64,000 nt of DNA from Blastococcus colisei (GTDB taxonomy: Bacteria > Actinomycetota > Actinomycetes > Mycobacteriales > Geodermatophilaceae): positions 496,001-560,000 of the forward strand of contig NZ_VFQE01000001.1 of the NCBI RefSeq assembly GCF_006717095.1, read 5' to 3'. The position numbers and the translations under genes were made by a program. The notes under the pieces were generated by a model. The model was not told the origin of the DNA. It made no database searches and saw only the letters and a program-made list of their open reading frames with translations. Positions 1 to 64,000 of this stretch are shown here, piece by piece. Numbering within the stretch: position 1 is the stretch's first letter; every line of letters starts with the position of its first letter.

Positions 1-225
1 AGCAACTGGGCGGCATGCAACCGGGGACGGTCCCGCCCGGCCATCGACACCTCCGCCCTTGCCGCCACATGCGGACGGCACGGTTCCGAGCATGGCCCTG
101 ACGCGGACCGCGAGCCAGGGGGTCGAGCGCCGTGGAGCCGATCGGGAGCGCCGCTTGCGGTGCGTGGATGGCCGGCCCACGCAGCGTGAGCCCAGGCCAC
201 CTCGGCCTGGGTCGCGCAGGCCGCG

Positions 226-1695
226 TCAGGCGGTCGCCGGCTGGAGCACCTCGTAGTCGTCGAGCCGGAACGTCCGCATGGCTTCCTGGTACTCCCCGAC
301 GCTGCCGGACCAGTTGTTCGTGATGTGCCCGTCGGCGGTCTTGTACCAGCTGGTGCAGCCGCCGGCGAAGGCCGTGCCGCGCAGCGTCTCCTGGAGGCGG
401 TCGTTGAACCGGTGCATCGCCTCCCGTCGAACGTCCAGGGCGACGGCCGACGTCTCGGCACGGGTGCGCAGTGCCTGGAGGACGTAGTCGTACTGGCACT
501 CCAGCATCAGGATGATCGAGTTGTGGCCCAGGTTGGTGTTGGGGCCGTACAGCAGGAAGAGGTTGGGGAAGCCGCTGACCGTGGTGCCGAGGTAGGCACG
601 CGCCCCGTCGTGCCAGACATCGCGCAGGGACCGCCCGTCCCGGCCGGTGATCTCCAGGTCGCCGAGGAACGACAGGGTCTCGAACCCGGTGGCGTAGATG
701 ACCACGTCGAGCTCGTGGACGGCGCCGTCCCGGGTGCGGAGACCTTCGGGGACCACCTCGGCGATGCGCTCGGTGACCAGTTCCACGTTGTCGCGCATCA
801 GCGCGGGGTAGTAGTCGTCGGCGACGAGAACCCGCTTGCAGCCGAGGGGATAGTCGGGCCACAGCTTCTCGCGGAGTTCGGCGTCGGGCACCTGGGTCTC
901 CAGCAGCTCCCTCGCGATGCGGTAGAACTCGTCGAGCACCGGGTTGGCGTCGAGCTTCATGGCGCCGACCCAGCTCTCGTGCTCGGCGAAGAAGGCCTCC
1001 CGGCTCTCCAGCAGCCGGGCCGCGCCGCGGTACAGCTGCCGCTCGTCCTGGTCGTAGGCACGGTCCATCCGGGGTACGTGGTAGTTCGCCGAGCGCTGGA
1101 ACACCGTCAGGGAGGCCACGTCCCCGGCGATCTGCGGCACGATCTGGACCGCGCTGGCCCCGTTGCCGACGACTGCCACCCGCTTGCCCGCGAGATCGAC
1201 GTCGTGGCGCCACTGGGCCGAGTGGAACGAGGCGCCCCGGAAGCTCTCCCGCCCCTCGATGCCCTTGAACGACGGCCGGTTGAGCTGGCCCCAGGCGCCG
1301 ACGAACACCTCGGCGACGATCTGCTCTCCGGCGGTCGTGCCGATCAGCCACCGGCCACGCTCGTGATCCCACTCGGCGCGGTTCACCTCGGCGTTCAGCC
1401 GGATGTGCGGGGCGAGGTCGTACCGCTCGACGAAGGACTCGACGTTCTGCCGGATCTCCGGCTGCTGCGCGTAGAGGCGGGTCCAGTCGGGCTGCTGATC
1501 GTCGAAGGAGTACCAGTACAGGTGGGACTGCACGTCGCAGGCGGCGCCGGGATAGGTGTTCTCGCGCCACGTCCCCCCGACCGCGTCGGCTTTCTCCAGG
1601 ACGACGAAGGAGGACTTCCCCTCCTTCTTGAGCTTCGCCGCCATGCCGAGCCCGCCGATGCCGGCGCCCAGGATCGCGATCGTGTACTCGGTCAT
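226..1695 (-). CDS. Flavin-containing monooxygenase, Baeyer-Villiger type
   Basis: The 489-residue protein starts MTEYTIAILGAGIGGLG, a GxGxxG FAD-binding Rossmann motif at the extreme N-terminus. A second nucleotide motif (VVGNGASA) follows FRGASFHSAQW, which fits the Baeyer-Villiger fingerprint FxGxxxHxxxW. The family uses FAD, NADPH and oxygen to turn ketones into esters or lactones, or to oxygenate soft nucleophiles. The open frame runs upstream to 2505, but that part is antisense to the TetR gene; the ATG at 1695 gives the family N-terminus. It is divergent from the TetR regulator and near a hydrolase and a lactonase, so making an ester or lactone substrate is a fair inference. Substrate unknown. 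Confidence 0.9.
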   Translation of the reverse strand: MTEYTIAILGAGIGGLGMAAKLKKEGKSSFVVLEKADAVGGTWRENTYPGAACDVQSHLYWYSFDDQQPDWTRLYAQQPEIRQNVESFVERYDLAPHIRLNAEVNRAEWDHERGRWLIGTTAGEQIVAEVFVGAWGQLNRPSFKGIEGRESFRGASFHSAQWRHDVDLAGKRVAVVGNGASAVQIVPQIAGDVASLTVFQRSANYHVPRMDRAYDQDERQLYRGAARLLESREAFFAEHESWVGAMKLDANPVLDEFYRIARELLETQVPDAELREKLWPDYPLGCKRVLVADDYYPALMRDNVELVTERIAEVVPEGLRTRDGAVHELDVVIYATGFETLSFLGDLEITGRDGRSLRDVWHDGARAYLGTTVSGFPNLFLLYGPNTNLGHNSIILMLECQYDYVLQALRTRAETSAVALDVRREAMHRFNDRLQETLRGTAFAGGCTSWYKTADGHITNNWSGSVGEYQEAMRTFRLDDYEVLQPATA

Positions 1696-1779
1696 GACAC
1701 TGCTCCTGGGATGATGCGTGGACGGGATGTCGGGCGCCGGCCGGGTGTGATCTGGGTCATGAAGCTGCCAGCTCGGCGG

Positions 1780-1804
1780 TGAAACAGTCAAGGGATGTGT
1801 TTCA
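1780..1804. promoter_or_regulatory. Inverted repeat over the TetR gene's ribosome binding site
   Basis: TGAAACA (1780-1786) and TGTTTCA (1798-1804) form a perfect 7-bp inverted repeat with an 11-base spacer. It covers the AAGGGA ribosome binding site and abuts the ATG of the TetR gene, in the divergent region with the monooxygenase. This is where an autoregulatory TetR operator would lie. The repeat is seen; the binding is inferred. Confidence 0.5.
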
Positions 1805-2460
1805 TGGGCCCACCGGATCCCCCTCCGGACGGCGCGACGCCGGAGGCGGCCGCCGACGGGCCGGCCGATCCGCGGCCCCGGAGCGACGCCGGCGCCGACG
1901 ACTGGCCCGAGCTGGCGCGGCGGGCGCAGGAGCTGGCCGCCCGGTGGGTGCACGACGGCCGGCGCCTGGACATGCGGGGCCTGTCCGCGGAGCTCGGCGT
2001 CTCCCGGGTCACCCTGTTCCGGCACGTCGGCGGGCGGGAGGTGCTGCTCGGGAGGGCTCTGTGGCTGCTGACCGAGCGGACGTTCGCCGCGGCGGAACGT
2101 CAGTGGGAGCTCGGCCCGGAGGGTCTGCGGTCCACGGGGGTCATGCGCCTGTTCAACCAGCGGATCGCTGCGGCGCCCGGCCTGCGCCGGCTCCTGGACG
2201 ACGAGCCCGCACTCGCGATCCGGGTGCTCACCGACCCACGAGGCGCCATCCAGCCTGGCGTCGTCGCGGCTGTCGAGGCGCTGTTGCGGCGCGATGTCCA
2301 GGAGGCCGGTCTCGAGCTGATCCTCGAGCCCGGGGCGCTGGCCTTCGCTCTCGTGCGGATCGGCGAGTCGTTCCTGTACGCCGACGTGCTCGCCAATCGG
2401 ACACCCGACGTCGACATGGCCGACCGGCTGCAACGAGCCCTCATCGAGGGCAGGGCCTGA
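1804..2460 (+). CDS. TetR-family regulator, QsdR-like
   Basis: The protein has 218 residues from the ATG at 1804. The N-terminal helix-turn-helix reads MRGLSAELGVSRVTLFRHVG, then GREVLLGRALWLLTERTF, a pattern I associate with QsdR-type TetR proteins; QsdR controls the lactonase and acyl-CoA ligase of the Rhodococcus gamma-lactone pathway. An ATG at 1795 would give three more residues but sits directly on the AAGGGA ribosome binding site, whereas 1804 lies about eight bases downstream of it. The gene diverges from the monooxygenase and converges on an alpha/beta hydrolase. A role as local repressor sensing a lactone or acyl ligand is inferred. Confidence 0.8.
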   Translation: MGPPDPPPDGATPEAAADGPADPRPRSDAGADDWPELARRAQELAARWVHDGRRLDMRGLSAELGVSRVTLFRHVGGREVLLGRALWLLTERTFAAAERQWELGPEGLRSTGVMRLFNQRIAAAPGLRRLLDDEPALAIRVLTDPRGAIQPGVVAAVEALLRRDVQEAGLELILEPGALAFALVRIGESFLYADVLANRTPDVDMADRLQRALIEGRA

Positions 2461-2474
2461 CGCGCGTGCGGGCG

Positions 2475-2513
2475 CGGTCGGGGTGGCCCGCCACGGGCGG
2501 ACCACCCCGACCG
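2475..2513. terminator. Bidirectional hairpin terminator
   Basis: A perfect 12-bp stem (CGGTCGGGGTGG at 2475-2486, its complement at 2502-2513) lies between the convergent TetR and hydrolase genes. There is no T tract, as is common in high-GC actinobacteria. Confidence 0.65.
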
Positions 2514-2520
2514 CTCGCGC

Positions 2521-3354
2521 TCAGGACATCGCGTGCTTGCCGAGGAACTGCAGCGACATGGGCAGGAACTCCTCGGCCCGCTCCACGCCGAGTGCGTGGC
2601 TGGAACCCGGGCCGGTGAAGAGCTCGAACCGGGCGCCGGGAATGCGCTCGGCGACCGCGCGGCCCTGCCACGGCGGTGTGAGCAGGTCCTGCTCGCCGGC
2701 GACGACCAGGGTGGGGACGGTGATGTCCGTCAGCCGGTCGAGCGTGTCGTGCAGCAGATCGGCGTCCCACTGCTCGGCGGTCGCGGCGATCTGCGCCGGC
2801 GTGCTCGGGAACAGCGGCAGCAGTTGCTCGACCAGGGCGCCGAACTCGGGGCTGTTCAGCAGCTCGGGTGAGAACGCGATACCGAGCGCGCCCAGCGCCG
2901 CCTCCATGTCACCGGTCCGCCACGGATGCGCGAGGCCGGTGATGACCGCGCGCTGGAAGCCGTCGGTCCGGCCCCACGTGCACAGCAGGACGAGCGAGGC
3001 CACCCGCTCGGGCGCGAGCAGGGCCAGCTCCTGGGCGGTGGCGCTGCCCAGGGAGTACCCGAGCACGTGGGCCCGCTCCACGCCGAGCGCGTCCAGCAGG
3101 CCACGCGCATCGGCAGCCAGCGTCGGCACCGTCATCTCGGCCGTTCCGCGCTCGGAAGCCCCGAGTCCCCGCAGGTCGTAGGTGATGACGCGATAGCTGC
3201 CCGCCCACACCTGTGCGGCCTCGGCCCAGAAGCCGAGGGACTGGCTGGTGCCGTTGATGATGAGCAGCGGTTCACCTTCCCCGTACTCCTGGACGGCGAC
3301 CGAGATGTCGCCGACCTCGACGGTGCGCGCTGCGTGGACGGTGGGTGCGGTCAA
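2521..3354 (-). CDS. Alpha/beta hydrolase
   Basis: The 277-residue protein is an alpha/beta-hydrolase fold enzyme. The nucleophile elbow GYSLGS puts Ser near residue 100; DLRGLGASERG precedes it, VVAGEQDLLTP carries the likely acid residue and GSSHALGVE the histidine. The best start is a TTG at 3354 behind GGGAGA; no ATG or GTG fits better, and the longer open frame is shadow. Hydrolysis of an ester or lactone is expected from the fold, and the neighbouring monooxygenase and lactonase genes fit that. The substrate cannot be read from the sequence. Confidence 0.82.
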   Translation of the reverse strand: MTAPTVHAARTVEVGDISVAVQEYGEGEPLLIINGTSQSLGFWAEAAQVWAGSYRVITYDLRGLGASERGTAEMTVPTLAADARGLLDALGVERAHVLGYSLGSATAQELALLAPERVASLVLLCTWGRTDGFQRAVITGLAHPWRTGDMEAALGALGIAFSPELLNSPEFGALVEQLLPLFPSTPAQIAATAEQWDADLLHDTLDRLTDITVPTLVVAGEQDLLTPPWQGRAVAERIPGARFELFTGPGSSHALGVERAEEFLPMSLQFLGKHAMS

Positions 3355-3481
3355 CGGGTCTCCCGGATCTCGTTCCGCCGCTCCGATGCGGCGAAGTGCC
3401 CGGGACTCCACCACACCGGGCCCCCGGGCGGCCAGCCCCCCGGGGCGAGACGGCGGGATGCGCAGCGGCCGGACCCGGGGG

Positions 3482-4762
3482 TCAGGTCGGCGGTTCGGCG
3501 GGCAGGTTCGCGGTGGAGCGCTCGACGTGGAGTGCGACCAGACCTGCCTGGAGCGTCCCGACCCCTCGGCTGGTCGACAGGTCGAGACCGGTGAGGGTGG
3601 CGATCCGGTCCAGCCGCTTGTCCAGGGTGTTGGGGTGGACGTGCAGCGCTTCGGCGGCCTCCCTGCGATTGCGCTCGTGCGCGAGCCAGCAGCGGGCCGT
3701 CTCGAGCAGGTCGGGGTGGGCCGACAGGGGGGCCAGCAGCTCGGCGAGCCGCTCGCGCGCGGGGCCGGGGCGCGACAGCTGGTACTCCAGGACCAGGTCG
3801 TCGACGGAGTAGACCCCGGGGCGCCGGCCGAGCACGCGGACGAGCTCCAGGAGGTCGCCCGCCTGCGCGGCCGCATGCGGCACCCGGTCCACCGTCGGCG
3901 CCGGTACCCAGACTGCGGTCGGTCGGGCGCCGGCCGCCCGGGCCAGGAGGTCCACCGCGCGGGCCGTCTCCGCCGGCCCCGGCAGCGACGTCCCCGTGCC
4001 CGGCAGCAGCACCAGGCCCCCGGCCGGGGACAGCGACGCCAGCGCGGCCGATCGTCCCGGCAGCCGGTCGACCGCTGCCTGCACGCGCCGCACCTTCCGC
4101 CGTCCGGCGACGTCGACGTCGACGGCCTCGTCCTGCTCGTCGTCGGTGGGCCCCAACTGCAGGGCCACCACCAGGTAGCCATCGGCCAGCACGACGCCCA
4201 GTCGCTGTGCGAGCACGTGCGGGGCCGTGCCTTCGAGGACGCCCTGCACCAGGTCGCGCCAGGCAGAGCCCTCGTGGTGCTCGATGGAGCGGCGTTCGGC
4301 GTCGTAGGCCTCGGTGACCGCCTGGAGCATGGCCTGCAGGTAGCGCTGGAGGTACGGGGTGAAGGCGGCCACCTGCGCCTCACGGCCGGGCGGCACCTGT
4401 TCGACGAGCATCTGCCACGTCACCTGGTTGCCGATGACGTAGGCCATCAGGACCGCGTCCAGGGGGACGCCTTCCTCCGCTCGCCGGGCTGCGCCCGCGC
4501 GAGCGGCGGTGAGCTCCCCCGAGGCGGGGAGCCGATCCTCGCGGCAGCAGCGGATGAACGCGGCCATGTTGTCCCGGCACACCTGGGCGATCTCGCCGCG
4601 GAGCTGCTCGTCGGGGAGCCGGCGGTAGAACGGGATCCCCTCCACGAAGCCCGCGACCATGCGCCGGACGGATTCGCCGAGCCGCCGGGAGACGGCCTCC
4701 ACCAACTCCGGTGGAGGCGGCACGGGGGACTGGTCCAGCAGGGCGGGGACGGGGCTGCTCAC
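3482..4762 (-). CDS. PucR/CdaR-family transcriptional regulator
   Basis: The 426-residue protein begins at GTG 4762 behind GAGGAG. The N-terminal half is a helical sensory region and the C-terminus carries the PucR helix-turn-helix: NRREAAEALHVHPNTLDKRL followed by RIATLTGLDL. The middle (VVLADGYLVVALQLG and after) resembles the GGDEF-like linker of CdaR proteins. It is divergent from the transporter-lactonase operon starting at 4919, with two palindromes between, so it is the likely regulator of that operon. PucR proteins are commonly activators responding to a pathway metabolite; the ligand here is unknown. Confidence 0.85.
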   Translation of the reverse strand: MSSPVPALLDQSPVPPPPELVEAVSRRLGESVRRMVAGFVEGIPFYRRLPDEQLRGEIAQVCRDNMAAFIRCCREDRLPASGELTAARAGAARRAEEGVPLDAVLMAYVIGNQVTWQMLVEQVPPGREAQVAAFTPYLQRYLQAMLQAVTEAYDAERRSIEHHEGSAWRDLVQGVLEGTAPHVLAQRLGVVLADGYLVVALQLGPTDDEQDEAVDVDVAGRRKVRRVQAAVDRLPGRSAALASLSPAGGLVLLPGTGTSLPGPAETARAVDLLARAAGARPTAVWVPAPTVDRVPHAAAQAGDLLELVRVLGRRPGVYSVDDLVLEYQLSRPGPARERLAELLAPLSAHPDLLETARCWLAHERNRREAAEALHVHPNTLDKRLDRIATLTGLDLSTSRGVGTLQAGLVALHVERSTANLPAEPPT

Positions 4763-4799
4763 GGGCTCCTCGACGGTCGTTCTGAGGACGGACGGGCGG

Positions 4800-4863
4800 T
4801 GTGACCCGTCACACACAACGGGCTGCAACTGTAGGACCGCAACCACTGCCCCCCGTACGGGGG
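4800..4863. promoter_or_regulatory. Divergent control region with two palindromes
   Basis: Between the PucR gene and the transporter operon lie TGTGAC-CC-GTCACA (4800-4813) and CCCCCGTACGGGGG (4850-4863). Both have perfect half-sites in a 156-bp divergent promoter region, so they are candidate operators for PucR or the QsdR-like repressor. Which protein binds which site is not visible. Confidence 0.5.
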
Positions 4864-4918
4864 CCCTCGACACACTTCCTGCACTCGCGGCCGGTCGTGT
4901 CGCGTCGAGGAGGAACAC

Positions 4919-6115
4919 GTGTCCCGACCCCCCCGGTCCCGTCTCGCCGTCCTGTCCGCCGTGGCATGCCTGTCGCTCGTCGCCGCCTGCGGCGGGTCCG
5001 ACGCCGAGACCGCGAGCGCCGGTTCCGAGGCCGACAGCGAGCTCGTCGCGCAGGCGAAGGCCGCCGTCGAGCAGAACCGGCAGGGCACCGACCGTGCGCT
5101 GCCGGAGAGCGGGCCGGCACCCTTGTCCGACCAGAACATCTGGGTCATCTCCTGCACCGAGGCGGGCGAGGGTTGCTCGGCTCCTGCGGCCGGCGCCAAG
5201 GACGCCGGGGAGCAGCTCGGCTGGGACGTCACCGTCTTCGACGGCAAGGGCACCCCGGACGTCTTCGCCCAGGGCATCCGCACGGCCATCGCGGACCAGG
5301 CCGACGGCATCATCCTCGACGTCGTCGACTGCGTCGCCGCGAAGGCTCCCTTGGAGGAGGCCAAGGCCGCCGGGGTCAAGATCTTCGCGTTCTACTCGCT
5401 GGACTGCGACGACCCCCTGCTCGGCGGTGGTGAGCCGCTGTTCGACGCGGAGATCCTCTACGAGGAGGGCATGACCTACGCCGAGCAGGTGGAAGACGTG
5501 TACTCCAAGAGCGTCGCCGACTACGTCATCGCCGAGACCGAGGGCAACGCGAAGATCATCCAGTTCATCGAGGACGACATCCTCGTCGGGCAGCACCTCT
5601 ACAAGGGCTTCGAGAAGCACATCGAGCCCTGCGGCGGCTGCGAGATCGTCAAGCAGATCCCCTTCACGCTGACCGACCTCGTCACCGGTCAGCTGCAGGG
5701 GAAGGCCGCCGCCGCGCTCACCCAGCACCCGGACGCCAACGTCATGTACGTCCCCTACGACGCGGCACTGACGCTCGGCATCGCCCAGGCCGTCACGGCC
5801 TCCGGTCGGGACGCCGACATGCTCGTCACCGGCGGCGAGGGTCTCTCGCCCAACCTCGGGTTCGTCCGCGAGGGCAAGGGGCAGGACATGATCGCCGGCG
5901 CTCCCGCCCGATGGGTGGGCTGGGCCGCCATCGACGGCATGAACAGGCTGCTGCAGGGCGAGGAGCAGGTCGACGCCGGCATCGGCATGCAGACGCTCGA
6001 CTCCGAGTCGACGCTGCCGACGGAGACCTCCTTCTACGACGGCAACGTCGACGCCGACGGCAAGCCCACGCAGGACTACGAGGCCAACTACCGCACGATC
6101 TGGGGCCTGTCCTGA
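4919..6115 (+). CDS. ABC transporter substrate-binding lipoprotein
   Basis: The 398-residue protein starts at GTG 4919 behind GAGGAG. A signal peptide ends in the lipobox LSLVAAC, so it is a lipid-anchored extracellular binding protein. The body fits the type I periplasmic-binding fold of sugar or autoinducer importers (ADGIILDVVDCVAAK, then AKIIQFIEDDILVGQ, then VMYVPYDAALTLGIAQAV). It heads a five-gene operon with the ATPase, permease, lactonase and acyl-CoA ligase. The ligand is probably what the last two enzymes consume, a lactone or related polar molecule, rather than a sugar; that is inferred from context. Confidence 0.88.
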   Translation: MSRPPRSRLAVLSAVACLSLVAACGGSDAETASAGSEADSELVAQAKAAVEQNRQGTDRALPESGPAPLSDQNIWVISCTEAGEGCSAPAAGAKDAGEQLGWDVTVFDGKGTPDVFAQGIRTAIADQADGIILDVVDCVAAKAPLEEAKAAGVKIFAFYSLDCDDPLLGGGEPLFDAEILYEEGMTYAEQVEDVYSKSVADYVIAETEGNAKIIQFIEDDILVGQHLYKGFEKHIEPCGGCEIVKQIPFTLTDLVTGQLQGKAAAALTQHPDANVMYVPYDAALTLGIAQAVTASGRDADMLVTGGEGLSPNLGFVREGKGQDMIAGAPARWVGWAAIDGMNRLLQGEEQVDAGIGMQTLDSESTLPTETSFYDGNVDADGKPTQDYEANYRTIWGLS

Positions 6116-7659
6116 GCGACGCGACCGGAGGCGCGCAGGACGTCGTCCTGCGCGCCTCCGGGCTGAGCAAGACCTTCGGTCCGACCACCGTCCTCCGGCA
6201 GGCGGGGCTCACCGTCGGGCGGGGCGAGGTGCACGCGCTCCTCGGTGGCAACGGATCGGGCAAGTCGACGCTGGTGAAGCTGCTCGCCGGCGTCCACCGG
6301 GCCGATCCCGGGGGCTCGATCTCGATCGGGGACGTCGAGACGCCCGCTGATTCGTGGTCGGCGGAGGTGGCCAAGAAGCAGGGGCTGCACTTCGTGCACC
6401 AGGACCCGGCCGTCTTCCCGGCCCTCACCGTCGCGGAGAACATCGCCATCGGCCGCGGGTTCGTCACCGGGCGGACCGGTCGCATCGACTGGGGCGCGAC
6501 CCGGCGCCGCACCGCCGAGGTGCTCGACCGTTTCGCCATCCCGGCGACGCCGGACATGCCCGTCGCCGCCCTCCGCCCGGCCGACCGGGTGATGATCGCC
6601 ATCGCGCGGGCCCTGCAGGACCAGGAGGGCGCCCGGGACGGCGTCCTCGTGCTCGACGAGCCCACGGCGTCCCTCCCGGTCACCGAGGTCGAGGTGCTCC
6701 TGTCGGCGCTGCGCCGGTACGCCGAGGCGGGCCAGACGATCGTCTACGTCAGTCACCGGCTGGGCGAGGTGCTCGACTTCGCGGACGAGGTGACCGTGCT
6801 GCGCGACGGGAACGTCGTCGGCTCCCGGCCGGTGCCGGGCATGACCGAGGACGGTCTGATCGAACTGATCGTGGGGCGCCCGCTGGACCGGGTCTTCCCC
6901 GAGCCCCGCACGACCCGGCGCCAGGACGTGGTCCTGTCGGTGCGCGGCCTGGCGACCGGTCCGCTGCGGGGTGTGGACCTGGACCTGCACCGCGGGGAGG
7001 TCCTGGGCGTGGCCGGGCTCCTCGGCTCGGGGCGCACGGAACTGCTGCGGTCGCTCTTCGGCGACCTGCCGGTGACGGCCGGCGAGGTGCTCCTGGAGGG
7101 GAAGCCCCTGCGGCCCCGGGGGCCGCGCCAGGCGATGAAGGCCGGGCTGGCGATGGTGCCGGAGGACCGCGGCTCGGAGGGGCTGTTCCCCGGCATGTCG
7201 GTCCGGGAGAACCTCTCGGCCGCCGTCGTCCCGACGTACTGGCGCAGAGGGCGGCTCCGGCACCGCAGCGAGCGGGACGACGCTCAGCGGCTCGTGCAGC
7301 AGTACGCGGTCAAGCCCGCCACCGACCTCCCACCCGCGGGCACGCTGTCCGGCGGCAATCAGCAGAAGGTCGTCCTCGGGCGCTGGCTGCGGCGGGAGCC
7401 GACGATCCTGCTCCTCGACGAGCCGACCCAGGGCGTCGACGTGAACGCCCGCGCCGACATCTACGCCCACGTCCGTGCCGCGGTCGACCGCGGGACCGCG
7501 GTCCTGCTGGTGACCTCGGACTTCGAGGAGATGTCCCACGTCGCCGACCGGGTGGTCGTGCTGCGCGACGGCGTGGTGGCCGCCGAGCTCCACGCGCCGG
7601 ACATCACCGAGCAGCGGCTGACCGAGCTCTCCTACCTGACCGCGGAGGTCCCCGCATGA
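6112..7659 (+). CDS. Sugar-type ABC transporter ATPase with two nucleotide-binding domains
   Basis: About 515 residues with two ABC domains, as in RbsA-type importers. Domain 1 has Walker A GGNGSGKST and Walker B VLVLDEPTAS, but its signature is AALRPADRVMIAIARAL instead of an LSGGQ-like sequence. Domain 2 has a degenerate P-loop (GLLGSGRTE), a normal signature (LSGGNQQKVVLGRWL) and LLLDEPTQGVDV. No ATG or GTG lies between the end of the previous gene and the first motif. The best start is a CTG at 6112 overlapping the upstream stop as CTGA, so the exact start is uncertain. The 3' end overlaps the permease by four bases. Confidence 0.88.
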   Translation: MSDATGGAQDVVLRASGLSKTFGPTTVLRQAGLTVGRGEVHALLGGNGSGKSTLVKLLAGVHRADPGGSISIGDVETPADSWSAEVAKKQGLHFVHQDPAVFPALTVAENIAIGRGFVTGRTGRIDWGATRRRTAEVLDRFAIPATPDMPVAALRPADRVMIAIARALQDQEGARDGVLVLDEPTASLPVTEVEVLLSALRRYAEAGQTIVYVSHRLGEVLDFADEVTVLRDGNVVGSRPVPGMTEDGLIELIVGRPLDRVFPEPRTTRRQDVVLSVRGLATGPLRGVDLDLHRGEVLGVAGLLGSGRTELLRSLFGDLPVTAGEVLLEGKPLRPRGPRQAMKAGLAMVPEDRGSEGLFPGMSVRENLSAAVVPTYWRRGRLRHRSERDDAQRLVQQYAVKPATDLPPAGTLSGGNQQKVVLGRWLRREPTILLLDEPTQGVDVNARADIYAHVRAAVDRGTAVLLVTSDFEEMSHVADRVVVLRDGVVAAELHAPDITEQRLTELSYLTAEVPA

Positions 7660-8717
7660 CGACCACTCCCGCTCGGACGACGCCGGACCAGGGGGCGCCC
7701 GACCCGGCCGGACCGGTCCGGTCCGAGACCGCCGTCGACGGGCCGCCGGCGCCGCGGACGGCCCGGTTCATGCCGTTCCTCGAGCGCTACGCCCTGCTGC
7801 TCCTCCTCGTGCTGCTGTGCGTGTTCTTCAGCGCCTACGGACCGACCAGCGAAACCTTCCCGAGTCCGGCCAACCTGCGCAACATCCTCGGCAACGAGGC
7901 GGTCATCGCGGTCACGGCGCTCGCGTCGATCATCCCGCTCACCTGCGGGCAGTTCGACCTGTCGGTGGGCTCGGTGGTCGGGCTCTCCTCCATCATCACG
8001 GCGAGCATGGCCGCCGAGCACGACCTGCCGGTCGCGGTGGCGATCCTGCTCGGCGTCCTCTCCGGCTGCGTGGTGGGGCTGGTCAACGGCGTGCTCGTGG
8101 CCAAGATCGGCGTCAACGCGCTGATCGCCACCCTGGGCACGTCCACCCTGGTGGCCGGCCTCATCTCCCTCTACACGGCCAACCAGGTCATCAGCATCGG
8201 CATCCCCGAGAGCATCACGGCGCTCGGCTCGGGGACCTGGCTCGGGCTGCCGCGCACCGTCTTCTCGCTGGCCGTCGTCGCGCTCGCGGTCTACTACCTG
8301 CTCACCCACACGCCCTACGGCCGGTACCTGGCGTCGGTCGGGGTCAGCCCCGGCTCGGCCCGCCTCGTGGGTCTGCGGGTCGACCGGTACGTGCTCTCCA
8401 GCTTCGTCCTGTCCGGCGCGCTCGCCGGGGTGGCCGGCGTCCTGCTGCTGGCGCGCGCCGGTACGGCCAACCCCCAGGTGGGCCCGGGGTTCACCCTCGC
8501 CGCCCTGTCCGCGGCGTTCCTGGGCGCCACCGCCATCAAGCCGGGCCGGTTCAACGTGCTGGGCACGCTGCTGGGTGTCCTCTTCGTCGCCGTCAGCGTC
8601 AACGGGCTGGTGCTCGCCGGGGCCGCCGACTGGGTCCAGCCCACGTTCAACGGCGCGGCGCTGCTCGTCGCCGTCGCCCTGTCCACCGCCATCGCCCGGC
8701 GCCGCGCCGGCACATGA
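7656..8717 (+). CDS. ABC transporter permease, RbsC type
   Basis: The 353-residue permease starts at an ATGA overlap with the ATPase stop. After a polar 40-residue N-terminus it has hydrophobic segments spanning about 45-345. The motifs GQFDLSVGSVVGLSS and GVNALIATLGTSTLVAGL, and the C-terminal TFNGAALLVAVALSTA, are typical of the ribose/autoinducer permease family. It works with the preceding ATPase and lipoprotein. It ends at 8717, just before the lactonase gene, so expression is probably translationally coupled. Confidence 0.9.
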   Translation: MTTTPARTTPDQGAPDPAGPVRSETAVDGPPAPRTARFMPFLERYALLLLLVLLCVFFSAYGPTSETFPSPANLRNILGNEAVIAVTALASIIPLTCGQFDLSVGSVVGLSSIITASMAAEHDLPVAVAILLGVLSGCVVGLVNGVLVAKIGVNALIATLGTSTLVAGLISLYTANQVISIGIPESITALGSGTWLGLPRTVFSLAVVALAVYYLLTHTPYGRYLASVGVSPGSARLVGLRVDRYVLSSFVLSGALAGVAGVLLLARAGTANPQVGPGFTLAALSAAFLGATAIKPGRFNVLGTLLGVLFVAVSVNGLVLAGAADWVQPTFNGAALLVAVALSTAIARRRAGT

Positions 8718-8737
8718 CCATCCAGGAGGAGAACGCC

Positions 8738-9724
8738 ATGCCGCAGGTCCAGACCGTGAAGGGCCCTGTCGACACCGCAGAGCTCGGCCAGACGCTCATG
8801 CACGAGCACGTGTTCGTGCTCAACGCCGACGTCCAGCAGAACTACCCGGAGGAATGGGGGAGCGAGGACGACCGGGTCGCCGACGCCGTGCAGAAGTTGA
8901 ACCGGCTCGCCGGGGTCGGCGTCCGCACCATCGTCGACCCGACGGTGATCGGGTTGGGCCGCTACATCCCGCGCATCCAGCGGATCGCCGAGCAGGTCGA
9001 CCTCAACATCGTCGTGGCCACCGGCTGCTACACCTACGACGACGTCCCGTTCTTCTTCCACTACCGTGGGCCGGCCCTCAACGAGGCCGTCGGTGCCGAG
9101 GTGCCCGACCCGATGGTCGACATGTTCGTCGGCGACATCGAGAACGGCATCGCGGGCACGGGCGTGCGGGCCGGCTTCCTCAAGTGCGCCATCGACCACC
9201 AGGGCATGACCGCCGGTGTGGAACGGGTGATGCGCGCCGTCGCCAAGGCCCACCGCCGCACCGGCGTCCCGATCACCGTGCACACCCACCCCGGCAGCCG
9301 GCAGGGGCTCGCGGTGCAGAAGGTCCTCGATGACGAGGGCGTCGACCCACGGCGCGTCGTCCTGGGCCACAGCGGGGACACGACGGACGTGGACCACCTC
9401 AGCGAGCTGGCCGACGCCGGGTTCATCCTCGGCATGGACCGGTTCGGCATCAACCTGGACACCACGTTCGAGGCCCGTGCCGACACGGTCGTCGAGATGT
9501 GCCGGCGCGGCTACGCGGACCGCATGGTGCTCTCGCAGGACGCCTCCTGCTACATCGACTGGCTGGCGCCGGGCGTCATGGACCTGCTGCCGCAGTGGCA
9601 CTACACGCACATCCACGAGGAGGTGCTTCCCTACCTGCGCGAGCACGGGGTCAGCGACGAGCAGATCGAGACCATGCTCGTGACCAACCCGCGGAGCTAC
9701 TTCGAGAACGTCGGGACGTACTGA
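8738..9724 (+). CDS. Phosphotriesterase-family lactonase or hydrolase
   Basis: The 328-residue protein belongs to the phosphotriesterase branch of the amidohydrolase superfamily. Visible metal-site residues are HEH at about 22-24, a Lys at about 149 in GFLKCAID (candidate carbamylated bridge), His in HTHPGS and LGHSGD, and an Asp in LSQDAS. Members hydrolyse phosphotriesters, lactones or acyl-homoserine lactones; QsdA of Rhodococcus is of this family and similar length. The ATG at 8738 follows AGGAGGAG; an in-frame ATG at 8714 overlaps the permease stop but has a weaker site. Followed directly by an acyl-CoA ligase, lactone opening is the likeliest job. Confidence 0.87.
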   Translation: MPQVQTVKGPVDTAELGQTLMHEHVFVLNADVQQNYPEEWGSEDDRVADAVQKLNRLAGVGVRTIVDPTVIGLGRYIPRIQRIAEQVDLNIVVATGCYTYDDVPFFFHYRGPALNEAVGAEVPDPMVDMFVGDIENGIAGTGVRAGFLKCAIDHQGMTAGVERVMRAVAKAHRRTGVPITVHTHPGSRQGLAVQKVLDDEGVDPRRVVLGHSGDTTDVDHLSELADAGFILGMDRFGINLDTTFEARADTVVEMCRRGYADRMVLSQDASCYIDWLAPGVMDLLPQWHYTHIHEEVLPYLREHGVSDEQIETMLVTNPRSYFENVGTY

Positions 9725-11232
9725 TGGTCCTTCGACCCTTCGACGAGACCGGTGTCGAGCGCGATGCGGCCGGGATCAAGCGCTACACGGAGCTGCCCGA
9801 CTCCGTCGTCGCCATGCTCCGGACGTCGGTGGAGCGCGATCCCGACGCCGAGGCGGTGGTCGAGGTGGACGGCCCCCGCCTCACCTACCGGGAGCTGTGG
9901 GACGCCGCCGCCCGGGTCGCCGGCGGGCTGCGCGCGAGCGGCGTCGGGCGTGGCGACCGGGTGGCCATCCGGCTGGGCAACGGGATCGAGTGGGTGCTGG
10001 GTTTCCTCGGCACGCTCATGGCCGGCGGCGTCGCCGTACCCGTGAACACCCGGTTCACCGACGCAGAGGCGCAGTACGTCGTCGATGACAGCGGCGCCCG
10101 GGTGGTGCTGCGGCCCGGCGCGGCGCTGCCCGACGGCGAGCCCTACGCGGCCGAGGACCTGCGGAGGCAGGACCTGGCCGCGATCTTCTACACCTCCGGG
10201 ACGACGGGTTTCCCCAAGGGGGCGATGACCAGCCACGAGAACTTCCTGACCAACTCGGAGAACGCCCGGCGGGTGGTCGGCCTGCCTGGGCACGACCCGT
10301 CGCTGCGCAACCTCATCTCGGTGCCGCTGTTCCACGTGACCGGATGCAACAGCCAGCTGCTCCCGACCCTCGAGGGTGGCGCTGCGGCAGTCATCATGCC
10401 GGTCTTCGACGTCGGGCGGTTCCTGCGCGTCATCCCCGAGGAACGGATCGCCATCGTCACGACGGTTCCCGCGATCTTCTGGCTGGCGATCAGTCAGGAG
10501 CAGTTCGCGGACGTGGACGTCAGCGGCGTGCGATTCGCCACCTACGGTGGGGCGCCGATCGCGCCGGAGCTCGTGCAGCAGATCAAGCGCAGCTTCCCGG
10601 CTGCCCGCGTAGGGAACGGCTTCGGCCTGTCGGAGACCTCCTCGATCTCCACGTTCCTCCCGCACGAGTACGCCGACACCCATGCCGACTCCGTCGGCTT
10701 CCCGGCCCCGGTCGTCGACCTCGACCTGACCGACGTCGACACGACCACGGGCGTCGGCGAGCTGCTGATCCGTGGCGCCCAGGTCGTGCAGGGCTACTGG
10801 AACAAGCCGGAGGCGACCGAGCAGGCGTTCGCGGAGGGCTGGCTGCGCACCGGCGACCTGGCCCGCATCGACGACGACGGATTCACCTACATCGTCGACC
10901 GGGCGAAGGACATGATCAACCGGGGCGGGGAGAATGTGTACTGCGTCGAGGTCGAGAACGCCCTGGCCGCGGCGCCCGGCGTCTTCGAGATCGCGGTCGT
11001 CGGCGTGCCCGACCCGATGATGGGGGAGAAGGTCGGCGCGGTCGTGGTGCCCACGCCCGGCACCGAGTTCGACGTCGAGGTGTTCCTCGCCCACGCCCGC
11101 GAGCACCTGGCCGACTTCAAGGTGCCGCAGTTCGTGGCGGTGCGCCCGGGCGCCCTGCCGCGCAATCCGGGCGGCAAGGTGCTCAAGCCGGTGCTGCGCA
11201 GGGAGACCGACTGGAGTCCGGTGCAGCGGTGA
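9724..11232 (+). CDS. Acyl-CoA ligase, AMP-binding family
   Basis: The 502-residue enzyme starts at 9724, sharing one base with the lactonase stop (TGATG). Adenylate-forming motifs are complete: phosphate loop YTSGTTGFPKGAM near residue 155, GFGLSETSS, GWLRTGDLA, DRAKDMINRGGENVYC and the C-terminal lysine region PRNPGGKVLK. It would convert a carboxylic acid to its CoA thioester with ATP. Coming after a lactonase, the substrate is probably the hydroxy acid released by ring opening, as with the qsdC ligase of Rhodococcus. It is the last gene of the operon and precedes a strong hairpin. Confidence 0.9.
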   Translation: MVLRPFDETGVERDAAGIKRYTELPDSVVAMLRTSVERDPDAEAVVEVDGPRLTYRELWDAAARVAGGLRASGVGRGDRVAIRLGNGIEWVLGFLGTLMAGGVAVPVNTRFTDAEAQYVVDDSGARVVLRPGAALPDGEPYAAEDLRRQDLAAIFYTSGTTGFPKGAMTSHENFLTNSENARRVVGLPGHDPSLRNLISVPLFHVTGCNSQLLPTLEGGAAAVIMPVFDVGRFLRVIPEERIAIVTTVPAIFWLAISQEQFADVDVSGVRFATYGGAPIAPELVQQIKRSFPAARVGNGFGLSETSSISTFLPHEYADTHADSVGFPAPVVDLDLTDVDTTTGVGELLIRGAQVVQGYWNKPEATEQAFAEGWLRTGDLARIDDDGFTYIVDRAKDMINRGGENVYCVEVENALAAAPGVFEIAVVGVPDPMMGEKVGAVVVPTPGTEFDVEVFLAHAREHLADFKVPQFVAVRPGALPRNPGGKVLKPVLRRETDWSPVQR

Positions 11233-11238
11233 CCGGGC

Positions 11239-11273
11239 CGTCCCGGCGGCGCGCGCTCGCAGCCGCCGGGACG
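11239..11273. terminator. Hairpin terminator at the end of the lactone operon
   Basis: A perfect 12-bp stem (CGTCCCGGCGGC at 11239-11250, complement at 11262-11273) lies between the ligase stop and a convergent small gene, so it probably terminates both strands. Confidence 0.7.
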
Positions 11274-11279
11274 CCGGGG

Positions 11280-11492
11280 TCAGCGGACCGCGGGGATCTC
11301 GTTGGTCGTGGTGGCCGGGAGCGACGCCCACGCGTCGGGGTGGGGCCGGCCGGCGTCGACGACCCAGGACGGCGTCGGCGAGGGCACGCCGGCCGCGCGG
11401 GTCTGCGGCCTGGCGCTGAGGCTCACGATCAGGGCGAGGAGCACGAGCAGTCCGACAAGGACACCGCCGATGACCAGGAGCGTGGAGAGCAT
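11280..11492 (-). CDS. Small single-pass membrane protein
   Basis: A 70-residue open frame starting MLSTLLVIGGVLVG has one strong transmembrane helix (about residues 3-26) and a proline- and serine-rich tail. No family is recognised. There is no clear ribosome binding site before the ATG at 11492, so it could be leaderless or start upstream. The hydrophobic N-terminus and the terminator facing its end are the only support that it is real. Confidence 0.5.
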   Translation of the reverse strand: MLSTLLVIGGVLVGLLVLLALIVSLSARPQTRAAGVPSPTPSWVVDAGRPHPDAWASLPATTTNEIPAVR

Positions 11493-11736
11493 GAGGAGAA
11501 GGTATGCGGGGGACCGATCCGTGTCATGCGACCCGCTCCAGCAGATATCACCGAAGATAAGCGCAGGATTGCTCATCATTCGCCGCTTGACGGCGCAGCT
11601 CTGACGTCGGTTTCGGCACATGCCGACATCTCGCTCCTGGGCCAGGTCGCCGCCGGTACCGGCGGGCCGAGCGGTGGGGACTGCGCGGCGACCGCGCTCG
11701 GTGTCGTACCGCCGCGACCCGGGGTAGGACCGCCGG

Positions 11737-12450
11737 ATGCGGACCGGAGCACGGCTGGGGGCGACGGTGGCCCGGGGGGCCGGCCGGCTGGTGGCGGTGC
11801 CCCTCGGGGCGATCGCCCGGTGGCGGGACGGCAAGCCGATGCACCCGCGGGGCGCGGTCTTCGACGCCGTCCTGGAGCGGCAGGGCGGCCCCGTCGAGTG
11901 GGGCGTCCCCTGGCTGGACGCATCGGGGACCGACGCCGCGGTCGCGCGGCTCTCGCGCGGCGCGGGTCTGCCGGAGCCGCTGCCGGACGTCCTGGGGCTG
12001 GCCGTCCGGGTGTCGGGGGACGCCGGCCCGATCGACCTCCTGCTGAGCACCACCGGCACGGGGCCGATCACCCGGTTGCTGCCCGTCCTGCGGCGGAACA
12101 CCGCGGCGGTCCACTCCTCGATCATGGGTTACCGCTCCGACGCCGGGACCCTGCGCCTGGCCGCGTTCCCCGAGGCCGAGCAGTTGCCGTCCGAACCCCG
12201 CGCGCTCGCCCGCGAGGTGGCCCGGAACGGCGTGCGGTTCAGCGTCGCCGCCGCCCGTGGCCTCGGGCCCTGGCAGCCGTTCGCCCGGCTCACGCTGACC
12301 GCGCCGCTGCCCTCCCTCGATCCGGACGTCCGCTTCGACGCCGTCCAGAACCCACCGCCGGGCCTGGTGCCCGACGGGCCGATGGCCCGGTTCCGGGCCC
12401 CCGCCTACGCCCGGGCCCGCGCGGCGCGCGGCCCCACGCCGGAGAGCTGA
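11737..12450 (+). CDS. Catalase-fold-like protein of unknown function
   Basis: The 237-residue protein has KPMHPRGAVFDAVLERQ early, ARLSRGAGLPEPLPDVLGLA in the middle and LTLTAPLPSLDPDVRFD late. The spacing resembles the core of the catalase-related family (His-Pro-x-Gly, then R-x-S, then G-x-A-x-R), shortened and with no evident heme-ligand tyrosine. Homologues are widespread in actinobacteria, usually with uninformative names. No signal peptide or clear operon partner is visible. Treat as hypothetical with a possible catalase-like fold. Confidence 0.7.
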   Translation: MRTGARLGATVARGAGRLVAVPLGAIARWRDGKPMHPRGAVFDAVLERQGGPVEWGVPWLDASGTDAAVARLSRGAGLPEPLPDVLGLAVRVSGDAGPIDLLLSTTGTGPITRLLPVLRRNTAAVHSSIMGYRSDAGTLRLAAFPEAEQLPSEPRALAREVARNGVRFSVAAARGLGPWQPFARLTLTAPLPSLDPDVRFDAVQNPPPGLVPDGPMARFRAPAYARARAARGPTPES

Positions 12451-12691
12451 GGGCGGTGCCGGCGTCGTGCCGCGCTCGCGGGCGGCTGCGGCCGGCCGTT
12501 CCCGCGCCCCGGCGCTGACCCGAACGCGGTCACCCGGTCACCCGATGGGGTTGCCCACGGGTTGGCCCACGAAGGCGGTGGGTAGGGCGGACCAGACCGG
12601 CTCGAACATCCTGGCCGGGCGCTGAGACCGTCGAGCAGCACGCCGTGCTGTCGCAGTGCTCGACCACACGAGGAGCCGGACGAACCCTGTG

Positions 12692-13738
12692 ATGCCCGCC
12701 GACCCCCCTGAAACCAGGGGGTCGCTCCACCGGGGCGGCCCCGTCCGCGTGGCGACGATCCCGTTCGCCGACCCCTACGTCGACGCCGTGCTCCCACCCG
12801 ACGTCCTCCGGGTCGGCCCCTCGGGCGAGGTCAGCCCCTGGCTGGATCACGCGTACCTCGCCGCACACGCCGCGGAGATCGACGTCCTGCACCTGCACAC
12901 CGGGCCGGCAAGCTCGACGGCTGCGGCCGTCGAGTGCTGGGCCGAGACCGTCCGGCGACTCGGGGTCCCGCTGGTGGTCACCGTGCACGGGCTCGGTGCC
13001 CGGGCCGGGGACGGCGGCTGTCCCGGGAACCCGGCGATGGACGCGCACCTCGAGGCGGTGCTGTCGACGGCCGAGGTGGTCTTCACGCTCACTCCGGGCG
13101 CGGCCGACGAGATCGCCGAGCGGTACGGCCGCACGGCCATCGTGGTCGCGCACCCCGCGGTCGCCGCCCCGGATCCGGACGTGGGTGCCGAGCGAGGGCT
13201 GGTGGGCCTGCGGCTGGGGCGGGTCTCGGCCGCCGTCCCCGATCCGGGGGCACTGGTCCGCGCCACGCTGTCCGGAGCCGTCTCGGGGGGCGGAAGGCTC
13301 CGGGTGCTCGTCGACGCCGCGGACGAACCGTGGGCCGGGAGCGAGGCGCGCAAGCTGGCGGCCCGCGGGGAGCTGGAACTCCTCGTCCACCCGAGCAGCG
13401 AGTGGCCGGCGCAGTTGCAGCAGCTGCACGTGGCGGTGCTGCCCGAACCGTGCGGCCACCACTCCCGCGACCTGGAGATCTGCCGGGACGTCGGGACCCG
13501 CGTCGTCGCCCCCGGTTGCGGATGGTTCGCCGACCAGTGGTCCGACGTCGTGTCCTACGGCAGCCACGAGCAGGGCCGTCTGGACCCCGTCTCGCTCGCC
13601 GCCGCCATCGGCGCGGCGCTGATCCGCCCGATGCCACGTCCGGCCGACTGCGACTGGCGGGAGGAGCAGCGCGCCGCGGTGCGCCAGGTGCACGCCGACG
13701 TCTACGCCCAGGTGGCGGGGGACCGCAGCTGGGTCTGA
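12692..13738 (+). CDS. Glycosyltransferase family 4-like protein
   Basis: About 348 residues. The N-terminal half looks like a GT-B donor-independent domain: DVLHLHTGPASS, then RLGVPLVVTVHGLGAR, then VFTLTPGAADEIAERYGRTA, which parallel the HxH and serine/threonine landmarks of GT4 enzymes. The C-terminal half is less typical and lacks an obvious E-x7-E motif (LPEPCGHHSRDLEICRD is nearest). AGGAG at 12670-12675 serves the GTG at 12689 or the ATG at 12692. Acceptor and donor are unknown. It is monocistronic, upstream of the tRNA cluster on the other strand. Confidence 0.7.
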   Translation: MPADPPETRGSLHRGGPVRVATIPFADPYVDAVLPPDVLRVGPSGEVSPWLDHAYLAAHAAEIDVLHLHTGPASSTAAAVECWAETVRRLGVPLVVTVHGLGARAGDGGCPGNPAMDAHLEAVLSTAEVVFTLTPGAADEIAERYGRTAIVVAHPAVAAPDPDVGAERGLVGLRLGRVSAAVPDPGALVRATLSGAVSGGGRLRVLVDAADEPWAGSEARKLAARGELELLVHPSSEWPAQLQQLHVAVLPEPCGHHSRDLEICRDVGTRVVAPGCGWFADQWSDVVSYGSHEQGRLDPVSLAAAIGAALIRPMPRPADCDWREEQRAAVRQVHADVYAQVAGDRSWV

Positions 13739-13828
13739 GGAAGGATCTTGTCCGCCTCCTCCTCGCACGCTCGGAGTGAGCCTCGGGAGGGGGCCGGACC
13801 CGGGTCGGGCCGCAGATGTGATGGTGTG

Positions 13829-13902
13829 TGGGCAGGGGCGGGGTCGAACCGCCGACCTCTCGCTTTTCAGGCGAGCGCTCGTACCGACTGAGCTACCTGC
13901 CC
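13829..13902 (-). tRNA. tRNA-Phe (GAA)
   Basis: A full cloverleaf on the minus strand: acceptor GGGCAGG pairs with CCTGCCC, the anticodon loop CTGAAAA gives GAA, and the T loop is TTCGACC with discriminator A. CCA is not encoded. It is last of three tRNAs transcribed in the order Glu, Asp, Phe. Confidence 0.96.
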
Positions 13903-13925
13903 CTCCCGGTGTCTCCACCGGAGAG

Positions 13926-13999
13926 CGACCCTGACGGGACTCGAACCCGCGACCTCCGCCGTGACAGGGCGGCGCGCTAACCAACTGCGCTACAGGGCC
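13926..13999 (-). tRNA. tRNA-Asp (GTC)
   Basis: Acceptor GGCCCTG pairs with CAGGGTC, the anticodon loop CTGTCAC gives GTC, and the T arm contains GGTTCGAGTCC with discriminator G. Middle gene of the three-tRNA cluster. Confidence 0.96.
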
Positions 14000-14013
14000 T
14001 TGCTGGTCGTGCG

Positions 14014-14086
14014 TGCCCCCAACGGGGTTCGAACCCGTGCTACCGCCTTGAAAGGGCGGCGTCCTGGACCACTAGACGATGGGGGC
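14014..14086 (-). tRNA. tRNA-Glu (TTC)
   Basis: Acceptor GCCCCCA pairs with TGGGGGC, the anticodon loop CTTTCAA gives TTC, and the T loop is TTCGAAC with discriminator A. First gene of the minus-strand tRNA cluster. Confidence 0.96.
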
Positions 14087-14191
14087 TCGTAGTTCGCCGG
14101 GGGCGGAGGAAACAATACATGGCCCTCCGGGCCGCCCGTCGCGGGGTCCGTGCGCGCCTTCCTCCGGAGCGCCTGCGGGGCTGCGTGACCG

Positions 14192-14521
14192 TCAGCCGAG
14201 GGAGGCGGTCAGCTCCACGGAGTCGCCGGTCACGCTGGAGCACTCCAGCTCGAGCGGGCCGGCGACGACCGACTCGCCCTCGCCGCAGGAGACGCTGGCG
14301 CCACCCACGCTCAGCGAGGCCCGACCGTCCTGGACGCCGCCGAACGTCAGCGTGGTGCCGAGGATGTCCGCCTCCGCGCCGTCGCCGGCCAGCGTGACCG
14401 TGCACGAGCTGGTCGAGCAGCTGACCCCGTTGGCGGTGAAGGAGCAGGCGGACAGCGGCAGCAGCAGCGCTCCGGCAAGGAGCGTGGCGGCAGCGCGGGA
14501 GGCCGCCGAGGTCGAAGACAT
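14192..14521 (-). CDS. Small secreted lipoprotein
   Basis: The 109-residue protein begins with a signal peptide ending in LLLPLSAC, a good lipobox. The mature part is short, serine/threonine-rich, with two CSTSSC-like cysteines (VSCSTSSCTVTL) and a later pair (VSCGEGE, LECSSV) that could form disulfides. No family is recognised; the beta-rich pattern suggests a small extracytoplasmic domain. It lies 23 bases downstream of the metallophosphoesterase gene on the same strand and is probably cotranscribed with it. Confidence 0.75.
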   Translation of the reverse strand: MSSTSAASRAAATLLAGALLLPLSACSFTANGVSCSTSSCTVTLAGDGAEADILGTTLTFGGVQDGRASLSVGGASVSCGEGESVVAGPLELECSSVTGDSVELTASLG

Positions 14522-14544
14522 GCCCCGAGGGTAGGTGGACGCCG

Positions 14545-16077
14545 TCACTCCATCGGGGATGCGGGCGTGAGGATGCCGTCGGGGAGTGTGGCGCCCTCCG
14601 TGGTCGGGACGTCGTCTGCCGGCGCGAGGCTGCCCTCGTCCACCGCCGGCAGGGTGTGCCGCTGGATCCTCACCTCGGTCTCGCCCAGGCCGCCGAGGAC
14701 GATCTCGTCGTAGGCCTGCAGTCGGCCGGTCTCCGCGTCCAGGTAGAGCACGGTGCACGTCAGCGGCTCGGGGAACTCGCCCTGCAGGCCGCGGAGGCCG
14801 GCGCCGCCGGTGGAGCCCTGCACCATGAGCAGGGTCCCGTCCTCCATCTCGGTGACTTCCCGATCGTGGGTGTGGCCTGCCAGGACCACCGGGACGGCAC
14901 CGTCGAGAGGGCCGGCCTGCCTGGGGTCGTGGACCATGGCGATGGCCGGTGGGTCCGGCAGCTCCTCGATGACCTCCACGAGCGCCTCGCCGGAGCGGAC
15001 GAGCACGTCCTCGCCGGCCTCGTCGTCTCCGGTGCTCTTGTCGGGGGTGAACCGGGGGTCGGGGATCCCGGCCACCTCGATGCCTGCGACGGTGACGGTC
15101 GAGCCGGCCAGCACGGTCGCATCGGGTTGCTCGGCGATGAGCGCGGCGGTGGCCGCCGAGTCGTGGTTGCCGCGGATGTAGACGTAGGGCACGCCGAGGG
15201 AGCCCACGGAGGTGATGAGCTGGTTCTCCGGCTCGCTGCCCCAGTCGGTGATGTCGCCGGTGTCGAGCACGCCGTCAACCGCGAACTGGTCGACCACCTG
15301 CTCCATGAGGTCGAACCCGGCCGGGTTCAGGTGCAGGTCGGACACGTGCAGCAGGACGACGCTCTCGCCGTCGCCGCTGGGGACCGGCAGCGAGGAGAGG
15401 GCGGAGTAGAGGGTGCCGACGTTGCCGACGATGTCCTCGAGCGAGGCCCGGTAGGCGTCGAAGCGGGCGACGATGTCCTCGGCGCTGCCGATCAGGCTGG
15501 TGGCGTTGACCAGCAGGCCGGTGTAGGTCGGCTGGGAGAGCGCCTCGGGGCGCCAGGTCGCGGCGCCCAGGCCGCCCGTCCCGAGCAGGAGGACGGTGGT
15601 GATGCCGGCGGCGATCAGCGGTTCCCGACGGCGGCGGGTGATGACCAGGCTGGTCAGCGCCGCACCGGCGAGCGCGAGGCCCGCGGTGGTCCACACCAGC
15701 CGGACGATGGCGGACTGCAGGTCCTCGCTCACCCGGTCGACGACGCCGGCCAGCCGTACCGGGTCGTAGGCGAGCGCCTGGGCGCGGTCCTGGTCGACGG
15801 CCTGCAACGCGACGTCGAGCCGCAACGGGCCGTCGTAGACGTCGACGGCGATGGCGCCGAGCGGTGGGACGGCGACCGACGCGCCGCCACTGGCCGGCTG
15901 GAACGCCAGCGTGGCGTCGAAGGGTCCGATGGGGGCCGAGATCCGGCCGAAGACCAGCACCGCGATCAGGGCGCCGGCGAGGGCGGTGGCCACCCGCAGC
16001 GCCCATCGCCCGCCCACCCGGGCGCGTCCCGCCCAGGGGGAGGGCTCCACCTGGGTCGGTTCGCTCATCGCGCTCAC
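14545..16077 (-). CDS. Membrane-anchored metallophosphoesterase
   Basis: The 510-residue protein (GTG 16077; ATG 16068 is an alternative) has a transmembrane helix near residues 27-46, an extracytoplasmic stretch, two more hydrophobic segments at about 125-150 and 157-172, then a calcineurin-type phosphoesterase domain from about 240. Metal-binding motifs are visible: DLHLN, GDITDWG, GNHDS, VHDP and GHTHDRE. Substrate unknown. The start codon lies two bases after the GtrA stop, so the two genes are probably one unit. Confidence 0.88.
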   Translation of the reverse strand: MSAMSEPTQVEPSPWAGRARVGGRWALRVATALAGALIAVLVFGRISAPIGPFDATLAFQPASGGASVAVPPLGAIAVDVYDGPLRLDVALQAVDQDRAQALAYDPVRLAGVVDRVSEDLQSAIVRLVWTTAGLALAGAALTSLVITRRRREPLIAAGITTVLLLGTGGLGAATWRPEALSQPTYTGLLVNATSLIGSAEDIVARFDAYRASLEDIVGNVGTLYSALSSLPVPSGDGESVVLLHVSDLHLNPAGFDLMEQVVDQFAVDGVLDTGDITDWGSEPENQLITSVGSLGVPYVYIRGNHDSAATAALIAEQPDATVLAGSTVTVAGIEVAGIPDPRFTPDKSTGDDEAGEDVLVRSGEALVEVIEELPDPPAIAMVHDPRQAGPLDGAVPVVLAGHTHDREVTEMEDGTLLMVQGSTGGAGLRGLQGEFPEPLTCTVLYLDAETGRLQAYDEIVLGGLGETEVRIQRHTLPAVDEGSLAPADDVPTTEGATLPDGILTPASPME

Positions 16078-16078
16078 A

Positions 16079-16606
16079 CTACTGAGCCGCGACGGCTCCC
16101 GGGGGGCGGAAGATCCAGCGCAGGGCGATGAATCGGATCAGGCCGATGAAGCCGGTGACCGCGACGACGAGGCTGATCTGCACGAGGGGGTGCGCCGCGC
16201 CGACGCTCGCGTCGAGCCAGCCGAGCGCGACGCTGGTGGCGACCAGCCCGAAGAGCGAGACGCCGCCCGCCTCGACCTGGGCGGCCAGCCAGCCGACTCG
16301 CTCGTCGGCCCGGAAGGTGAGCCGGCGGTGCAGCTCGTTGGCGAGGACCGAGGAGACGACCGTGGCGACGACGTGCGCGGGCAGGTAGCCGTACCGCTCC
16401 AGACCGAGGAACAGCAGCGCGTACACCGCCGTCGAGGAGCCGCCGACGAGGACGAAACGGATGAACTGGCCGAGCGTGTCGTCGCGCCGGGCCTGCTCGG
16501 CGGCCGCGTGCGCCACCTCACCCACCTGGTGCGCGGGACCGTGCGAGGGGTCACCGACGACATCGGTGGCCCCAGGGCGGCGGCGCAGCAGGGAGGGGCA
16601 GGTCAC
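16079..16606 (-). CDS. GtrA-family membrane protein
   Basis: About 175 residues from the GTG at 16606, which follows AGAGGAT; an upstream ATG at 16678 gives 199 residues but a hydrophilic extension. The core has the four hydrophobic segments and motifs of GtrA proteins: IRFVLVGGSSTAVYALLF, VSSVLANELHRRLTFR and FIGLIRFIALRWIF. These proteins are proposed to help move polyprenyl-linked sugars across the membrane in cell-wall or teichoic-acid glycosylation. No partner glycosyltransferase adjoins it; the next gene downstream is the phosphoesterase. Confidence 0.85.
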   Translation of the reverse strand: MTCPSLLRRRPGATDVVGDPSHGPAHQVGEVAHAAAEQARRDDTLGQFIRFVLVGGSSTAVYALLFLGLERYGYLPAHVVATVVSSVLANELHRRLTFRADERVGWLAAQVEAGGVSLFGLVATSVALGWLDASVGAAHPLVQISLVVAVTGFIGLIRFIALRWIFRPPGAVAAQ

Positions 16607-16771
16607 GAGGATCCTCTCGAAGGATGTGGCGCGGGGACAAGGCTCCTCTTCGGCTCGGCCCTTGTCACGCCAGAACATGCCCGGTCACCCTGACGATTCC
16701 TTGTCGCTTCCGTCACGATCGGCTGATGGCCGCGGGCGTCGCCGGTGGATCGAGGGGGTAGGGGAGCGCTC

Positions 16772-17653
16772 ATGAGCCTGATGGGGATCCTCGACCGGGT
16801 TGCCGACGTAGATGCCTTCGACAAGGTCATCGAACCCGCGCGGCGGGCGGTGAACGCGGCCCTGCGACCCCAGTCGGTCAAGGACCTGCTGCACGGCACG
16901 TGGCTGGGCCATGCCCTGCACCCTGTGCTGGTGCAGGTCCCGGTCGGCAGCTGGATCTCGGCCGGTCTGCTCGACGCGATCCCGCCGATGCGGCCGGCCG
17001 CGACGGTGCTGATCGGCACCGGCGTGGCCGCGGCCGTGCCCGCCTCGCTGTCCGGCGCGGCCGACTGGTCGGAGCAGGACACGGGGGTGCGGCGCCTGGG
17101 CGCGCTGCACGCGGTGGCCAACAGTGCCGCCCTGGGGCTCTACGTCGGTTCCCTCGTCGCCCGCGGCAAGGGCCGCGGCACGCTGGGCCGGGTGCTGTCC
17201 TACGCGGGGCTGGGCCTCGCCACCGGATCGGCGGCCATCGGAGGCCACATGTCCTACGCGCAGTCCTCGGGAGCCTCGCACTCCGCGACCGCGGCCCGGG
17301 CGCTCACCTCCGACTGGATCGACCTCGGCCCGCTCGACGACCTGCCCGAGGGGCGTCCGGCGCTGCGGACGGGCAAGGGCGGCAGCGTCGCCGTCCCCCT
17401 CGCCGCCGTCCGTCGCGGGACGAAGGTCGACGTCTTCATCGGCGCCTGCTCACACCTGGCCGGCCCGCTGTACGAGGGCGGGGTCGAGGACGTGCGGGGC
17501 CGGGAGTGCCTGGTGTGCCCGTGGCACGGCTCCGCCTTCGACCTGGACAGCGGCTCTCCCCGCCGCGGCCCGGCGGCCAACCCGCAGGAGAAGCTCGAGG
17601 TCCGGATGGAGGCCGGCCGGGTCATGGCCCGGCTGCCCGCGCGCAACCGGTAG
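16772..17653 (+). CDS. DUF2231 and Rieske [2Fe-2S] domain protein
   Basis: The 293-residue protein (ATG 16772 behind GGGGAG) has an N-terminal membrane domain of DUF2231 type (HALHPVLVQVPVGSWISAGL and several hydrophobic helices to about residue 170). A C-terminal Rieske domain follows, with cluster ligands Cys-Ser-His in GACSHLAGPLYEGG and Cys-Pro-Trp-His in CLVCPWHGSAFDLDSG. An electron-transfer role at the membrane is expected; the redox partner is unknown. This two-domain arrangement is common in actinobacteria. Confidence 0.9.
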   Translation: MSLMGILDRVADVDAFDKVIEPARRAVNAALRPQSVKDLLHGTWLGHALHPVLVQVPVGSWISAGLLDAIPPMRPAATVLIGTGVAAAVPASLSGAADWSEQDTGVRRLGALHAVANSAALGLYVGSLVARGKGRGTLGRVLSYAGLGLATGSAAIGGHMSYAQSSGASHSATAARALTSDWIDLGPLDDLPEGRPALRTGKGGSVAVPLAAVRRGTKVDVFIGACSHLAGPLYEGGVEDVRGRECLVCPWHGSAFDLDSGSPRRGPAANPQEKLEVRMEAGRVMARLPARNR

Positions 17654-17682
17654 CGCCCCGTCCACGTCCTACGCTGCGCCTC

Positions 17683-18528
17683 GTGAGGCGGACGGTGGTC
17701 GCACTGCTCGTGGTGGTGGCCGCAGGGTGCGGGACGACGGTCGATCCGGTCGAGCCGGCACGGACCGAGGATGCGGCCGCGCCGTCGGCCGAGCCCGTTC
17801 CCGGCCTGCAGGCCGAGGCGGTGCGGCTGCGCACCGACGAGGCGGTCGGCGGCCGGTTCCAGGTGCGCGTCACGAACACCGGGGACGAGGCGTTCACGGT
17901 GACCGCCGTGGCGCTCGACTCACCAGGGTTCACCGCCCTGCCGGCCGCGACGCGGACGACGGAGTTCGCGCCGGGGCGGGTGATCGATCTGCCGACGGCG
18001 TACGGCGAGCCGGTGTGCGATGCGGGTCCGGTGCCGGCCGCGGCGCAGTTGAGCGTCGCGCGCCCCGGTGGCGTGACGGAGTCGGTGCGCGTGCCGCTGG
18101 CGGCCGAGGCGCTCGTCCTCATCCACGAGGAGGAGTGCGCGGTCCGCGCCGTCGAGAAGGTCGTGCACGTCGCCGTGACCGGGCTCGTCGACGACGGCGA
18201 CGCTCTCTCGGGTTCGTTGACGCTGACCCGGCAGGCGGGGAACGAGCCGGTCGTGGCGACGACGCTGTACCGCAGTGTGCTGGTCGACGTCGCGGCCGAG
18301 GGCCTGCCGCTGGAGCTCGCCGGGGACGAGCGGAGCGGAACGACGGCGGTGTCGTTCACCCCGGCCACGTGCGACCCGCACGTCCTGTCGGAGACCAAAA
18401 AGCCTTACGTCTTCCCGCTGACCGTGCAGGTGGGGGACGACGACCCGGTTCCGGTCGACCTGCCGCTGGACGAGGCGGCGCGCGACCAGCTCGCCGCGCT
18501 GGTGCAGCGGGTCTGTGCCGATGCGTGA
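17683..18528 (+). CDS. Secreted lipoprotein of unknown function
   Basis: The 281-residue protein starts at GTG 17683 with a short signal peptide and the lipobox LVVVAAGC. The mature region is rich in beta-strand-like segments (GGRFQVRVTNTGDEAFTVTA) and may contain immunoglobulin-like folds. Four or more cysteines (EPVCDAG, EEECAVR, ATCDPH, RVCADA) suggest disulfide bonds. No family is recognised. It follows the Rieske gene by 29 bases and ends before a strong hairpin, so they may share a transcript. Confidence 0.75.
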   Translation: MRRTVVALLVVVAAGCGTTVDPVEPARTEDAAAPSAEPVPGLQAEAVRLRTDEAVGGRFQVRVTNTGDEAFTVTAVALDSPGFTALPAATRTTEFAPGRVIDLPTAYGEPVCDAGPVPAAAQLSVARPGGVTESVRVPLAAEALVLIHEEECAVRAVEKVVHVAVTGLVDDGDALSGSLTLTRQAGNEPVVATTLYRSVLVDVAAEGLPLELAGDERSGTTAVSFTPATCDPHVLSETKKPYVFPLTVQVGDDDPVPVDLPLDEAARDQLAALVQRVCADA

Positions 18529-18553
18529 GACGCCGCGGCAGGAGAAGCAGAAG

Positions 18554-18594
18554 CCGGCCCGGCCGCCCCGGGGGGAACGGGTCGGCCGGGCCGG
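18554..18594. terminator. Hairpin terminator
   Basis: An 11-bp GC stem (CCGGCCCGGCC at 18554-18564, complement at 18584-18594) begins 25 bases after the lipoprotein stop. Confidence 0.6.
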
Positions 18595-18803
18595 GGTCGT
18601 ATCCGCCGGGTCGTGCGCCGGCGGAAGATTCCGCAGCCGGGTGGCAGGCGACGTCGCCCGGCCACCCGACCGGAGCGGTGATGACCGTACGTAGTCGCCG
18701 ACCGGCCGCGGCATCCCCCGAACGAGTGCAATGCGCGAGACGGTGGTGACGGAGCGCACACCATCGGCGGTTCGATCGAGCGCTGCCTGGGCACCGGGGA
18801 GCG

Positions 18804-18902
18804 GTGTTCTTCCTCTTCTCCAGCCGGCTGGGTTGTCTCGGGTCGCTGCTGCTGTCCGCCCTGCTGACCCTGGTCCTGCTGCTGGTGTTCGACGTCCTCT
18901 GA
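18804..18902 (+). CDS. Conserved-looking 32-residue membrane micropeptide
   Basis: GTG 18804, behind GGGGA, opens a 32-codon frame beginning MFFLFSSRLGCLGS and continuing as an unbroken hydrophobic helix rich in leucine. Very short proteins of this pattern (FFLFSxRLGCxGS followed by a leucine helix) recur in actinobacteria, to my recollection, usually unnamed. It is a single-pass membrane peptide by sequence; function unknown. It lies in the gap between a lipoprotein gene and lysG. Confidence 0.6.
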   Translation: MFFLFSSRLGCLGSLLLSALLTLVLLLVFDVL

Positions 18903-18919
18903 TGCGTTCGCGGGTCTGG

Positions 18920-19816
18920 TCAGCCGCTGGACCCGGAGAGGTCGAGTTCGCGGCAGGCGGCGGCCAGCACAGCTTCCCGGACGCGGTCGAGGGTTGCCGA
19001 GCGCAGCTTCCACTGCTGCCAGTACAGGACGACGTGGACTGCGCCGGCCGGGTCCAGGTCGACCAGGTCGGTCGTCACTCCTCGCGCCTGGAGGTCGGGC
19101 ACCATGCCCCAACCCAGGCCGAGGGCGATCGCGGCGACGAAGTCCGCCGAGGCCGGTACGTAGTGCACCGGCGGGGCGACGTCGCTGCCGGCCCGTGCGT
19201 GCAGGTAGCGGTGCTGCAGGTCGTCCTTGCGGTCGAAGACCACGACGGGGGACCGGGCCAGCGCCTCGGGCGTGGGGCCGGCGGGGAACCAGCGTCGCGC
19301 GAAGCCGGAAGTGGCCATGGGCCGGTAGCGCATGCCGCCCAGGCGGGTGGAGGTGCAACCGGGCACCGGCTGGGCCTCCGCGGTCACCGCCGCCATGACG
19401 GTTCCCGCGCGCAGCAGGGCGCCGGTGTGCTCCTGGTCTTCGCGGTACAGGTCGAAGCAGACATCTCCCGCCAGTGGCGCCAGGGCGGGCAGCACCCAGG
19501 TGGCCATCGAGTCGGCGTTCACCGCGATCGGCAGCGCGGGCACGCGCCCGGGCGAGGGATCACCCCCGAGCTCGCGGGCGACGTCGGCAGTCAGGAGATC
19601 GATCTGCCGGGCCGCGCGCAGCACCGCCTGCCCGGACTCGGTGACCTGCACCGGCCTGCTCCGCACCAGCAGGATCCGGCCGGTCGCCACTTCGAGGGCC
19701 CGCAACCGCTGGCTCACCGCCGACGGGGTGACGTGCAGTGCCCGGGCAGCGGCTTCCAGGGTGCCTTCGCGGACGGTGGCGTCCAACGCCCGTAGGTGGC
19801 CGAGGTCGAGCTCCAT
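18920..19816 (-). CDS. lysG: LysR-family regulator, LysG/ArgP type
   Basis: The 298-residue protein starts MELDLGHLRALDATVREGT at 19816, with the winged helix LHVTPSAVSQRLRALE and the ArgP/LysG-specific RILLVRSRPVQVTESG. The remainder is the LysR effector-binding domain. In Corynebacterium, LysG activates the lysE exporter when basic amino acids accumulate. The divergent gene 71 bases away is a LysE-family exporter, so the same pairing applies. An ATG two codons upstream at 19825 is possible. Confidence 0.9.
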   Translation of the reverse strand: MELDLGHLRALDATVREGTLEAAARALHVTPSAVSQRLRALEVATGRILLVRSRPVQVTESGQAVLRAARQIDLLTADVARELGGDPSPGRVPALPIAVNADSMATWVLPALAPLAGDVCFDLYREDQEHTGALLRAGTVMAAVTAEAQPVPGCTSTRLGGMRYRPMATSGFARRWFPAGPTPEALARSPVVVFDRKDDLQHRYLHARAGSDVAPPVHYVPASADFVAAIALGLGWGMVPDLQARGVTTDLVDLDPAGAVHVVLYWQQWKLRSATLDRVREAVLAAACRELDLSGSSG

Positions 19817-19887
19817 GAACAGCAACGCTAATGCTCGGTAAGAATCCTTAGCTGGACCGCCGATATGGCGCCTTCTAGCGTCGACGC

Positions 19888-20520
19888 GTGCTGACCTCTG
19901 CCGCGCTGCTCGCCGTCGCCTCGGGGCTCGTGCTGGGCCTGGGACTGATCGTCGCCATCGGCGCCCAGAACGCCTTCGTCCTGCGGCAGGGGCTGCGCCT
20001 CGAGCACGTGGCCGCCGTGGTGGCGGTGTGCGCCGTCTCCGACATCGTGCTGATCGCCGCAGGCGTGTTCGGCGCCGGCGCGGCCGTGTCGCGGGTGCCG
20101 TCGCTGATCCCGGTGGTGTGCTTCGCCGGGGCGGCGTTCCTGCTCGGCTACGGCGTCCTGGCCGCGCGACGGGCGTTGCGGCCCGGCGCCTTGTTGCCGG
20201 ACGCCGGCGGCGCCCGGGCCGGGCTGGCGGTGACCGTCGGCACCTGTCTGGCGCTGACCTGGCTGAACCCGCACGTGTACCTGGACACGGTCGTGCTGCT
20301 GGGCTCGATGGCCTCGACCTATGGCGAGCACCGGTGGCAGTTCGCCGCCGGTGCGGCTCTCGGCAGCGCCGTCTGGTTCACCGGCCTCGGCTACGGCGCC
20401 CGCCTGCTCCGGCCGGTGTTCGCCCGTCCGGCGGCGTGGCGGATCCTCGACGGCGGCATCGCCGTCGTCATGGTGGCCCTTGCCGTCTCCCTGGCCGTCC
20501 GCGGCGCGAGCGGCGCCTGA
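19888..20520 (+). CDS. lysE: LysE-family amino acid exporter
   Basis: The 210-residue membrane protein begins with the family hallmark [20 protein letters not shown] and has [20 protein letters not shown] in the second half, both diagnostic of LysE/ArgO exporters. Five or six hydrophobic helices cover the whole length. It is expected to export lysine or arginine under LysG control. The start is GTG 19888 with no clear ribosome binding site, so the mRNA may be nearly leaderless. Confidence 0.92.
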
Positions 20521-20620
20521 GATCCGTGGCCCACCGCGCCCACCGGGGCCTCTGGTGCATGCAGAACATGCGGCGGCTGTGATCACACGGCAACCTTCGA
20601 CTACCAGTCCCCGGTCGCAG

Positions 20621-21055
20621 CTACTCCTTCGGTCGTGACCAGTGAGCGGTCATGACCTCGACCGCCCGCTCGAGCGACATTCCGGCGACGTCGTCCTCCG
20701 GTACACCGGCAACGTGGATGAGCTGGTGCACCAGACTCGCCGGCAGCGCCTGCGCAGGAGGCTCGATCGTGGCGGCCCCACGGTCAGGTAGCTGCTTGTC
20801 GCGGAGGCACGCCCAGAACTCCGCCTCGGTGACGTCGAGCTGTTCCGTGAGGATGTGCTTCCACAGGCTGAGCACGTACGTGGTGTTGTCGGCTGGCCGA
20901 GAGATACGGGTGCGCAGGATCCGGCCGTCGGGCAACGTCAGCTCGTAGGTGATGTGGTGCTCAACTTTGCCACCCCGCGCGTTTCGGACCTCGTCCCAGC
21001 CCTCGGTCTTGCAGAAGCGGTTATGGTCGCGCCGGCTGGCCGCGCCGTCGCTCAC
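20621..21055 (-). CDS. Putative toxin of a Phd-linked toxin-antitoxin pair
   Basis: The 144-residue protein contains KVEHHITYELTLPDGRILRT and a C-terminal helical part. I recall similar proteins annotated as cytotoxic translational repressors beside prevent-host-death antitoxins; no nuclease motif is evident. The GTG start at 21055 overlaps the antitoxin stop by four bases (GTGA), with the antitoxin gene first, the usual order for type II modules. A histidine and arginine cluster near the N-terminus (SRRDHNRFCKTEGW) is a candidate active region. The mechanism is unproven. Confidence 0.7.
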   Translation of the reverse strand: MSDGAASRRDHNRFCKTEGWDEVRNARGGKVEHHITYELTLPDGRILRTRISRPADNTTYVLSLWKHILTEQLDVTEAEFWACLRDKQLPDRGAATIEPPAQALPASLVHQLIHVAGVPEDDVAGMSLERAVEVMTAHWSRPKE

Positions 21056-21504
21056 GCGGAGACAAGCGCGCGGGCAGAGTCCTTGGCGGCGTCGGTGCGC
21101 CCGACCAGCCAGTCGCGCAGCTGGTCGTCGTTGGAGAGCTCAACGAGTTCGACGATGCTGCGGTGACCGGCGTGGTTTGGGGCGGCGTGCAAACGATCGT
21201 TCCAGTCCTCGGCGTACTCGCGAAGTCCGGCGATGAGGTCGTCGATGGCCGCGTCGAAGGAGTCGGCGTCGCCGTGCACTGGCACGCCGGGTACGAATGC
21301 GGCCCAGCCGCCACCTTCGGACACCACCACTGCCTGGGAGGGCAGTAGCCGCCGGAGCTCAGCGGCGCGAGCGTCGGCGGTCAGCACCACGAACAGTTCC
21401 TTGTCCCGGGCAACGGTGGTGACAACGCCTTCATGTGCGGCATCCAGGACCCAGCGCAGCTTCGAGCGAGCCTCGGTGAAGCTGTCGAAGTGGCGCAGAG
21501 CCAT
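21052..21504 (-). CDS. Phd-like antitoxin
   Basis: The 150-residue protein opens MALRHFDSFTEARSKLRWVL, followed by HEGVVTTVARDKELFVVLTA, the pattern of Phd/YefM DNA-binding domains. The C-terminal half (DLIAGLREYAEDWNDRL onward) would be the toxin-neutralising part. It is upstream of and overlaps the putative toxin. Three CAAGTAC repeats at 9-bp spacing about 130 bases upstream of its start are possible operator sites. Confidence 0.75.
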   Translation of the reverse strand: MALRHFDSFTEARSKLRWVLDAAHEGVVTTVARDKELFVVLTADARAAELRRLLPSQAVVVSEGGGWAAFVPGVPVHGDADSFDAAIDDLIAGLREYAEDWNDRLHAAPNHAGHRSIVELVELSNDDQLRDWLVGRTDAAKDSARALVSA

Positions 21505-22188
21505 GCTGTCCTCCTCGGCCTGGGGCGTATCCCCATGGCCCTTGTCGGTCGTCCCGGGGCGTCTCCCCGGTCCTCACGGTGTCCCCATCGTTCCCTGCTG
21601 TCCGCCATTGACCACTGGCGTCTCAGTGTGTCCAAGTACATCAAGTACGTCAAGTACGCGCTTGTTCCACAGGGCTTGCAGCATGTGCACTACCTGAAAG
21701 GGGCGACCCGGCCTTCGGGCGGCAACGATCCACGGGGTGCCATAGGAAGGGCCGTGCTCCAGGACTGCGGGGCGAGGCGCTGTGAACAACGGGTGTCGTT
21801 TTTTGCCGCCACTCAGGATGTGCCGGCCGACTGGCATGGCCTTCGCGCCGCTCTTCACAGGGTGGCCTGGGTCGATGCACGAACGGCCGAGCTGCAGCCT
21901 CGTCAGCGCGCGGGTGTCGACCTCGGGCCGCGACTCCAGATCAGCTTGCCTGCCTGAACCCACCCGCCCGGGTGTCACATTGGCCGCCTCCAGAGACACA
22001 CGCGAGAGTCGTCCGGGCGTCCGCCATCAGCGAGCTACCCGCCGCGGCGGTGGCCGGGCTGTCGCCTGCGGGCCCGCTTCCAAACGGATCGGCGCAGCGC
22101 TCGGCGGTAGCCTCACACCGGGGTGGCGAGGCCGCCGGAAGTCTCACGCGTTGTCTCGTGGGTTCTCTGGAGGGTTTCTGCACCCACC
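21505..22188. other. Gene-free stretch between the toxin-antitoxin pair and tRNA-Lys
   Basis: I see no convincing gene here; the short frames on both strands lack a ribosome binding site and family features. It contains three CAAGTAC direct repeats with a 9-bp period (21633, 21642, 21651) and a CACCCG-CC-CGGGTG palindrome at 21961-21974. The repeats lie upstream of the antitoxin and may bind it. Confidence 0.5.
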
Positions 22189-22261
22189 GGGCCTCTAGCT
22201 CAATTGGCAGAGCAGCGGACTTTTAATCCGCGGGTTGTGGGTTCGATCCCCACGGGGCCCA
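22189..22261 (+). tRNA. tRNA-Lys (TTT), integration target
   Basis: A complete cloverleaf: acceptor GGGCCTC pairs with GGGGCCC (one G-U pair), the anticodon loop CTTTTAA gives TTT, the T loop is TTCGATC and the discriminator is A. From the anticodon stem on, its 3' half is repeated exactly at 42783-42828, showing that the element integrated here and supplied this 3' half, keeping the tRNA intact. Confidence 0.97.
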
Positions 22262-23415
22262 CCGCGTTGACCTGGGCGTTTTCCCTTCGTCGGAGTCTCG
22301 GCTGCTGGCCGCGCCCACACGGCGCCCACACGCGCGTCCGTGGCTGCCCGCGCGGCGGCGTCCATCCGGTCGGCCAAAGCGGCTAGGTCGTCGTCGAACA
22401 GGCCCGAGTACACGTCCAGCGTCATGGCCGCCGAGGCGTGCCCGAGCATCCGCTGGACGCTCTTGACGGTCGCGCCGCTGGCGACGGCGAGAGAGGCGGC
22501 GGTGTGCCGGAGGTCGTGTGGGGTGACGTCGCTCAGCCCGGCCGTCCGGACCGCCGGATCGAAGACGGCCCGACGCCAGTTCCGCAGCCGCAGCACCGTG
22601 CCGCTGGCCGTGGTCCTCAGCAGGTCGTCGCCCTGCTTGCCCTCGCAGTGGCGGGCCAGCGACTCGGCGAGGGTCGCGGGCAGGGGCACGGTCCGCTGCT
22701 GATGGGTCTTCGGTGTGCCGAACTCCAGCCGCCCGCCGACTTCGGTGACCGCCTCGGCGATGGTGAGCCGGCGCCGGAGGAAGTCGACCCGTCGGACCCG
22801 CAGGGCGGCCATCTCGCCGAAGCGCAGTCCGGTGTAGGCGAGCAGCCGTATGACGTCCCCGTCCTCACCCGCCGCGTCGGCGAGCCGCTCGACCTCGTCA
22901 TGGTTGAGGAACCTCGGCTCCTGCCGCGTCACTCGGGGCAGGGGTACGCGCTCGGCCGGGTTGCGGGGGATGCGCCCGTCGCGGACGGCGAGGCCCAGGA
23001 GGAGTGAGAAGACGCGGTGGGCCTGGCGGACCGTGCCCGGGGCGGATCCCTGCGTCAGCAGCTCAGCCACCCAGACGGCGACGTCGGCGTGGGTGACGTC
23101 GGCGAGCCGGTACCGACTCCACGACGGCAGGACGTGGGTCCGCAGGAGGTTCTCGTACCGGTAGAGGGTGCTCGGCTTGACCCCGGTCTGCGAGGACAGC
23201 CATCGATCGGACCACTCCTCGACGGTGATCCGGCCTCGGACTGGCGCCGTCCACGTTTGCGTGACCATGGCTGACGTAGCCTCATCCAGCCAGCGCTGCG
23301 CATCTACCTTCCGCGCAAAGCGCCTCTCGTGCTGACGGCCGCCTGGGTCGCGATACCGGGCGCGATAGCGGGTTGAGCCGTCGCTGAGCGTGATGCGGGT
23401 GATCGAGCCGTCCAT
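22195..23415 (-). CDS. int: Tyrosine site-specific integrase
   Basis: The 406-residue protein starts at ATG 23415 behind GGAGG. It has an N-terminal arm-binding region (SDGSTRYRARYRDPGGRQH), an SAM-like core-binding domain around VKPSTLYRYENLLRTHVLPS, and a catalytic domain with Arg in AYTGLRFGEMAAL, HDLRHTAASL with the His-x-x-Arg pair, His in MLGHASAAMTLDVYSG and the nucleophile Tyr. The last codons (SPLLCQLS) and the TAG stop lie inside the tRNA-Lys gene, so the C-terminus depends on the attachment site. It should catalyse integration and excision at this tRNA. Confidence 0.95.
   Translation of the reverse strand: MDGSITRITLSDGSTRYRARYRDPGGRQHERRFARKVDAQRWLDEATSAMVTQTWTAPVRGRITVEEWSDRWLSSQTGVKPSTLYRYENLLRTHVLPSWSRYRLADVTHADVAVWVAELLTQGSAPGTVRQAHRVFSLLLGLAVRDGRIPRNPAERVPLPRVTRQEPRFLNHDEVERLADAAGEDGDVIRLLAYTGLRFGEMAALRVRRVDFLRRRLTIAEAVTEVGGRLEFGTPKTHQQRTVPLPATLAESLARHCEGKQGDDLLRTTASGTVLRLRNWRRAVFDPAVRTAGLSDVTPHDLRHTAASLAVASGATVKSVQRMLGHASAAMTLDVYSGLFDDDLAALADRMDAAARAATDARVGAVWARPAAETPTKGKRPGQRGGPRGDRTHNPRIKSPLLCQLS
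22219..22264. repeat. Left attachment site (attL)
   Basis: A 46-bp sequence from the anticodon arm to just past the tRNA-Lys 3' end, identical to 42783-42828. Flanking bases differ on both sides. It is the left boundary of the integrated element. Confidence 0.93.
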
Positions 23416-23603
23416 GAGGACCTCCGTAGCGAGGTATGCGTCTCTCAGCGTGCCGGACGCCTCTGACAACGGGCCGCCCTCGTCATCCCGGACATGATTA
23501 TGCCGCTCTCCCCTGAGCAGCATAGTTCGCGCAAACTCCCGTTCTGAGCTGCATGTATAGGCGTGAAGTGTCGTTGGTCGAGGACGGCGCGTTCTGGGTG
23601 TCT

Positions 23604-23632
23604 TGCGGACTTTCTGCGGACTATGTGCGGAC
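23604..23632. repeat. Three helically phased TGCGGAC repeats near int
   Basis: TGCGGAC occurs at 23604, 23615 and 23626, an exact 11-bp period, 190 bases upstream of the integrase start. One repeat per helical turn fits cooperative binding of an integrase arm domain or excisionase, or of a repressor controlling int. Confidence 0.6.
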
Positions 23633-23762
23633 CGAGATTGTGAGACAGTCCGCCCGTCAGCCCCGCGCCTGGTCTGGGGGGCGTGACCGCTGTGGCGCCG
23701 GGGCGGCGGCCTGGTCCACTACCGCGCAGGTCAGTCAGGAGCCCGGTGTGGGATGACTTGGG

Positions 23763-24320
23763 TCAGGCCTGCCTGGGCGGGACGGCGCGGAGCTGGCGTG
23801 GGTCGGCCGGCAGCGTGTTCCAGGTCTCCTCGGTGCGCACCACCGGCATCTCCCGCAGGGTGATCCGTTCCCGGAAGAGCGCGAGCGTCTCGCCCAGGCC
23901 GGTGGCCGAGGGGGCGAGGACGGCATGCAGCTCGAGCTGGTGGGCGGCGGCGGCGACGCGCTGGCAGGCGGCGTAGTCGTCGACCTCGGACCTCAGGTCG
24001 GCAGCGGAGAGTCCCACGGCGGCGACGTTGTGGGGGTTGGTGAGGTCGAGCACCGCGTCGACATCCACGGTGACGGTATAGAAGCGGCGCGGCTGCACAA
24101 GCTCGACGGGGATCCCGTAGGCCTCGACCAGGTGCCTGTAGGCCTCGGCGGTGACTGACGTCGGTGGACGGCCGAGGTAGATGACGGGAAACGTCTCTCC
24201 CCAGCGTCCCTGGTCGCCGCCGGCGAAGGCGTCGCGGTTGACCGCCGCGTGTCGGTAGAAGGTGCCGTGCACGCTGATCGGTGGCACGGCCGCGACGCGT
24301 TCGGCGATGGAGCGCTGCAC
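23763..24320 (-). CDS. RES-domain toxin
   Basis: The 185-residue protein matches RES toxins: FYRHAAVNRDAFAGGDQGRW early with the conserved Arg, YLGRPPTSVTAEAYRHLVEA with the conserved Glu, and RRFYTVTVDVDAVLDLT. Characterised RES toxins such as MbcT degrade NAD+ by phosphorolysis. The GTG start at 24320 lies three bases after the antitoxin stop, so the two are translated together. A toxin-antitoxin pair beside the integrase probably stabilises the element in the chromosome. Confidence 0.87.
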   Translation of the reverse strand: MQRSIAERVAAVPPISVHGTFYRHAAVNRDAFAGGDQGRWGETFPVIYLGRPPTSVTAEAYRHLVEAYGIPVELVQPRRFYTVTVDVDAVLDLTNPHNVAAVGLSAADLRSEVDDYAACQRVAAAAHQLELHAVLAPSATGLGETLALFRERITLREMPVVRTEETWNTLPADPRQLRAVPPRQA

Positions 24321-24323
24321 GCC

Positions 24324-24722
24324 TTACCGAACCTTCGACCCGCCGGCGAGGCGCTGCACCAGTCGCAGCACGGTCTCGAAGTCGCCTGCCTTCAGTACGT
24401 CGATCGGGCGGCGGTCGCCTAGGGCGCGTTGTCGGGCGTGCAGCCAGATGTCGATGCCTTCGGGCTTGTAGACGTCGGAGAGCTCTGCGATGACGTACTG
24501 CAGCTCCAGCAGCCGGTCGCGCTTGGTGCCCTCGGGCCGCGCGGCGCCGGCGGCCCATTTCTGCACTGCGCGCTCTCCGGCGCCGACGATCTCCCCGATC
24601 TCGGCGAGGGTGAGCGCGCGGCGCGTGTCGGCCACGACATGGCGGTAGACGGGGGAGTCTCCGGCCGGGTCGTGCGACGCAGGCTGGGACGCCGCCGCCG
24701 CGGCGGTGCGGGTCGGGCTCAT
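24324..24722 (-). CDS. Xre/MbcA-type antitoxin of the RES toxin
   Basis: The 132-residue protein starts at ATG 24722 behind AAGGAGA; a longer in-frame start at 24794 has no such site. A helix-turn-helix lies around TLAEIGEIVGAGERAVQKWA, followed by a C-terminal region ending LGDRRPIDVLKAGDFETVL, the typical antitoxin tail that plugs the RES active site. It is upstream of the toxin gene, the usual order, and probably represses the promoter in the divergent gap to the gene at 24884. Confidence 0.87.
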   Translation of the reverse strand: MSPTRTAAAAASQPASHDPAGDSPVYRHVVADTRRALTLAEIGEIVGAGERAVQKWAAGAARPEGTKRDRLLELQYVIAELSDVYKPEGIDIWLHARQRALGDRRPIDVLKAGDFETVLRLVQRLAGGSKVR

Positions 24723-24883
24723 CTGACTGGTCTCCTTCTGAGGCAGCGCCGATCGGTCCGTTCGGCCTGCGAGGTAGACGCTATACATCCTCACCGTTCG
24801 CCGCTAGGTACATCGTCAAGTTCGTGCTAAGGTTCACCCCGCAAGCGTCACAGTTCGGTAACTCTGTGGTAGGAGACTCACCG

Positions 24884-26110
24884 ATGGATCTGTTGATCAG
24901 GGCCGGTCGCGGTGACCACCTGCTCGTCAAGGATCTGTGCGCCCCGGCCGCCAGCGGACTGTGGCCCCTGCGGGAGCTGCCGCTCACCGGGGTGGTTGCC
25001 GATGCGCAGGTGGCGATGGAGCGGCCGGGCCTCCGGGAGACTGCGGATGCAGCCGGGGTGCCGTTCTTGGTCGACCCGCTCACCCCGCTGCTGGCCGATC
25101 AGCAGTCGCCGAGCAATGGCTGGGCGCGACTGCCGTACGCCACCGCAGACAAGCTGACCCCGGCAGACCTCGGCCACCACGAACTGCAGGACGAACTGGT
25201 CGACCAGGTAATCGGCTTCCAGCGCGAGCAGGGCGCTACGGTGCTCATTCCGCCCTACGTCTACGTCGACCGGCGAAACAGCGCCTGGCTGGAGGTCAAC
25301 CGCAGCCTGTTGATCCGGACCGCCCGCTATCTGGAGCGCGAAGACATCGACCTGCCCGTCGCGCCGGTCTTCGCCGCGTCCCTGCACCAGTTCGGCCCCC
25401 AGTCCACCTGGCCGGCCGGGCTGGACCCGTTCCTCGCTACCGCTGATGAGATGAACACCCGCTACGTGGCGCTGTCGATGTCCTGGTCCAAGCAGCGGAC
25501 CGCCAGCTACGACGCCATCGCCACGCTGATGACCGCCACCCAGCACGCCGCCGCCGGACGGCGGGTGCTGTCCTGGCGCCAAGGCCTCTACGGTGCAGCC
25601 CTTACCGGCGTGGGAGCCGCCGGCTACGAGACCGGTCCCGGGCACGGCGAGGCCGGCCACTTTCCCCAGTTGCTGGCCCGCAGGCGTCCCAGCGACAAGC
25701 CCCGCACGGGCGGCGGCGAGGCCAACGTGTACTTCACCGCCTTCGGCCGCAGCCTCGACCGCAGCCATGGCCAGAAGCTGCTCGAGAACCGGCTGCTACG
25801 GGCCACGCTGGTCTGCCCGGAGAGCTCCTGCTGCCCGGACGGCGCCAGCAGCATGATAAACAGCTGGCGCGAGCACGCCGTGCGCGCACGCCACCGCGAA
25901 CTGTCCGAGATCGACCGCATGCCCGCCTCGCCCAGCTGGCGACTCAACAAGATCTCCCGGGATGCCGAGCAAGCCGCACTGTCCACCCGAGCGGGGAACG
26001 ACGTCCTCGCCGAGGCGGGAATCGGCTGGCGGCTGCCCACCGACACCTACCGGCATCTCTCGGACGTGGCCGCCGACATCCGCGCCAACCTCGGCCGGCG
26101 AGTGGCGTGA
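24884..26110 (+). CDS. Unknown 408-residue protein divergent from the RES/Xre pair
   Basis: The ATG at 24884 follows AGGAGA. The chain has evenly spaced hydrophobic strands (GVPFLVDPLTPLLAD, GATVLIPPYVYVD, DLPVAPVFAASL, NTRYVALSMSW, GRRVLSWRQGLYG), the rhythm of a beta/alpha barrel. A conserved-looking patch YETGPGHGEAGHFPQLLARR and a pair LVCPESSCCPDG with three cysteines could bind metal. The C-terminal third is helical and charged. I recognise no family. Sharing a promoter region with a toxin-antitoxin pair inside a mobile element makes defence or element maintenance possible, but that is only context. Confidence 0.7.
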   Translation: MDLLIRAGRGDHLLVKDLCAPAASGLWPLRELPLTGVVADAQVAMERPGLRETADAAGVPFLVDPLTPLLADQQSPSNGWARLPYATADKLTPADLGHHELQDELVDQVIGFQREQGATVLIPPYVYVDRRNSAWLEVNRSLLIRTARYLEREDIDLPVAPVFAASLHQFGPQSTWPAGLDPFLATADEMNTRYVALSMSWSKQRTASYDAIATLMTATQHAAAGRRVLSWRQGLYGAALTGVGAAGYETGPGHGEAGHFPQLLARRRPSDKPRTGGGEANVYFTAFGRSLDRSHGQKLLENRLLRATLVCPESSCCPDGASSMINSWREHAVRARHRELSEIDRMPASPSWRLNKISRDAEQAALSTRAGNDVLAEAGIGWRLPTDTYRHLSDVAADIRANLGRRVA

Positions 26111-26472
26111 CCAGGACGGGCGGTCACCGTCGACTCCGGCGCCGGGCAGGGTGAGCGCGTACTCGTAGCGGCCGTCCGGGGCGAGCAGCCGGCCGCACCG
26201 TGGTGGCCGGGACTGGGTGGGCGCCAGGGCGCTTAGCAGGCGCTGGACAGCGGCGAGGGCGACCCGGTTGGCCAGTGGCGCCGGCAATCGCAGCGGCTCG
26301 GTCTCGGTGCCCGGATCCTGCTGGTCGTCGTCCTCCCACGTGCCCAGGCGCAGCAGGATCTCTTCCAGGGCGCGCAGCGGGGCCAGCGGCTCGCCGTCGA
26401 GGTCGACGACGAGCGGGATGCGCCGCCCTTGACGGGATTTGCTCGTTCGGTCCGGGCTGGCCGGTCGGCTGC
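26111..26472. pseudogene. Possible coding remnant
   Basis: On the minus strand a stretch reads PLVVDLDGEPLAPLRALEEI then LANRVALAAVQRLLSALAP, which looks protein-like. The frame has no start codon in this interval and runs on, antisense, into the 24884 gene. It may be the debris of a gene truncated at both ends. Otherwise nothing else is seen here. Confidence 0.3.
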
Positions 26473-27132
26473 TCAGCCACGGGGGGACCACCGCTCGGCC
26501 GCCGACCGGCCGGTCAGGCCGGTGACCCGGCCGATGTCGGCCCACGAGGCCCCGGCCGCGACGGCGGCGCGCACCGCCTCGTCCAGCGCGCGGGCGGCGG
26601 CGGCCTGCCCGGCGGCGGCCGCCTCGACGTCCTCGAGGGCTTGCCATCCGGCGATGTGCCGGCGCCACTCGGCGATGACCTGCGTCTCGTCGGCGGCCTC
26701 CAGGTCGGCCCACGGACCGGCAACGACCAGCTGCCGCGCCGCCGGGTCGGCCAGCTCCCATGCGGTCACGCGGGCCCAGGGGATGCCGCGCCAGCCACAG
26801 GTGCAGCCGGCGACCCAGCCGACCACCTCCGCGTCCGGACGCCACTGGTCGGCCTCCTCGATCACCTCGCAGTGCACCGGGTCGCCGGCGTCGGCGGGCA
26901 TGATCCCGTCATCGCCGATGACCGTGCCGTCGGACCAGACGCCCTCGGCGGTGGCACCGTTGCGGTAGGTCAGCCGGACCCGGTCGCCGTCGCAGGGCCC
27001 GTCGTCGGGCCGGCGGGCGATCAGCACCCCGCGGGCGCTGGTGGTGCCGGCGCCTTGCGCGCCGTCGGCGAACAGCGGCACCACCCAGCCCTCGTGCTCC
27101 TGGCCGCCCACGACCGGGCCCATCCATCCCAT
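26473..27132 (-). CDS. Hypothetical protein with C-terminal helix-turn-helix-like segment
   Basis: The 219-residue protein starts at ATG 27132 behind AGAGGAG. The N-terminal part is beta-rich (GDRVRLTYRNGATAEGVWSD), with a CTCGWRG motif near the middle, reminiscent of single-zinc segments in mobile-element proteins. The C-terminus has a long alanine-rich helix and then AAGASWADIGRVTGLTGRSA, like the recognition part of a helix-turn-helix. It lies upstream-facing between the unknown 408-residue gene and the excisionase. Function unknown. Confidence 0.65.
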   Translation of the reverse strand: MGWMGPVVGGQEHEGWVVPLFADGAQGAGTTSARGVLIARRPDDGPCDGDRVRLTYRNGATAEGVWSDGTVIGDDGIMPADAGDPVHCEVIEEADQWRPDAEVVGWVAGCTCGWRGIPWARVTAWELADPAARQLVVAGPWADLEAADETQVIAEWRRHIAGWQALEDVEAAAAGQAAAARALDEAVRAAVAAGASWADIGRVTGLTGRSAAERWSPRG

Positions 27133-27310
27133 CGCTGCTCCTCTCGGTGATGCGAGCGTCGCCGTTCCGGCGCCGCCGGAGCCTGTCCCGGCCGGCTTCT
27201 GTGCACGGCCGTCGTCGTCCACAGACAGGGCTGGCCACACGGCCGCACCGTCTGCCGGGAGTCCGACGCGGCTTCGCGCCCCGCCCAGCCGCCCTCCGCC
27301 GGGCGCGGGG

Positions 27311-27520
27311 CTATCGGCGGGGGGACTGGTCAGCTTGTGCGTCGATCCAGGCGCGCAGGTCGACGCGGCGGTAGAGGACGCGCCGGCCGAGCCGGAAGCT
27401 GTTCGGGCCGGTGCCGAGGTGTCGCCAGTACCGGAGAGTGGCCACCGGCGCGCGCAGCACGTCGGCGGCCTCGGTGATGGTCAGCAGCTCCGGCTCGTGG
27501 CCGGCGGTGGGGTCGGGCAT
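27311..27520 (-). CDS. xis: Excisionase-like MerR-type DNA-binding protein
   Basis: The 69-residue protein starts at ATG 27520 behind GGGGAG (ATG 27574 is an alternative). It has the small winged-helix signature of element excisionases: LLTITEAADVLRAPVATLRY, WRHLGTGPNSFRLGRRVLYR and DLRAWIDAQ. Such proteins bind DNA to bias integrase toward excision, or regulate element genes. It is transcribed toward the integrase but separated from it by about 4 kb of toxin-antitoxin and unknown genes. Confidence 0.8.
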   Translation of the reverse strand: MPDPTAGHEPELLTITEAADVLRAPVATLRYWRHLGTGPNSFRLGRRVLYRRVDLRAWIDAQADQSPRR

Positions 27521-27574
27521 GGCTGGCTCCCCGGAAGTCGTCGGTGGCGGTGCCTTCACCACAGAAGGCGCCAT

Positions 27575-28478
27575 TTCGGGCCCGCTGGTGACACCTCACA
27601 GCCAGCCTTTTCTGACGGGCTCCGGTTCTTCCCCTGTACGGCCACCGGTGGGGGGCACCTGCTAGCGACGGAGACCGGCCGGTGGACAGCCTCCCGGTAC
27701 TACGGCCGGGTTCGGCCCCGTCCCGATCAGGGGGTCTCCCCGGACCGCCTCCTGTTCGTCTCCGGTTGATCCCCGGTTGTCGCTCCGCGGCCCTGTCCCT
27801 GACCGGCCTGCGCCGCCCGCGCTTGGGAACCACGTTCTGCGGATGGCCTTCCTCCGGTTCTCCTCCTGTTGTCCTGCAGCCAGCCGGTGCAGGCCCGGGC
27901 ATCGGGACGCTCCCGCGCAACCGGTCCCTGTGGACGATGGCTCCTGTCCACAACATCGGGACCGACACCATCGGGCGGGCGCTGGCCTGGCCACGCTCGA
28001 CTCATGGCGCACGACACCGCACCCGGGGCCCGGCGGGACGGCAGTGCCCGTGGCCGGTCCCTCTGGTCTCTCCGCGACGTGTCGGGTGATGGGGCTCGCT
28101 GACCGGTGGGCGCGCCGTCGCCGTCGTCGCGCCGGGGCCGGTGGGGTGGGCCAGGAGCACACATCGGGCCACGCTGCGCGCGGCGCCGGCTGCGCCGTCG
28201 TCACCGTCCGCCTGCGGCGGGCTGTCCTTGCTGGTCCCCCGACCCGTCCGGCAGCTCAGCGTAAGGGCCTCCCGCGCCGTCTCCTCCCGACCGGACCAAG
28301 ATCCTTCCGCCCTTCGGGCGCTGCGCTGCGGAAGCAGTCTTGGTCCGGTCGTCCCCCGCCGTCGCTCCCGGCCCCTGAGCAGAGCTCTGTGCCGGACGGG
28401 CCGGGGGAATGGGTGGCAGGACACCTGTTCCGCAGTCCCTTCCGTACCGGCTTCGGCTCCAGTTCCGGGAGGGTCCAG
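27575..28478. other. Long non-coding region, candidate cis-acting transfer region
   Basis: About 900 bases with no supportable gene: the open frames are low-complexity products of GC content. It lies between divergent genes for the excisionase-like protein and ArdC, and contains the long hairpin at 28288-28351. Position beside ardC makes it a candidate leading region or oriT, but no relaxase nick consensus is recognisable by eye. Confidence 0.4.
28288..28351. repeat. 64-bp hairpin upstream of ardC
   Basis: A perfect 14-bp outer stem (CGACCGGACCAAGA at 28288-28301, complement at 28338-28351) encloses a second stem (CTTCCGC at 28304-28310 with GCGGAAG at 28328-28334). The outer and inner stems are separated by a small internal loop. 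It is about 130 bases before the ArdC start. Confidence 0.75.
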
Positions 28479-29564
28479 ATGACCAGCACCAACAGCACAA
28501 CCAGTAGCAGCCGCACCGGCAAGGACGAGCGGGGTAGGCGCGCCCGCCTCAGCGAGCCGCAACGGGAAGCCGCCGACGCCGCGCGCGCAGCGAAGATCGC
28601 CGCCCTGCACGACCAGATCGGCGAGCAGGTCGAGCAGCTGACCGCCGATCCGCAGTGGCGGGCGATGCTCGATGCCGCCGCGAAGTTCCACACCTACAGC
28701 CTCAACAACCAGATGCTGATCGAGCTGCAGGCCGCGCGGCTGGGCATCAGCCCGACCCGGGTTGCCGGGTTCGGCACCTGGAAGGCGCTGGGCCGCAGCG
28801 TGGTCAAGGGGTCCACCGGGCTCGCGGTCCTGGCGCCGTGCACCTACACCCCCAAGAACACCGACCCCGGCCAGGCGGCACCCGCCGCCGCGACGGCGAC
28901 GGGCACGGCGAGGGAGCCGGCCGGCGGGGACGCCGACCAGCGTGCCGGGGCGCGGGTGCTGCGCGGGTTCCGGGTCGCGCACGTCTTCGACATCTCCCAG
29001 ACCGACGGCGACCCGCTGCCCGACATCGTCCCCGAGCTGCTCACCGGTGACGCCCCCGCCGCCCTGTGGGACGCGCTGGCCACCCAGGTCGCCGGCCACG
29101 GCTACACGCTCGTCCGCGAGGCCTGCGAGCAGGCCAACGGCCTCACCGACCCGGCCGCCCGCACCGTCCGCGTGCGCCCGGACGTCCCCGAGGCGCAGGC
29201 GGTCAAGACCCTCGCTCACGAACTGGCGCACATCGAGTGCGGGCACACCGCCGACGACTTCGACTACCGGGGGTGCCGCGGGCGGGCCGAGGCCGAAGCC
29301 GGGTCGATCGCCTACATCGTCACCGCCTGGGCCGGGCTGGACGCCGGCGCCTACACCGTCCCCTACGTCGCCGCCTGGTCAGCCGGGGACACCGACATCG
29401 TCCGCGCCGCCGCCGCGACGGTGACCGCCGCCGCCCGCCGCATCCTCGACCACCTCGACGGCGCCGAGAGCACCGAGAACGCCGCACGGGGGACGGGGAC
29501 GCCGCCCCGCCAGCCGGACCGGCCGGGCCGACCGCCGGTGCCCGCGTCTCTTGCCACCACCTGA
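28479..29564 (+). CDS. ardC: ArdC-like antirestriction protein
   Basis: The 361-residue protein starts at ATG 28479 after a GGGAGGG site. The N-terminal domain (about 25-210) matches the ArdC single-strand-DNA-binding region: FHTYSLNNQMLIELQAARLG then GFGTWKALGRSVVKGSTG. The C-terminal domain is a zinc metallopeptidase-like fold with HELAHIECGH near residue 245 and a downstream Glu in EAEAGSIAYIV. ArdC proteins protect incoming conjugative DNA from restriction. The linker is proline- and glycine-rich. Its presence together with a relaxase marks the element as one that travels as single-stranded DNA. Confidence 0.9.
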   Translation: MTSTNSTTSSSRTGKDERGRRARLSEPQREAADAARAAKIAALHDQIGEQVEQLTADPQWRAMLDAAAKFHTYSLNNQMLIELQAARLGISPTRVAGFGTWKALGRSVVKGSTGLAVLAPCTYTPKNTDPGQAAPAAATATGTAREPAGGDADQRAGARVLRGFRVAHVFDISQTDGDPLPDIVPELLTGDAPAALWDALATQVAGHGYTLVREACEQANGLTDPAARTVRVRPDVPEAQAVKTLAHELAHIECGHTADDFDYRGCRGRAEAEAGSIAYIVTAWAGLDAGAYTVPYVAAWSAGDTDIVRAAAATVTAAARRILDHLDGAESTENAARGTGTPPRQPDRPGRPPVPASLATT

Positions 29565-29646
29565 GCGGGGAGAGCGCGACATGGCCGCCACCAGCACCCC
29601 ACCGAGAGCACCGCCACCCCACAGAAACATCGAAGGAGAACCCACG

Positions 29647-30246
29647 ATGACCACGACAGTTGCCGCCCTGACCACCGGCCGGGAGAGTAAAGGTGGCCAA
29701 GTCGACAGGGCTGGCCCGGAAGCGGGTCGCCAAGGCAGCCGTGGTCCCCCGGCTGGACGGCGACCCGCCGCAGTCGCCGTTGCCGGGCCGCCCCTGGACC
29801 AGGCCGCCGCCGCCCTCGTCGCGGCAGCGGCGGAGGGGCCGGGCGGTTCCCCCCATGCCCTGACCCGCGCCAAGCAGGCGAGGCAGGAAGCGGAGAAGGC
29901 CGCCGCGCTCCTTGCTGAGCTGACCGCTGCCGTTGACCCGATGACTAGGTCGACGCCCTGCCGAAGGGCCCATGCGGCCGCCGCGGCGGGGAGCCACGTT
30001 CGCCGCAGGGCCTCGGTAGCCTGCGTGGCGGGTCAGCGGGGAACATGCTCCCCGACGCCCTCGGACGGCGACGGCGCAGGCTGGCCGCTCGCCGCTAGCC
30101 CGGTGACCGGGTCGAGCAGAACCAACCCTCGGGTGCCCGTCCGGCCCGCGGCGCGGGGGCCGCAGACGACGACCTCGGCGCCGGCCCGTCGCGCGGCTCG
30201 CAGTGCCGCGGTGAGGGCCGGCGTCCGGGCACGGACTGGGCGGTAG
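29647..30246 (+). CDS. Uncertain small gene after ardC
   Basis: ATG 29647 follows a good GAAGGAGA site. The first hundred residues look coding, especially LDQAAAALVAAAAEGPGGSP and then ALTRAKQARQEAEKAAALLA, a helical, possibly coiled-coil segment. The frame then runs antisense into the universal stress protein gene that ends at 30033. Another frame in the first 100 bases is also protein-like, so the gene may be frameshifted or have lost its true 3' end. No family recognised. Confidence 0.3.
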   Translation: MTTTVAALTTGRESKGGQVDRAGPEAGRQGSRGPPAGRRPAAVAVAGPPLDQAAAALVAAAAEGPGGSPHALTRAKQARQEAEKAAALLAELTAAVDPMTRSTPCRRAHAAAAAGSHVRRRASVACVAGQRGTCSPTPSDGDGAGWPLAASPVTGSSRTNPRVPVRPAARGPQTTTSAPARRAARSAAVRAGVRARTGR

Positions 30247-30509
30247 GTGACCACGTGCGCGGGCGCCGGCCGCCCGCCGAGGGCGGGGGTGATCCGGCCG
30301 AGCACCGCTGCCGCATCGCGCTCGCGGCGCCGGCGTGCGACCTCGTGCAGCGCTGGGTCCAGAGACAGCCCGGTACCAGGCAGAGGGACGAGGAGCAGAA
30401 GGGGCCGGTCCCAGTCGCGCGCCAGGCGGACGGCGTGTCGAACGGCGCGTACCGCCTCCAGATCGTCGGTGACGACCGCGGCCACCGGCCCCGGGATGGC
30501 CCGTGTCAC
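30033..30509 (-). CDS. Universal stress protein-like, C-terminal partner of TerC
   Basis: The 158-residue protein has the Usp fold pattern: GPVAAVVTDDLEAVRAVRHA, a first strand and helix, then WDRPLLLLVPLPG, and AGAEVVVCGPRAAG near the C-terminus. The ATP-binding glycine motif is weak. Its GTG start at 30509 overlaps the terC stop by four bases, so the two are coupled. The second terC copy has no such gene after it. Confidence 0.7.
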   Translation of the reverse strand: MTRAIPGPVAAVVTDDLEAVRAVRHAVRLARDWDRPLLLLVPLPGTGLSLDPALHEVARRRRERDAAAVLGRITPALGGRPAPAHVVTYRPVRARTPALTAALRAARRAGAEVVVCGPRAAGRTGTRGLVLLDPVTGLAASGQPAPSPSEGVGEHVPR

Positions 30510-31570
30510 CTCCGCCGCCTGGCGTCCGGCTCGCGCTCGGTGTCCCCAGGCGCCTGCCGCTGCGACGCACGACCCCAGACCGGCTGGAGCGCGGCGATCT
30601 CCTCGTCGGTCGCGACGCGGAACGGGGGCGTGACCGGTGCCTGGAACGCCTTCCGCCCCTGTCCGCGGGTGGCCCGGAGACTCAGGTAGATCGAGATCCC
30701 GATGATCGTGGTGATCACGGCGAGGCTGATGGTGGTCGGGATGTAGAAGAGGTCGACCTTGAGCATCATCTTGATGCCGACCCAGATCAGCACCAGGGCC
30801 AGGCCGATCTTCAGGTAGATGAAGCGGTGGATGAGGTCGGCGAGCAGGAAGTACATCGCCCGCAGTCCCAGGATGGCGAACGCGTTGGCGGTGAAGACGA
30901 GGAACGGCTCGTCGGTGACCGCGAAGATCGCCGGGATCGAGTCGACGGCGAAGATGACGTCGGTGATCTCGACCAGGACCAGCACCGCCAGCAGCGGGGT
31001 GGCCATCAGGAGGCCGTTGCGGCGGATGAGGAAGCGCTGCCCGTGGTAGGCGTCGGTGGTCGGGACGTAGCGGCGGAACAGCCGCAGCGCCTTCGACTTC
31101 TCCGGGTCGAGGTGCTCGTTGCGCTGGCGGATCATCTTGTACCCGGTCCACAGTAGGAACGCGGCGAAGATGTAGAGGATCCAGCTGAAGCTGGCGATGA
31201 GCACCGACCCGCCGGCGATGAAGATGCCGCGGAAGATCAGCGCGCCGAGGACCCCGAAGAACAGCACTCGGTGCTGGTACTCCCGGGGAACGGCGAAGTA
31301 GGTGAAGATGATCGCCCAGACGAAGACGTTGTCGACCGCCAGCGATTTCTCGATCACATAGCCGGCGAAGTACTGCTGGCCGAACTCGGCGCCGTAGGCG
31401 GACCAGATATAGGCCCCGAACGCGAGCCCGATGGCCACCCAGATCGCCGACCACACCGCGGCCTCGCGCACGCCGATGACGTGGGCTTTGCGATGCGCGA
31501 ACAGGTCCACGGCGAGCATGGCGACGATGCCGCCGAGCACGGCCAACCACAACCACAACGGGACATCCAT
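30506..31570 (-). CDS. terC: TerC-family integral membrane protein, copy 1
   Basis: The 354-residue protein starts MDVPLWLWLAVLGGIVAML with eight or nine hydrophobic helices. Family signatures are ISDE-like acidic positions: SLAVDNVFVWAII in the first half and VEITDVIFAVDSIPAIFAVT in the second. TerC/Alx proteins are linked to tellurite resistance, manganese export and metalation of exported enzymes. It is divergent from a split regulator gene and overlaps a universal stress gene. Bases 30551-31594 are repeated almost perfectly at 37295-38338. Confidence 0.93.
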   Translation of the reverse strand: MDVPLWLWLAVLGGIVAMLAVDLFAHRKAHVIGVREAAVWSAIWVAIGLAFGAYIWSAYGAEFGQQYFAGYVIEKSLAVDNVFVWAIIFTYFAVPREYQHRVLFFGVLGALIFRGIFIAGGSVLIASFSWILYIFAAFLLWTGYKMIRQRNEHLDPEKSKALRLFRRYVPTTDAYHGQRFLIRRNGLLMATPLLAVLVLVEITDVIFAVDSIPAIFAVTDEPFLVFTANAFAILGLRAMYFLLADLIHRFIYLKIGLALVLIWVGIKMMLKVDLFYIPTTISLAVITTIIGISIYLSLRATRGQGRKAFQAPVTPPFRVATDEEIAALQPVWGRASQRQAPGDTEREPDARRRR

Positions 31571-31594
31571 GCGGAGACTCCTGCCTCGGTCGGT
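30551..31594. repeat. Segmental duplication, copy 1
   Basis: This 1,044-bp segment (nearly all of terC plus 24 bases upstream) is repeated in the same orientation at 37295-38338, offset 6,744. I find one difference, C31454 versus G38198, a silent third-position change in the terC frame. Sequence outside these limits is unrelated. Confidence 0.93.
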
Positions 31595-31720
31595 ACTGCT
31601 GACCTGAGGTCTCTCCCGGCACCTCGGCGCGGTCGCCGGGCGCCCGCTACGCCGAGTCCCTCCGGCGGGACCGTACTGACGGCAGAAGCGTCGCTGGGGA
31701 TACTCCCCTCCTGCACACGA

Positions 31721-31734
31721 GTGAAGCACACTTC
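31721..31734. promoter_or_regulatory. Inverted repeat between terC copy 1 and the split regulator
   Basis: TGAAG-CACA-CTTCA, a perfect 5-bp inverted repeat, lies 40 bases before the regulator's ATG and in the terC upstream region. It is a candidate operator for that regulator. The duplicated terC lost this sequence. Confidence 0.4.
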
Positions 31735-31834
31735 AGCTATCGACGTCGAGGGACCACGGCGAAGGGGGAACACATGCCTGAGGACCGCCGTCGGTCCTGG
31801 ACGTTCCTGACCAACCACGGCCACGTGCTGCTAG

Positions 31835-32965
31835 CTGTGATGACCAGGCACGTTGGTCGAGGACCTGCGATCACAGCGTCTGACGTGTAGATGGGCGAAG
31901 GCCTCCCGGTGTGGAGTGGAGCTGTTGAGGAACCGCTCCGCCACCAGAGGAGGCCTTCGTGGCCCACGCTACCCATGTCAACGCTGCCCTGACGCCTCGT
32001 GCGCGACTCCGTCTTGGTCAGCTGGTGATCGACCACGGCTGGCCCCCCGCCCGCGCAGCCGAGCGTTACGACGTCTCGTGGCGCACCGCGCAGAAGTGGG
32101 CCGAGCGCTACCGCGACGAGGGGCCCGCGGGGATGTTCGACCGTTCCTCGGCGCCGCATCGTCAGCCGAACCGGACGCCGGCCCCGGTGGTCCGCAAGAT
32201 CGTGCACCTGCGGTGGAAGCAGCGGCTGGGACCGGTAGAGATCGGCGACCGGCTCGGCATGGCCTCCTCGACCGTGCATGCGGTCCTGGTTCGCTGCCGG
32301 ATCAACCGGCTCACCCACATCGACCGCGCGACCGGCGAGGCGATCAGACGCTACGAGCACGAGCGCCCCGGCGACCTGATCCACGTCGACGTGAAGAAGC
32401 TCGGCAGGGTCCCCGATGGTGGCGGGTGGCGCTACACCGGCCGGGAACAGGGGTTCAGGAACCGCGCGAGGACCGTGGCCCGCACCGGTGCACCCAGGAG
32501 CAAGTACCGCCAGCCGTTGATCGGCACGTGCTACCTGCACACCGTCATCGACGACCACTCCCGGGTCGCCTACGTCGAGGCGCGCGACGACGAGACCAAG
32601 GAGACCTCGGTCGCCGTGCTGCGCAACGCCGTCGCCTGGTTCGCTGAACGAGGTGTCACCGTGCACCGGGTGCTCAGCGACAACGGCGGCGCCTACCGCT
32701 CCTTCCTGTGGCGCGACACCTGCGCCGAGCTGGGCATCACGCCGAAGAAGACACGGCCCTACCGCCCACAGACCAACGGCAAGATCGAGCGCTTCCACCG
32801 AACACTCACCGAGGGCTGGGCATTCAAGAAGTTCTACAACTCCGAGTCAGCTCGGCTCGCGGCTCTGCCAGCATGGGTCCACCAGTACAACCACCACCGG
32901 CCCCACTCAGCGGTCGGGAAGGCGCCACCCATCACCAGGTTGAACAACCTGGCAGGGCATCACAG
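31835..32965. mobile_element. IS481-family insertion sequence
   Basis: Terminal inverted repeats start CTGTGATG at both ends (left 31835; right, reverse complement, ending 32965), with further imperfect matching inward. It is flanked by CTAG at 31831-31834 and 32966-32969, matching the known NCTAGN target preference of IS481. It encodes one transposase. Confidence 0.88.
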
Positions 32966-32969
32966 CTAG
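31959..32969 (+). CDS. IS481-family transposase
   Basis: The 336-residue protein has an N-terminal helix-turn-helix (GWPPARAAERYDVSWRTAQK, WAERYRDEGPAGMFDRSS) and an rve-type DDE domain: DLIHVDVKKLGRVPDGG, VIDDHSRVAYVEA, VLSDNGGAYRS and KTRPYRPQTNGKIERFHRTL, which supply the catalytic Asp, Asp and Glu. The GTG start follows AGGAGG. Its TAG stop is formed by the CTAG target site outside the element's right end. It looks intact and active. Confidence 0.93.
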   Translation: MAHATHVNAALTPRARLRLGQLVIDHGWPPARAAERYDVSWRTAQKWAERYRDEGPAGMFDRSSAPHRQPNRTPAPVVRKIVHLRWKQRLGPVEIGDRLGMASSTVHAVLVRCRINRLTHIDRATGEAIRRYEHERPGDLIHVDVKKLGRVPDGGGWRYTGREQGFRNRARTVARTGAPRSKYRQPLIGTCYLHTVIDDHSRVAYVEARDDETKETSVAVLRNAVAWFAERGVTVHRVLSDNGGAYRSFLWRDTCAELGITPKKTRPYRPQTNGKIERFHRTLTEGWAFKKFYNSESARLAALPAWVHQYNHHRPHSAVGKAPPITRLNNLAGHHS

Positions 32970-33942
32970 GGCGCGTCTCCTAAGTCGTTAGCCACATGGT
33001 GATGGCCCGGAGGACGACGGCTCCTCGGTAGACGGTGGCGAGCCTGTCGTAGCGGGTGGCGATGCCACGCCATTGCTTGTGGTCGTTGAACGAGCGCTCG
33101 ATGACGTTGCGGCCCTTGTAGGTGATCGGGTCGAAGGCCGGTGGTCGGCCACCGGCCGAGCCGCGGCGAGCGCGATGTCTGACCTGGTCAGACGGTTGCG
33201 GGATCACCGCGGTGATACCGCGCTCGCGAAGCATGGTCCTGGTGGCGCGAGAGGAGTAGGCCTTGTCGCCGATCAGCGCTGTGGGGCGGGTGCGTGGTCG
33301 GCCTGGCCCCAGTCGGCGCACCGCGAGTTGAGCCAGCAGCGGCTGCAGCATCGGGGAGTCGCCGGCCTGCCCGGGTGTCAGCGCGATGACCAGCGGTCTA
33401 CCGCGGCCGTCGACGAGCTGGTGAATCTTGGTGGACAGGCCGCCCCGGGAGCGTCCGATCGCATGATCGGGCGGTTCTTCCCACGGGTTCTTGTAACTCG
33501 GCTCAGCCCCCTGTGTGGCGCACCGGACGACGGCCGGCGGGCTCCTCCACCCGACTGGCGTTGGTCGCGTGCTGATGGGCCCGGTTGATGGTGGAGTCCA
33601 CGCTGACCATCCAGTCGATGTCTCCCGCGGCCTGCGCTTCGGCGAGCAGCCGGGCGTGGATCTTGTCCCACGTGCCATCGGTGCTGAACCGGTGGTGCCG
33701 CTTCCACACGGTCTGCCACGGGCCGAACGAGGCGGGCAGATCACGCCACGCGACCCCAGTCCGGAACCGGTAGATCACCCCTTCCACGACCTGGCGGTGA
33801 TCGCGGAAGGGCCGCGATCTCACGCCGTCCGAGGACGGCATCAACGCCTCAATCCGCTCCCACTGAGCGTCGGTCAGCACTCGATCGCGAGACATATCCG
33901 CAGCAAATCAGCCCCACCACGCTCAACTTAGGAGACACGCCC
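32969..33942. mobile_element. IS5-family insertion sequence inside the IS481 target duplication
   Basis: Inverted repeats GGGCG[C/T]GTCTCCTAAGT bound the element (32969 onward; reverse complement ending 33942). TA is duplicated on both sides (32967-32968 and 33943-33944), so it inserted into the CTAG flank left by IS481 and split it into CTA and TAG. Confidence 0.85.
32980..33895 (-). CDS. IS5-family transposase in two frames
   Basis: Frame A (33895-33503) begins MSRDRVLTDAQWERIEALMP and holds the N-terminal part through DWMVSVDSTINRAHQHA with the first catalytic Asp. Frame B (ending 32980) continues GAEPSYKNPWEEPPDHAIGR, RGGLSTKIHQLVDGRGRPL, ALIGDKAYSS with the second Asp and KGRNVIERSFNDHKQWRGIA with the Glu. 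The frames meet at a run of five G residues on the coding strand (33507-33511). Many IS5 members make the enzyme by frameshifting, but joining these frames needs +1 (or -2), so a disabling mutation is also possible. Confidence 0.85.
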
Positions 33943-34376
33943 TAGCCGTCGCCGCCGACCCCGACGCCCGGGTTGCGGAGATTGCGGCGCGGGTCCGCAT
34001 CACCGAACGCGCCACGCTGTCGATCTTGCGCGACCTCGAGGCCGAGGGATACCTGGTTCGTGCCCGCCGTGGCCGCCGCACGCACTACGCCCTCCGGCCG
34101 CACCAACCCTTCCGCCACCCCACGACCGCCGACCACGAGATCGACGAACTGCTCGGCCTCTTCACGCCAGGTCAAGCCGCCGAACCGACCCGCCGGGCCG
34201 TAGCCGGTCCAGCGACCCGTGGCGGGGCCACCGGAGTGCCGCCGGGCCCTCCCTGATCGGATGGCACCTGTGTCGGCGGGATCCTGCCCGGATGATCCGA
34301 TTGCCCTCCAGACCGACCTTGCCCGACCTTCTCCTCGCAGTGATCCACAACGGCCGATCCGGGCACTGCCGGCGTT

Positions 34377-35614
34377 TCAGCTGCTCTCCGGGGCCCCGCC
34401 GGGGCGGTCGAGCTGCCGGTTACCACCGTGGCCTCCGCGGCCGACCAGGATGAAGGCACCGAGGGCACCGGCGACGGCCGATCCCGCGAGGATGCCGATC
34501 TTGGCCTGGTTCACCAACAGAGCGTCGTCGTAGGCGAGTCCGGCGATGAACAGCGACACGGTGAATCCGATCCCGCCGAGAGCGGCAACCCCCCAGACCG
34601 TCCGGAACCCCGCGCCTGCCGGAAGCGTTCCCCAGCGGGCTCGCACGGCTAGGTGGGCCGCACCGGCTATGCCGAGGACCTTGCCGACAACGAGCCCGGC
34701 GACGATCGCCCACGCGAGACGGCTGCCCACCGCTTCTCCGAGCACGCCGCCGCCGAGGTCCACCCCGGCGTTGGCGAGGGCGAACAGCGGGACGATGACG
34801 TAGGCGGTGACCGGGTGCAGCCGGTGCTCGACCGCGACAAGGACCTCCCGCCCGTCGACCGGCCGGGCCGGAACCAGCAGTCCGAGGGCAACCCCCGCGA
34901 TGGTCGCGTGCACCCCCGAGTTGAAGACAGCGACCCAGGCGACACCGGCGAGCGGGACCTGGATCCACCACCGGGCCAGGCCGGCGCGCCAGGCTGCGGT
35001 GACCAATGCCAGAGTGAGCGCGGCGGCGCCGAGCCAGCCCAGGGCGATGTCGTCGGAGTAGAACACCGCGATGACCGTGATGGCGATGATGTCGTCGACG
35101 ATCGCGACGGACAGCAGGAAGAGCTTCGCGCTCGCCGGCACGCGGTCGCCCAGCAGCGCCATGATGCCGACCGCGAAGGCGATGCGGTCGCCATCGGGAT
35201 GCCCCATCCCGCCCGCGCCGGCCCGCCGCCGACCACGGCGAGGAACAGCGCAGCCGGGAGAAGCACACCGCCGAGCGCGGCCACGGCGGGCAGGGCTGCC
35301 GCGCGCCGGTCGCGCAACTCCCCAACAACGAGTTCGCGCTTGATCTCCAAGCCGACGACGAAGAAGAACAGCGCCATGAGCAGGTCGTTGACCCAGTGCT
35401 GCAGGTCCTCAGTGATCGCGAAGGGCGCGGCGCCGATGGTCAGCTCCCGGTGCCAAAAGGAGTCGTAACCCTCGCCCGCCGCGCTGTTGGCCCAGATAAG
35501 GGCGGCCGCGGTGGCCACTAGGAGGACCAGGCCGCCGGAAGCCTCAGCGTGCAGGAACCTCTGCACCGGCGAGAGAATCCGCGTGAACCGTCCGCCGTCC
35601 CCTTCGACGCCCAC
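34377..35614 (-). pseudogene. nhaA: Na+/H+ antiporter NhaA with a frameshift
   Basis: The N-terminal part (GTG 35614) carries EASGGLVLLVATAAALIWAN, the NDLLMALFFFVVGLEIKREL motif and GWGIPMAT; the second frame resumes IAFAVGIMALLGDRVPASAK and continues to the end with VHATIAGVALGLLVPARP and GFTVSLFIAGLAY. One base is missing between 35184 and 35185, inside the codon expected for the Asp of MATDIAFA, equivalent to Asp133 of E. coli NhaA. Without it neither frame is complete. It is either a recent pseudogene or a sequencing error; the rest is well preserved. Confidence 0.88.
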
Positions 35615-35689
35615 CTAGCCTTCTCCCGTCCTGCCGTTCCCGTTTACGACAAGAACCCCGCGAGGTTCCCGCGACCGGGGTCGGAATCT

Positions 35690-36062
35690 CAACCGCCCGA
35701 ACTCCGCGGGGAGGTCTCCCGCTCATCCTTGCCGAGGGACGCGGGATCCCGCCGGGATGCGCCACGTGCCCGGTCTGGTGCTCGGGGACCCCAACACGTG
35801 ACCGCAAGGGACAGCAAGGTGGGAATCTCCCGCGTGCCCGGGCCATACCCCGTGTGCACATTGGAGAACCAGGTTGACGCCGATGAAGCCCAGGATGGCG
35901 GCCAGTCCGTAGCCCAGGTGCACCCGCCTGCCGAGCGCGCCCCCGAGGACGAAGTACAGCGCCTGAAGCAAGCGTTGGTGGCGATCACCAGGAATGGGTC
36001 ACCGATGATGTCGTACACGCCCGGATTGCAGAGATCGCGGCGCGGGTCCCGCATCATCGAAC
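35690..36062. pseudogene. Fused remnants of a third terC and its regulator
   Basis: On the minus strand, in shifting frames, TerC pieces are readable: IGDPFLVIATNA, LQALYFVLGGALGRRVHLGY, GLAAILGFIGVNLVLQCAHG and EIPTLLSLAV. They belong to a terC lineage different from the two intact copies. On the plus strand, about 36015-36062 closely matches part of the split regulator (33959-34010), including the VAEIAARVRI-TER region. The two remnants abut, suggesting a deletion through a divergent terC-regulator pair. From 36063 to 36240 I see nothing recognisable. Confidence 0.75.
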
Positions 36063-36240
36063 GGCCAGATGCTCACCCCCATGGGATCCTCGTCGTCTCA
36101 AAGGGAATGGTCGAGCGGGCCGATGACCGGCTGCACTGGGTCCGCCGCGTGACCTTGCCGAAGAGCACGGCCAATGCCGAACCGCGGCTTGCCGCCCAGG
36201 TCCTGGCCACCCTGCGCAACACCGCACATCAGCCTCCACC

Positions 36241-36320
36241 GACGCACCGACGCACCGACGCACCGACGCACCGACGCACCGACGCACCGACGCACCGACG
36301 CACCGACGCACCGACGCACC
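36241..36320. repeat. Ten tandem copies of GACGCACC
   Basis: A perfect 8-bp unit repeated ten times (80 bp), preceded by a partial unit. It is not in a recognisable gene; all frames stay open, giving repetitive peptides only. Probably a slippage-prone microsatellite in decayed DNA. Confidence 0.9.
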
Positions 36321-36465
36321 GGAGCGACCAGCATCGCCACTGCCTGGCGAGCGACCACCTAGCTAGCGCCGGATCCGTCTGGCGACCTTGATCACAAAAC
36401 GAAGAGACCAACCTTTCCGAGCCCCTGCCGCGGGTTGCCGCTGAAGGCCTGTCGGCGCGGCGTGA

Positions 36466-37134
36466 CTACTTCAGCCCGCGCCGGATCCGGCCCGCGGAAA
36501 GACCGACGAGCCTGGCAACCACCATCGCGATGTAGAAGAGGCCGGCCAGCTGCTCGAGCATCACCACGCTCCTCGCGTGATCCTTCACCGGGACGATGTC
36601 CGACAGCCCCGTCCCGGACAGCGTCGAGAAGGACAAGAACAGCAGCTCCGTCCAGGACCGCGGCTCGTTCGGTGCCACTGCGGCGATGAAGCTGCCGGGG
36701 TCGAGGGCCTGCACCACGACGAAGGTGTGCGCGAACGCCCAGGCGAGCAGGGTGAAGACCGCGCTGATGGCGAACAGCTCGTCCGTGGTGACCACCTCGT
36801 CGGCGAGCATGTAGGCCAGCATGCTGGCGGCTGCGTAGAAGTACAGCACCGCCTCGAACCCGGAGCTCCAGGCATTGAGCCCAGGGCTGCTCACAAAGAC
36901 CTGCGCCACGAGCAGCACCGTCGCCGGCGCCGCCACCAGGAGCACGACCCACGACAGCATCGGGGTCGCGCGGACGGCGATCACCACCAGCCCCAGGACC
37001 AGGAAGCCGAAGATCGCCAGCAGCGCCCCGCCGGCGACGCTGTCCTCCAGGAACGGGTAGAGGAGGACTCCCAGGATCTGTGCACCCAGCAGCGTCGCGC
37101 ACGGCGTATCGCGGACGAAGCGGATCACTCGCAT
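36466..37134 (-). CDS. Potassium-channel-like two-helix membrane protein
   Basis: The 222-residue protein starts at ATG 37134. It has six or so hydrophobic segments and, near the end, a pore-like stretch LLFLSFSTLSGTGLSDIVPV followed by a last transmembrane helix. The filter position reads SGTGLSD rather than TVGYGD, as in ion-channel-domain proteins of the Ion_trans_2 type from actinobacteria. No cytoplasmic RCK or cyclic-nucleotide domain is attached. Potassium selectivity is therefore uncertain. It is cargo of the element, between pseudogenes and the second terC. Confidence 0.8.
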   Translation of the reverse strand: MRVIRFVRDTPCATLLGAQILGVLLYPFLEDSVAGGALLAIFGFLVLGLVVIAVRATPMLSWVVLLVAAPATVLLVAQVFVSSPGLNAWSSGFEAVLYFYAAASMLAYMLADEVVTTDELFAISAVFTLLAWAFAHTFVVVQALDPGSFIAAVAPNEPRSWTELLFLSFSTLSGTGLSDIVPVKDHARSVVMLEQLAGLFYIAMVVARLVGLSAGRIRRGLK

Positions 37135-37249
37135 TGACGGAGGCTAGCCAGCGAGGTCTTCGCCTCCACGGAGAACGGGCCTCACCGGTGGTGGCGGCTG
37201 CTGTGCCCCGCCGCCACGAGAGGTCGGACGCCCGGCGATCCGGCCCGGG

Positions 37250-38314
37250 TCACCGCCGTTCGCCGGAGTCCGGACCTCGGTCGGTGTCCGCCGTCGCCTG
37301 CCGCTGCGACGCACGACCCCAGACCGGCTGGAGCGCGGCGATCTCCTCGTCGGTCGCGACGCGGAACGGGGGCGTGACCGGTGCCTGGAACGCCTTCCGC
37401 CCCTGTCCGCGGGTGGCCCGGAGACTCAGGTAGATCGAGATCCCGATGATCGTGGTGATCACGGCGAGGCTGATGGTGGTCGGGATGTAGAAGAGGTCGA
37501 CCTTGAGCATCATCTTGATGCCGACCCAGATCAGCACCAGGGCCAGGCCGATCTTCAGGTAGATGAAGCGGTGGATGAGGTCGGCGAGCAGGAAGTACAT
37601 CGCCCGCAGTCCCAGGATGGCGAACGCGTTGGCGGTGAAGACGAGGAACGGCTCGTCGGTGACCGCGAAGATCGCCGGGATCGAGTCGACGGCGAAGATG
37701 ACGTCGGTGATCTCGACCAGGACCAGCACCGCCAGCAGCGGGGTGGCCATCAGGAGGCCGTTGCGGCGGATGAGGAAGCGCTGCCCGTGGTAGGCGTCGG
37801 TGGTCGGGACGTAGCGGCGGAACAGCCGCAGCGCCTTCGACTTCTCCGGGTCGAGGTGCTCGTTGCGCTGGCGGATCATCTTGTACCCGGTCCACAGTAG
37901 GAACGCGGCGAAGATGTAGAGGATCCAGCTGAAGCTGGCGATGAGCACCGACCCGCCGGCGATGAAGATGCCGCGGAAGATCAGCGCGCCGAGGACCCCG
38001 AAGAACAGCACTCGGTGCTGGTACTCCCGGGGAACGGCGAAGTAGGTGAAGATGATCGCCCAGACGAAGACGTTGTCGACCGCCAGCGATTTCTCGATCA
38101 CATAGCCGGCGAAGTACTGCTGGCCGAACTCGGCGCCGTAGGCGGACCAGATATAGGCCCCGAACGCGAGCCCGATGGCCACCCAGATCGCCGACCAGAC
38201 CGCGGCCTCGCGCACGCCGATGACGTGGGCTTTGCGATGCGCGAACAGGTCCACGGCGAGCATGGCGACGATGCCGCCGAGCACGGCCAACCACAACCAC
38301 AACGGGACATCCAT
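37250..38314 (-). CDS. terC: TerC-family integral membrane protein, copy 2
   Basis: The 354-residue protein is identical to copy 1 except for about the last 14 residues, which here end RQATADTDRGPDSGERR. The shared segment is 1,044 bp with one silent difference, so this is a very recent duplication or a gene-conversion event. It lacks the downstream universal stress gene and the upstream inverted repeat and regulator. Its upstream sequence is unrelated to copy 1, so if expressed it uses another promoter. Confidence 0.93.
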   Translation of the reverse strand: MDVPLWLWLAVLGGIVAMLAVDLFAHRKAHVIGVREAAVWSAIWVAIGLAFGAYIWSAYGAEFGQQYFAGYVIEKSLAVDNVFVWAIIFTYFAVPREYQHRVLFFGVLGALIFRGIFIAGGSVLIASFSWILYIFAAFLLWTGYKMIRQRNEHLDPEKSKALRLFRRYVPTTDAYHGQRFLIRRNGLLMATPLLAVLVLVEITDVIFAVDSIPAIFAVTDEPFLVFTANAFAILGLRAMYFLLADLIHRFIYLKIGLALVLIWVGIKMMLKVDLFYIPTTISLAVITTIIGISIYLSLRATRGQGRKAFQAPVTPPFRVATDEEIAALQPVWGRASQRQATADTDRGPDSGERR

Positions 38315-38338
38315 GCGGAGACTCCTGCCTCGGTCGGT
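37295..38338. repeat. Segmental duplication, copy 2
   Basis: Direct repeat of 30551-31594, same orientation, one difference at 38198. The pair encloses the IS481/IS5 insertion, the nhaA pseudogene, the terC remnant and the channel gene, so homologous recombination between the copies would delete 6,744 bp. Confidence 0.93.
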
Positions 38339-38828
38339 GCCTTACTACCCCGCCGTTGACGGGAGGTTCGTCGACGTTCGGTGCAGGCTGACCGGTCCGG
38401 ACTGCCCCGGGTGCGTCGCGATCGTATGTACCGGAGGCCAAGGCCTCTGAAACGGCCGGGGGTTGGATGACGCCTGGCCGCCATGTCACCGCCAGCGGGC
38501 GACTCCCACGCTGTAGGGCTCGGCGGCACGGCCGTCGAACTCGTCGCGACGCACAGGCGCCCGCGGCCCTCGGCGTGTCCCTACCTCCACCGCAAGCGCG
38601 AGAGCTGGAACATTGACATTCGGCTCGCAGTCGACGATCGCCATGAACGATCAACAAGATGGCACCTGCACGATTCCTTGCCCCCGAGTGAGCTGCTCCA
38701 ATAAGTGCTCAGATCTTCACGAGAGAACGGCACGAATGCTACCTTCGGAGGTAGCTCGGGCCCCGCTTCGCGGGGCCCATCGGCGTTTCTAGGGGTGACT
38801 CGTTGGTCATTGTCGGGTGGCGTTGAAG
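38315..38828. other. Gap between terC copy 2 and the relaxase gene
   Basis: No gene is supported in these 500 bases. A hairpin GGGCCCCGC-TTC-GCGGGGCCC (38758-38778) and a small ACCT-TCGG-AGGT stem (38742-38753) lie shortly before the relaxase start. The first could be a terminator or a translation-control structure; a relaxase-proximal oriT is another possibility. The GGGTGG just after is the likely ribosome binding site. Confidence 0.45.
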
Positions 38829-41800
38829 ATGCACGGCGGAATGAAGATTTACGCCGGCGCGCCGGTGGCTGCCCGGCACTACGTGGAGGCCGACCGCGGC
38901 CGGGTCGACGACTACTACCTCACCGAGGGCACCGGCGTCGCCCGTCGCTTCACCACAACGGATGGTCGCGTGGCCGAGCTGGGGCCGCTGACCGGCGACG
39001 CCTACGAGACCTGGGTGGCTGGCCGCGACCCGAAGACGGGTGAGCCGAGGGGGCAGCTGCGCACCGATGAGCACGCCGTTCGGTTCGCCGAGGTGGTGGT
39101 CAACGGCCCGAAGACGTGGTCGCTGGCCGCCGCGCTGGACCCGGACATCGCGACGGCGTACGAGGCGGCGCAGGACCGCGCCGCCGAGCAGATCATCGCC
39201 TGGCTCTCCGAGCACGCCACCACCCGGGTCGGCCCGCGCGGCGGGCAGGTGCAGATACCGCTGGAGGTGCTGGAGGCCGCGACGGTTCGGCACTACACCT
39301 CCCGGGCGAACGACCCGCACTGGCACCTGCACCTGCAGTTCCTGTCCCGGGTATTCGCCGCGGGGAAATGGCGCGGCTTGCACACCGTCGGCGTCCGCGA
39401 CTTCTTGGGCGCGATCAACGGGATCGGGCACGCCGCGATGGCGTGTGACCCGGAATTGAACGCCGCCTTCGCCGCGCACGGCTACCGGAAGGGCGCTACG
39501 GGAGAAATACTGGAGCTCGCCGAGTACACGGGTCCGTTCAGCGCCCGGCACGCCCAGATCGCCCGGAATGTGGACCGCTACGAACGGGAATGGACCGCAG
39601 CGCACCCCGGCGAATCCCCCGGGCCGGTGCTGCGCCGAGCCTGGGACGTCCGGGCGTGGGCCGACGGCCGCCCGGACAAGATCACTGCCCAGCCCGGGGT
39701 CGGGCTGGAGGAACGCTGGCGGGCCGAGCTGTCCGCCCTCGGCTACCGCGACCCGGGAAAGCCGGTCGACCTGGCCCCCACCCCGATCGGGGCCCTCGAT
39801 CGAGACGAACTGGTGCAGCGCGCGCTGGCCCGGCTCGCGGCCGGGCGGTCGGCGTGGAACGCCGCCGACATCCGGGGCGAGGCCGAGCGGCTGATCGCCG
39901 CCGCAGGCGTCGTCGCCGACGCCGGGGTGCGCATCGAGCTGGCCGAAGACCTCACCGCCCGCGCGATGGACCGGTGCGTGCCGTTGCTGGACCGCGACGG
40001 GGTGCCCGAGCACATCCGCGCCTGGACCTCCCAGCCGGTCCTCGACGTCGAAGCCGACCTGACCACCCGGCTCGCCGCCCGCGCTGCGCGCGGCGTGCCG
40101 GACACCGTCCCGGCACTGCCGGTCGAGCGCGTGGCCGCCGCCGGCCGGCTGGATGCCGGCCAAGCCGCGGCGGTCGCCGCGCTCGCCGGCGACCGGCCCC
40201 TGGTGGTGGTCGAGGGCGCCGCCGGGGCGGGCAAGACCACCACCCTGTCCGCCACCCGCGACCTGCTCGAGGCACAACATCGCCGGCTCGTGGTGGTCAC
40301 CCCCACCCGCAAGGCAGCCAAGGTGGCCGCCTGCGAGGTGGGGACGGCCGCCGGGTCGGCGGCATCCCTGGCCTTCCAGCACGGCTGGCGCTGGAACGAC
40401 GAAGGGCGTTGGACCCGGCTCACCGCCGGCCAGGTCGACCCGGCGACCGGCCGTGTGTACGCCGGGCCGAACGAGGCCGCGCAGCTACGGCCCGGGGACC
40501 TGCTGCTGGTCGATGAGGCCGGGATGCTCGATCAGGACACCGCCCGCGCCCTGCTCACCGTCGCCGACGAGTGCCGGGTCCGGGTGGCGCTGCTCGGCGA
40601 CCGGCACCAGCTGTCCGCGGTCGGCCGCGGCGGCGTCCTAGACCTCGCCATCGGCCAGGCCGACCCCGGGGCGCACCTGACACTCGACTCCGTGCACCGC
40701 TTCACCCGAACCGACGAGGAAGGCCGCACAACACGCGACACCGGCTACGCCGAGCTGACCCTGGCCATGCGCACCGGCGAGGACCTCGGCGCCGTCTTCG
40801 ACGCCCTCCTCGCCCGCGGCCAGATCCGGCTGTTCCCCGACGCCGCCGCGCTGCGCGACGCGCTGGCCGCCACCGCCGCCGAGTCTTATGCCGCAGGCCG
40901 ACCGGTGGCCGTGGTGGTGGACACCCGCGACCAGGCCGCCGAACTCAACACCGCCATCCGGGAACGGCTGGCCGTCGCCGGCCGGGTCGATGACCGAACG
41001 GTGGCCGTCACCGGCGCCGGGGAGCGGATCGGCGCCGGGGACCGGATCGCCACCCGGCGCAACGACCGTCACCTCGACGTCGCCAACCGCGACACCTGGG
41101 TGGTCACCGCGGTCGGCCGCCGCGGCGGGCTGCTCGTCACCCCTGCTGTCACCCCCACCGGCACCGTCCCCGGGAACGGGTCCGGCGGTGTCACCCCGGC
41201 CGGCCTAGGGACCCGCGTACTGCCCGCGGACTACGTCACCGAGCACGTCGAGCTCGCCTACGCCTCCACCGCGTACGGCGTGCAGGGCGACACCGTCACC
41301 GCCGCGCACGTGGTGGTCGGCGAGCAGACCGGCGCCTCCTCCTGCTATGTCGGGATGACCCGCGGCCGAACGGCGAACACCGCCCACCTCGTCGCCACCG
41401 ACGCCGACCAGGCGCGGGGACAATGGATCGCCGTGTTCGCCCGCGACCGCGCAGACCTCGGCCCCGCGCACGCCGCCCAGCTCGCCGCCGCCGAGGCCGC
41501 CCGGTACGCCACTCCCCGCCCGCTGGAGCAGACGCTCGCCGACCTGCACTCTGCGTGGACGGCCGAGCAACGCTGCCTCGACCGGCTCGCCCACGACCTG
41601 CCGCGCCGGGACGCGCTGCGCGAGATCGTCGCGCTCGAGTCCGCCCACGCCGACCGGGCCGCCGCGCTCACAGATGCGTATCGGCAGACAGGGATCGACG
41701 CCCGCCACGCGACGGCGCGGGCCGACGCCAGCGGCGCGGTCGTCACCGCCGAGACCGACCGGATCCGCGACACGCTGCTCGGCAGCTGGGACACTGGGCG

Positions 41801-42479
41801 TGACGCCGCCCGTGACGCCGCGCAGGTCGTGCTCGATGGTCCCGGCCGGCTCCGGCTGCGGCGGGCGGCGGTGAACCGGGCCGGCGAGCAGCTGGTCGAC
41901 TGGGCGGACGCCTGGCGGCCCTACCTGCCGGCCATGCCCACCGACCCGCAGCAGCTCGCGCGCCTGGCTGACCGGTCCGACGACCGACCGCGGCTGTGGA
42001 CTGCCTTCGACTCCTACGCCCGCCACCACGCCGAACACGCCCATCCGGAGCACGCTCAGTTGCGCGAGACCGCAGCCACCGCCCAGGAGACCCACCGGCA
42101 CGCCGGGGCCGCGCTGGCCGACGCCCGCCGTCAGCACGAGGACCGGCTCGCCCGCTTCGGACCTCTCGCCCGAACCCTCGACCCGGCGGAGCGACTGTCC
42201 GACACCGACCGGGCCATCACCGCCGCCCGAGCAGAACTGGCCGCCGTCGGCGCCCGCGTTGCGCGTCTGACGGCCGAGCCGGCTCTTCTCGCCCAGCCGG
42301 TCGACCGCCTCGCCCAGGAGCGGGTCACCTGGCGTGCACACCAGGACGCCGACCCGAACCCACACGGATCGGCCGCCCCGCTGCTGACCGCCTCCGAACC
42401 GGGTGTCCGCCGCCCGCGGCCCGAGGATCTTCAATACATCTCGCCGCACCGCGCCCCGGGGCGGGGCATATCGCGCTGA
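38829..42479 (+). CDS. MobF-type conjugative relaxase-helicase
   Basis: The protein has about 1,216 residues. The N-terminal domain is a TrwC/TraI relaxase: a candidate catalytic tyrosine region (AARHYVEADRGRVDDYYL) and the three-histidine motif HWHLHL at about 164-168. The C-terminal part is a superfamily 1 helicase with Walker A EGAAGAGKTTT near residue 460, LLLVDEAGML, GDRHQLSAVG and a late AYGVQGDTV. The last 350 residues are charged and probably coiled. Candidate starts are GTG 38817, ATG 38829 and ATG 38841. It should nick oriT and unwind the element for transfer, using another element's secretion channel. Confidence 0.92.
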   Translation: MHGGMKIYAGAPVAARHYVEADRGRVDDYYLTEGTGVARRFTTTDGRVAELGPLTGDAYETWVAGRDPKTGEPRGQLRTDEHAVRFAEVVVNGPKTWSLAAALDPDIATAYEAAQDRAAEQIIAWLSEHATTRVGPRGGQVQIPLEVLEAATVRHYTSRANDPHWHLHLQFLSRVFAAGKWRGLHTVGVRDFLGAINGIGHAAMACDPELNAAFAAHGYRKGATGEILELAEYTGPFSARHAQIARNVDRYEREWTAAHPGESPGPVLRRAWDVRAWADGRPDKITAQPGVGLEERWRAELSALGYRDPGKPVDLAPTPIGALDRDELVQRALARLAAGRSAWNAADIRGEAERLIAAAGVVADAGVRIELAEDLTARAMDRCVPLLDRDGVPEHIRAWTSQPVLDVEADLTTRLAARAARGVPDTVPALPVERVAAAGRLDAGQAAAVAALAGDRPLVVVEGAAGAGKTTTLSATRDLLEAQHRRLVVVTPTRKAAKVAACEVGTAAGSAASLAFQHGWRWNDEGRWTRLTAGQVDPATGRVYAGPNEAAQLRPGDLLLVDEAGMLDQDTARALLTVADECRVRVALLGDRHQLSAVGRGGVLDLAIGQADPGAHLTLDSVHRFTRTDEEGRTTRDTGYAELTLAMRTGEDLGAVFDALLARGQIRLFPDAAALRDALAATAAESYAAGRPVAVVVDTRDQAAELNTAIRERLAVAGRVDDRTVAVTGAGERIGAGDRIATRRNDRHLDVANRDTWVVTAVGRRGGLLVTPAVTPTGTVPGNGSGGVTPAGLGTRVLPADYVTEHVELAYASTAYGVQGDTVTAAHVVVGEQTGASSCYVGMTRGRTANTAHLVATDADQARGQWIAVFARDRADLGPAHAAQLAAAEAARYATPRPLEQTLADLHSAWTAEQRCLDRLAHDLPRRDALREIVALESAHADRAAALTDAYRQTGIDARHATARADASGAVVTAETDRIRDTLLGSWDTGRDAARDAAQVVLDGPGRLRLRRAAVNRAGEQLVDWADAWRPYLPAMPTDPQQLARLADRSDDRPRLWTAFDSYARHHAEHAHPEHAQLRETAATAQETHRHAGAALADARRQHEDRLARFGPLARTLDPAERLSDTDRAITAARAELAAVGARVARLTAEPALLAQPVDRLAQERVTWRAHQDADPNPHGSAAPLLTASEPGVRRPRPEDLQYISPHRAPGRGISR

Positions 42480-42782
42480 ACGGGCGGCCCTCCCCGAGCC
42501 TCCGACGACGGGGCTGAGACTCGGCCGCCAGCGTCGACGCTCCGTCGCCCAGGCGGGGGTGGGTGCCGCGAGCCTACGGCGCTCACCACCACGCGGATGG
42601 TTCACCGGCGGCGTGCGGATCAGTGGGGGCACTTCGCCCGACAGCCGCCCACACCGCGCCCACAAGACGCCCACAGAAGGGCCGTCCGCGACCAACGTCG
42701 ACCGAACGCAGCAAACGGTATTTCTGCTGGTCAAGACACAGTTCCGCGGAGAATGCGCTGATCAGAAGAGCGTCTCTTGGGA

Positions 42783-42828
42783 ACTTTTAATCCGCGGGTT
42801 GTGGGTTCGATCCCCACGGGGCCCACCG
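42783..42828. repeat. Right attachment site (attR)
   Basis: Exact 46-bp copy of 22219-22264, the 3' half of tRNA-Lys. It is not a functional tRNA, since the 5' half is absent. It is the original chromosomal 3' end displaced by integration; the region 42480-42782 to its left holds no recognisable gene. Confidence 0.93.
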
Positions 42829-42924
42829 TCGCTGGTGCGAGCTCGGCTGATCCTCGACACCCGTCGCGGCCGTTGTCCGCCTGCCGCAGACGACTCCCCG
42901 CCACCTCATGTGTAGCAGCTTTCA

Positions 42925-42960
42925 GCGGCCCTCATGAGCCGCAAAAATTCGTTCTAGGGT
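42925..42960. promoter_or_regulatory. Candidate helR promoter with inverted repeat
   Basis: GCGGC (42925-42929) and GCCGC (42938-42942) form an inverted repeat, followed by a -10-like TAGGGT at 42955-42960, about 28 bases before the GTG. The repeat differs from the rifamycin-associated element as I recall it, so I do not call it one. The attR site ends 97 bases upstream, so the promoter lies on chromosomal DNA just outside the element. Confidence 0.4.
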
Positions 42961-42987
42961 CGCGCATCTCAGATCGGAGCTGATGCC

Positions 42988-45150
42988 GTGAACCCCTTGA
43001 CCACCAGCGCGTTCGCGCTTCCCCATCACCTCGCCGCCAAGGCCGACCCGGCCCTGATCGCCGACGACGAGCAGCACTTCGCGGCCATCGCCGACAGCCT
43101 GGGGCAGTCGGTTGCCGACCTGTCCGACCGCCTCGACGCCGAACGCAAGTCACCTGGCGGCAGCGGCCAGGAGGCGCTGGACCGCGATCTGGAGATCCAC
43201 CGACTCGCCGCCCGCCTGCGCGCCCTGCGCCGCTTCGGCCTGGACCTCTGCCTCGGGCGGATCGTCTCCGCCGACGACCCCGAGCCCGTGTACGTCGGAC
43301 GGCTCGGCCTCACCGACAGCACGGGCCGTCGGCTGCTGCTCGACTGGCGGTCCCCGGCGGCCGAGACGTTCTTCGGCGCGACCCACGCACGTCCGATGGG
43401 TCTGACGAGTCGCCGCAGGTACCGCTGGACGCGTGGCCGGATCACCGACTACTGGGACGAGGTGTTCACCCCGGACGGGCTCGAGGGGCACGCCGCGCTC
43501 GACGACCAGTCCGCCTTCATCGCCAGCCTGGGCAGCAACCGGTCGGCCCGGATGCGCGACGTGCTCGGCACCATCCAGGCCGACCAGGACGCCGTCATCC
43601 GCGCGGGATCCGCCGGCGCTCTCGTCGTCGACGGCGGCCCGGGAACGGGCAAGACCGTCGTCGCCCTGCACCGCGCCGCGTACCTCCTCTACGCCGACTC
43701 CCGCGTCGGCCACCACCGGGGTGGCGTGCTGTTCGTCGGCCCGCACCAGCCCTATCTGGCCTACGTCGCCGACGTCCTCCCCAGCCTCGGCGAGGAGGGC
43801 GTGCCGCTCTGCACCCTGCGCGACCTCGTCCCCGAGGGCGCCGCAGCCGGGGTCGAGGCCGACCCCGAGGTGGCCCTCCTGAAGTCGTCCGCGAACTGGG
43901 GGACGGCGATCGAGGCGGCGGTCCGGTTCTACGAGGAGCCGCCCGACGAGGCGATGACGGTCGAGACGGACTGGTCCGACATCCGGCTGAGCGCCGACGA
44001 CTGGGCCGAGGCCTTCGGGGCGCCGGACCCGGGCACCCCGCACAACGAAGCGCGCGACCGGGTCTGGGACGAGCTGCTCGCGATCCTGGTGGACAAGCAC
44101 GACGGCGACGAGGAAGACAGCCTGCTCCGGAGGTCGCTGCAGGGGAACAGGGACCTGCTGGCGACGTTCGACCGGGCGTGGCCGCTGCTCCGGGCGACCG
44201 ATCTCGTCGGGGACCTGTGGTCGGTGCCCGCGTACCTGCGAAAGTGCGCGCCCTGGCTCGGCTCCGACGACGTCCGGAAGCTCCAGCGCGGGGAGGCCCA
44301 GGCCTGGACGGCGTCCGACCTGCCGCTCCTGGACGCCGCACGGCAGCGACTCGGCGACCCGGAGGCGTCCCGGCGCAGACGCCGGCACGACGCCGCCGTC
44401 GCCGCCGAGCGCGAGCGCATGGCCGACGTCATCGACCACCTCATCGAGGCCGACGACGACGGTCTGGGCCTGGTGCAGAGCCTGCGCCACGGGGATCTCC
44501 GGGACGCCCTGGTCGACGAGACGGCGCTGCCCACCGCCGACCCCGATCTGCTCGCCGGCCCGTTCGCGCACGTCGTCGTGGACGAGGCCCAGGAACTGAC
44601 CGACGCGGAGTGGCAGATGCTGCTGCTCCGCTGCCCGTCCGGAAGCTTCACCATCGTCGGGGACCGCGCCCAGGCCCGGCACGGCTTCGCGGAATCGTGG
44701 CGGGAGCGGCTCGAGCGGGTCGGGATCGACCGGGTCGACCTGGCCTCGCTGAGCATCAACTACCGGACGCCGGCCGAGGTCATGGCCGAAGCCGAGCCGG
44801 TCATCCGCGCCCTGCTCCCGGACGCCAACGTGCCGACCTCCATCCGCAGCACCGGCGTCCCCGTCGTCCACAGGTCTGCGTCGGACCTCGGCCCGATCCT
44901 CGACGCCTGGCTCGCGGAACATGCCGACGGGATCGCCTGCGTCATCAGCGCTGGTGACATGGGGGATGGCACCTTCCGGGCGACGTCGCGTGTCCGGTCG
45001 CTCACCCCGGAGCTGGCGAAGGGGCTCGAGTTCGACCTCGTCGTCCTCGTCGACCCGGACGCGTTCGGCTCGGGCATCGAGGGAGCGGTCGACCGCTACG
45101 TCGCGATGACCCGGGCGACCCAGCGACTCGTCGTCCTCACGAACACCTGA
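42988..45150 (+). CDS. helR: HelR, RNA polymerase recycling helicase-like ATPase
   Basis: The 720-residue protein starts at GTG 42988. It is a UvrD-like motor related to HelD: an N-terminal coiled arm, Walker [21 protein letters not shown] at about residue 213, [34 protein letters not shown] and a late [15 protein letters not shown]. HelR proteins displace rifamycin from RNA polymerase and recycle stalled enzyme, giving rifamycin tolerance. The gene directly flanks the mobile element's right end but belongs to the chromosome. It converges on the UvrA-like gene. Confidence 0.9.
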
Positions 45151-45163
45151 CGCGGGGGCGGCG

Positions 45164-47557
<2,394 letters not shown>

Positions 47558-47617
47558 GTGTCTCCCTCGGTGCGGCGGGCGGTGTCCCCCCAGCTAGGAC
47601 GTCGCCCGGCCGCTCAA

Positions 47618-47700
47618 CTGAGCGCCTGGATGTGGATCATGTTGCCCGCCGTGTCGCGGAGGCGCGGTCGCGGAGGCCGTACTCAGCCGCGCGAGGCCGC
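47618..47700 (-). pseudogene. Possible C-terminal remnant of a VOC/glyoxalase-like gene
   Basis: The minus strand just upstream of the UvrA-like gene reads LRDTAGNMIHIQALS followed by a stop, matching the typical end of VOC-family proteins (RDPAGNLIxIxxL). The frame before it is not protein-like and has no start. A decayed fragment is the best explanation. The evidence is short. Confidence 0.35.
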
Positions 47701-47818
47701 GCAGGTGCTGCTCGGTGGCGGGCGTGCTGGTCATCCGGAGGAGCGTGCCACGTCCCGCCGCGATCCGGTTCCCCCTTCCCCCCGCCGAGCGAGATGCGCC
47801 GATTGACGGGGTGTATCG

Positions 47819-47831
47819 ATTGACAATCAAT
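47819..47831. promoter_or_regulatory. Inverted-repeat operator before the DUF2975/HTH operon
   Basis: ATTGA-CAA-TCAAT is a perfect 5-bp inverted repeat with a 3-base spacer, 25 bases before the DUF2975 ATG and overlapping a -35-like TTGACA. The operon's own Cro/C1-type repressor is the likely ligand. Confidence 0.5.
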
Positions 47832-47855
47832 AGGTATCCCGTGAGAGTCGATCGC

Positions 47856-48350
47856 ATGACGCACTTGCGCCGCGTGGTGCTCCCGCTCCGGACCCTGCTC
47901 GTCATCGTCTTCGTGGCCCTCGTGGTCGCCCAGATCTGGGGCGTGCCCGGGCTCCTGCCGGATCTCGCCGAGCCGACGCTGGAGCGATCGGCCATGAAGG
48001 TGGCGATGGCGACCGTCTCGGTGCTGGCTCTGGTGTGCGTCCAGGTCGTGATCGTGTGCACCTGGAAGCTGCTCACCCTGGTCACGAACGACCGGATCTT
48101 CAGCGCGAGCGCGCTGCCGTGGGTGAACGGCATCGTGCGGGCGACCGTCGTCGGCTGGGGAATGCTGCTGGGCGCCTTCGTCTGCAGCTACTACTTCATC
48201 GTCGACGAGGTCAGCGACGATCCGGCACTGCCCGCCCTGCTGCTCCTGCTGCTGCTCGTCGGAGCGGTACTGGGCCTGCTCATGGTGGTGATGCGGGCGC
48301 TGCTGCGGCAGGCGACGACGCTGCGGGCCGACATGGAAGCAGTCATCTGA
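47856..48350 (+). CDS. DUF2975-family membrane protein
   Basis: The 164-residue protein has four transmembrane helices: VVLPLRTLLVIVFVALVVAQ, VAMATVSVLALVCVQVVIVC, RATVVGWGMLLGAFVCSYYF and LPALLLLLLLVGAVLGLLMV. The DUF2975 landmark VTNDRIFSASALPWVNGI lies between helices 2 and 3. ATG 47856 is chosen; GTG 47841 is in frame upstream. DUF2975 genes are typically coupled to a small Xre-type regulator, as here (TGATG overlap). The function of the family is unknown. Confidence 0.87.
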   Translation: MTHLRRVVLPLRTLLVIVFVALVVAQIWGVPGLLPDLAEPTLERSAMKVAMATVSVLALVCVQVVIVCTWKLLTLVTNDRIFSASALPWVNGIVRATVVGWGMLLGAFVCSYYFIVDEVSDDPALPALLLLLLLVGAVLGLLMVVMRALLRQATTLRADMEAVI

Positions 48351-48577
48351 TGCCCATCGTCGTACGCATCGACGTCGAGCTGGCCAGACGCAAGATGAGC
48401 GTGGGCGAGTTCGCCGAGCGGATCGGGCTCACGCCGGCGAACGTCGCCGTGCTGAAGAACGGCCGCGCCAAGGCCGTCCGCTTCAGCACGCTGGAGGCGA
48501 TGTGCCGGGTGCTCGAGTGCCAGCCCGGCGACCTGCTGGAGTGGGTGCCGGACGAAGAAGTTGCGGCGAGGCGGTGA
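48350..48577 (+). CDS. Small Cro/C1-type helix-turn-helix regulator
   Basis: The 75-residue protein is a single HTH domain: VELARRKMSVGEFAERIGLT, then PANVAVLKNGRAKAVRFSTL and LCRVLECQPGDLLEWVPDE-like ending. It resembles YozG partners of DUF2975 proteins. The ATG shares a base with the DUF2975 stop, and its own stop overlaps the next gene's GTG (GTGA), so three genes form one tightly coupled unit. It probably represses that unit through the ATTGA repeat. Confidence 0.9.
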   Translation: MPIVVRIDVELARRKMSVGEFAERIGLTPANVAVLKNGRAKAVRFSTLEAMCRVLECQPGDLLEWVPDEEVAARR

Positions 48578-49713
48578 CCAGCCGGAGCGGCACGCAGACC
48601 GTCGACGTGCTGGTCGTCGGGGCCGGTCTCGCCGGGCTGCACACCGCGACGCTGCTGGCCGAGCGGGGCCACGACGTGCTCCTGGCCGAGCGGCGCCCCA
48701 GCCTGGCCGGTGCCATCCGCACCACGGGGATCTTCGTCCGGAAGACGCTGGACGACTTCCAACTGCCGCCGGAGTGCCTCGGACCGCCGATCCGCCGGGT
48801 GGTGCTCTACCCGCCGGGGCTGCGTCGCCCGGTGACCCTGGACAGCGATCGCGACGAGTACCGGGTGGGGGACATGGCGCCGCTCTACGCGGCAGCGGCC
48901 GTGGCCGCGGCCGACGCCGGCGTGCGGATGGAGCTGGGCACCCGCTACGTCGGGCGGCGGGCCGACGTCTACACGTTGGACGGGCCGGACGGGCCCGTCC
49001 GGGTCCGTGCCCGGTACGTCGTGGGTGCCGACGGCGCCCGCTCGCGGGTCGCCCGCGACCTCGCCCTGGACCGCAACGACTCCCTGCTGGTCGGTGCGGA
49101 GGAGGTCTTCGCGGTTCCTCGTAGCGCCGAGCCCCCTGCGTTCCACTGCGTGCTCGACCCGTCGCTGGCGCCCGGGTACCTGGCCTGGGTGGTCAACGAC
49201 GGGCAGCACGCCCACGTCGGCGTGGCCGGCTACGCGCACCGTTTCCCCGACGGCCTCCGCCGGGCCGTGGCGCGGTTCGGCGCCTCGGCGCCCGGACTCC
49301 ACGGCGTCGACCGCCCCGCCGAGGTGGAGCGACGGGGCGGGCCCATCCCCGTAGGCGGACTGCTGCGCCGGATCAGCTGCCCGCTGGGACTGCTCGTGGG
49401 AGATGCGGCGGGCGCGGTCTCCCCGCTCACCGCCGGCGGCCTCGATCCCTGCCTGCGGCTGTCCGAACACGCCGCGGACGTCCTCGACGAGGCCCTGCGA
49501 TCCGGGCGGGCGGCCGCGTTGGCCCGCTACGACGGGGCCGAGCTGCGGGCCTCCTTCCGCGGACGGCTCGCATTGCGCCGCGGACTGGCGCAGGTGCGCA
49601 CACCCGCCGTCGCAGCGGCGGCGTTCTCGCTGCTGCGCACCCCGGTCGGGCGGGCCGCGGCCCGCCGCATCCTCTTCGGCGATCGATCCTTTCCCACCCG
49701 CACGGTGGCGTGA
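48574..49713 (+). CDS. FAD-dependent oxidoreductase, geranylgeranyl-reductase-like
   Basis: The 379-residue flavoprotein has the dinucleotide motif VDVLVVGAGLAGLHTATLLAE near residue 10, the second FAD motif VVGADGARSRVARDLAL and GLLVGDAAGAVSPLTAGGLD, all typical of the PHBH/geranylgeranyl reductase superfamily. The GTG start at 48574 overlaps the HTH stop, so it is the third gene of the DUF2975 operon. Oxidation or reduction of a lipid or aromatic compound is possible; the substrate is unknown. The long region 49714-50011 after it holds no clear gene. Confidence 0.85.
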   Translation: MTSRSGTQTVDVLVVGAGLAGLHTATLLAERGHDVLLAERRPSLAGAIRTTGIFVRKTLDDFQLPPECLGPPIRRVVLYPPGLRRPVTLDSDRDEYRVGDMAPLYAAAAVAAADAGVRMELGTRYVGRRADVYTLDGPDGPVRVRARYVVGADGARSRVARDLALDRNDSLLVGAEEVFAVPRSAEPPAFHCVLDPSLAPGYLAWVVNDGQHAHVGVAGYAHRFPDGLRRAVARFGASAPGLHGVDRPAEVERRGGPIPVGGLLRRISCPLGLLVGDAAGAVSPLTAGGLDPCLRLSEHAADVLDEALRSGRAAALARYDGAELRASFRGRLALRRGLAQVRTPAVAAAAFSLLRTPVGRAAARRILFGDRSFPTRTVA

Positions 49714-50011
49714 CCCGGCGTCGACGACACGCCGCGGCCGGCCGGCGTGGCCGGGGTCGTCGGCCCGGCCGGAGCGGGGCGCCACGCTCGGCGGGGACCG
49801 AACCTGTCGACATGTCATCCGGTCGGACGGCGGGTCACCGGCTCCTTCGGTGGCTTCGGCAACGATTCGGGAACGCGACGTCTCCGGCCGGTCGCGGCAC
49901 CCCGTCCGCCGACCCGCCCCGGCCTACCTTCTGGGCACACCGCGCACACGGATGGGCGCGGTGGCCGGCGCACTTCCCCAGCGTCGGCCGCGTTCCAGGG
50001 AGTGGTCGTCA

Positions 50012-50647
50012 GTGAATGCTGCGTCGAGCAGTGGTGTGTCCAGCAGTGGAGTCGTCCTCGGCGGCACGGTCCGCCAGGGCTGGTGGCTGGTCGACGAGGA
50101 GGCCGGACCCGGCCGGATCGTCGCCGGGCCGTTTCCCGACCGTGCCGAGGCCGACTGGGCCGCCGGTGCCCTCGTGGAGCATTGCCCGGGCGAGATCCGT
50201 CCCGTCTACGGCATCCGCCGTCCCGACGGAGGGCTGGGCCGTCGTCCCTCGCCGCAGGACTGGGCGTGGCTGGCGCACCTCGGCGAGCAGCTCGACCGGC
50301 TGCCGGAGGACTGGGACGCGGGCTTTCCCGACGACGATCCGCTGGCGACCTTCGTCGTCGAGGTGACGGCGGCTCTCGCGGAAGCAGGCCTCCAGCTGCA
50401 CGACACCACCGGGGCCGGCCGTGAGGTGGGCGGGGCCTGCCTGAGTCCCGAGCCCGGGCTGGGCGGCATCGTGGTCACCTGGCGCCAGCACGACCGGATG
50501 AGCGTCGAACAGGTCCACGGCTCCGCGGCCGACGGGCCGGTGCAGCAGGTGATGAACCAGGCACTGGCCGAGGTGCTCCGCCTCCGCGGCTTCGTGGTCA
50601 CCGACTTCGCGGGCGGTAGCGGCCACGTAGTGCGCCCGGCAGCCTGA
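50012..50647 (+). CDS. Hypothetical protein
   Basis: The 211-residue protein starts at GTG 50012 after GGGAG. The centre (GWWLVDEEAGPGRIVAGPFP DRAEADWAAG) resembles the sequence-query (SPOR-like or DUF) repeats in actinobacterial cytoplasmic proteins. The C-terminal half has VVTWRQHDRMSVEQVHGSAA and ends LRGFVVTDFAGGSGHVVRPA. No catalytic motif or membrane segment is visible. It stands alone between the flavoprotein and a phospholipase D family gene. Confidence 0.65.
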   Translation: MNAASSSGVSSSGVVLGGTVRQGWWLVDEEAGPGRIVAGPFPDRAEADWAAGALVEHCPGEIRPVYGIRRPDGGLGRRPSPQDWAWLAHLGEQLDRLPEDWDAGFPDDDPLATFVVEVTAALAEAGLQLHDTTGAGREVGGACLSPEPGLGGIVVTWRQHDRMSVEQVHGSAADGPVQQVMNQALAEVLRLRGFVVTDFAGGSGHVVRPAA

Positions 50648-50664
50648 TGCGCGGGACGCCGGCG

Positions 50665-50811
50665 TCAGGAACCGACGGTGCCGAGCCGGCTCGCCACGAC
50701 GGGCGGGATCACAAGGGGACGGCGACTGCGCAGCCGAGCCGGGAGACGCTGCCCGGGCGCGGACGAGGCCGCCGTGCTCGTTCGATCGGGGCGGGCGGGC
50801 AGGTCGATCAC
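50665..50811 (-). CDS. Possible 48-residue protein
   Basis: A 48-codon frame starts at GTG 50811 with a strong GAGGAGA site five bases upstream and ends VASRLGTVGS. The peptide is basic and proline-rich with no known family. The well-placed ribosome binding site is the only support. The rest of the 50648-51096 interval shows nothing else. Confidence 0.35.
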   Translation of the reverse strand: MIDLPARPDRTSTAASSAPGQRLPARLRSRRPLVIPPVVASRLGTVGS

Positions 50812-51096
50812 GGCGTCTCCTCGGTGCTCCGGTGGACTCCGAGGATCGCCGAGGGGTCTGACATTCCGGCGGGAACGAGCTGCCGGCTTCCTGGGAGGCG
50901 GCCCCGTCACGCGCGAGGTGGTCCGGGTTCTCACCACCGACGGAGAGGCGCCGATACGAGGCGTTGGGGGAACGCCGACCTCCCGGTCCGCCGACCCGGC
51001 AGACTGCCGGCGTGAGCGACATCCCCACTGTCCGCCGGCAACCGCGGTCGCCGGCCGACCGGCCGCTGTCGCCCTCCCGCGGAACGGGCGAGCACG

Positions 51097-52620
51097 GTGA
51101 CTGACACCGGGGGAGCGACAGCGGACCACGGCGGACGCACGATCTCGGGCCTCGAGGACGACGCGATCCTGGTGCCAGGGGAGACGTGCTGGCGCATCGA
51201 GCGAGCAGACCGGCACACGGTCTTCATCGACGCTGCGGACTACTTCGCAGCGCTCAAGCAGGCGGTCCCGCGCGCGGAGCGGCGGGTGCTGTTCATCGGC
51301 TGGGACTTCGAACCCCGCATCCGCCTGGACCCGCGCGCTCCGGGCCCGGCGCGGGACGACCGGCTCGGGCGGGTGCTCGAGGCGGCGGTGCGGGGCAATC
51401 CCGAGCTCGAGATCGGCGTCCTGCAGTGGGGCCTGGGGATGCTGGAGTCGCTGCGGCGCGGAGTGCTGCCGGCCGCGCTGCTCGATCGCAAGGCGCCCGA
51501 GCGGCTGCGTTTCACCGTCGACCACCGTCACCCGCTGGGGGCCTCGCACCACCAGAAGATCGTGGTGATCGACGACTGCCTGGCCTTCGCCGGCGGCATC
51601 GACGTCACCAGTGACCGGTGGGACACCTCCGAGCACCTCGACCGGCACCGGCACCGGCACCGGCCCACGTCGCGGCGTCCGACCGGTCCGTGGCACGACG
51701 TGACGAGCCTGGTCTCCGGCCCCGCGGCACGCGCACTGGGCGATCTGGCCCGCGAGCGGTGGGAGAGCGGCACCGGGAGGCATCTCGAGCCGATCGACGA
51801 CGTCGAAGCCTGCTGGCCCGAGGGTGTGGAGCCACTGCTGACCGACGTCGACGTCGCCATCTCGCGCACCCGCCCCGCGCACGGCGGCAGGGAACTCGTG
51901 CACGAGATCGAGTTGCTCTGGCTGGCGGCGATCGCCGCAGCCCGCGAGACCGTCTACATCGAGAGCCAGTACTTCGCCAACCGCCGGATCGCCGAGGCGA
52001 TCGCCGAGCGGCTGGGCGAGGAGGACGGTCCGGAGTTCGTCCTGGTGAACCCGGAGTCTGCCGACGGCTGGCTGGAGGAGAAGGCGATGGGCACCGCCCG
52101 CGCGCGGTTGCTGGACATCGTCCGGCAGGCCGACGTGCACGACCGCTTCCGCATCCACGTGCCGGTGACCGAGGGCGGCCGGCCGGTGTACGTGCACGCC
52201 AAGGTGATGGTGGTGGACGACCGGCTGCTGCGGATCGGCAGCTCCAACCTCAACAACCGCTCCATGGGTCTGGACACCGAGTGCGATGTGACCATCGAGG
52301 CCCGGAGCGACGATCCGCGCCACGGCGAGCTGGCCGCCACCGTCCTCGGGATGCGCCACCGGTTGCTCGGCGAGCACCTCGGCGTCGAACCGGACGCGGT
52401 GGCCTCCGCGGTCGAGGCGCACGACGGATCCCTGGTGCGTGCGGTCGACAGCCTGCGGACACCGGCCGGGCGGTCACTGCGGCCGCTCGAGCCGCCGGAG
52501 CAGCACGTGGTCGATCGTGTGCTTGCCCACACCGAGCTGCTCGACCCCGAGCGCACACCCGACCGCTGGAGCCGGGTCAGGCGAGCGTTTCCGCGACGCC
52601 GGGGCCGCCCCGGTCACTGA
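51097..52620 (+). CDS. Phospholipase D family protein
   Basis: The 507-residue protein has two HKD motifs: HHQKIVVIDDCLAFAGGID near residue 150 and HAKVMVVDDRLLRIGSSNLN near 366, with RSMGLDTECDVTIEA after the second. This is the PLD/cardiolipin-synthase superfamily. There is no signal peptide or transmembrane segment, so it is probably cytoplasmic or membrane-peripheral, unlike typical cardiolipin synthases. A histidine-rich, arginine-rich loop HRHRHRHRPTSRRP lies between the motifs. Phosphodiester hydrolysis or phosphatidyl transfer is expected; the substrate is not known. Confidence 0.88.
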   Translation: MTDTGGATADHGGRTISGLEDDAILVPGETCWRIERADRHTVFIDAADYFAALKQAVPRAERRVLFIGWDFEPRIRLDPRAPGPARDDRLGRVLEAAVRGNPELEIGVLQWGLGMLESLRRGVLPAALLDRKAPERLRFTVDHRHPLGASHHQKIVVIDDCLAFAGGIDVTSDRWDTSEHLDRHRHRHRPTSRRPTGPWHDVTSLVSGPAARALGDLARERWESGTGRHLEPIDDVEACWPEGVEPLLTDVDVAISRTRPAHGGRELVHEIELLWLAAIAAARETVYIESQYFANRRIAEAIAERLGEEDGPEFVLVNPESADGWLEEKAMGTARARLLDIVRQADVHDRFRIHVPVTEGGRPVYVHAKVMVVDDRLLRIGSSNLNNRSMGLDTECDVTIEARSDDPRHGELAATVLGMRHRLLGEHLGVEPDAVASAVEAHDGSLVRAVDSLRTPAGRSLRPLEPPEQHVVDRVLAHTELLDPERTPDRWSRVRRAFPRRRGRPGH

Positions 52621-52731
52621 GCGATGTCGACCCGGCGCGCTGCCGGACGGCCTCGTCTGTGTCACGATCCGACCGGTGGAAGGCGAATGGACATCCGGGA
52701 TCGCGCTCATCTCCAGGACCGGTGAGGTGCG

Positions 52732-54747
52732 ATGAGCGATCTCCGCGCGCAGCCCGTCGACACCGGGCCGGAGTCCGGGACCGGGCTCAAACGGCCGGTC
52801 TTCTACGGTTCGCTCATCGGCGTCTCGGCGGTCGCGTTCTGGGCGATGCTGAGTCCGACCGCGGCCGCGGAGACCATCGGGGCCCTGGTGGGCTGGACCT
52901 CGGAGTGGTTCGGCTGGTTCTACATCGCCTTCGCCACCGCCGTGCTCGTCTTCGTCCTGGCCATCGCCTTCTCCCGCTACGGGAAGGTGAAGCTCGGGCC
53001 GGAGCACTCCGCCCCGCAGTTCGGCACGTTCGCCTGGGCCTCGATGCTCTTCGCCGCCGGGATCGGTACCGACCTCATGTTCTTCGCGGTCGCCGAGCCG
53101 GTGACCCAGTACCTGGCCCCGCCGGTCGGCGACGGGGAGACCGTCGAGGCCGCTCGCGAGGCGACCGTGTGGACGCTCTTCCACTACGGCGTCAGCGGCT
53201 GGGGCATGTACGCGCTGATGGGGATGGCGCTGGCCTACTTCGCCTACCGGATGAACATGCCGCTGGCCATCCGGTCCGTGCTCTACCCCATCTTCGGCAG
53301 ACGCGTGCACGGCGCGCTGGGCGACGGGGTCGACATCGCGGCGGTCCTGGGCACGATCTTCGGTGTCGCGACGTCCCTGGGGATCGGCGTCGTCCAGCTG
53401 AACTACGGGCTGTCCGTGCTCTTCGGCATCCCCGAGGGCCGGGCCGCGCAGATCGGGCTGATCGTGCTCGCCGTGGCCGCGGCGACGGTGTCCGCGGTGA
53501 GCGGGGTGGACAGGGGCATCAAGCGGCTCTCCCAGCTCAACGTCGTCCTGGCACTGGGGCTTGCCGGCTTCGTCCTCGTCACGGGAAACGCCGCCTTCCT
53601 GCTCAACGGGCTGGTGCTCAACGTCGGCGACTTCGTCAGCGGATTCCCCGAGTTGACGATGCAGACCTTCGCCTACGACCGTCCCGACGCGTGGCTCAAC
53701 AGCTGGACGCTGTTCTTCTGGGCCTGGTGGATCGCGTGGGCCTCGTTCGTCGGGCTGTTCCTCGCCCGCATCTCGCGCGGGCGGACGATCCGTCAGTTCG
53801 TCGCCGGGACGCTGATCATCCCGTTCAGCTACATCCTCATGTGGGTGTCGATCTTCGGTAACAGCGCCATCGACCGCATCCGGCAGGGCGATGCGGCGTT
53901 CGGCGAGACGGCCATGAACACGCCGGAACGGGGCTTCTACACGTTGCTGATGGACTACCCGGCCTTCCCGTTCATCGGCGCGATCGCGACCTTCATCGGC
54001 CTGCTCTTCTACGTGACCTCGGCCGACTCCGGCGCTCTGGTGATGGCCAACCTGTCGTCCCGGCTGAAGCGGCCCCAGGACGACGCCGCCGGCGGTGTCC
54101 GGATCGTGTGGGCGGTGGCCACCGGCGTCCTCACGGCGGCGATGCTCCTCGTCGGCGGGGTGCCCGCACTCCAGAACGCCACCATCATCATGGGGCTGCC
54201 GTTCGGGTTCGTGATGGTGCTGGTGATGGTCGGGCTGTACCGGGCGTTGCGCAACGAGGCAGACCGCGCCGTCAGCCGGCACCGGGTCGGCGCGTCCCGC
54301 CGACCGGCCGCCCGACGCCGGGCCCGGCTGCGGCGGCGCCGGGAGGCGGTGCCCACCGGCAGGGAGCGGGCGGACCAGTACCTCCACGAGACCGCCCGCC
54401 CGGCTCTGACCGAGGTGGCGGCCGAGCTGCGGACGCGGGGCCTGGAGTCGGAAGCGCGCTGGGTCGTCGACGGCTTCGGTGGCACCTACGTCGAGCTCAC
54501 GGCGGAGGGCGACGGTGAGGCGTTCTTCCGCTACCGCATCCAGCCCAGGGACGTGCCCCGACGGGGGACGGGTGCCCGCCCGTCGGCCGACGCCGGCAGC
54601 CCCCGGCTCGACGTGCACCTCGGCCCGCGTGGCCACGGGACCGGCGTCGTCAGCTACGACGTCATGAACTACACGCACGCCCAGCTGATCGACGACGCCC
54701 TCGAGCAGTACGAGCGGCACGTCGAGGCCCGGACCGGGCTGGTCTGA
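52732..54747 (+). CDS. BCCT-family betaine/choline transporter
   Basis: The 671-residue protein has twelve hydrophobic segments between about 22 and 500 and the BCCT landmarks GPEHSAPQFGTFAWASMLFA, AGIGTDLMFFAVAEPV and the substrate-site tryptophan run WTLFFWAWWIAWASFVGLFL. The 150-residue cytoplasmic C-terminal tail, rich in arginine, is like BetT-type transporters in which the tail senses osmotic strain. Uptake of choline, glycine betaine or a related osmolyte is expected. A separate betaine-type binding protein lies at 61073. Confidence 0.93.
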   Translation: MSDLRAQPVDTGPESGTGLKRPVFYGSLIGVSAVAFWAMLSPTAAAETIGALVGWTSEWFGWFYIAFATAVLVFVLAIAFSRYGKVKLGPEHSAPQFGTFAWASMLFAAGIGTDLMFFAVAEPVTQYLAPPVGDGETVEAAREATVWTLFHYGVSGWGMYALMGMALAYFAYRMNMPLAIRSVLYPIFGRRVHGALGDGVDIAAVLGTIFGVATSLGIGVVQLNYGLSVLFGIPEGRAAQIGLIVLAVAAATVSAVSGVDRGIKRLSQLNVVLALGLAGFVLVTGNAAFLLNGLVLNVGDFVSGFPELTMQTFAYDRPDAWLNSWTLFFWAWWIAWASFVGLFLARISRGRTIRQFVAGTLIIPFSYILMWVSIFGNSAIDRIRQGDAAFGETAMNTPERGFYTLLMDYPAFPFIGAIATFIGLLFYVTSADSGALVMANLSSRLKRPQDDAAGGVRIVWAVATGVLTAAMLLVGGVPALQNATIIMGLPFGFVMVLVMVGLYRALRNEADRAVSRHRVGASRRPAARRRARLRRRREAVPTGRERADQYLHETARPALTEVAAELRTRGLESEARWVVDGFGGTYVELTAEGDGEAFFRYRIQPRDVPRRGTGARPSADAGSPRLDVHLGPRGHGTGVVSYDVMNYTHAQLIDDALEQYERHVEARTGLV

Positions 54748-54753
54748 GCAACC

Positions 54754-55599
54754 TCAGTCGAGGAACTCCTCGATCACCGGAGCGAGTTCGCCGGCCTCGG
54801 TGACGAGGGCGATGTGGCCGCCGTCGTACAGGTGCAGGCGCGCGTCCGGGATCAGCCGGGCCATGATCCGGGCGTTCACCACCGGGATGATCGGGTCGTC
54901 GTTCCCCGCGACGATCAGCGTGGGCTGCCGGATGAGCCGCAGGAACGGCAGGCTGCTCCAGCCGGTGCTGGCCGCCAGCTGGTAGTAGTAGCCGCGCCGC
55001 GGGCCCAGCCGGGACGCCGAGTGCAGCGCGCGGGCGGCCCGGGCGGGGTCGTCGCGCATGGTCCCGCCGTAGATCTCCCCGGCGATGCTGCGGGCGTATT
55101 CGGGATCGCGGTGCCGCCGCGGGGTGAGCATCTTCGCCAGCACCCGGGGGTCGGCCGGCACCATCAGCGACCCCGTGCCGGTGGCCGCGAGGACCAGGCG
55201 GCGGACCCGCCGGCGGTGCTGGACCGCGAAGTGCTGCGCCAGGCCCCCGCCCCACGACAACCCCAGGACGTCGACCGGGTCGTCGAACCCCAGCCGGCCG
55301 AGCATGCCGCTCACCACCGGACTGAACGTCGAGAGGTTGTAGGGGACGACCGGCCGGGGGGACCCACCGACGCCCGGCACGTCGAAGCGGATCACGCTGC
55401 GCCGCCGGTCGAGGGCGTCGACGAAGGGCTGGAGCACCTCCAGGCTCGCGCCGATCCCGTTCATGAGCAGCAGGGCCGGAACGCCAGCGTCCGTCCCGCG
55501 GCGCACCGACACCCGCAGGGTCCGGCCGCCCACGGTGACCGTCCGGACGACGTCCCCGCGCCCGGGGGACGGCGATTCGGGGCTACTTGTCGAAGACAT
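54754..55599 (-). CDS. phaZ: Alpha/beta hydrolase, intracellular PHA depolymerase-like
   Basis: The 281-residue protein has the lipase box GLSWGG with Ser near residue 115, LLLMNGIGASLEVLQPFVDA and RFDVPGVGGSP early, and GNDDPIIPVVNARIMA and GGHIALV late. This matches the medium-chain PHA depolymerase PhaZ group. The ATG at 55599 lies inside the 3' end of phaC (17-bp overlap), so translation is coupled to synthesis. It would mobilise stored polyester by releasing hydroxyacyl monomers. Confidence 0.85.
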   Translation of the reverse strand: MSSTSSPESPSPGRGDVVRTVTVGGRTLRVSVRRGTDAGVPALLLMNGIGASLEVLQPFVDALDRRRSVIRFDVPGVGGSPRPVVPYNLSTFSPVVSGMLGRLGFDDPVDVLGLSWGGGLAQHFAVQHRRRVRRLVLAATGTGSLMVPADPRVLAKMLTPRRHRDPEYARSIAGEIYGGTMRDDPARAARALHSASRLGPRRGYYYQLAASTGWSSLPFLRLIRQPTLIVAGNDDPIIPVVNARIMARLIPDARLHLYDGGHIALVTEAGELAPVIEEFLD

Positions 55600-57328
55600 A
55601 GGTGCCGGGCGCCTCCGCCAGCTCCTCGAGCCCGGACGGCGGAGCGACCTGGTCCCCGGACCGCTCGCCCAGCCAGGTCATGTAGTCCGGCCACCAGGAG
55701 CCCTGCACCGTCTCGGCCTGTGCCAGCCACTTCTCGGGGTCGGCCGGGGTGTCGGCGGCGACCTGGAAGGTGGACTTCGGGTTGCCCGGCGGGTTGACCA
55801 GCGAGGCGATGTGGCCGCTGGTGGACAGGATGAACCGGTTCCCACCGCCGAGGAGCTGGGTGGACCGGTAGCAGGCCTGCCACGGGCAGAGGTGGTCGGC
55901 GATCCCGGCGGTGATGTAGGAGTCGACGGTGACCTTCGACAGGTCCACCGGCGAGCCGAGCATGGTGGCCTTGCCCGGCTCGGTGAGGGCGTTGCCGATC
56001 GCGATGTCGATGAAGTCGCGGTGCAGCGCGGCGCTCATCCGGGTCGTGTCGGCGTTCCAGAACAGGATGTCGAAGTTCGGCGGCGGCTTGCCCTGCAGGT
56101 AGTTGTTGACCCAGTAGTTCCACACCAGGTCGTTGGGCCGCAGCCAGGCGAAGACCTCGGCCAGCTGGGCGCCGTCCAGGTAGCCCTTCCGGCGGGACTT
56201 CTCGGTCGCGGCCTTCACCGACTCCTCGTCCATGAGCGCGGAGACGGTGCCGGCGCGGGACCAGTCCAGCACGGTGACCGCGTAGCTGGCGGCGGCCACC
56301 CGGTCCTGCTGCCCGATGGCGGCCAGGTGCGCCAGCACCATCGCCGTGATGATCCCGCCGGAGCAGAACGCCTGGAGAGCCACCCGCTCGCTGCCGGTCG
56401 CCCGCTCGACGGCGTCCATCGCGTCGAGGATCGCCTGACCGTAGGTGTCCAGGCCCCACTCGGCGTGCCGCTCGTCGGGGTTGCGCCACGACATCATGAA
56501 CACCTGCTGGCCGCTGCTCACGTAGTGCTCGACGATGCTGCGGCCCGGCGCGAGGTCGGCGATGTAGTACTTGTTGATCGTCGGCGGGACCATGATCAGC
56601 GGCACCTGGCGGACGGTCTCGGTGGTCGGGGTGTAGCGGATCAGCTCGAACACCGGCGTGCGGACGACGACCGCGCCGGGGGTGGACGCGAGGTCCTCGC
56701 CGACGGTGAAGGCGTCGGGCTCGACCATCGAGGGCACGCGGGGCGGGCTCGCGAGGTCGCGGACGAATCGCCCGAGGCCCTTGACGGCGCTCTTCCCGCC
56801 GGTGTCGATCGCGGCCTTCAGCGACAGCGGGTTGACCACCGGGACGTTGCTGGGGGCCAGCGCGTCGACCAGGTTCGTCGCAGTGAACCGGATCCGCTCG
56901 TCGTCCTGCCAGTCGAGGTCGGCGTCCTCGATGAGCTCCCAGGCGACGCGGGCGGTGGCCAGGTGGGCCTGCATCGCCCGCCGCAGCAGCGGGTTGCCGC
57001 TCCAGGCGGGGTCGGCGAACCGCTTGTCCTTCTTGCCGGGGGCCAGCTCGGACCGGCCTACCGCCACCTTGCCCAGCTCCCGCGCCAGCTCACCGCCGCG
57101 GCGGGCGACCGTGCCCGGCTGCCGGGCGAGCGCGGTGCCGAACCGCAACGCCGTCCCGGCGGGCGGCACCAGGCGGCGCAGCGGGCCGCGGGCGGCATCG
57201 ATCAGCACCATGTCCAGGCCCATGACGGCCTCGGTGGCCTCCTCCGGAGGGTCGGCCGGCCGCCCGGCGGCAGCCTTCGCGGAGGTGCCCTTCTCGGGTG
57301 CTTTCGGGTCGGTCGCGGGCTGGGCCAT
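55583..57328 (-). CDS. phaC: Poly(3-hydroxyalkanoate) synthase
   Basis: The 581-residue enzyme has the synthase lipase-like box AFCSGG with catalytic Cys near residue 319, the Asp in YITAGIADHLCPWQACYRS and the His in STSGHIASLVNPPGNPK. It also has the family motifs LIMVPPTINKYYIADLAPGR and NPDERHAEWGLDTYG. It polymerises hydroxyacyl-CoA into PHA granules. The start ATG 57328 precedes a lysine- and alanine-rich N-terminal region of about 40 residues. No phaE or phasin gene is nearby, so it acts alone as a class I or II type. Confidence 0.93.
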   Translation of the reverse strand: MAQPATDPKAPEKGTSAKAAAGRPADPPEEATEAVMGLDMVLIDAARGPLRRLVPPAGTALRFGTALARQPGTVARRGGELARELGKVAVGRSELAPGKKDKRFADPAWSGNPLLRRAMQAHLATARVAWELIEDADLDWQDDERIRFTATNLVDALAPSNVPVVNPLSLKAAIDTGGKSAVKGLGRFVRDLASPPRVPSMVEPDAFTVGEDLASTPGAVVVRTPVFELIRYTPTTETVRQVPLIMVPPTINKYYIADLAPGRSIVEHYVSSGQQVFMMSWRNPDERHAEWGLDTYGQAILDAMDAVERATGSERVALQAFCSGGIITAMVLAHLAAIGQQDRVAAASYAVTVLDWSRAGTVSALMDEESVKAATEKSRRKGYLDGAQLAEVFAWLRPNDLVWNYWVNNYLQGKPPPNFDILFWNADTTRMSAALHRDFIDIAIGNALTEPGKATMLGSPVDLSKVTVDSYITAGIADHLCPWQACYRSTQLLGGGNRFILSTSGHIASLVNPPGNPKSTFQVAADTPADPEKWLAQAETVQGSWWPDYMTWLGERSGDQVAPPSGLEELAEAPGTYVFDK

Positions 57329-57555
57329 CGATGACTCTCCTTCGAGCGCTGCGCTGCGCCGGGCGCGCTCGGGGACAGCAGGCACGCCGTTCCCCCAGCG
57401 CAGGTGTGACGCCGTTCACTGAACCACAGCGCCCGGTTCGCGGCAGTCCGGTGCGGAGACGGCCGTCAGGAGGTGGACGCGGCCGGATCGCGCTGGTGCC
57501 GGATCGCCATGAGCAGGGCCGGCCGGCCCAGGGCCAGGCCCGCGCCGAGCATTCG

Positions 57556-58659
57556 TCACACCGACTCCGGCACCAGCTCGGTCCGCGGCGCGGCGTTGGG
57601 CGCTCGCCGCCACGACCGGTTCCGTCGCCAGAAGACGTAGGTGCCCAGCCCGATCGGGATGGGCAGCACGAAGGTGAGCGCCCGGAAGACGAGCACTGCG
57701 GCGGCCACCAGCGCGTTGGGCCCGCCGGCGGTGGAGAGGCCGGTGATCAACGCCAGCTCCACCACGCCGAGCCCTCCGGGGGTGAGCGGGACCGCCGTCA
57801 GCAGCCGGGCGAACGCGAAGACGGCGAGCGCCTCGGCGAGGCCCACCTGGTCCGCGCCCACCCCGACGAAGCGCAGCGCCAGCAGCAGCACCAGGAACAG
57901 TGACAGGTGGCTGACCACCGTGGCCAGGGTGATCCAGTGCCAGCGCGCGCGGAGCAGGAGGACGGTGCGCCGCCGGAACTTCGTCGTCGCCAGGTCCCAG
58001 CCGGTGACCGGACCGCGGCCGAGCAGGCGGCGCAGTGCGGACGCCGCCCGTGCCGCGCCGACGCCGAGCCGGGCGGCCGCGGCCTCGCTGCGCAGCAGCA
58101 TCCCCAGGGCCAGGACGGCCGCGATGAGCGCGGTCACCCCCAGCAGCCCCGCGATCAGCCGGCCGGTGGTCGGGGGCGCGGAGAAGGCGAGGAGCACCAG
58201 GGCCAGCACCGGCAGCCCCAGCTTGGCGAAGTTGTTCCACAGCCCCGAGATGAGCAGGGACACCGAGGTGCGCGACCGGGAGAAGCCCCACGAGGAGTTC
58301 ATCGCGTAGGTGAGCCCCAGCGCGATCGCGGCGCCGCCCACGACGGTGTTGGAGACGGCGGTCGAGGTCTCGGTGGAGACGGTGGCCTGGCGGAAGGTCA
58401 GTCCGGGTGTCGTCGTCATCATGAGGAACTGGTAGGTGGCGAGGTTCCACATCGCCGCCAGCAGCAGGAGGCCGACCTCGATCCACGTCATGGCGCGGAC
58501 CGACGTCCACACGTCGGAGAGGCTGGTGAACTGCGGGAGGAACCAGGCGAAGACGGCCACGACCAGGGCGAGCGACAGCGCCGGCCCCAGCCATCGCCGC
58601 CAGCCGGCCCGGCGGGTGCGCGGCACGTCGGGTCCGGTCCGCGACTCCACGGCGGTCAT
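57556..58659 (-). CDS. Flippase-like lysylphosphatidylglycerol-synthase-type membrane protein
   Basis: The 367-residue protein has eight or nine hydrophobic helices and matches the YbhN/LPG synthase transmembrane domain: NTVVGGAAIALGLTYAMNSS, LLISGLWNNFAKLGLPVLAL and FARLLTAVPLTPGGLGVVEL. The catalytic transferase domain of MprF is absent, so a lipid- or polyprenol-translocating role is more likely than lysyl transfer. The ATG overlaps the upstream lipoprotein stop (ATGA). Last gene of the three-gene operon. Confidence 0.87.
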   Translation of the reverse strand: MTAVESRTGPDVPRTRRAGWRRWLGPALSLALVVAVFAWFLPQFTSLSDVWTSVRAMTWIEVGLLLLAAMWNLATYQFLMMTTTPGLTFRQATVSTETSTAVSNTVVGGAAIALGLTYAMNSSWGFSRSRTSVSLLISGLWNNFAKLGLPVLALVLLAFSAPPTTGRLIAGLLGVTALIAAVLALGMLLRSEAAAARLGVGAARAASALRRLLGRGPVTGWDLATTKFRRRTVLLLRARWHWITLATVVSHLSLFLVLLLALRFVGVGADQVGLAEALAVFAFARLLTAVPLTPGGLGVVELALITGLSTAGGPNALVAAAVLVFRALTFVLPIPIGLGTYVFWRRNRSWRRAPNAAPRTELVPESV

Positions 58660-59258
58660 CGGCCACCGTCCCGGGTGGCGGGCGGGTCCAGGTACAGCCG
58701 GCCGCCGCTCTTCTCGTGCACCAGCGCGCGCAGCTCGTCCCGGGGGACGGCGCCCAGCCCCTGGGTGGCGACCGCCAGCGGCTCCCCGCGGTTCTCGCCG
58801 AACAGCGTGAAGAGCACGGTGATGCAGCCGCCCTCGAACAGGTAGTAGCGCCGGCCCACGTACTGCGGGCTGACCTGGGTGACCCGCTCGAGCCGGCGCA
58901 TCTCGGGCCGGTCGCTGGGGATCTCCGTCGCACCCTCGGTGTCGCAGGACTCGGTGAGCCGCACCTCGATGGCGTGCGTGCCGTCGCGGTCGGAGTCCAG
59001 CCAGAAGCGCGCGGAGCCGCGGTCGACGTCCATGTCGGAGAAGTGCCAGCCCAGGGGCATGCCCTCCAGGCACGGCACCCAGGAGGCGCTGGGCACCGAC
59101 TGGGCCATGAGGACGACGCCGTTGGACGGCATGCCGTCGTCCCCCTCCTTGCAGGCGACCAGCTCGGTGCTCAGCGTGCCGAGCTGCACGCAGCCGGGCA
59201 GCAGGAGCACGCCGAGGGAGGCGAGCAGGACCGGGAGGGAGCGGCGGGCGGGCCTCAC
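58656..59258 (-). CDS. Lipoprotein of the PAP2-kinase operon
   Basis: The 200-residue protein starts at GTG 59258, overlapping the fusion gene's stop (GTGA). The signal peptide ends in LGVLLLPGC, a lipobox. The mature part has several cysteines (VACKEGD, VPCLEGM, ESCDTEG, GGCITVLF) and a compact beta-rich sequence (GSARFWLDSDRDGTHAIEVR), so an extracytoplasmic domain is likely. No family is recognised. It is sandwiched and translationally coupled between the fusion protein and the flippase-like protein. Confidence 0.8.
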   Translation of the reverse strand: MRPARRSLPVLLASLGVLLLPGCVQLGTLSTELVACKEGDDGMPSNGVVLMAQSVPSASWVPCLEGMPLGWHFSDMDVDRGSARFWLDSDRDGTHAIEVRLTESCDTEGATEIPSDRPEMRRLERVTQVSPQYVGRRYYLFEGGCITVLFTLFGENRGEPLAVATQGLGAVPRDELRALVHEKSGGRLYLDPPATRDGGR

Positions 59259-60970
59259 AGCGGTGACCCGAGGATGGTGACGGTGATCGCGGCGACGACG
59301 ACGGCGCCGACGAGGGTGACCAGGGTGAGGCCGGCCCGGCGCCAGGTCCAGCGCTGGATGCGGACCGGGGGCAGCCGGTAGGGCAGCAGGCGCAGGAAGT
59401 CCGCGTGCAGATCCCGCCCCTGCTGGCGCAGCATCCGGCGCAGTTGGGTGGGCATGGTCAGGCCGCGGGTTGCGGCGAACGCCTCGGCGATCTCCTCCTC
59501 GGAGAACTGCAGCCGGGCGCGGCGGTAGACCCGCTCGGCGTCGGTGCGCAGGGCGAGGACGAGCAGCATGTTCGCGAGGTCGACCGCCTGGCGCCACGGG
59601 CTGGGGCGCACCTCGGCGAAGGCGGAGTCGATCAGGAACAGCGTGCCGTCGCGCACCAGCAGGTTGGCCGGCTTGATGTCGCGGTGGGCCATGCCGATGT
59701 CCCACATCCGGCGGACGATCGACAGGCCCTGGTCGATGACCGAGTCGTCGACCTCGGCCTCCCCGGCCTCCTTGGCGCCGGCGATGAACTCGGTGGCCAG
59801 CAGGTACTCCCGTTCCGGCGTGATCTCCACGATGCCGAGCGGGTGCGGCACCGGAAGACCGGCGTCGGAGAACAGCCGCAGGATGTAGTCCTCGTACTGC
59901 ACGAGCCGGCGCACGCTGTGGAACGGCTTCTCGTCCTCCAGGCGCCCGTAGAGCAGGGTCCGGCCGAGCTTGTACCAGCGGTCGGAGCGCACGTGCGTGG
60001 CCGCGTAGAGCTTGCCGAAGATGCAGCTCTCGTCGTCCGAGATCGAGGAGTCGGCCTTCACGCTGATCTTCAACGGAGTCGAGCCGCCCGATCCGGACAG
60101 GCCGAACGGGGTGACCTCGCTGGCCAGGACACCCAGCTGATCGTGCAGGGCCCGGACGATGGCCTCCCCGCGCTCGCCCGAGACGTCGAGGTGGGCGGGG
60201 CGCGATCGGCTGTAGCGCACCGGGTAGACAGAGTTCGGTGTCATCAGCCGGAAGGCGGCCAGCGGCGCGGCCACCCCGAGCACCACGCCGGCCAGGATGC
60301 CCGTCGGGTGGTCCTGCGCCAGGTAGAGGCGCGACGCCGCGGTGACCGCCAGGAGCCCGCCGACCGCCCACTTCCCCCGCGTCCGCCACGTTCCCGGCGG
60401 GATCAGGGCGTAGACGGTGCTGACCAGGAAGGCGGCGAGGACGGTCATGGGCAGCGACGGCATCGAGAAGCCCGACCAGTCGCCGATGATCTCGACCTCG
60501 TAGGGCCGCGGCCGCTGGAGGGTGTGCGCGAGGAACGCGCCCAGGTTGGCGACCAGGAGACCGACGGCGACCCACACGAACAGGTGCCGCCACCGCCGGA
60601 AGACGACCAGCAGCACCAGGTTGGTCAGCCACAGGACGTGGATCGCCTTCGCCGTCGCCAGCACGCCGGCGACCTCCGCCACGCCTGTCAGCCCGGGGGA
60701 TCGCACCTCGCTGATCGCCTGCAGGATCCGGGTGTCGATGACGTCGAACACCGTGATCGTCCCGGTGACGACGACCACGGCCCATGCGACGAGGACGACG
60801 GCGCTGAGGCTCAGCCAGAACTTTCCGGAGGCGTTGAGGGCTCGAGGGAGCGGAGGCGGTTCCCCCGAGGGGCGGCGGCGGCTGCGGACGCGCGCGATCG
60901 CCGGGGGAGCGGGCCGCGGGACCGGGACCGAGCGCCCCGGTCCGGGCGGGGCCTGCGGCAGCGACGCCAT
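59255..60970 (-). CDS. PAP2 phosphatase fused to a protein-kinase-like domain
   Basis: The 571-residue protein has an N-terminal membrane PAP2 domain with LQRPRPYEVE near residue 153, then SMPSLP and, after two helices, ASRLYLAQDHPTGILAG; these correspond to the three phosphatase motifs. The C-terminal half is kinase-like: ISVKADSSISDDESCIFGKL, a Glu in the next helix, MAHRDIKPANLLVRDGTLFL (catalytic HRD with Asp) and DSAFAEV (metal Asp in place of DFG), then a closing membrane helix. Joining lipid phosphatase and kinase suggests control of a lipid or undecaprenyl-phosphate carrier. Confidence 0.88.
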   Translation of the reverse strand: MASLPQAPPGPGRSVPVPRPAPPAIARVRSRRRPSGEPPPLPRALNASGKFWLSLSAVVLVAWAVVVVTGTITVFDVIDTRILQAISEVRSPGLTGVAEVAGVLATAKAIHVLWLTNLVLLVVFRRWRHLFVWVAVGLLVANLGAFLAHTLQRPRPYEVEIIGDWSGFSMPSLPMTVLAAFLVSTVYALIPPGTWRTRGKWAVGGLLAVTAASRLYLAQDHPTGILAGVVLGVAAPLAAFRLMTPNSVYPVRYSRSRPAHLDVSGERGEAIVRALHDQLGVLASEVTPFGLSGSGGSTPLKISVKADSSISDDESCIFGKLYAATHVRSDRWYKLGRTLLYGRLEDEKPFHSVRRLVQYEDYILRLFSDAGLPVPHPLGIVEITPEREYLLATEFIAGAKEAGEAEVDDSVIDQGLSIVRRMWDIGMAHRDIKPANLLVRDGTLFLIDSAFAEVRPSPWRQAVDLANMLLVLALRTDAERVYRRARLQFSEEEIAEAFAATRGLTMPTQLRRMLRQQGRDLHADFLRLLPYRLPPVRIQRWTWRRAGLTLVTLVGAVVVAAITVTILGSPL

Positions 60971-61072
60971 GTCGGCAGATGCTGCACCTCGAACCGGATC
61001 AGGACCATCCCCTTTCGTCCCCGTGCGGCGTTACCGTGACCACCGCCCGCACCCAGGGGGAAGGAGACGTCT

Positions 61073-61966
61073 GTGCGACGTCGGCCTGCCGGTCTCGTGG
61101 CGGTGCTGCTGCTGGTGCTCATCGCCGCCTGCGGAGCCCGGCCCGAGGAGCCGACGGTGCCGAGCGGGACCGTGCGGTTCGCCTCCTACGACTTCCCGGA
61201 GAACCAGATCCTGGTGGAGGTCTACGCCGAGGCCGCCCGTCGCGCGGGGGTGCCGGTCGCCGTCCAGCACGGGATCGGCACCCGGGAGGTGGTCGCGCCG
61301 GCCCTGCAGCAGGAGGTCGTGGACGTCGTCGTCGACTACCTCGGCACCGCGCTGCTGTTCGCCCGCCCGGCGTTCCCCGATCTGCCGGAGACGCCGGAGG
61401 GGATGCACGCGGTGCTGTCCCGGACGCTCGGCGGGCGCGGGGTGCTGGTGCTCGACATCGCGCAGGCCGAGGACCAGAACGGGTTCGCCGTGACCAAGGC
61501 GTTCGCCGCAGAGCACGGCGTGAATCAGCTATCCGACCTCGTCCCGCTGGCGCCGGACCTGGTCTTCGGCGGACCGCCCGAGTGCCCGGACCGGCCGCTG
61601 TGCCTCCTCGGGCTTCAGGAGGTCTACGGCCTGGACTTCGGCAAGGTGATCAGCATGCCGTCCCGGGCCGCCACCGTGGAGGCGCTGCTCTCCGGCTCCA
61701 TCCACGTGGGCCTGCTGGAGACGACCGACGCGCGGTTGGCGGTCGCTCCGGTGAAGCTGCTCGTCGACGATCTCGCGCTGCAGCCTCGGGAGAACGTCGT
61801 CCCCCTGGTGCGTGCGGCCGTCGCCGACCGGTGGGGTGCCCGGCTCACCGACGCCCTCGACGACACGAGCGCCCTCCTGACGACGGGCGACCTCGTCCAG
61901 CTCAACCGCTGGGTGGAACTCGACGGGCTGACTCCGGAGGAGGCCGCGGACCGCTGGTGGGGCTGA
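61073..61966 (+). CDS. Orphan glycine betaine-type ABC binding lipoprotein
   Basis: The 297-residue lipoprotein starts at GTG 61073, with signal peptide and lipobox VLIAAC. The mature protein matches OpuAC/ProX binding proteins: RFASYDFPENQILVEVYAEA, then VDVVVDYLGTALLFARPAFP and AATVEALLSGSIHVGLLET. Quaternary amines are the usual ligands, through aromatic cages that I cannot confirm here. No ATPase or permease gene adjoins it, so it must use a system encoded elsewhere. Divergent from the fusion operon. Confidence 0.85.
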   Translation: MRRRPAGLVAVLLLVLIAACGARPEEPTVPSGTVRFASYDFPENQILVEVYAEAARRAGVPVAVQHGIGTREVVAPALQQEVVDVVVDYLGTALLFARPAFPDLPETPEGMHAVLSRTLGGRGVLVLDIAQAEDQNGFAVTKAFAAEHGVNQLSDLVPLAPDLVFGGPPECPDRPLCLLGLQEVYGLDFGKVISMPSRAATVEALLSGSIHVGLLETTDARLAVAPVKLLVDDLALQPRENVVPLVRAAVADRWGARLTDALDDTSALLTTGDLVQLNRWVELDGLTPEEAADRWWG

Positions 61967-61993
61967 GCTCCGGCGCGGATCAGGCGCGGGTCG

Positions 61994-63178
61994 TCAGACG
62001 ATCGCGCCGATGCCGGTGATGGCGCGGCCGACGATCAGCGTGTTCACCTCGCGGGTGCCCTCGTAGGAGTAGATGGCCTCGGCGTCGGCGACGAAGCGGC
62101 CGACGTTGTGCTCGAGCAGAATGCCGTTGCCGCCCATCAGCTCGCGGGCCCAGCCGGCGGTCTCCCGCATGCGCACGGTGCTGAAGGCCTTGGCCAGCGA
62201 CGCCTGCTCGTCGGTCATCCGCCCGGTGTCCTGCAGTTGGGAGAGCCGCATGCACAGCGCGGCCGATGCGGTGATGTTGCCGAGCATCCGGACCAGCAGG
62301 TCCTGCACCAGCTGGAAGCTCGCGATCGGCTTGCCGAACTGGGTGCGCTCGTTGGCGTAGCGCAGGGCGTGCTCGTACGCGCCGCGGGAGCAACCCACCG
62401 CCGACCAGGCCACGCCCGCCCGCGTCGTCCTCAGGACCTTGGCGGTGTCCTTGAAGCCGTTGGCCTCCTGCAGCCGGTTCTCCTCGGGCACGCGGACGTC
62501 CTCCAGCGTGAGGACGGCGTTCTGGACGGCGCGCAGCGCGATCTTGTCCTCGAGGTCGACGGCGGAGAACCCCTCGGTGCCCTGCTCGACGACGAAGCCC
62601 AGCACCCGGGAGGTGTCGACGTCCTGGGCCCAGACGATCACCAGGTCGGCGAAGCTGCCGTTGCCGATCCACTTCTTCTGGCCGTTGAGCACCCACGTGT
62701 CGCCGTCCCGGCGGGCCGTCGTCCGCAGGCCGCGGGCGACGTCGGAACCGGAGTCGGGCTCGGTGAGCCCGAAGGCGCCGATCAACTCCATGCGCGCCAT
62801 GGCGGGCAGCCAGCGCTCCTTCTGCTCCTCGGAGGCGCACAGGTGCATCGAGCCCATGGCCAGGCCGCCGTGCACGCCCATGAAGGTGGAGACAGAGGGG
62901 TCGCCGCGGGATAGCTCCATGGCGATCATCCCGTCGAGGAGGGCCGACTTGCCGGGGGAGCCGTAGCCGGAGAACTGCGTGCCGGCGATGCCCAGCTTCG
63001 CGAGCCCGGGGATGATCTGGCGGGGGAACTCGGCCCGCGTCCAGTACTCGTTGATGATCGGCTGGACCTCGGTGTCCATGAAGTTCCGCACTCGGTACAG
63101 CAGCGCCCGGTCGTCGTCGTCGAGGAGCGCCTCGAGGTCGTAGAAGTCCGACGTCACTGGCCTCGTTCCGGCGGTCAC
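61994..63178 (-). CDS. Acyl-CoA dehydrogenase, glutaryl-CoA dehydrogenase-like
   Basis: The 394-residue enzyme starts at GTG 63178 and has the acyl-CoA dehydrogenase landmarks: GAFGLTEPDSGSDVARGLRT, KKWIGNGSFADLVIVWAQD, the helix containing RTQFGKPIASFQLVQDLLVR and the C-terminal MGGNGILLEHNVGRF with SYEGTREVNTLIVGRAITG. In this subfamily the catalytic Glu lies in the SYEGT segment. It oxidises an acyl-CoA using FAD and electron-transfer flavoprotein. No paired ETF or transferase gene is visible, so the exact chain length is open. Confidence 0.92.
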   Translation of the reverse strand: MTAGTRPVTSDFYDLEALLDDDDRALLYRVRNFMDTEVQPIINEYWTRAEFPRQIIPGLAKLGIAGTQFSGYGSPGKSALLDGMIAMELSRGDPSVSTFMGVHGGLAMGSMHLCASEEQKERWLPAMARMELIGAFGLTEPDSGSDVARGLRTTARRDGDTWVLNGQKKWIGNGSFADLVIVWAQDVDTSRVLGFVVEQGTEGFSAVDLEDKIALRAVQNAVLTLEDVRVPEENRLQEANGFKDTAKVLRTTRAGVAWSAVGCSRGAYEHALRYANERTQFGKPIASFQLVQDLLVRMLGNITASAALCMRLSQLQDTGRMTDEQASLAKAFSTVRMRETAGWARELMGGNGILLEHNVGRFVADAEAIYSYEGTREVNTLIVGRAITGIGAIV

Positions 63179-63378
63179 GCCCGCCCCCTACCCCGCGGTC
63201 CGCGCGGCAACCGGCAGGTATGCGCGGCCGCCCTCCGGGAACGACCGGGTCCCCGTGCCCCGATCCATCGCACACCAGACCGTCGACGAGCTGGGTGGAC
63301 CGGGGAGCGTTGACGGGAGTCGTCGAGCGGCTGCCTGTCGCGCGGACCGGTGACCGGCCCCCGACGAGCCGCTGACAA

Positions 63379-63425
63379 CGACAGAACGGGCCGGTTCCCC
63401 GCGGTGGGGCCGGCCCGTCCTGTCG
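63379..63425. terminator. Strong bidirectional terminator
   Basis: A 16-bp stem with one mismatch (CGACAGAACGGGCCGG at 63379-63394, complement 63410-63425) lies just after the YihY stop; on the minus strand it terminates that gene. It is one of the longest hairpins in the window. Confidence 0.75.
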
Positions 63426-63433
63426 TCGTCAGC

Positions 63434-64000
63434 TCAGGTCGTCTGCTTGGGCTTGGGGTCGTCGCGGGCGTCGAGCTGGATCTCCTTCTCGGCCCTCGGC
63501 ACGCCCTCCTTCAGCTCCTTGGTCCGCTCGATCTCGGCGTCCATCTCGATGCCGAAGAGCAGCGCGAGGTTGATCAGCCAGAACCAGATCAGGAAGATCA
63601 CCACGCCGGCCAGTGCCCCGTAGGTGGCGTTGTAGCTGCTGAAGTTGGCCACGTAGAAGGCGAACGCTGCCGAGGCGACGACCGCCACCAGGATGGCGAC
63701 GCCGGCCCCCGGGCTGACCCACTTGAAGCCGCGCAGCTTCACGTTGGGCGTCGAGTAGTAGAGGACGGCGATCATCAGCGCCAGGATGACCAGCATGACC
63801 GGCCACTTGGCCCAGGTCCAGACGGTGAGGGCGGTGTCGCCCAGTCCGATGGCCTGCCCGATGGCGTCGACCACCGGGCCGCTGAGCACCAGCATCGCGA
63901 CGAGCACGGCGGCGAACAGGATGCCGATCAGGGTGACCAGCAGCTGCAGCGGCTTGAGCTTCCAGATCTTGCGGCCCTCGGGCGTCTCGTAGACGACGTT
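63434..64000 (-). CDS. YihY/BrkB-family membrane protein, 5' end cut by the window
   Basis: The last 188 residues are present and the frame is open to base 64000, so the N-terminus lies outside. Visible transmembrane segments include LLVTLIGILFAAVLVAMLVL, WPVMLVILALMIAVLYYS and AGVAILVAVVASAAFAFYVA, and the family motif YNATYGALAGVVIFLIWFWL appears near the C-terminus, followed by a charged tail. YihY/BrkB proteins are inner-membrane proteins of uncertain transport function. The tail contains many lysines and ends PKPKQTT. Confidence 0.9.
   Translation of the reverse strand, partial: NVVYETPEGRKIWKLKPLQLLVTLIGILFAAVLVAMLVLSGPVVDAIGQAIGLGDTALTVWTWAKWPVMLVILALMIAVLYYSTPNVKLRGFKWVSPGAGVAILVAVVASAAFAFYVANFSSYNATYGALAGVVIFLIWFWLINLALLFGIEMDAEIERTKELKEGVPRAEKEIQLDARDDPKPKQTT

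Follow-up and report, generated by a model that had tools for sequence, protein, structure and literature searches.

The locus at positions 226–11,232 of the window (the whole 64,000-nucleotide stretch of Blastococcus colisei DNA that was analyzed) combines known parts in a new way and is distinct from the known qsd operon. We consider it somewhat probable that it comprises two neighboring catabolic units, one formed by a PucR-type regulator, an ABC importer, a lactonase and an acyl-CoA ligase, and the other by a QsdR-type TetR repressor and a monooxygenase. Gene content and order, as read directly from the sequence, are the following.

226–1695, reverse strand: Baeyer-Villiger-type flavin monooxygenase (FMO-like, Pyr_redox_3); Pfam and NCBIfam searches, FxGxxxHxxxW read in the translation; 79% copy in L145
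1780–1804, unstranded: candidate operator TGAAACA-N11-TGTTTCA, an inverted repeat of QsdR type that extends over the TetR start; single exact site in the genome, kept in L145
1795–2460, forward strand: QsdR-type TetR repressor (TetR_C_36); start at 1795 or 1804
2521–3354, reverse strand: alpha/beta hydrolase, PcaD-like (125 bits, under the family cut-off); 81% copy in L145
3482–4762, reverse strand: PucR-type regulator (HTH_30), divergent from the importer operon; also accompanies the importer at L006/L159 and L007/L145
4799–4814, unstranded: candidate PucR operator GTGTGACCCGTCACAC; GTGTGA-N4-TCACAC in three genomes, single site in its own
4919–6115, forward strand: solute-binding lipoprotein, Peripla_BP_4 (CUT2-type); domain search
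6112–7659, forward strand: double ATPase of a CUT2-type importer; domain search; start codon uncertain (CTG at 6112)
7656–8717, forward strand: permease, BPD_transp_2; Pfam/NCBIfam domain search
8738–9724, forward strand: predicted phosphotriesterase-like lactonase, clade A (open frame from 8714); domain, site and tree evidence
9724–11,232, forward strand: AMP-forming acyl-CoA ligase, not QsdC; domain search and ligase comparison

All nine genes named in the first-pass annotation are present with the domains it gave; the interval that it proposed, 1695–11,232, holds them except for the monooxygenase gene, which lies almost entirely to its left. The close spacing described for the five-gene operon is borne out: the open frames of binding protein and ATPase, and of ATPase and permease, overlap by 4 bases each, lactonase and ligase overlap by 1 base, and the lactonase starts either at 8714, with a 4-base overlap with the permease, or, more likely, at 8738, behind an AGGAGG and 20 bases past the permease stop. 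The same five-gene order (binding protein–ATPase–permease–lactonase–ligase) is found in two other genomes (L006 and L007), and hence the arrangement is more than chance.

The lactonase-ligase pair and its neighborhood

The hydrolase of the operon is probably a phosphotriesterase-like lactonase (PLL), as predicted from its sequence. Its best match in the PDB is PPH (4if2, 433 bits), and the metal-ligand positions of the binuclear PLL site (HxH, Lys, two His and Asp) are complete. The equivalents of Y97, R223 and W263 of SsoPox are all present as well; Tyr97 and Trp263, both of the lactone pocket, correspond to Y106 and W283 in the frame from 8714. The role of the pocket Trp follows the excerpt of PMC3781021. 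With QsdA the protein shares 61–62% identity and all tested site residues. Compared with the PLLs QsdA/AhlA, PPH and SsoPox, all metal-ligand and tested lactone-pocket residues are thus shared, whereas the window lactonase differs in that the His preceding the metal-ligand Asp is replaced by Gln, as in 59 of 74 relatives, and in its separate position in clade A. In a tree of 28 selected rows, QsdA and the clades A and B separate into three clades, with no fixed order among them; the larger tree and the site table cover the 74 of 80 loci that passed gene length limits. The hydrolase stands beside QsdA, in a clade of its own.

Judged by sequence comparison, the adjoining ligase is non-orthologous to QsdC. 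It is 32% identical to QsdC and ranks as row 13 among the 35 QsdC matches in the genome (171 bits), the best of which lies elsewhere (C1:3351983, 56%, 661 bits). Window-type ligases (74–87% identity) are encoded directly downstream of a clade A lactonase in 12 of the 80 lactonase-related loci that were kept from 123 confirmed places, and members of the same ligase family (64–69%) directly upstream of a clade B lactonase in 7 of 9 clade-B loci, these nine being the ones examined among 22 rows. In L085, a ligase of 35% identity that runs into the end of the lactonase gene is missed by the neighbor count over the 80 loci.

In its own genome, the locus is flanked upstream by metallo-hydrolase, second ligase and GMC oxidoreductase genes and downstream by two conserved genes, as in the Geodermatophilaceae loci L008–L014, which carry the lactonase-ligase pair without an importer. 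In Blastococcus capsensis (L006/L159), only the PucR, binding protein, ATPase and permease genes separate the GMC gene from the lactonase. The importer stands in front of a pair that usually occurs without one: its conservation beside such pairs, which the first-pass annotation had proposed to check, extends to 2 of the 12 pairs in the 80 loci.

The PucR-associated importer and its relatives

The sequence supports a hydrolase of lactonase type whose active site is complete, an adjoining acyl-CoA-type ligase and the importer of the first-pass annotation, the last as a complete CUT2 component set (Peripla_BP_4 binding protein, fused double ATPase and BPD_transp_2 permease); among the matches listed, binding protein, ATPase and permease met no NCBIfam cut-off. 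On the PucR side of the operon, the GTGTGA-N4-TCACAC repeat is conserved in three genomes and unique in its own. The GlxR/CRP consensus has a spacer of 6, and because the spacer here is 4, this identity of the 4799–4814 repeat was set aside.

The cassette of PucR, binding protein, double ATPase and permease sits between the GMC oxidoreductase gene and the lactonase-ligase pair. With PucR active, possibly bound at the candidate operator, the proteins that take up one organic compound, open its ring (or hydrolyse its ester bond) and activate it with CoA would be produced together. We infer that transport would be inward and that the imported molecule would be a lactone, small and water-soluble, or would turn into a lactone inside the cell.

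The examined contexts of importer relatives are all non-sugar, and since the relatives adjoin aromatic, amide/nitrile, acyl-CoA dehydrogenase and monooxygenase genes, lactone uptake by the window importer is a plausible prediction. The nearest importer outside the family (L186, 59–71% identity) has amidase, nitrile hydratase beta, aldehyde dehydrogenase and flavin genes as neighbors, with no lactonase match at that locus, and an aromatic-ring-cleavage-type gene set lies beside 7 of 11 family importer relatives (35–39% identity); thus, the window importer may carry another compound. The class-wide importer search was followed to the locus level in 16 of the 22 non-own genomes with a match. Pfam searches covered chosen neighbor genes, the remaining neighbors being named by clustering with those, and for the lower-G+C loci L186 and L113, which the simple gene caller under-calls, tblastn and ORF lists were used. 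Parts of the operon have matches in 14 records of the plasmid collection, none of which covers 80% of it.

Such neighborhoods, with aromatic, amidase/nitrile hydratase and acyl-CoA dehydrogenase genes, would also be expected if the importer were a general aromatic, ester or amide module that landed upstream of the pair, the two having unrelated jobs or the PTE-type enzyme not acting as a lactonase on the import. We regard this as rather unlikely: three genomes retain the order of the five genes, the window junctions overlap or lie near each other, and the operon stands behind one conserved PucR-side repeat. Compatible with a general module, and equally in line with the two-unit reading, is the state of G022 (L216), where three permease fragments in three frames lie between the GMC gene and full-length lactonase and ligase matches. 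So is the CUT2-type importer 4497-4498-4499 of Rhodococcus AH-ZY2, where, according to the excerpt of PMC13188901, knockout of the binding protein gene alters phthalate ester use. Its likeness to the window importer is one of gene order (binding protein–ATPase–permease) and non-sugar context; the lactonase-ligase operon is a feature of the window.

The QsdR-type repressor and the monooxygenase

The description of the TetR protein as QsdR-like stands. It scores 112 bits against Pfam TetR_C_36 (QsdR itself, 83 bits), matches QsdR better than anything else in the genome (35%, 59 bits), and has 4za6, identified as QsdR in the excerpt of PMC6262395, as its sole PDB match at E ≤ 0.001. Among the QsdR pocket residues given in that excerpt, Arg96, Leu158 and Tyr159 are kept, and Glu90, Phe106 and Pro161 are replaced by Ala, Ala and Asp.

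The monooxygenase gene is divergent from the TetR gene, and between the two lies an exact QsdR-type inverted repeat. This is the one such site in the whole 5.16 Mb genome; the genome-wide search found none at the lactonase operon, the start of which is ~3.1 kb away, beyond the PucR and hydrolase genes. A repeat of the same 7-11-7 form, TGAGACA-N11-TGTCTCA, is present in qsdR–qsdA of two Rhodococcus genomes, where it covers both published transcription starts, provided that starts and strain correspond. The exact repeat is absent from all 27 other family TetR loci (36–62% identity), and hence does not characterize this TetR family as a whole. Both repeats discussed here (1780–1804 and 4799–4814) were chosen after inspection and are candidates from sequence.

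Type I Baeyer-Villiger monooxygenases are marked by two Rossmann motifs and FxGxxxHxxxW(P/D). The window enzyme, FMO-like by Pfam, has both Rossmann motifs and FxGxxxHxxxW, followed by Arg where Pro or Asp is expected; its best NCBIfam model is PtlE, with 193 bits, far below the cut-off of 1100. We hypothesize that the QsdR-type repressor, sensing a lactone-like effector, would control the divergent monooxygenase, which probably converts a cyclic or linear ketone to a lactone or ester. Cleavage of this product might fall to the alpha/beta hydrolase or to the lactonase, in the latter case with flow from one unit to the other. In L145, where the monooxygenase is likewise divergent from TetR, the TetR gene is followed by zinc alcohol dehydrogenase and MoxR/VWA genes, which fits a route from alcohol through ketone to lactone.

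The link of the alpha/beta hydrolase to this unit is weak. Within 21 kb of L006, there is no match to the alpha/beta hydrolase, monooxygenase or TetR. A PETase-type gene adjoins TetR in 10 of 28 TetR loci. In-family TetR relatives were rejected as lactonase partners, with no lactonase match in any of the 13 stretches L146–L158 (L147 ends at a contig end).

The first-pass annotation had viewed all these genes as one qsd-like locus that imports and uses a lactone, with the QsdR-like TetR as its sensor. The lactonase, 61% identical to QsdA, and the QsdR-type TetR with its QsdR-type operator form agree with this, but the comparison with the Rhodococcus proteins fails at the ligase, which is not QsdC. 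Moreover, the exact operator is found at the monooxygenase only, the importer unit occurs without TetR and monooxygenase in L006/L159, and clade A, clade B and QsdA are separate. Because the importer, in addition, accompanies few of the pairs and has relatives in clusters that serve other compounds, a single qsd-like locus is unsupported and, in our estimate, quite improbable.

Relation to known lactone-degrading systems

The qsd genes of Rhodococcus erythropolis (qsdR-qsdA-qsdC, with qsdD) likewise place a PLL-type lactonase next to an AMP-forming ligase and share the QsdR-type TetR and the inverted repeat with the window. In the window, however, TetR and operator are at the monooxygenase rather than divergent from, and in front of, the lactonase, the ligase comes from another family, and a CUT2 importer with PucR takes the place of the MFS gene qsdD, which neighbors qsd according to the excerpt of PMC4640858. 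On this point the first-pass annotation, which knew of no counterpart of the importer and PucR control in the qsd operon, is wrong. Nocardia loci also combine PucR and an ABC importer with a clade A lactonase; PucR is present in 14 of the 80 loci, and importer genes in 13 of those 14. The Nocardia importer is nevertheless unrelated in type (an SBP_bac_3/BPD_transp_1 fusion with a MalK-like ATPase), and the Nocardia PucR has no match to the window PucR at E ≤ 0.001, and only 25% identity to the L159 PucR. Among the literature matches listed (titles and abstract starts), there was neither a lactonase-ligase operon with a CUT2 importer nor QsdR-type control of a monooxygenase.

Acyl-homoserine lactones are considered to diffuse into cells; moreover, the window lactonase clade differs from QsdA and the importer relatives occur with other compounds, all of which makes it highly improbable that the importer takes up these signals for degradation in quorum quenching. 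What speaks for such a role is that QsdA is required for acyl-homoserine lactone degradation (PMC6262395, excerpt) and that both short- and long-chain lactones are substrates of AhlA and PPH (PMC3468530, excerpt).

Beyond the two neighboring units that we favor, a two-sensor lactone circuit can be envisaged, unlikely as we hold it to be, in which a PucR-run importer of the CUT2 sugar class would have been re-purposed to supply lactones to the lactonase and ligase of its own operon, and a QsdR-type sensor with its operator would sit at a lactone-making monooxygenase rather than at a lactonase, so that making and breaking of lactones would be regulated separately. Should the two-unit reading be correct, the locus would illustrate how bacteria reassemble lactone catabolism from exchangeable modules: one lactonase clade is combined with ligases of two families, transporters of three unrelated kinds and various regulators, and QsdR, a quorum-quenching sensor, has been put to use together with its operator for another enzyme. 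Furthermore, it would provide a precise candidate operator for QsdR itself and suggest a class of substrates for sugar-type importers of an orphan clade.

Gene content and two predicted units

All nine genes of the locus, which lies in a genome of 5.16 Mb, were verified by Pfam.

Genes of the locus (window positions)
226-1695, minus strand, Baeyer-Villiger-type monooxygenase
1795-2460, plus strand, TetR regulator
2521-3354, minus strand, alpha/beta hydrolase
3482-4762, minus strand, PucR regulator
4919-6115, plus strand, binding protein
6112-7659, plus strand, double ATPase
7656-8717, plus strand, permease
8714 or 8738-9724, plus strand, phosphotriesterase-family hydrolase
9724-11232, plus strand, AMP-forming ligase

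Position 8738, preceded by AGGAGG and 20 bases past the permease stop, is most likely the hydrolase start. The first-pass annotation saw here one locus resembling Rhodococcus qsdR-qsdA-qsdC. The best QsdC match lies elsewhere in the genome, the QsdR-type repeat is at the monooxygenase, and QsdA forms a separate clade; the genes are better read as two units, one comprising the divergent monooxygenase and TetR genes, the other PucR divergent from the binding protein-to-ligase genes.

The TetR regulator and the monooxygenase

The repeat TGAAACA-N11-TGTTTCA at 1780-1804 has no second exact copy in the whole genome (about 0.001 matches expected from base composition, with spacers of 9-13), and it is kept in the relative locus L145 despite changed flanks. 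In the qsdR-qsdA region, TGAGACA-N11-TGTCTCA is the only inverted repeat found with arms of at least 7; PMC6262395 mentions two palindromes and maps the transcription start of qsdA to a T 43 bases, and that of qsdR to a T 104 bases, upstream of the respective start codon. Counted out on the Rhodococcus qsd-type locus L113, and provided that the start codons agree and the strains are alike, these positions fall on the right arm's first base and the left arm's last base, each a T. The merged pattern TGARACA-N11-TGTYTCA, searched in 2.54 Mb (206 partly overlapping records; 7 rows including duplicates), is exact at only four distinct places, namely the window, L145, L113 and a second qsd-type locus, L114, and at none of the other Geodermatophilaceae TetR loci compared. 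In L150 a one-mismatch repeat lies some 180 bases ahead of a PETase-type gene, which in turn precedes a TetR gene. The next QsdR-type site in the own genome has two mismatches and lies elsewhere; a reversed control pattern likewise gives one match at two mismatches. Among the QsdR pocket residues, Arg96, Leu158 and Tyr159 are kept in the TetR protein and Glu90, Phe106, Pro161 and Leu162 are changed (numbering shifted by one, the QsdR copy being aligned without one residue). Because the exact repeat occurs in the genome solely at the monooxygenase-TetR pair, is kept in L145 and has the same form at qsdR-qsdA, we consider the TetR protein a QsdR-type repressor that most likely acts on the monooxygenase gene and not on the lactonase operon.

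In 10 of 28 family TetR genes (L118-L121, L126, L131, L133, L135, L137 and L138; 43-51% identical to the window TetR), a PETase-type hydrolase gene, assigned by Pfam for L151 and by clustering for the rest, lies on the same strand 44-131 bases from the QsdR-like TetR gene.

In L145, genes for a zinc alcohol dehydrogenase, a MoxR ATPase and a VWA protein come after TetR. Cyclic alcohols are classically processed by an alcohol dehydrogenase, then a Baeyer-Villiger enzyme, then a hydrolase, and because the dehydrogenase fits this order, we think that the monooxygenase probably makes a lactone or ester. On the PucR side, GTGTGA-N4-TCACAC at 4799-4814, kept in three genomes and unique in its own (about 0.09 expected), is a candidate PucR site; both repeats were picked after inspection.

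The hydrolase and the ligase

Among PDB entries, the hydrolase best matches 4if2 (433 bits), the phosphotriesterase homology protein (PPH) of M. tuberculosis, followed by 2vc5 (249 bits), SsoPox, and by phosphotriesterases, each below 190 bits. Every metal-ligand position is present, as are equivalents of SsoPox Y97, R223 and W263; the last is shared by QsdA and by 73 of the 74 relatives compared, and is absent from an own-genome paralogue (47% identity). The residue before the metal-ligand Asp (9536-9538) is Gln, also in 59 of the 74 relatives, and His in QsdA. The Rhodococcus erythropolis-type qsd cluster, located via a published qsdC primer, was found in two Rhodococcus genomes, out of 28 genomes searched, and its QsdA is 61-62% identical to the hydrolase. 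Lactonase copies at least 75% identical (clade A, by identity) and at 56-60% (clade B) each occur in 22 of 112 family genomes, together in five; in a tree of 28 rows, each of A, B and QsdA forms its own clade. Because the active-site residues are kept, yet the three clades are separate, the features argue for a phosphotriesterase-like lactonase, as first proposed, but not for a strict QsdA counterpart.

The ligase ranks 13th of 35 among own-genome QsdC matches (36%, 171 bits; 32% over full length). The best match is another gene (56%, 661 bits), and at E 1e-6 the 16-kb stretch around it gives no match to QsdA, QsdR or QsdD. Among the best 80 of 123 lactonase places (the basis of all counts out of 80 here), a window-type ligase lies directly downstream of a clade A lactonase in 12 (74-87%); it lies directly upstream of a clade B lactonase in 7 of 9 loci (64-69%). 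This ligase family is thus tied to lactonases although the QsdC counterpart is another gene. A different ligase (34-36%) is directly upstream of the lactonase in a further 9 of the 80 and, in L085, just downstream.

The importer and other transporters beside lactonases

The closest named lactonase relatives, among the matches listed for the best 80 places, are from Blastococcus and Geodermatophilus. The CUT2-type importer adjoins the lactonase in only 2 of 80 loci, L006 (Blastococcus capsensis) and L007 (Geodermatophilus sp. DF01-2), so that its conservation beside lactonase-ligase pairs (12 of 80) holds for these two but not for most. In L006/L159 (B. capsensis), exactly PucR, binding protein, ATPase and permease lie between a GMC oxidoreductase and the lactonase; in L008-L014 that gap is only about 85-170 bases. 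Both flanks in the own genome share this backbone, with a penicillin-binding-protein-type gene, the monooxygenase, TetR and the alpha/beta hydrolase as extra genes in between. In genome G022 (L216 8538-8997), three permease fragments in three frames, which we read as a decayed importer, separate the GMC gene from lactonase and ligase matches of full length; the lactonase has one TGA within the longer match and no stop from residue 5 onward. The corresponding interval in G009 (L217) holds no permease fragments. Because L008-L014, L216 and L217 have no intact importer, the lactonase-ligase pair persists without it.

Binding-protein relatives (E <=1e-20) occur in 14 of 112 family genomes: the own, two at 86-89% and eleven at 35-39%. 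Seven of the eleven (L101-L105, L107, L108) adjoin FAD hydroxylase, glyoxalase-type dioxygenase and fumarylacetoacetate hydrolase families (Pfam for L103, clustering for the others), and one (L106) an amidase. A class-wide search gave matches in 23 of 394 genomes, own included. The nearest relative outside the family, L186 (binding protein 59%, ATPase 67%, permease 71%), is possibly a nitrile/amide uptake locus, with amidase, nitrile hydratase beta, aldehyde dehydrogenase, flavin reductase and luciferase-type monooxygenase genes (1270-15128) and no lactonase match. Importer relatives also adjoin GAF-PucR, acyl-CoA dehydrogenase and a 30% monooxygenase relative (L188; members of the same clusters in L192), an aromatic-type gene set (L190), or amidase and ligase (L191); several others (e.g., L189, L200) show no such catabolic genes among the neighbours looked at. 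Since these neighbours differ (aromatic, amide/nitrile, monooxygenase), the clade serves catabolism of several kinds of organic compounds, and lactone import by the window importer is plausible. In Rhodococcus AH-ZY2, knocking out a CUT2-type binding protein gene affects both the degradation of phthalate esters and growth on them (PMC13188901).

Four cysteines besides the lipobox Cys (C138, C163, C238 and C241, window protein numbering) are invariant in 14 of 14 binding-protein clade rows (window 4919-6115, relatives L100-L110), which suggests disulphides.

The importer and PucR had been thought to lack a counterpart at qsd. This view does not survive: qsdD is an MFS gene there, by Pfam and as described in PMC4640858, and Nocardia lactonase loci carry both PucR and an ABC importer. 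Planotetraspora has the order ligase-lactonase-MFS (4 of 80 loci). In Nocardia, PucR adjoins the lactonase in 14 of 80, with an SBP_bac_3/BPD_transp_1 fusion in 13 and a MalK-like ATPase in 12 (Pfam on one member per cluster; the tally of 14 ATPases beside lactonases counts L006 and L007 as well). These loci (L038-L084) resemble the window in that PucR and an ABC importer accompany a clade A lactonase, but the importer is unrelated, a single gene encoding its fused binding protein and permease; in L079, L081 and L084 the fusion and ATPase genes lie downstream of the lactonase on the same strand. Given the CUT2 importer, the MFS transporter and the Nocardia importer, at least three kinds of transporter have been combined with clade A lactonases. 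The locus is real and coherent and puts known parts together in a new way.
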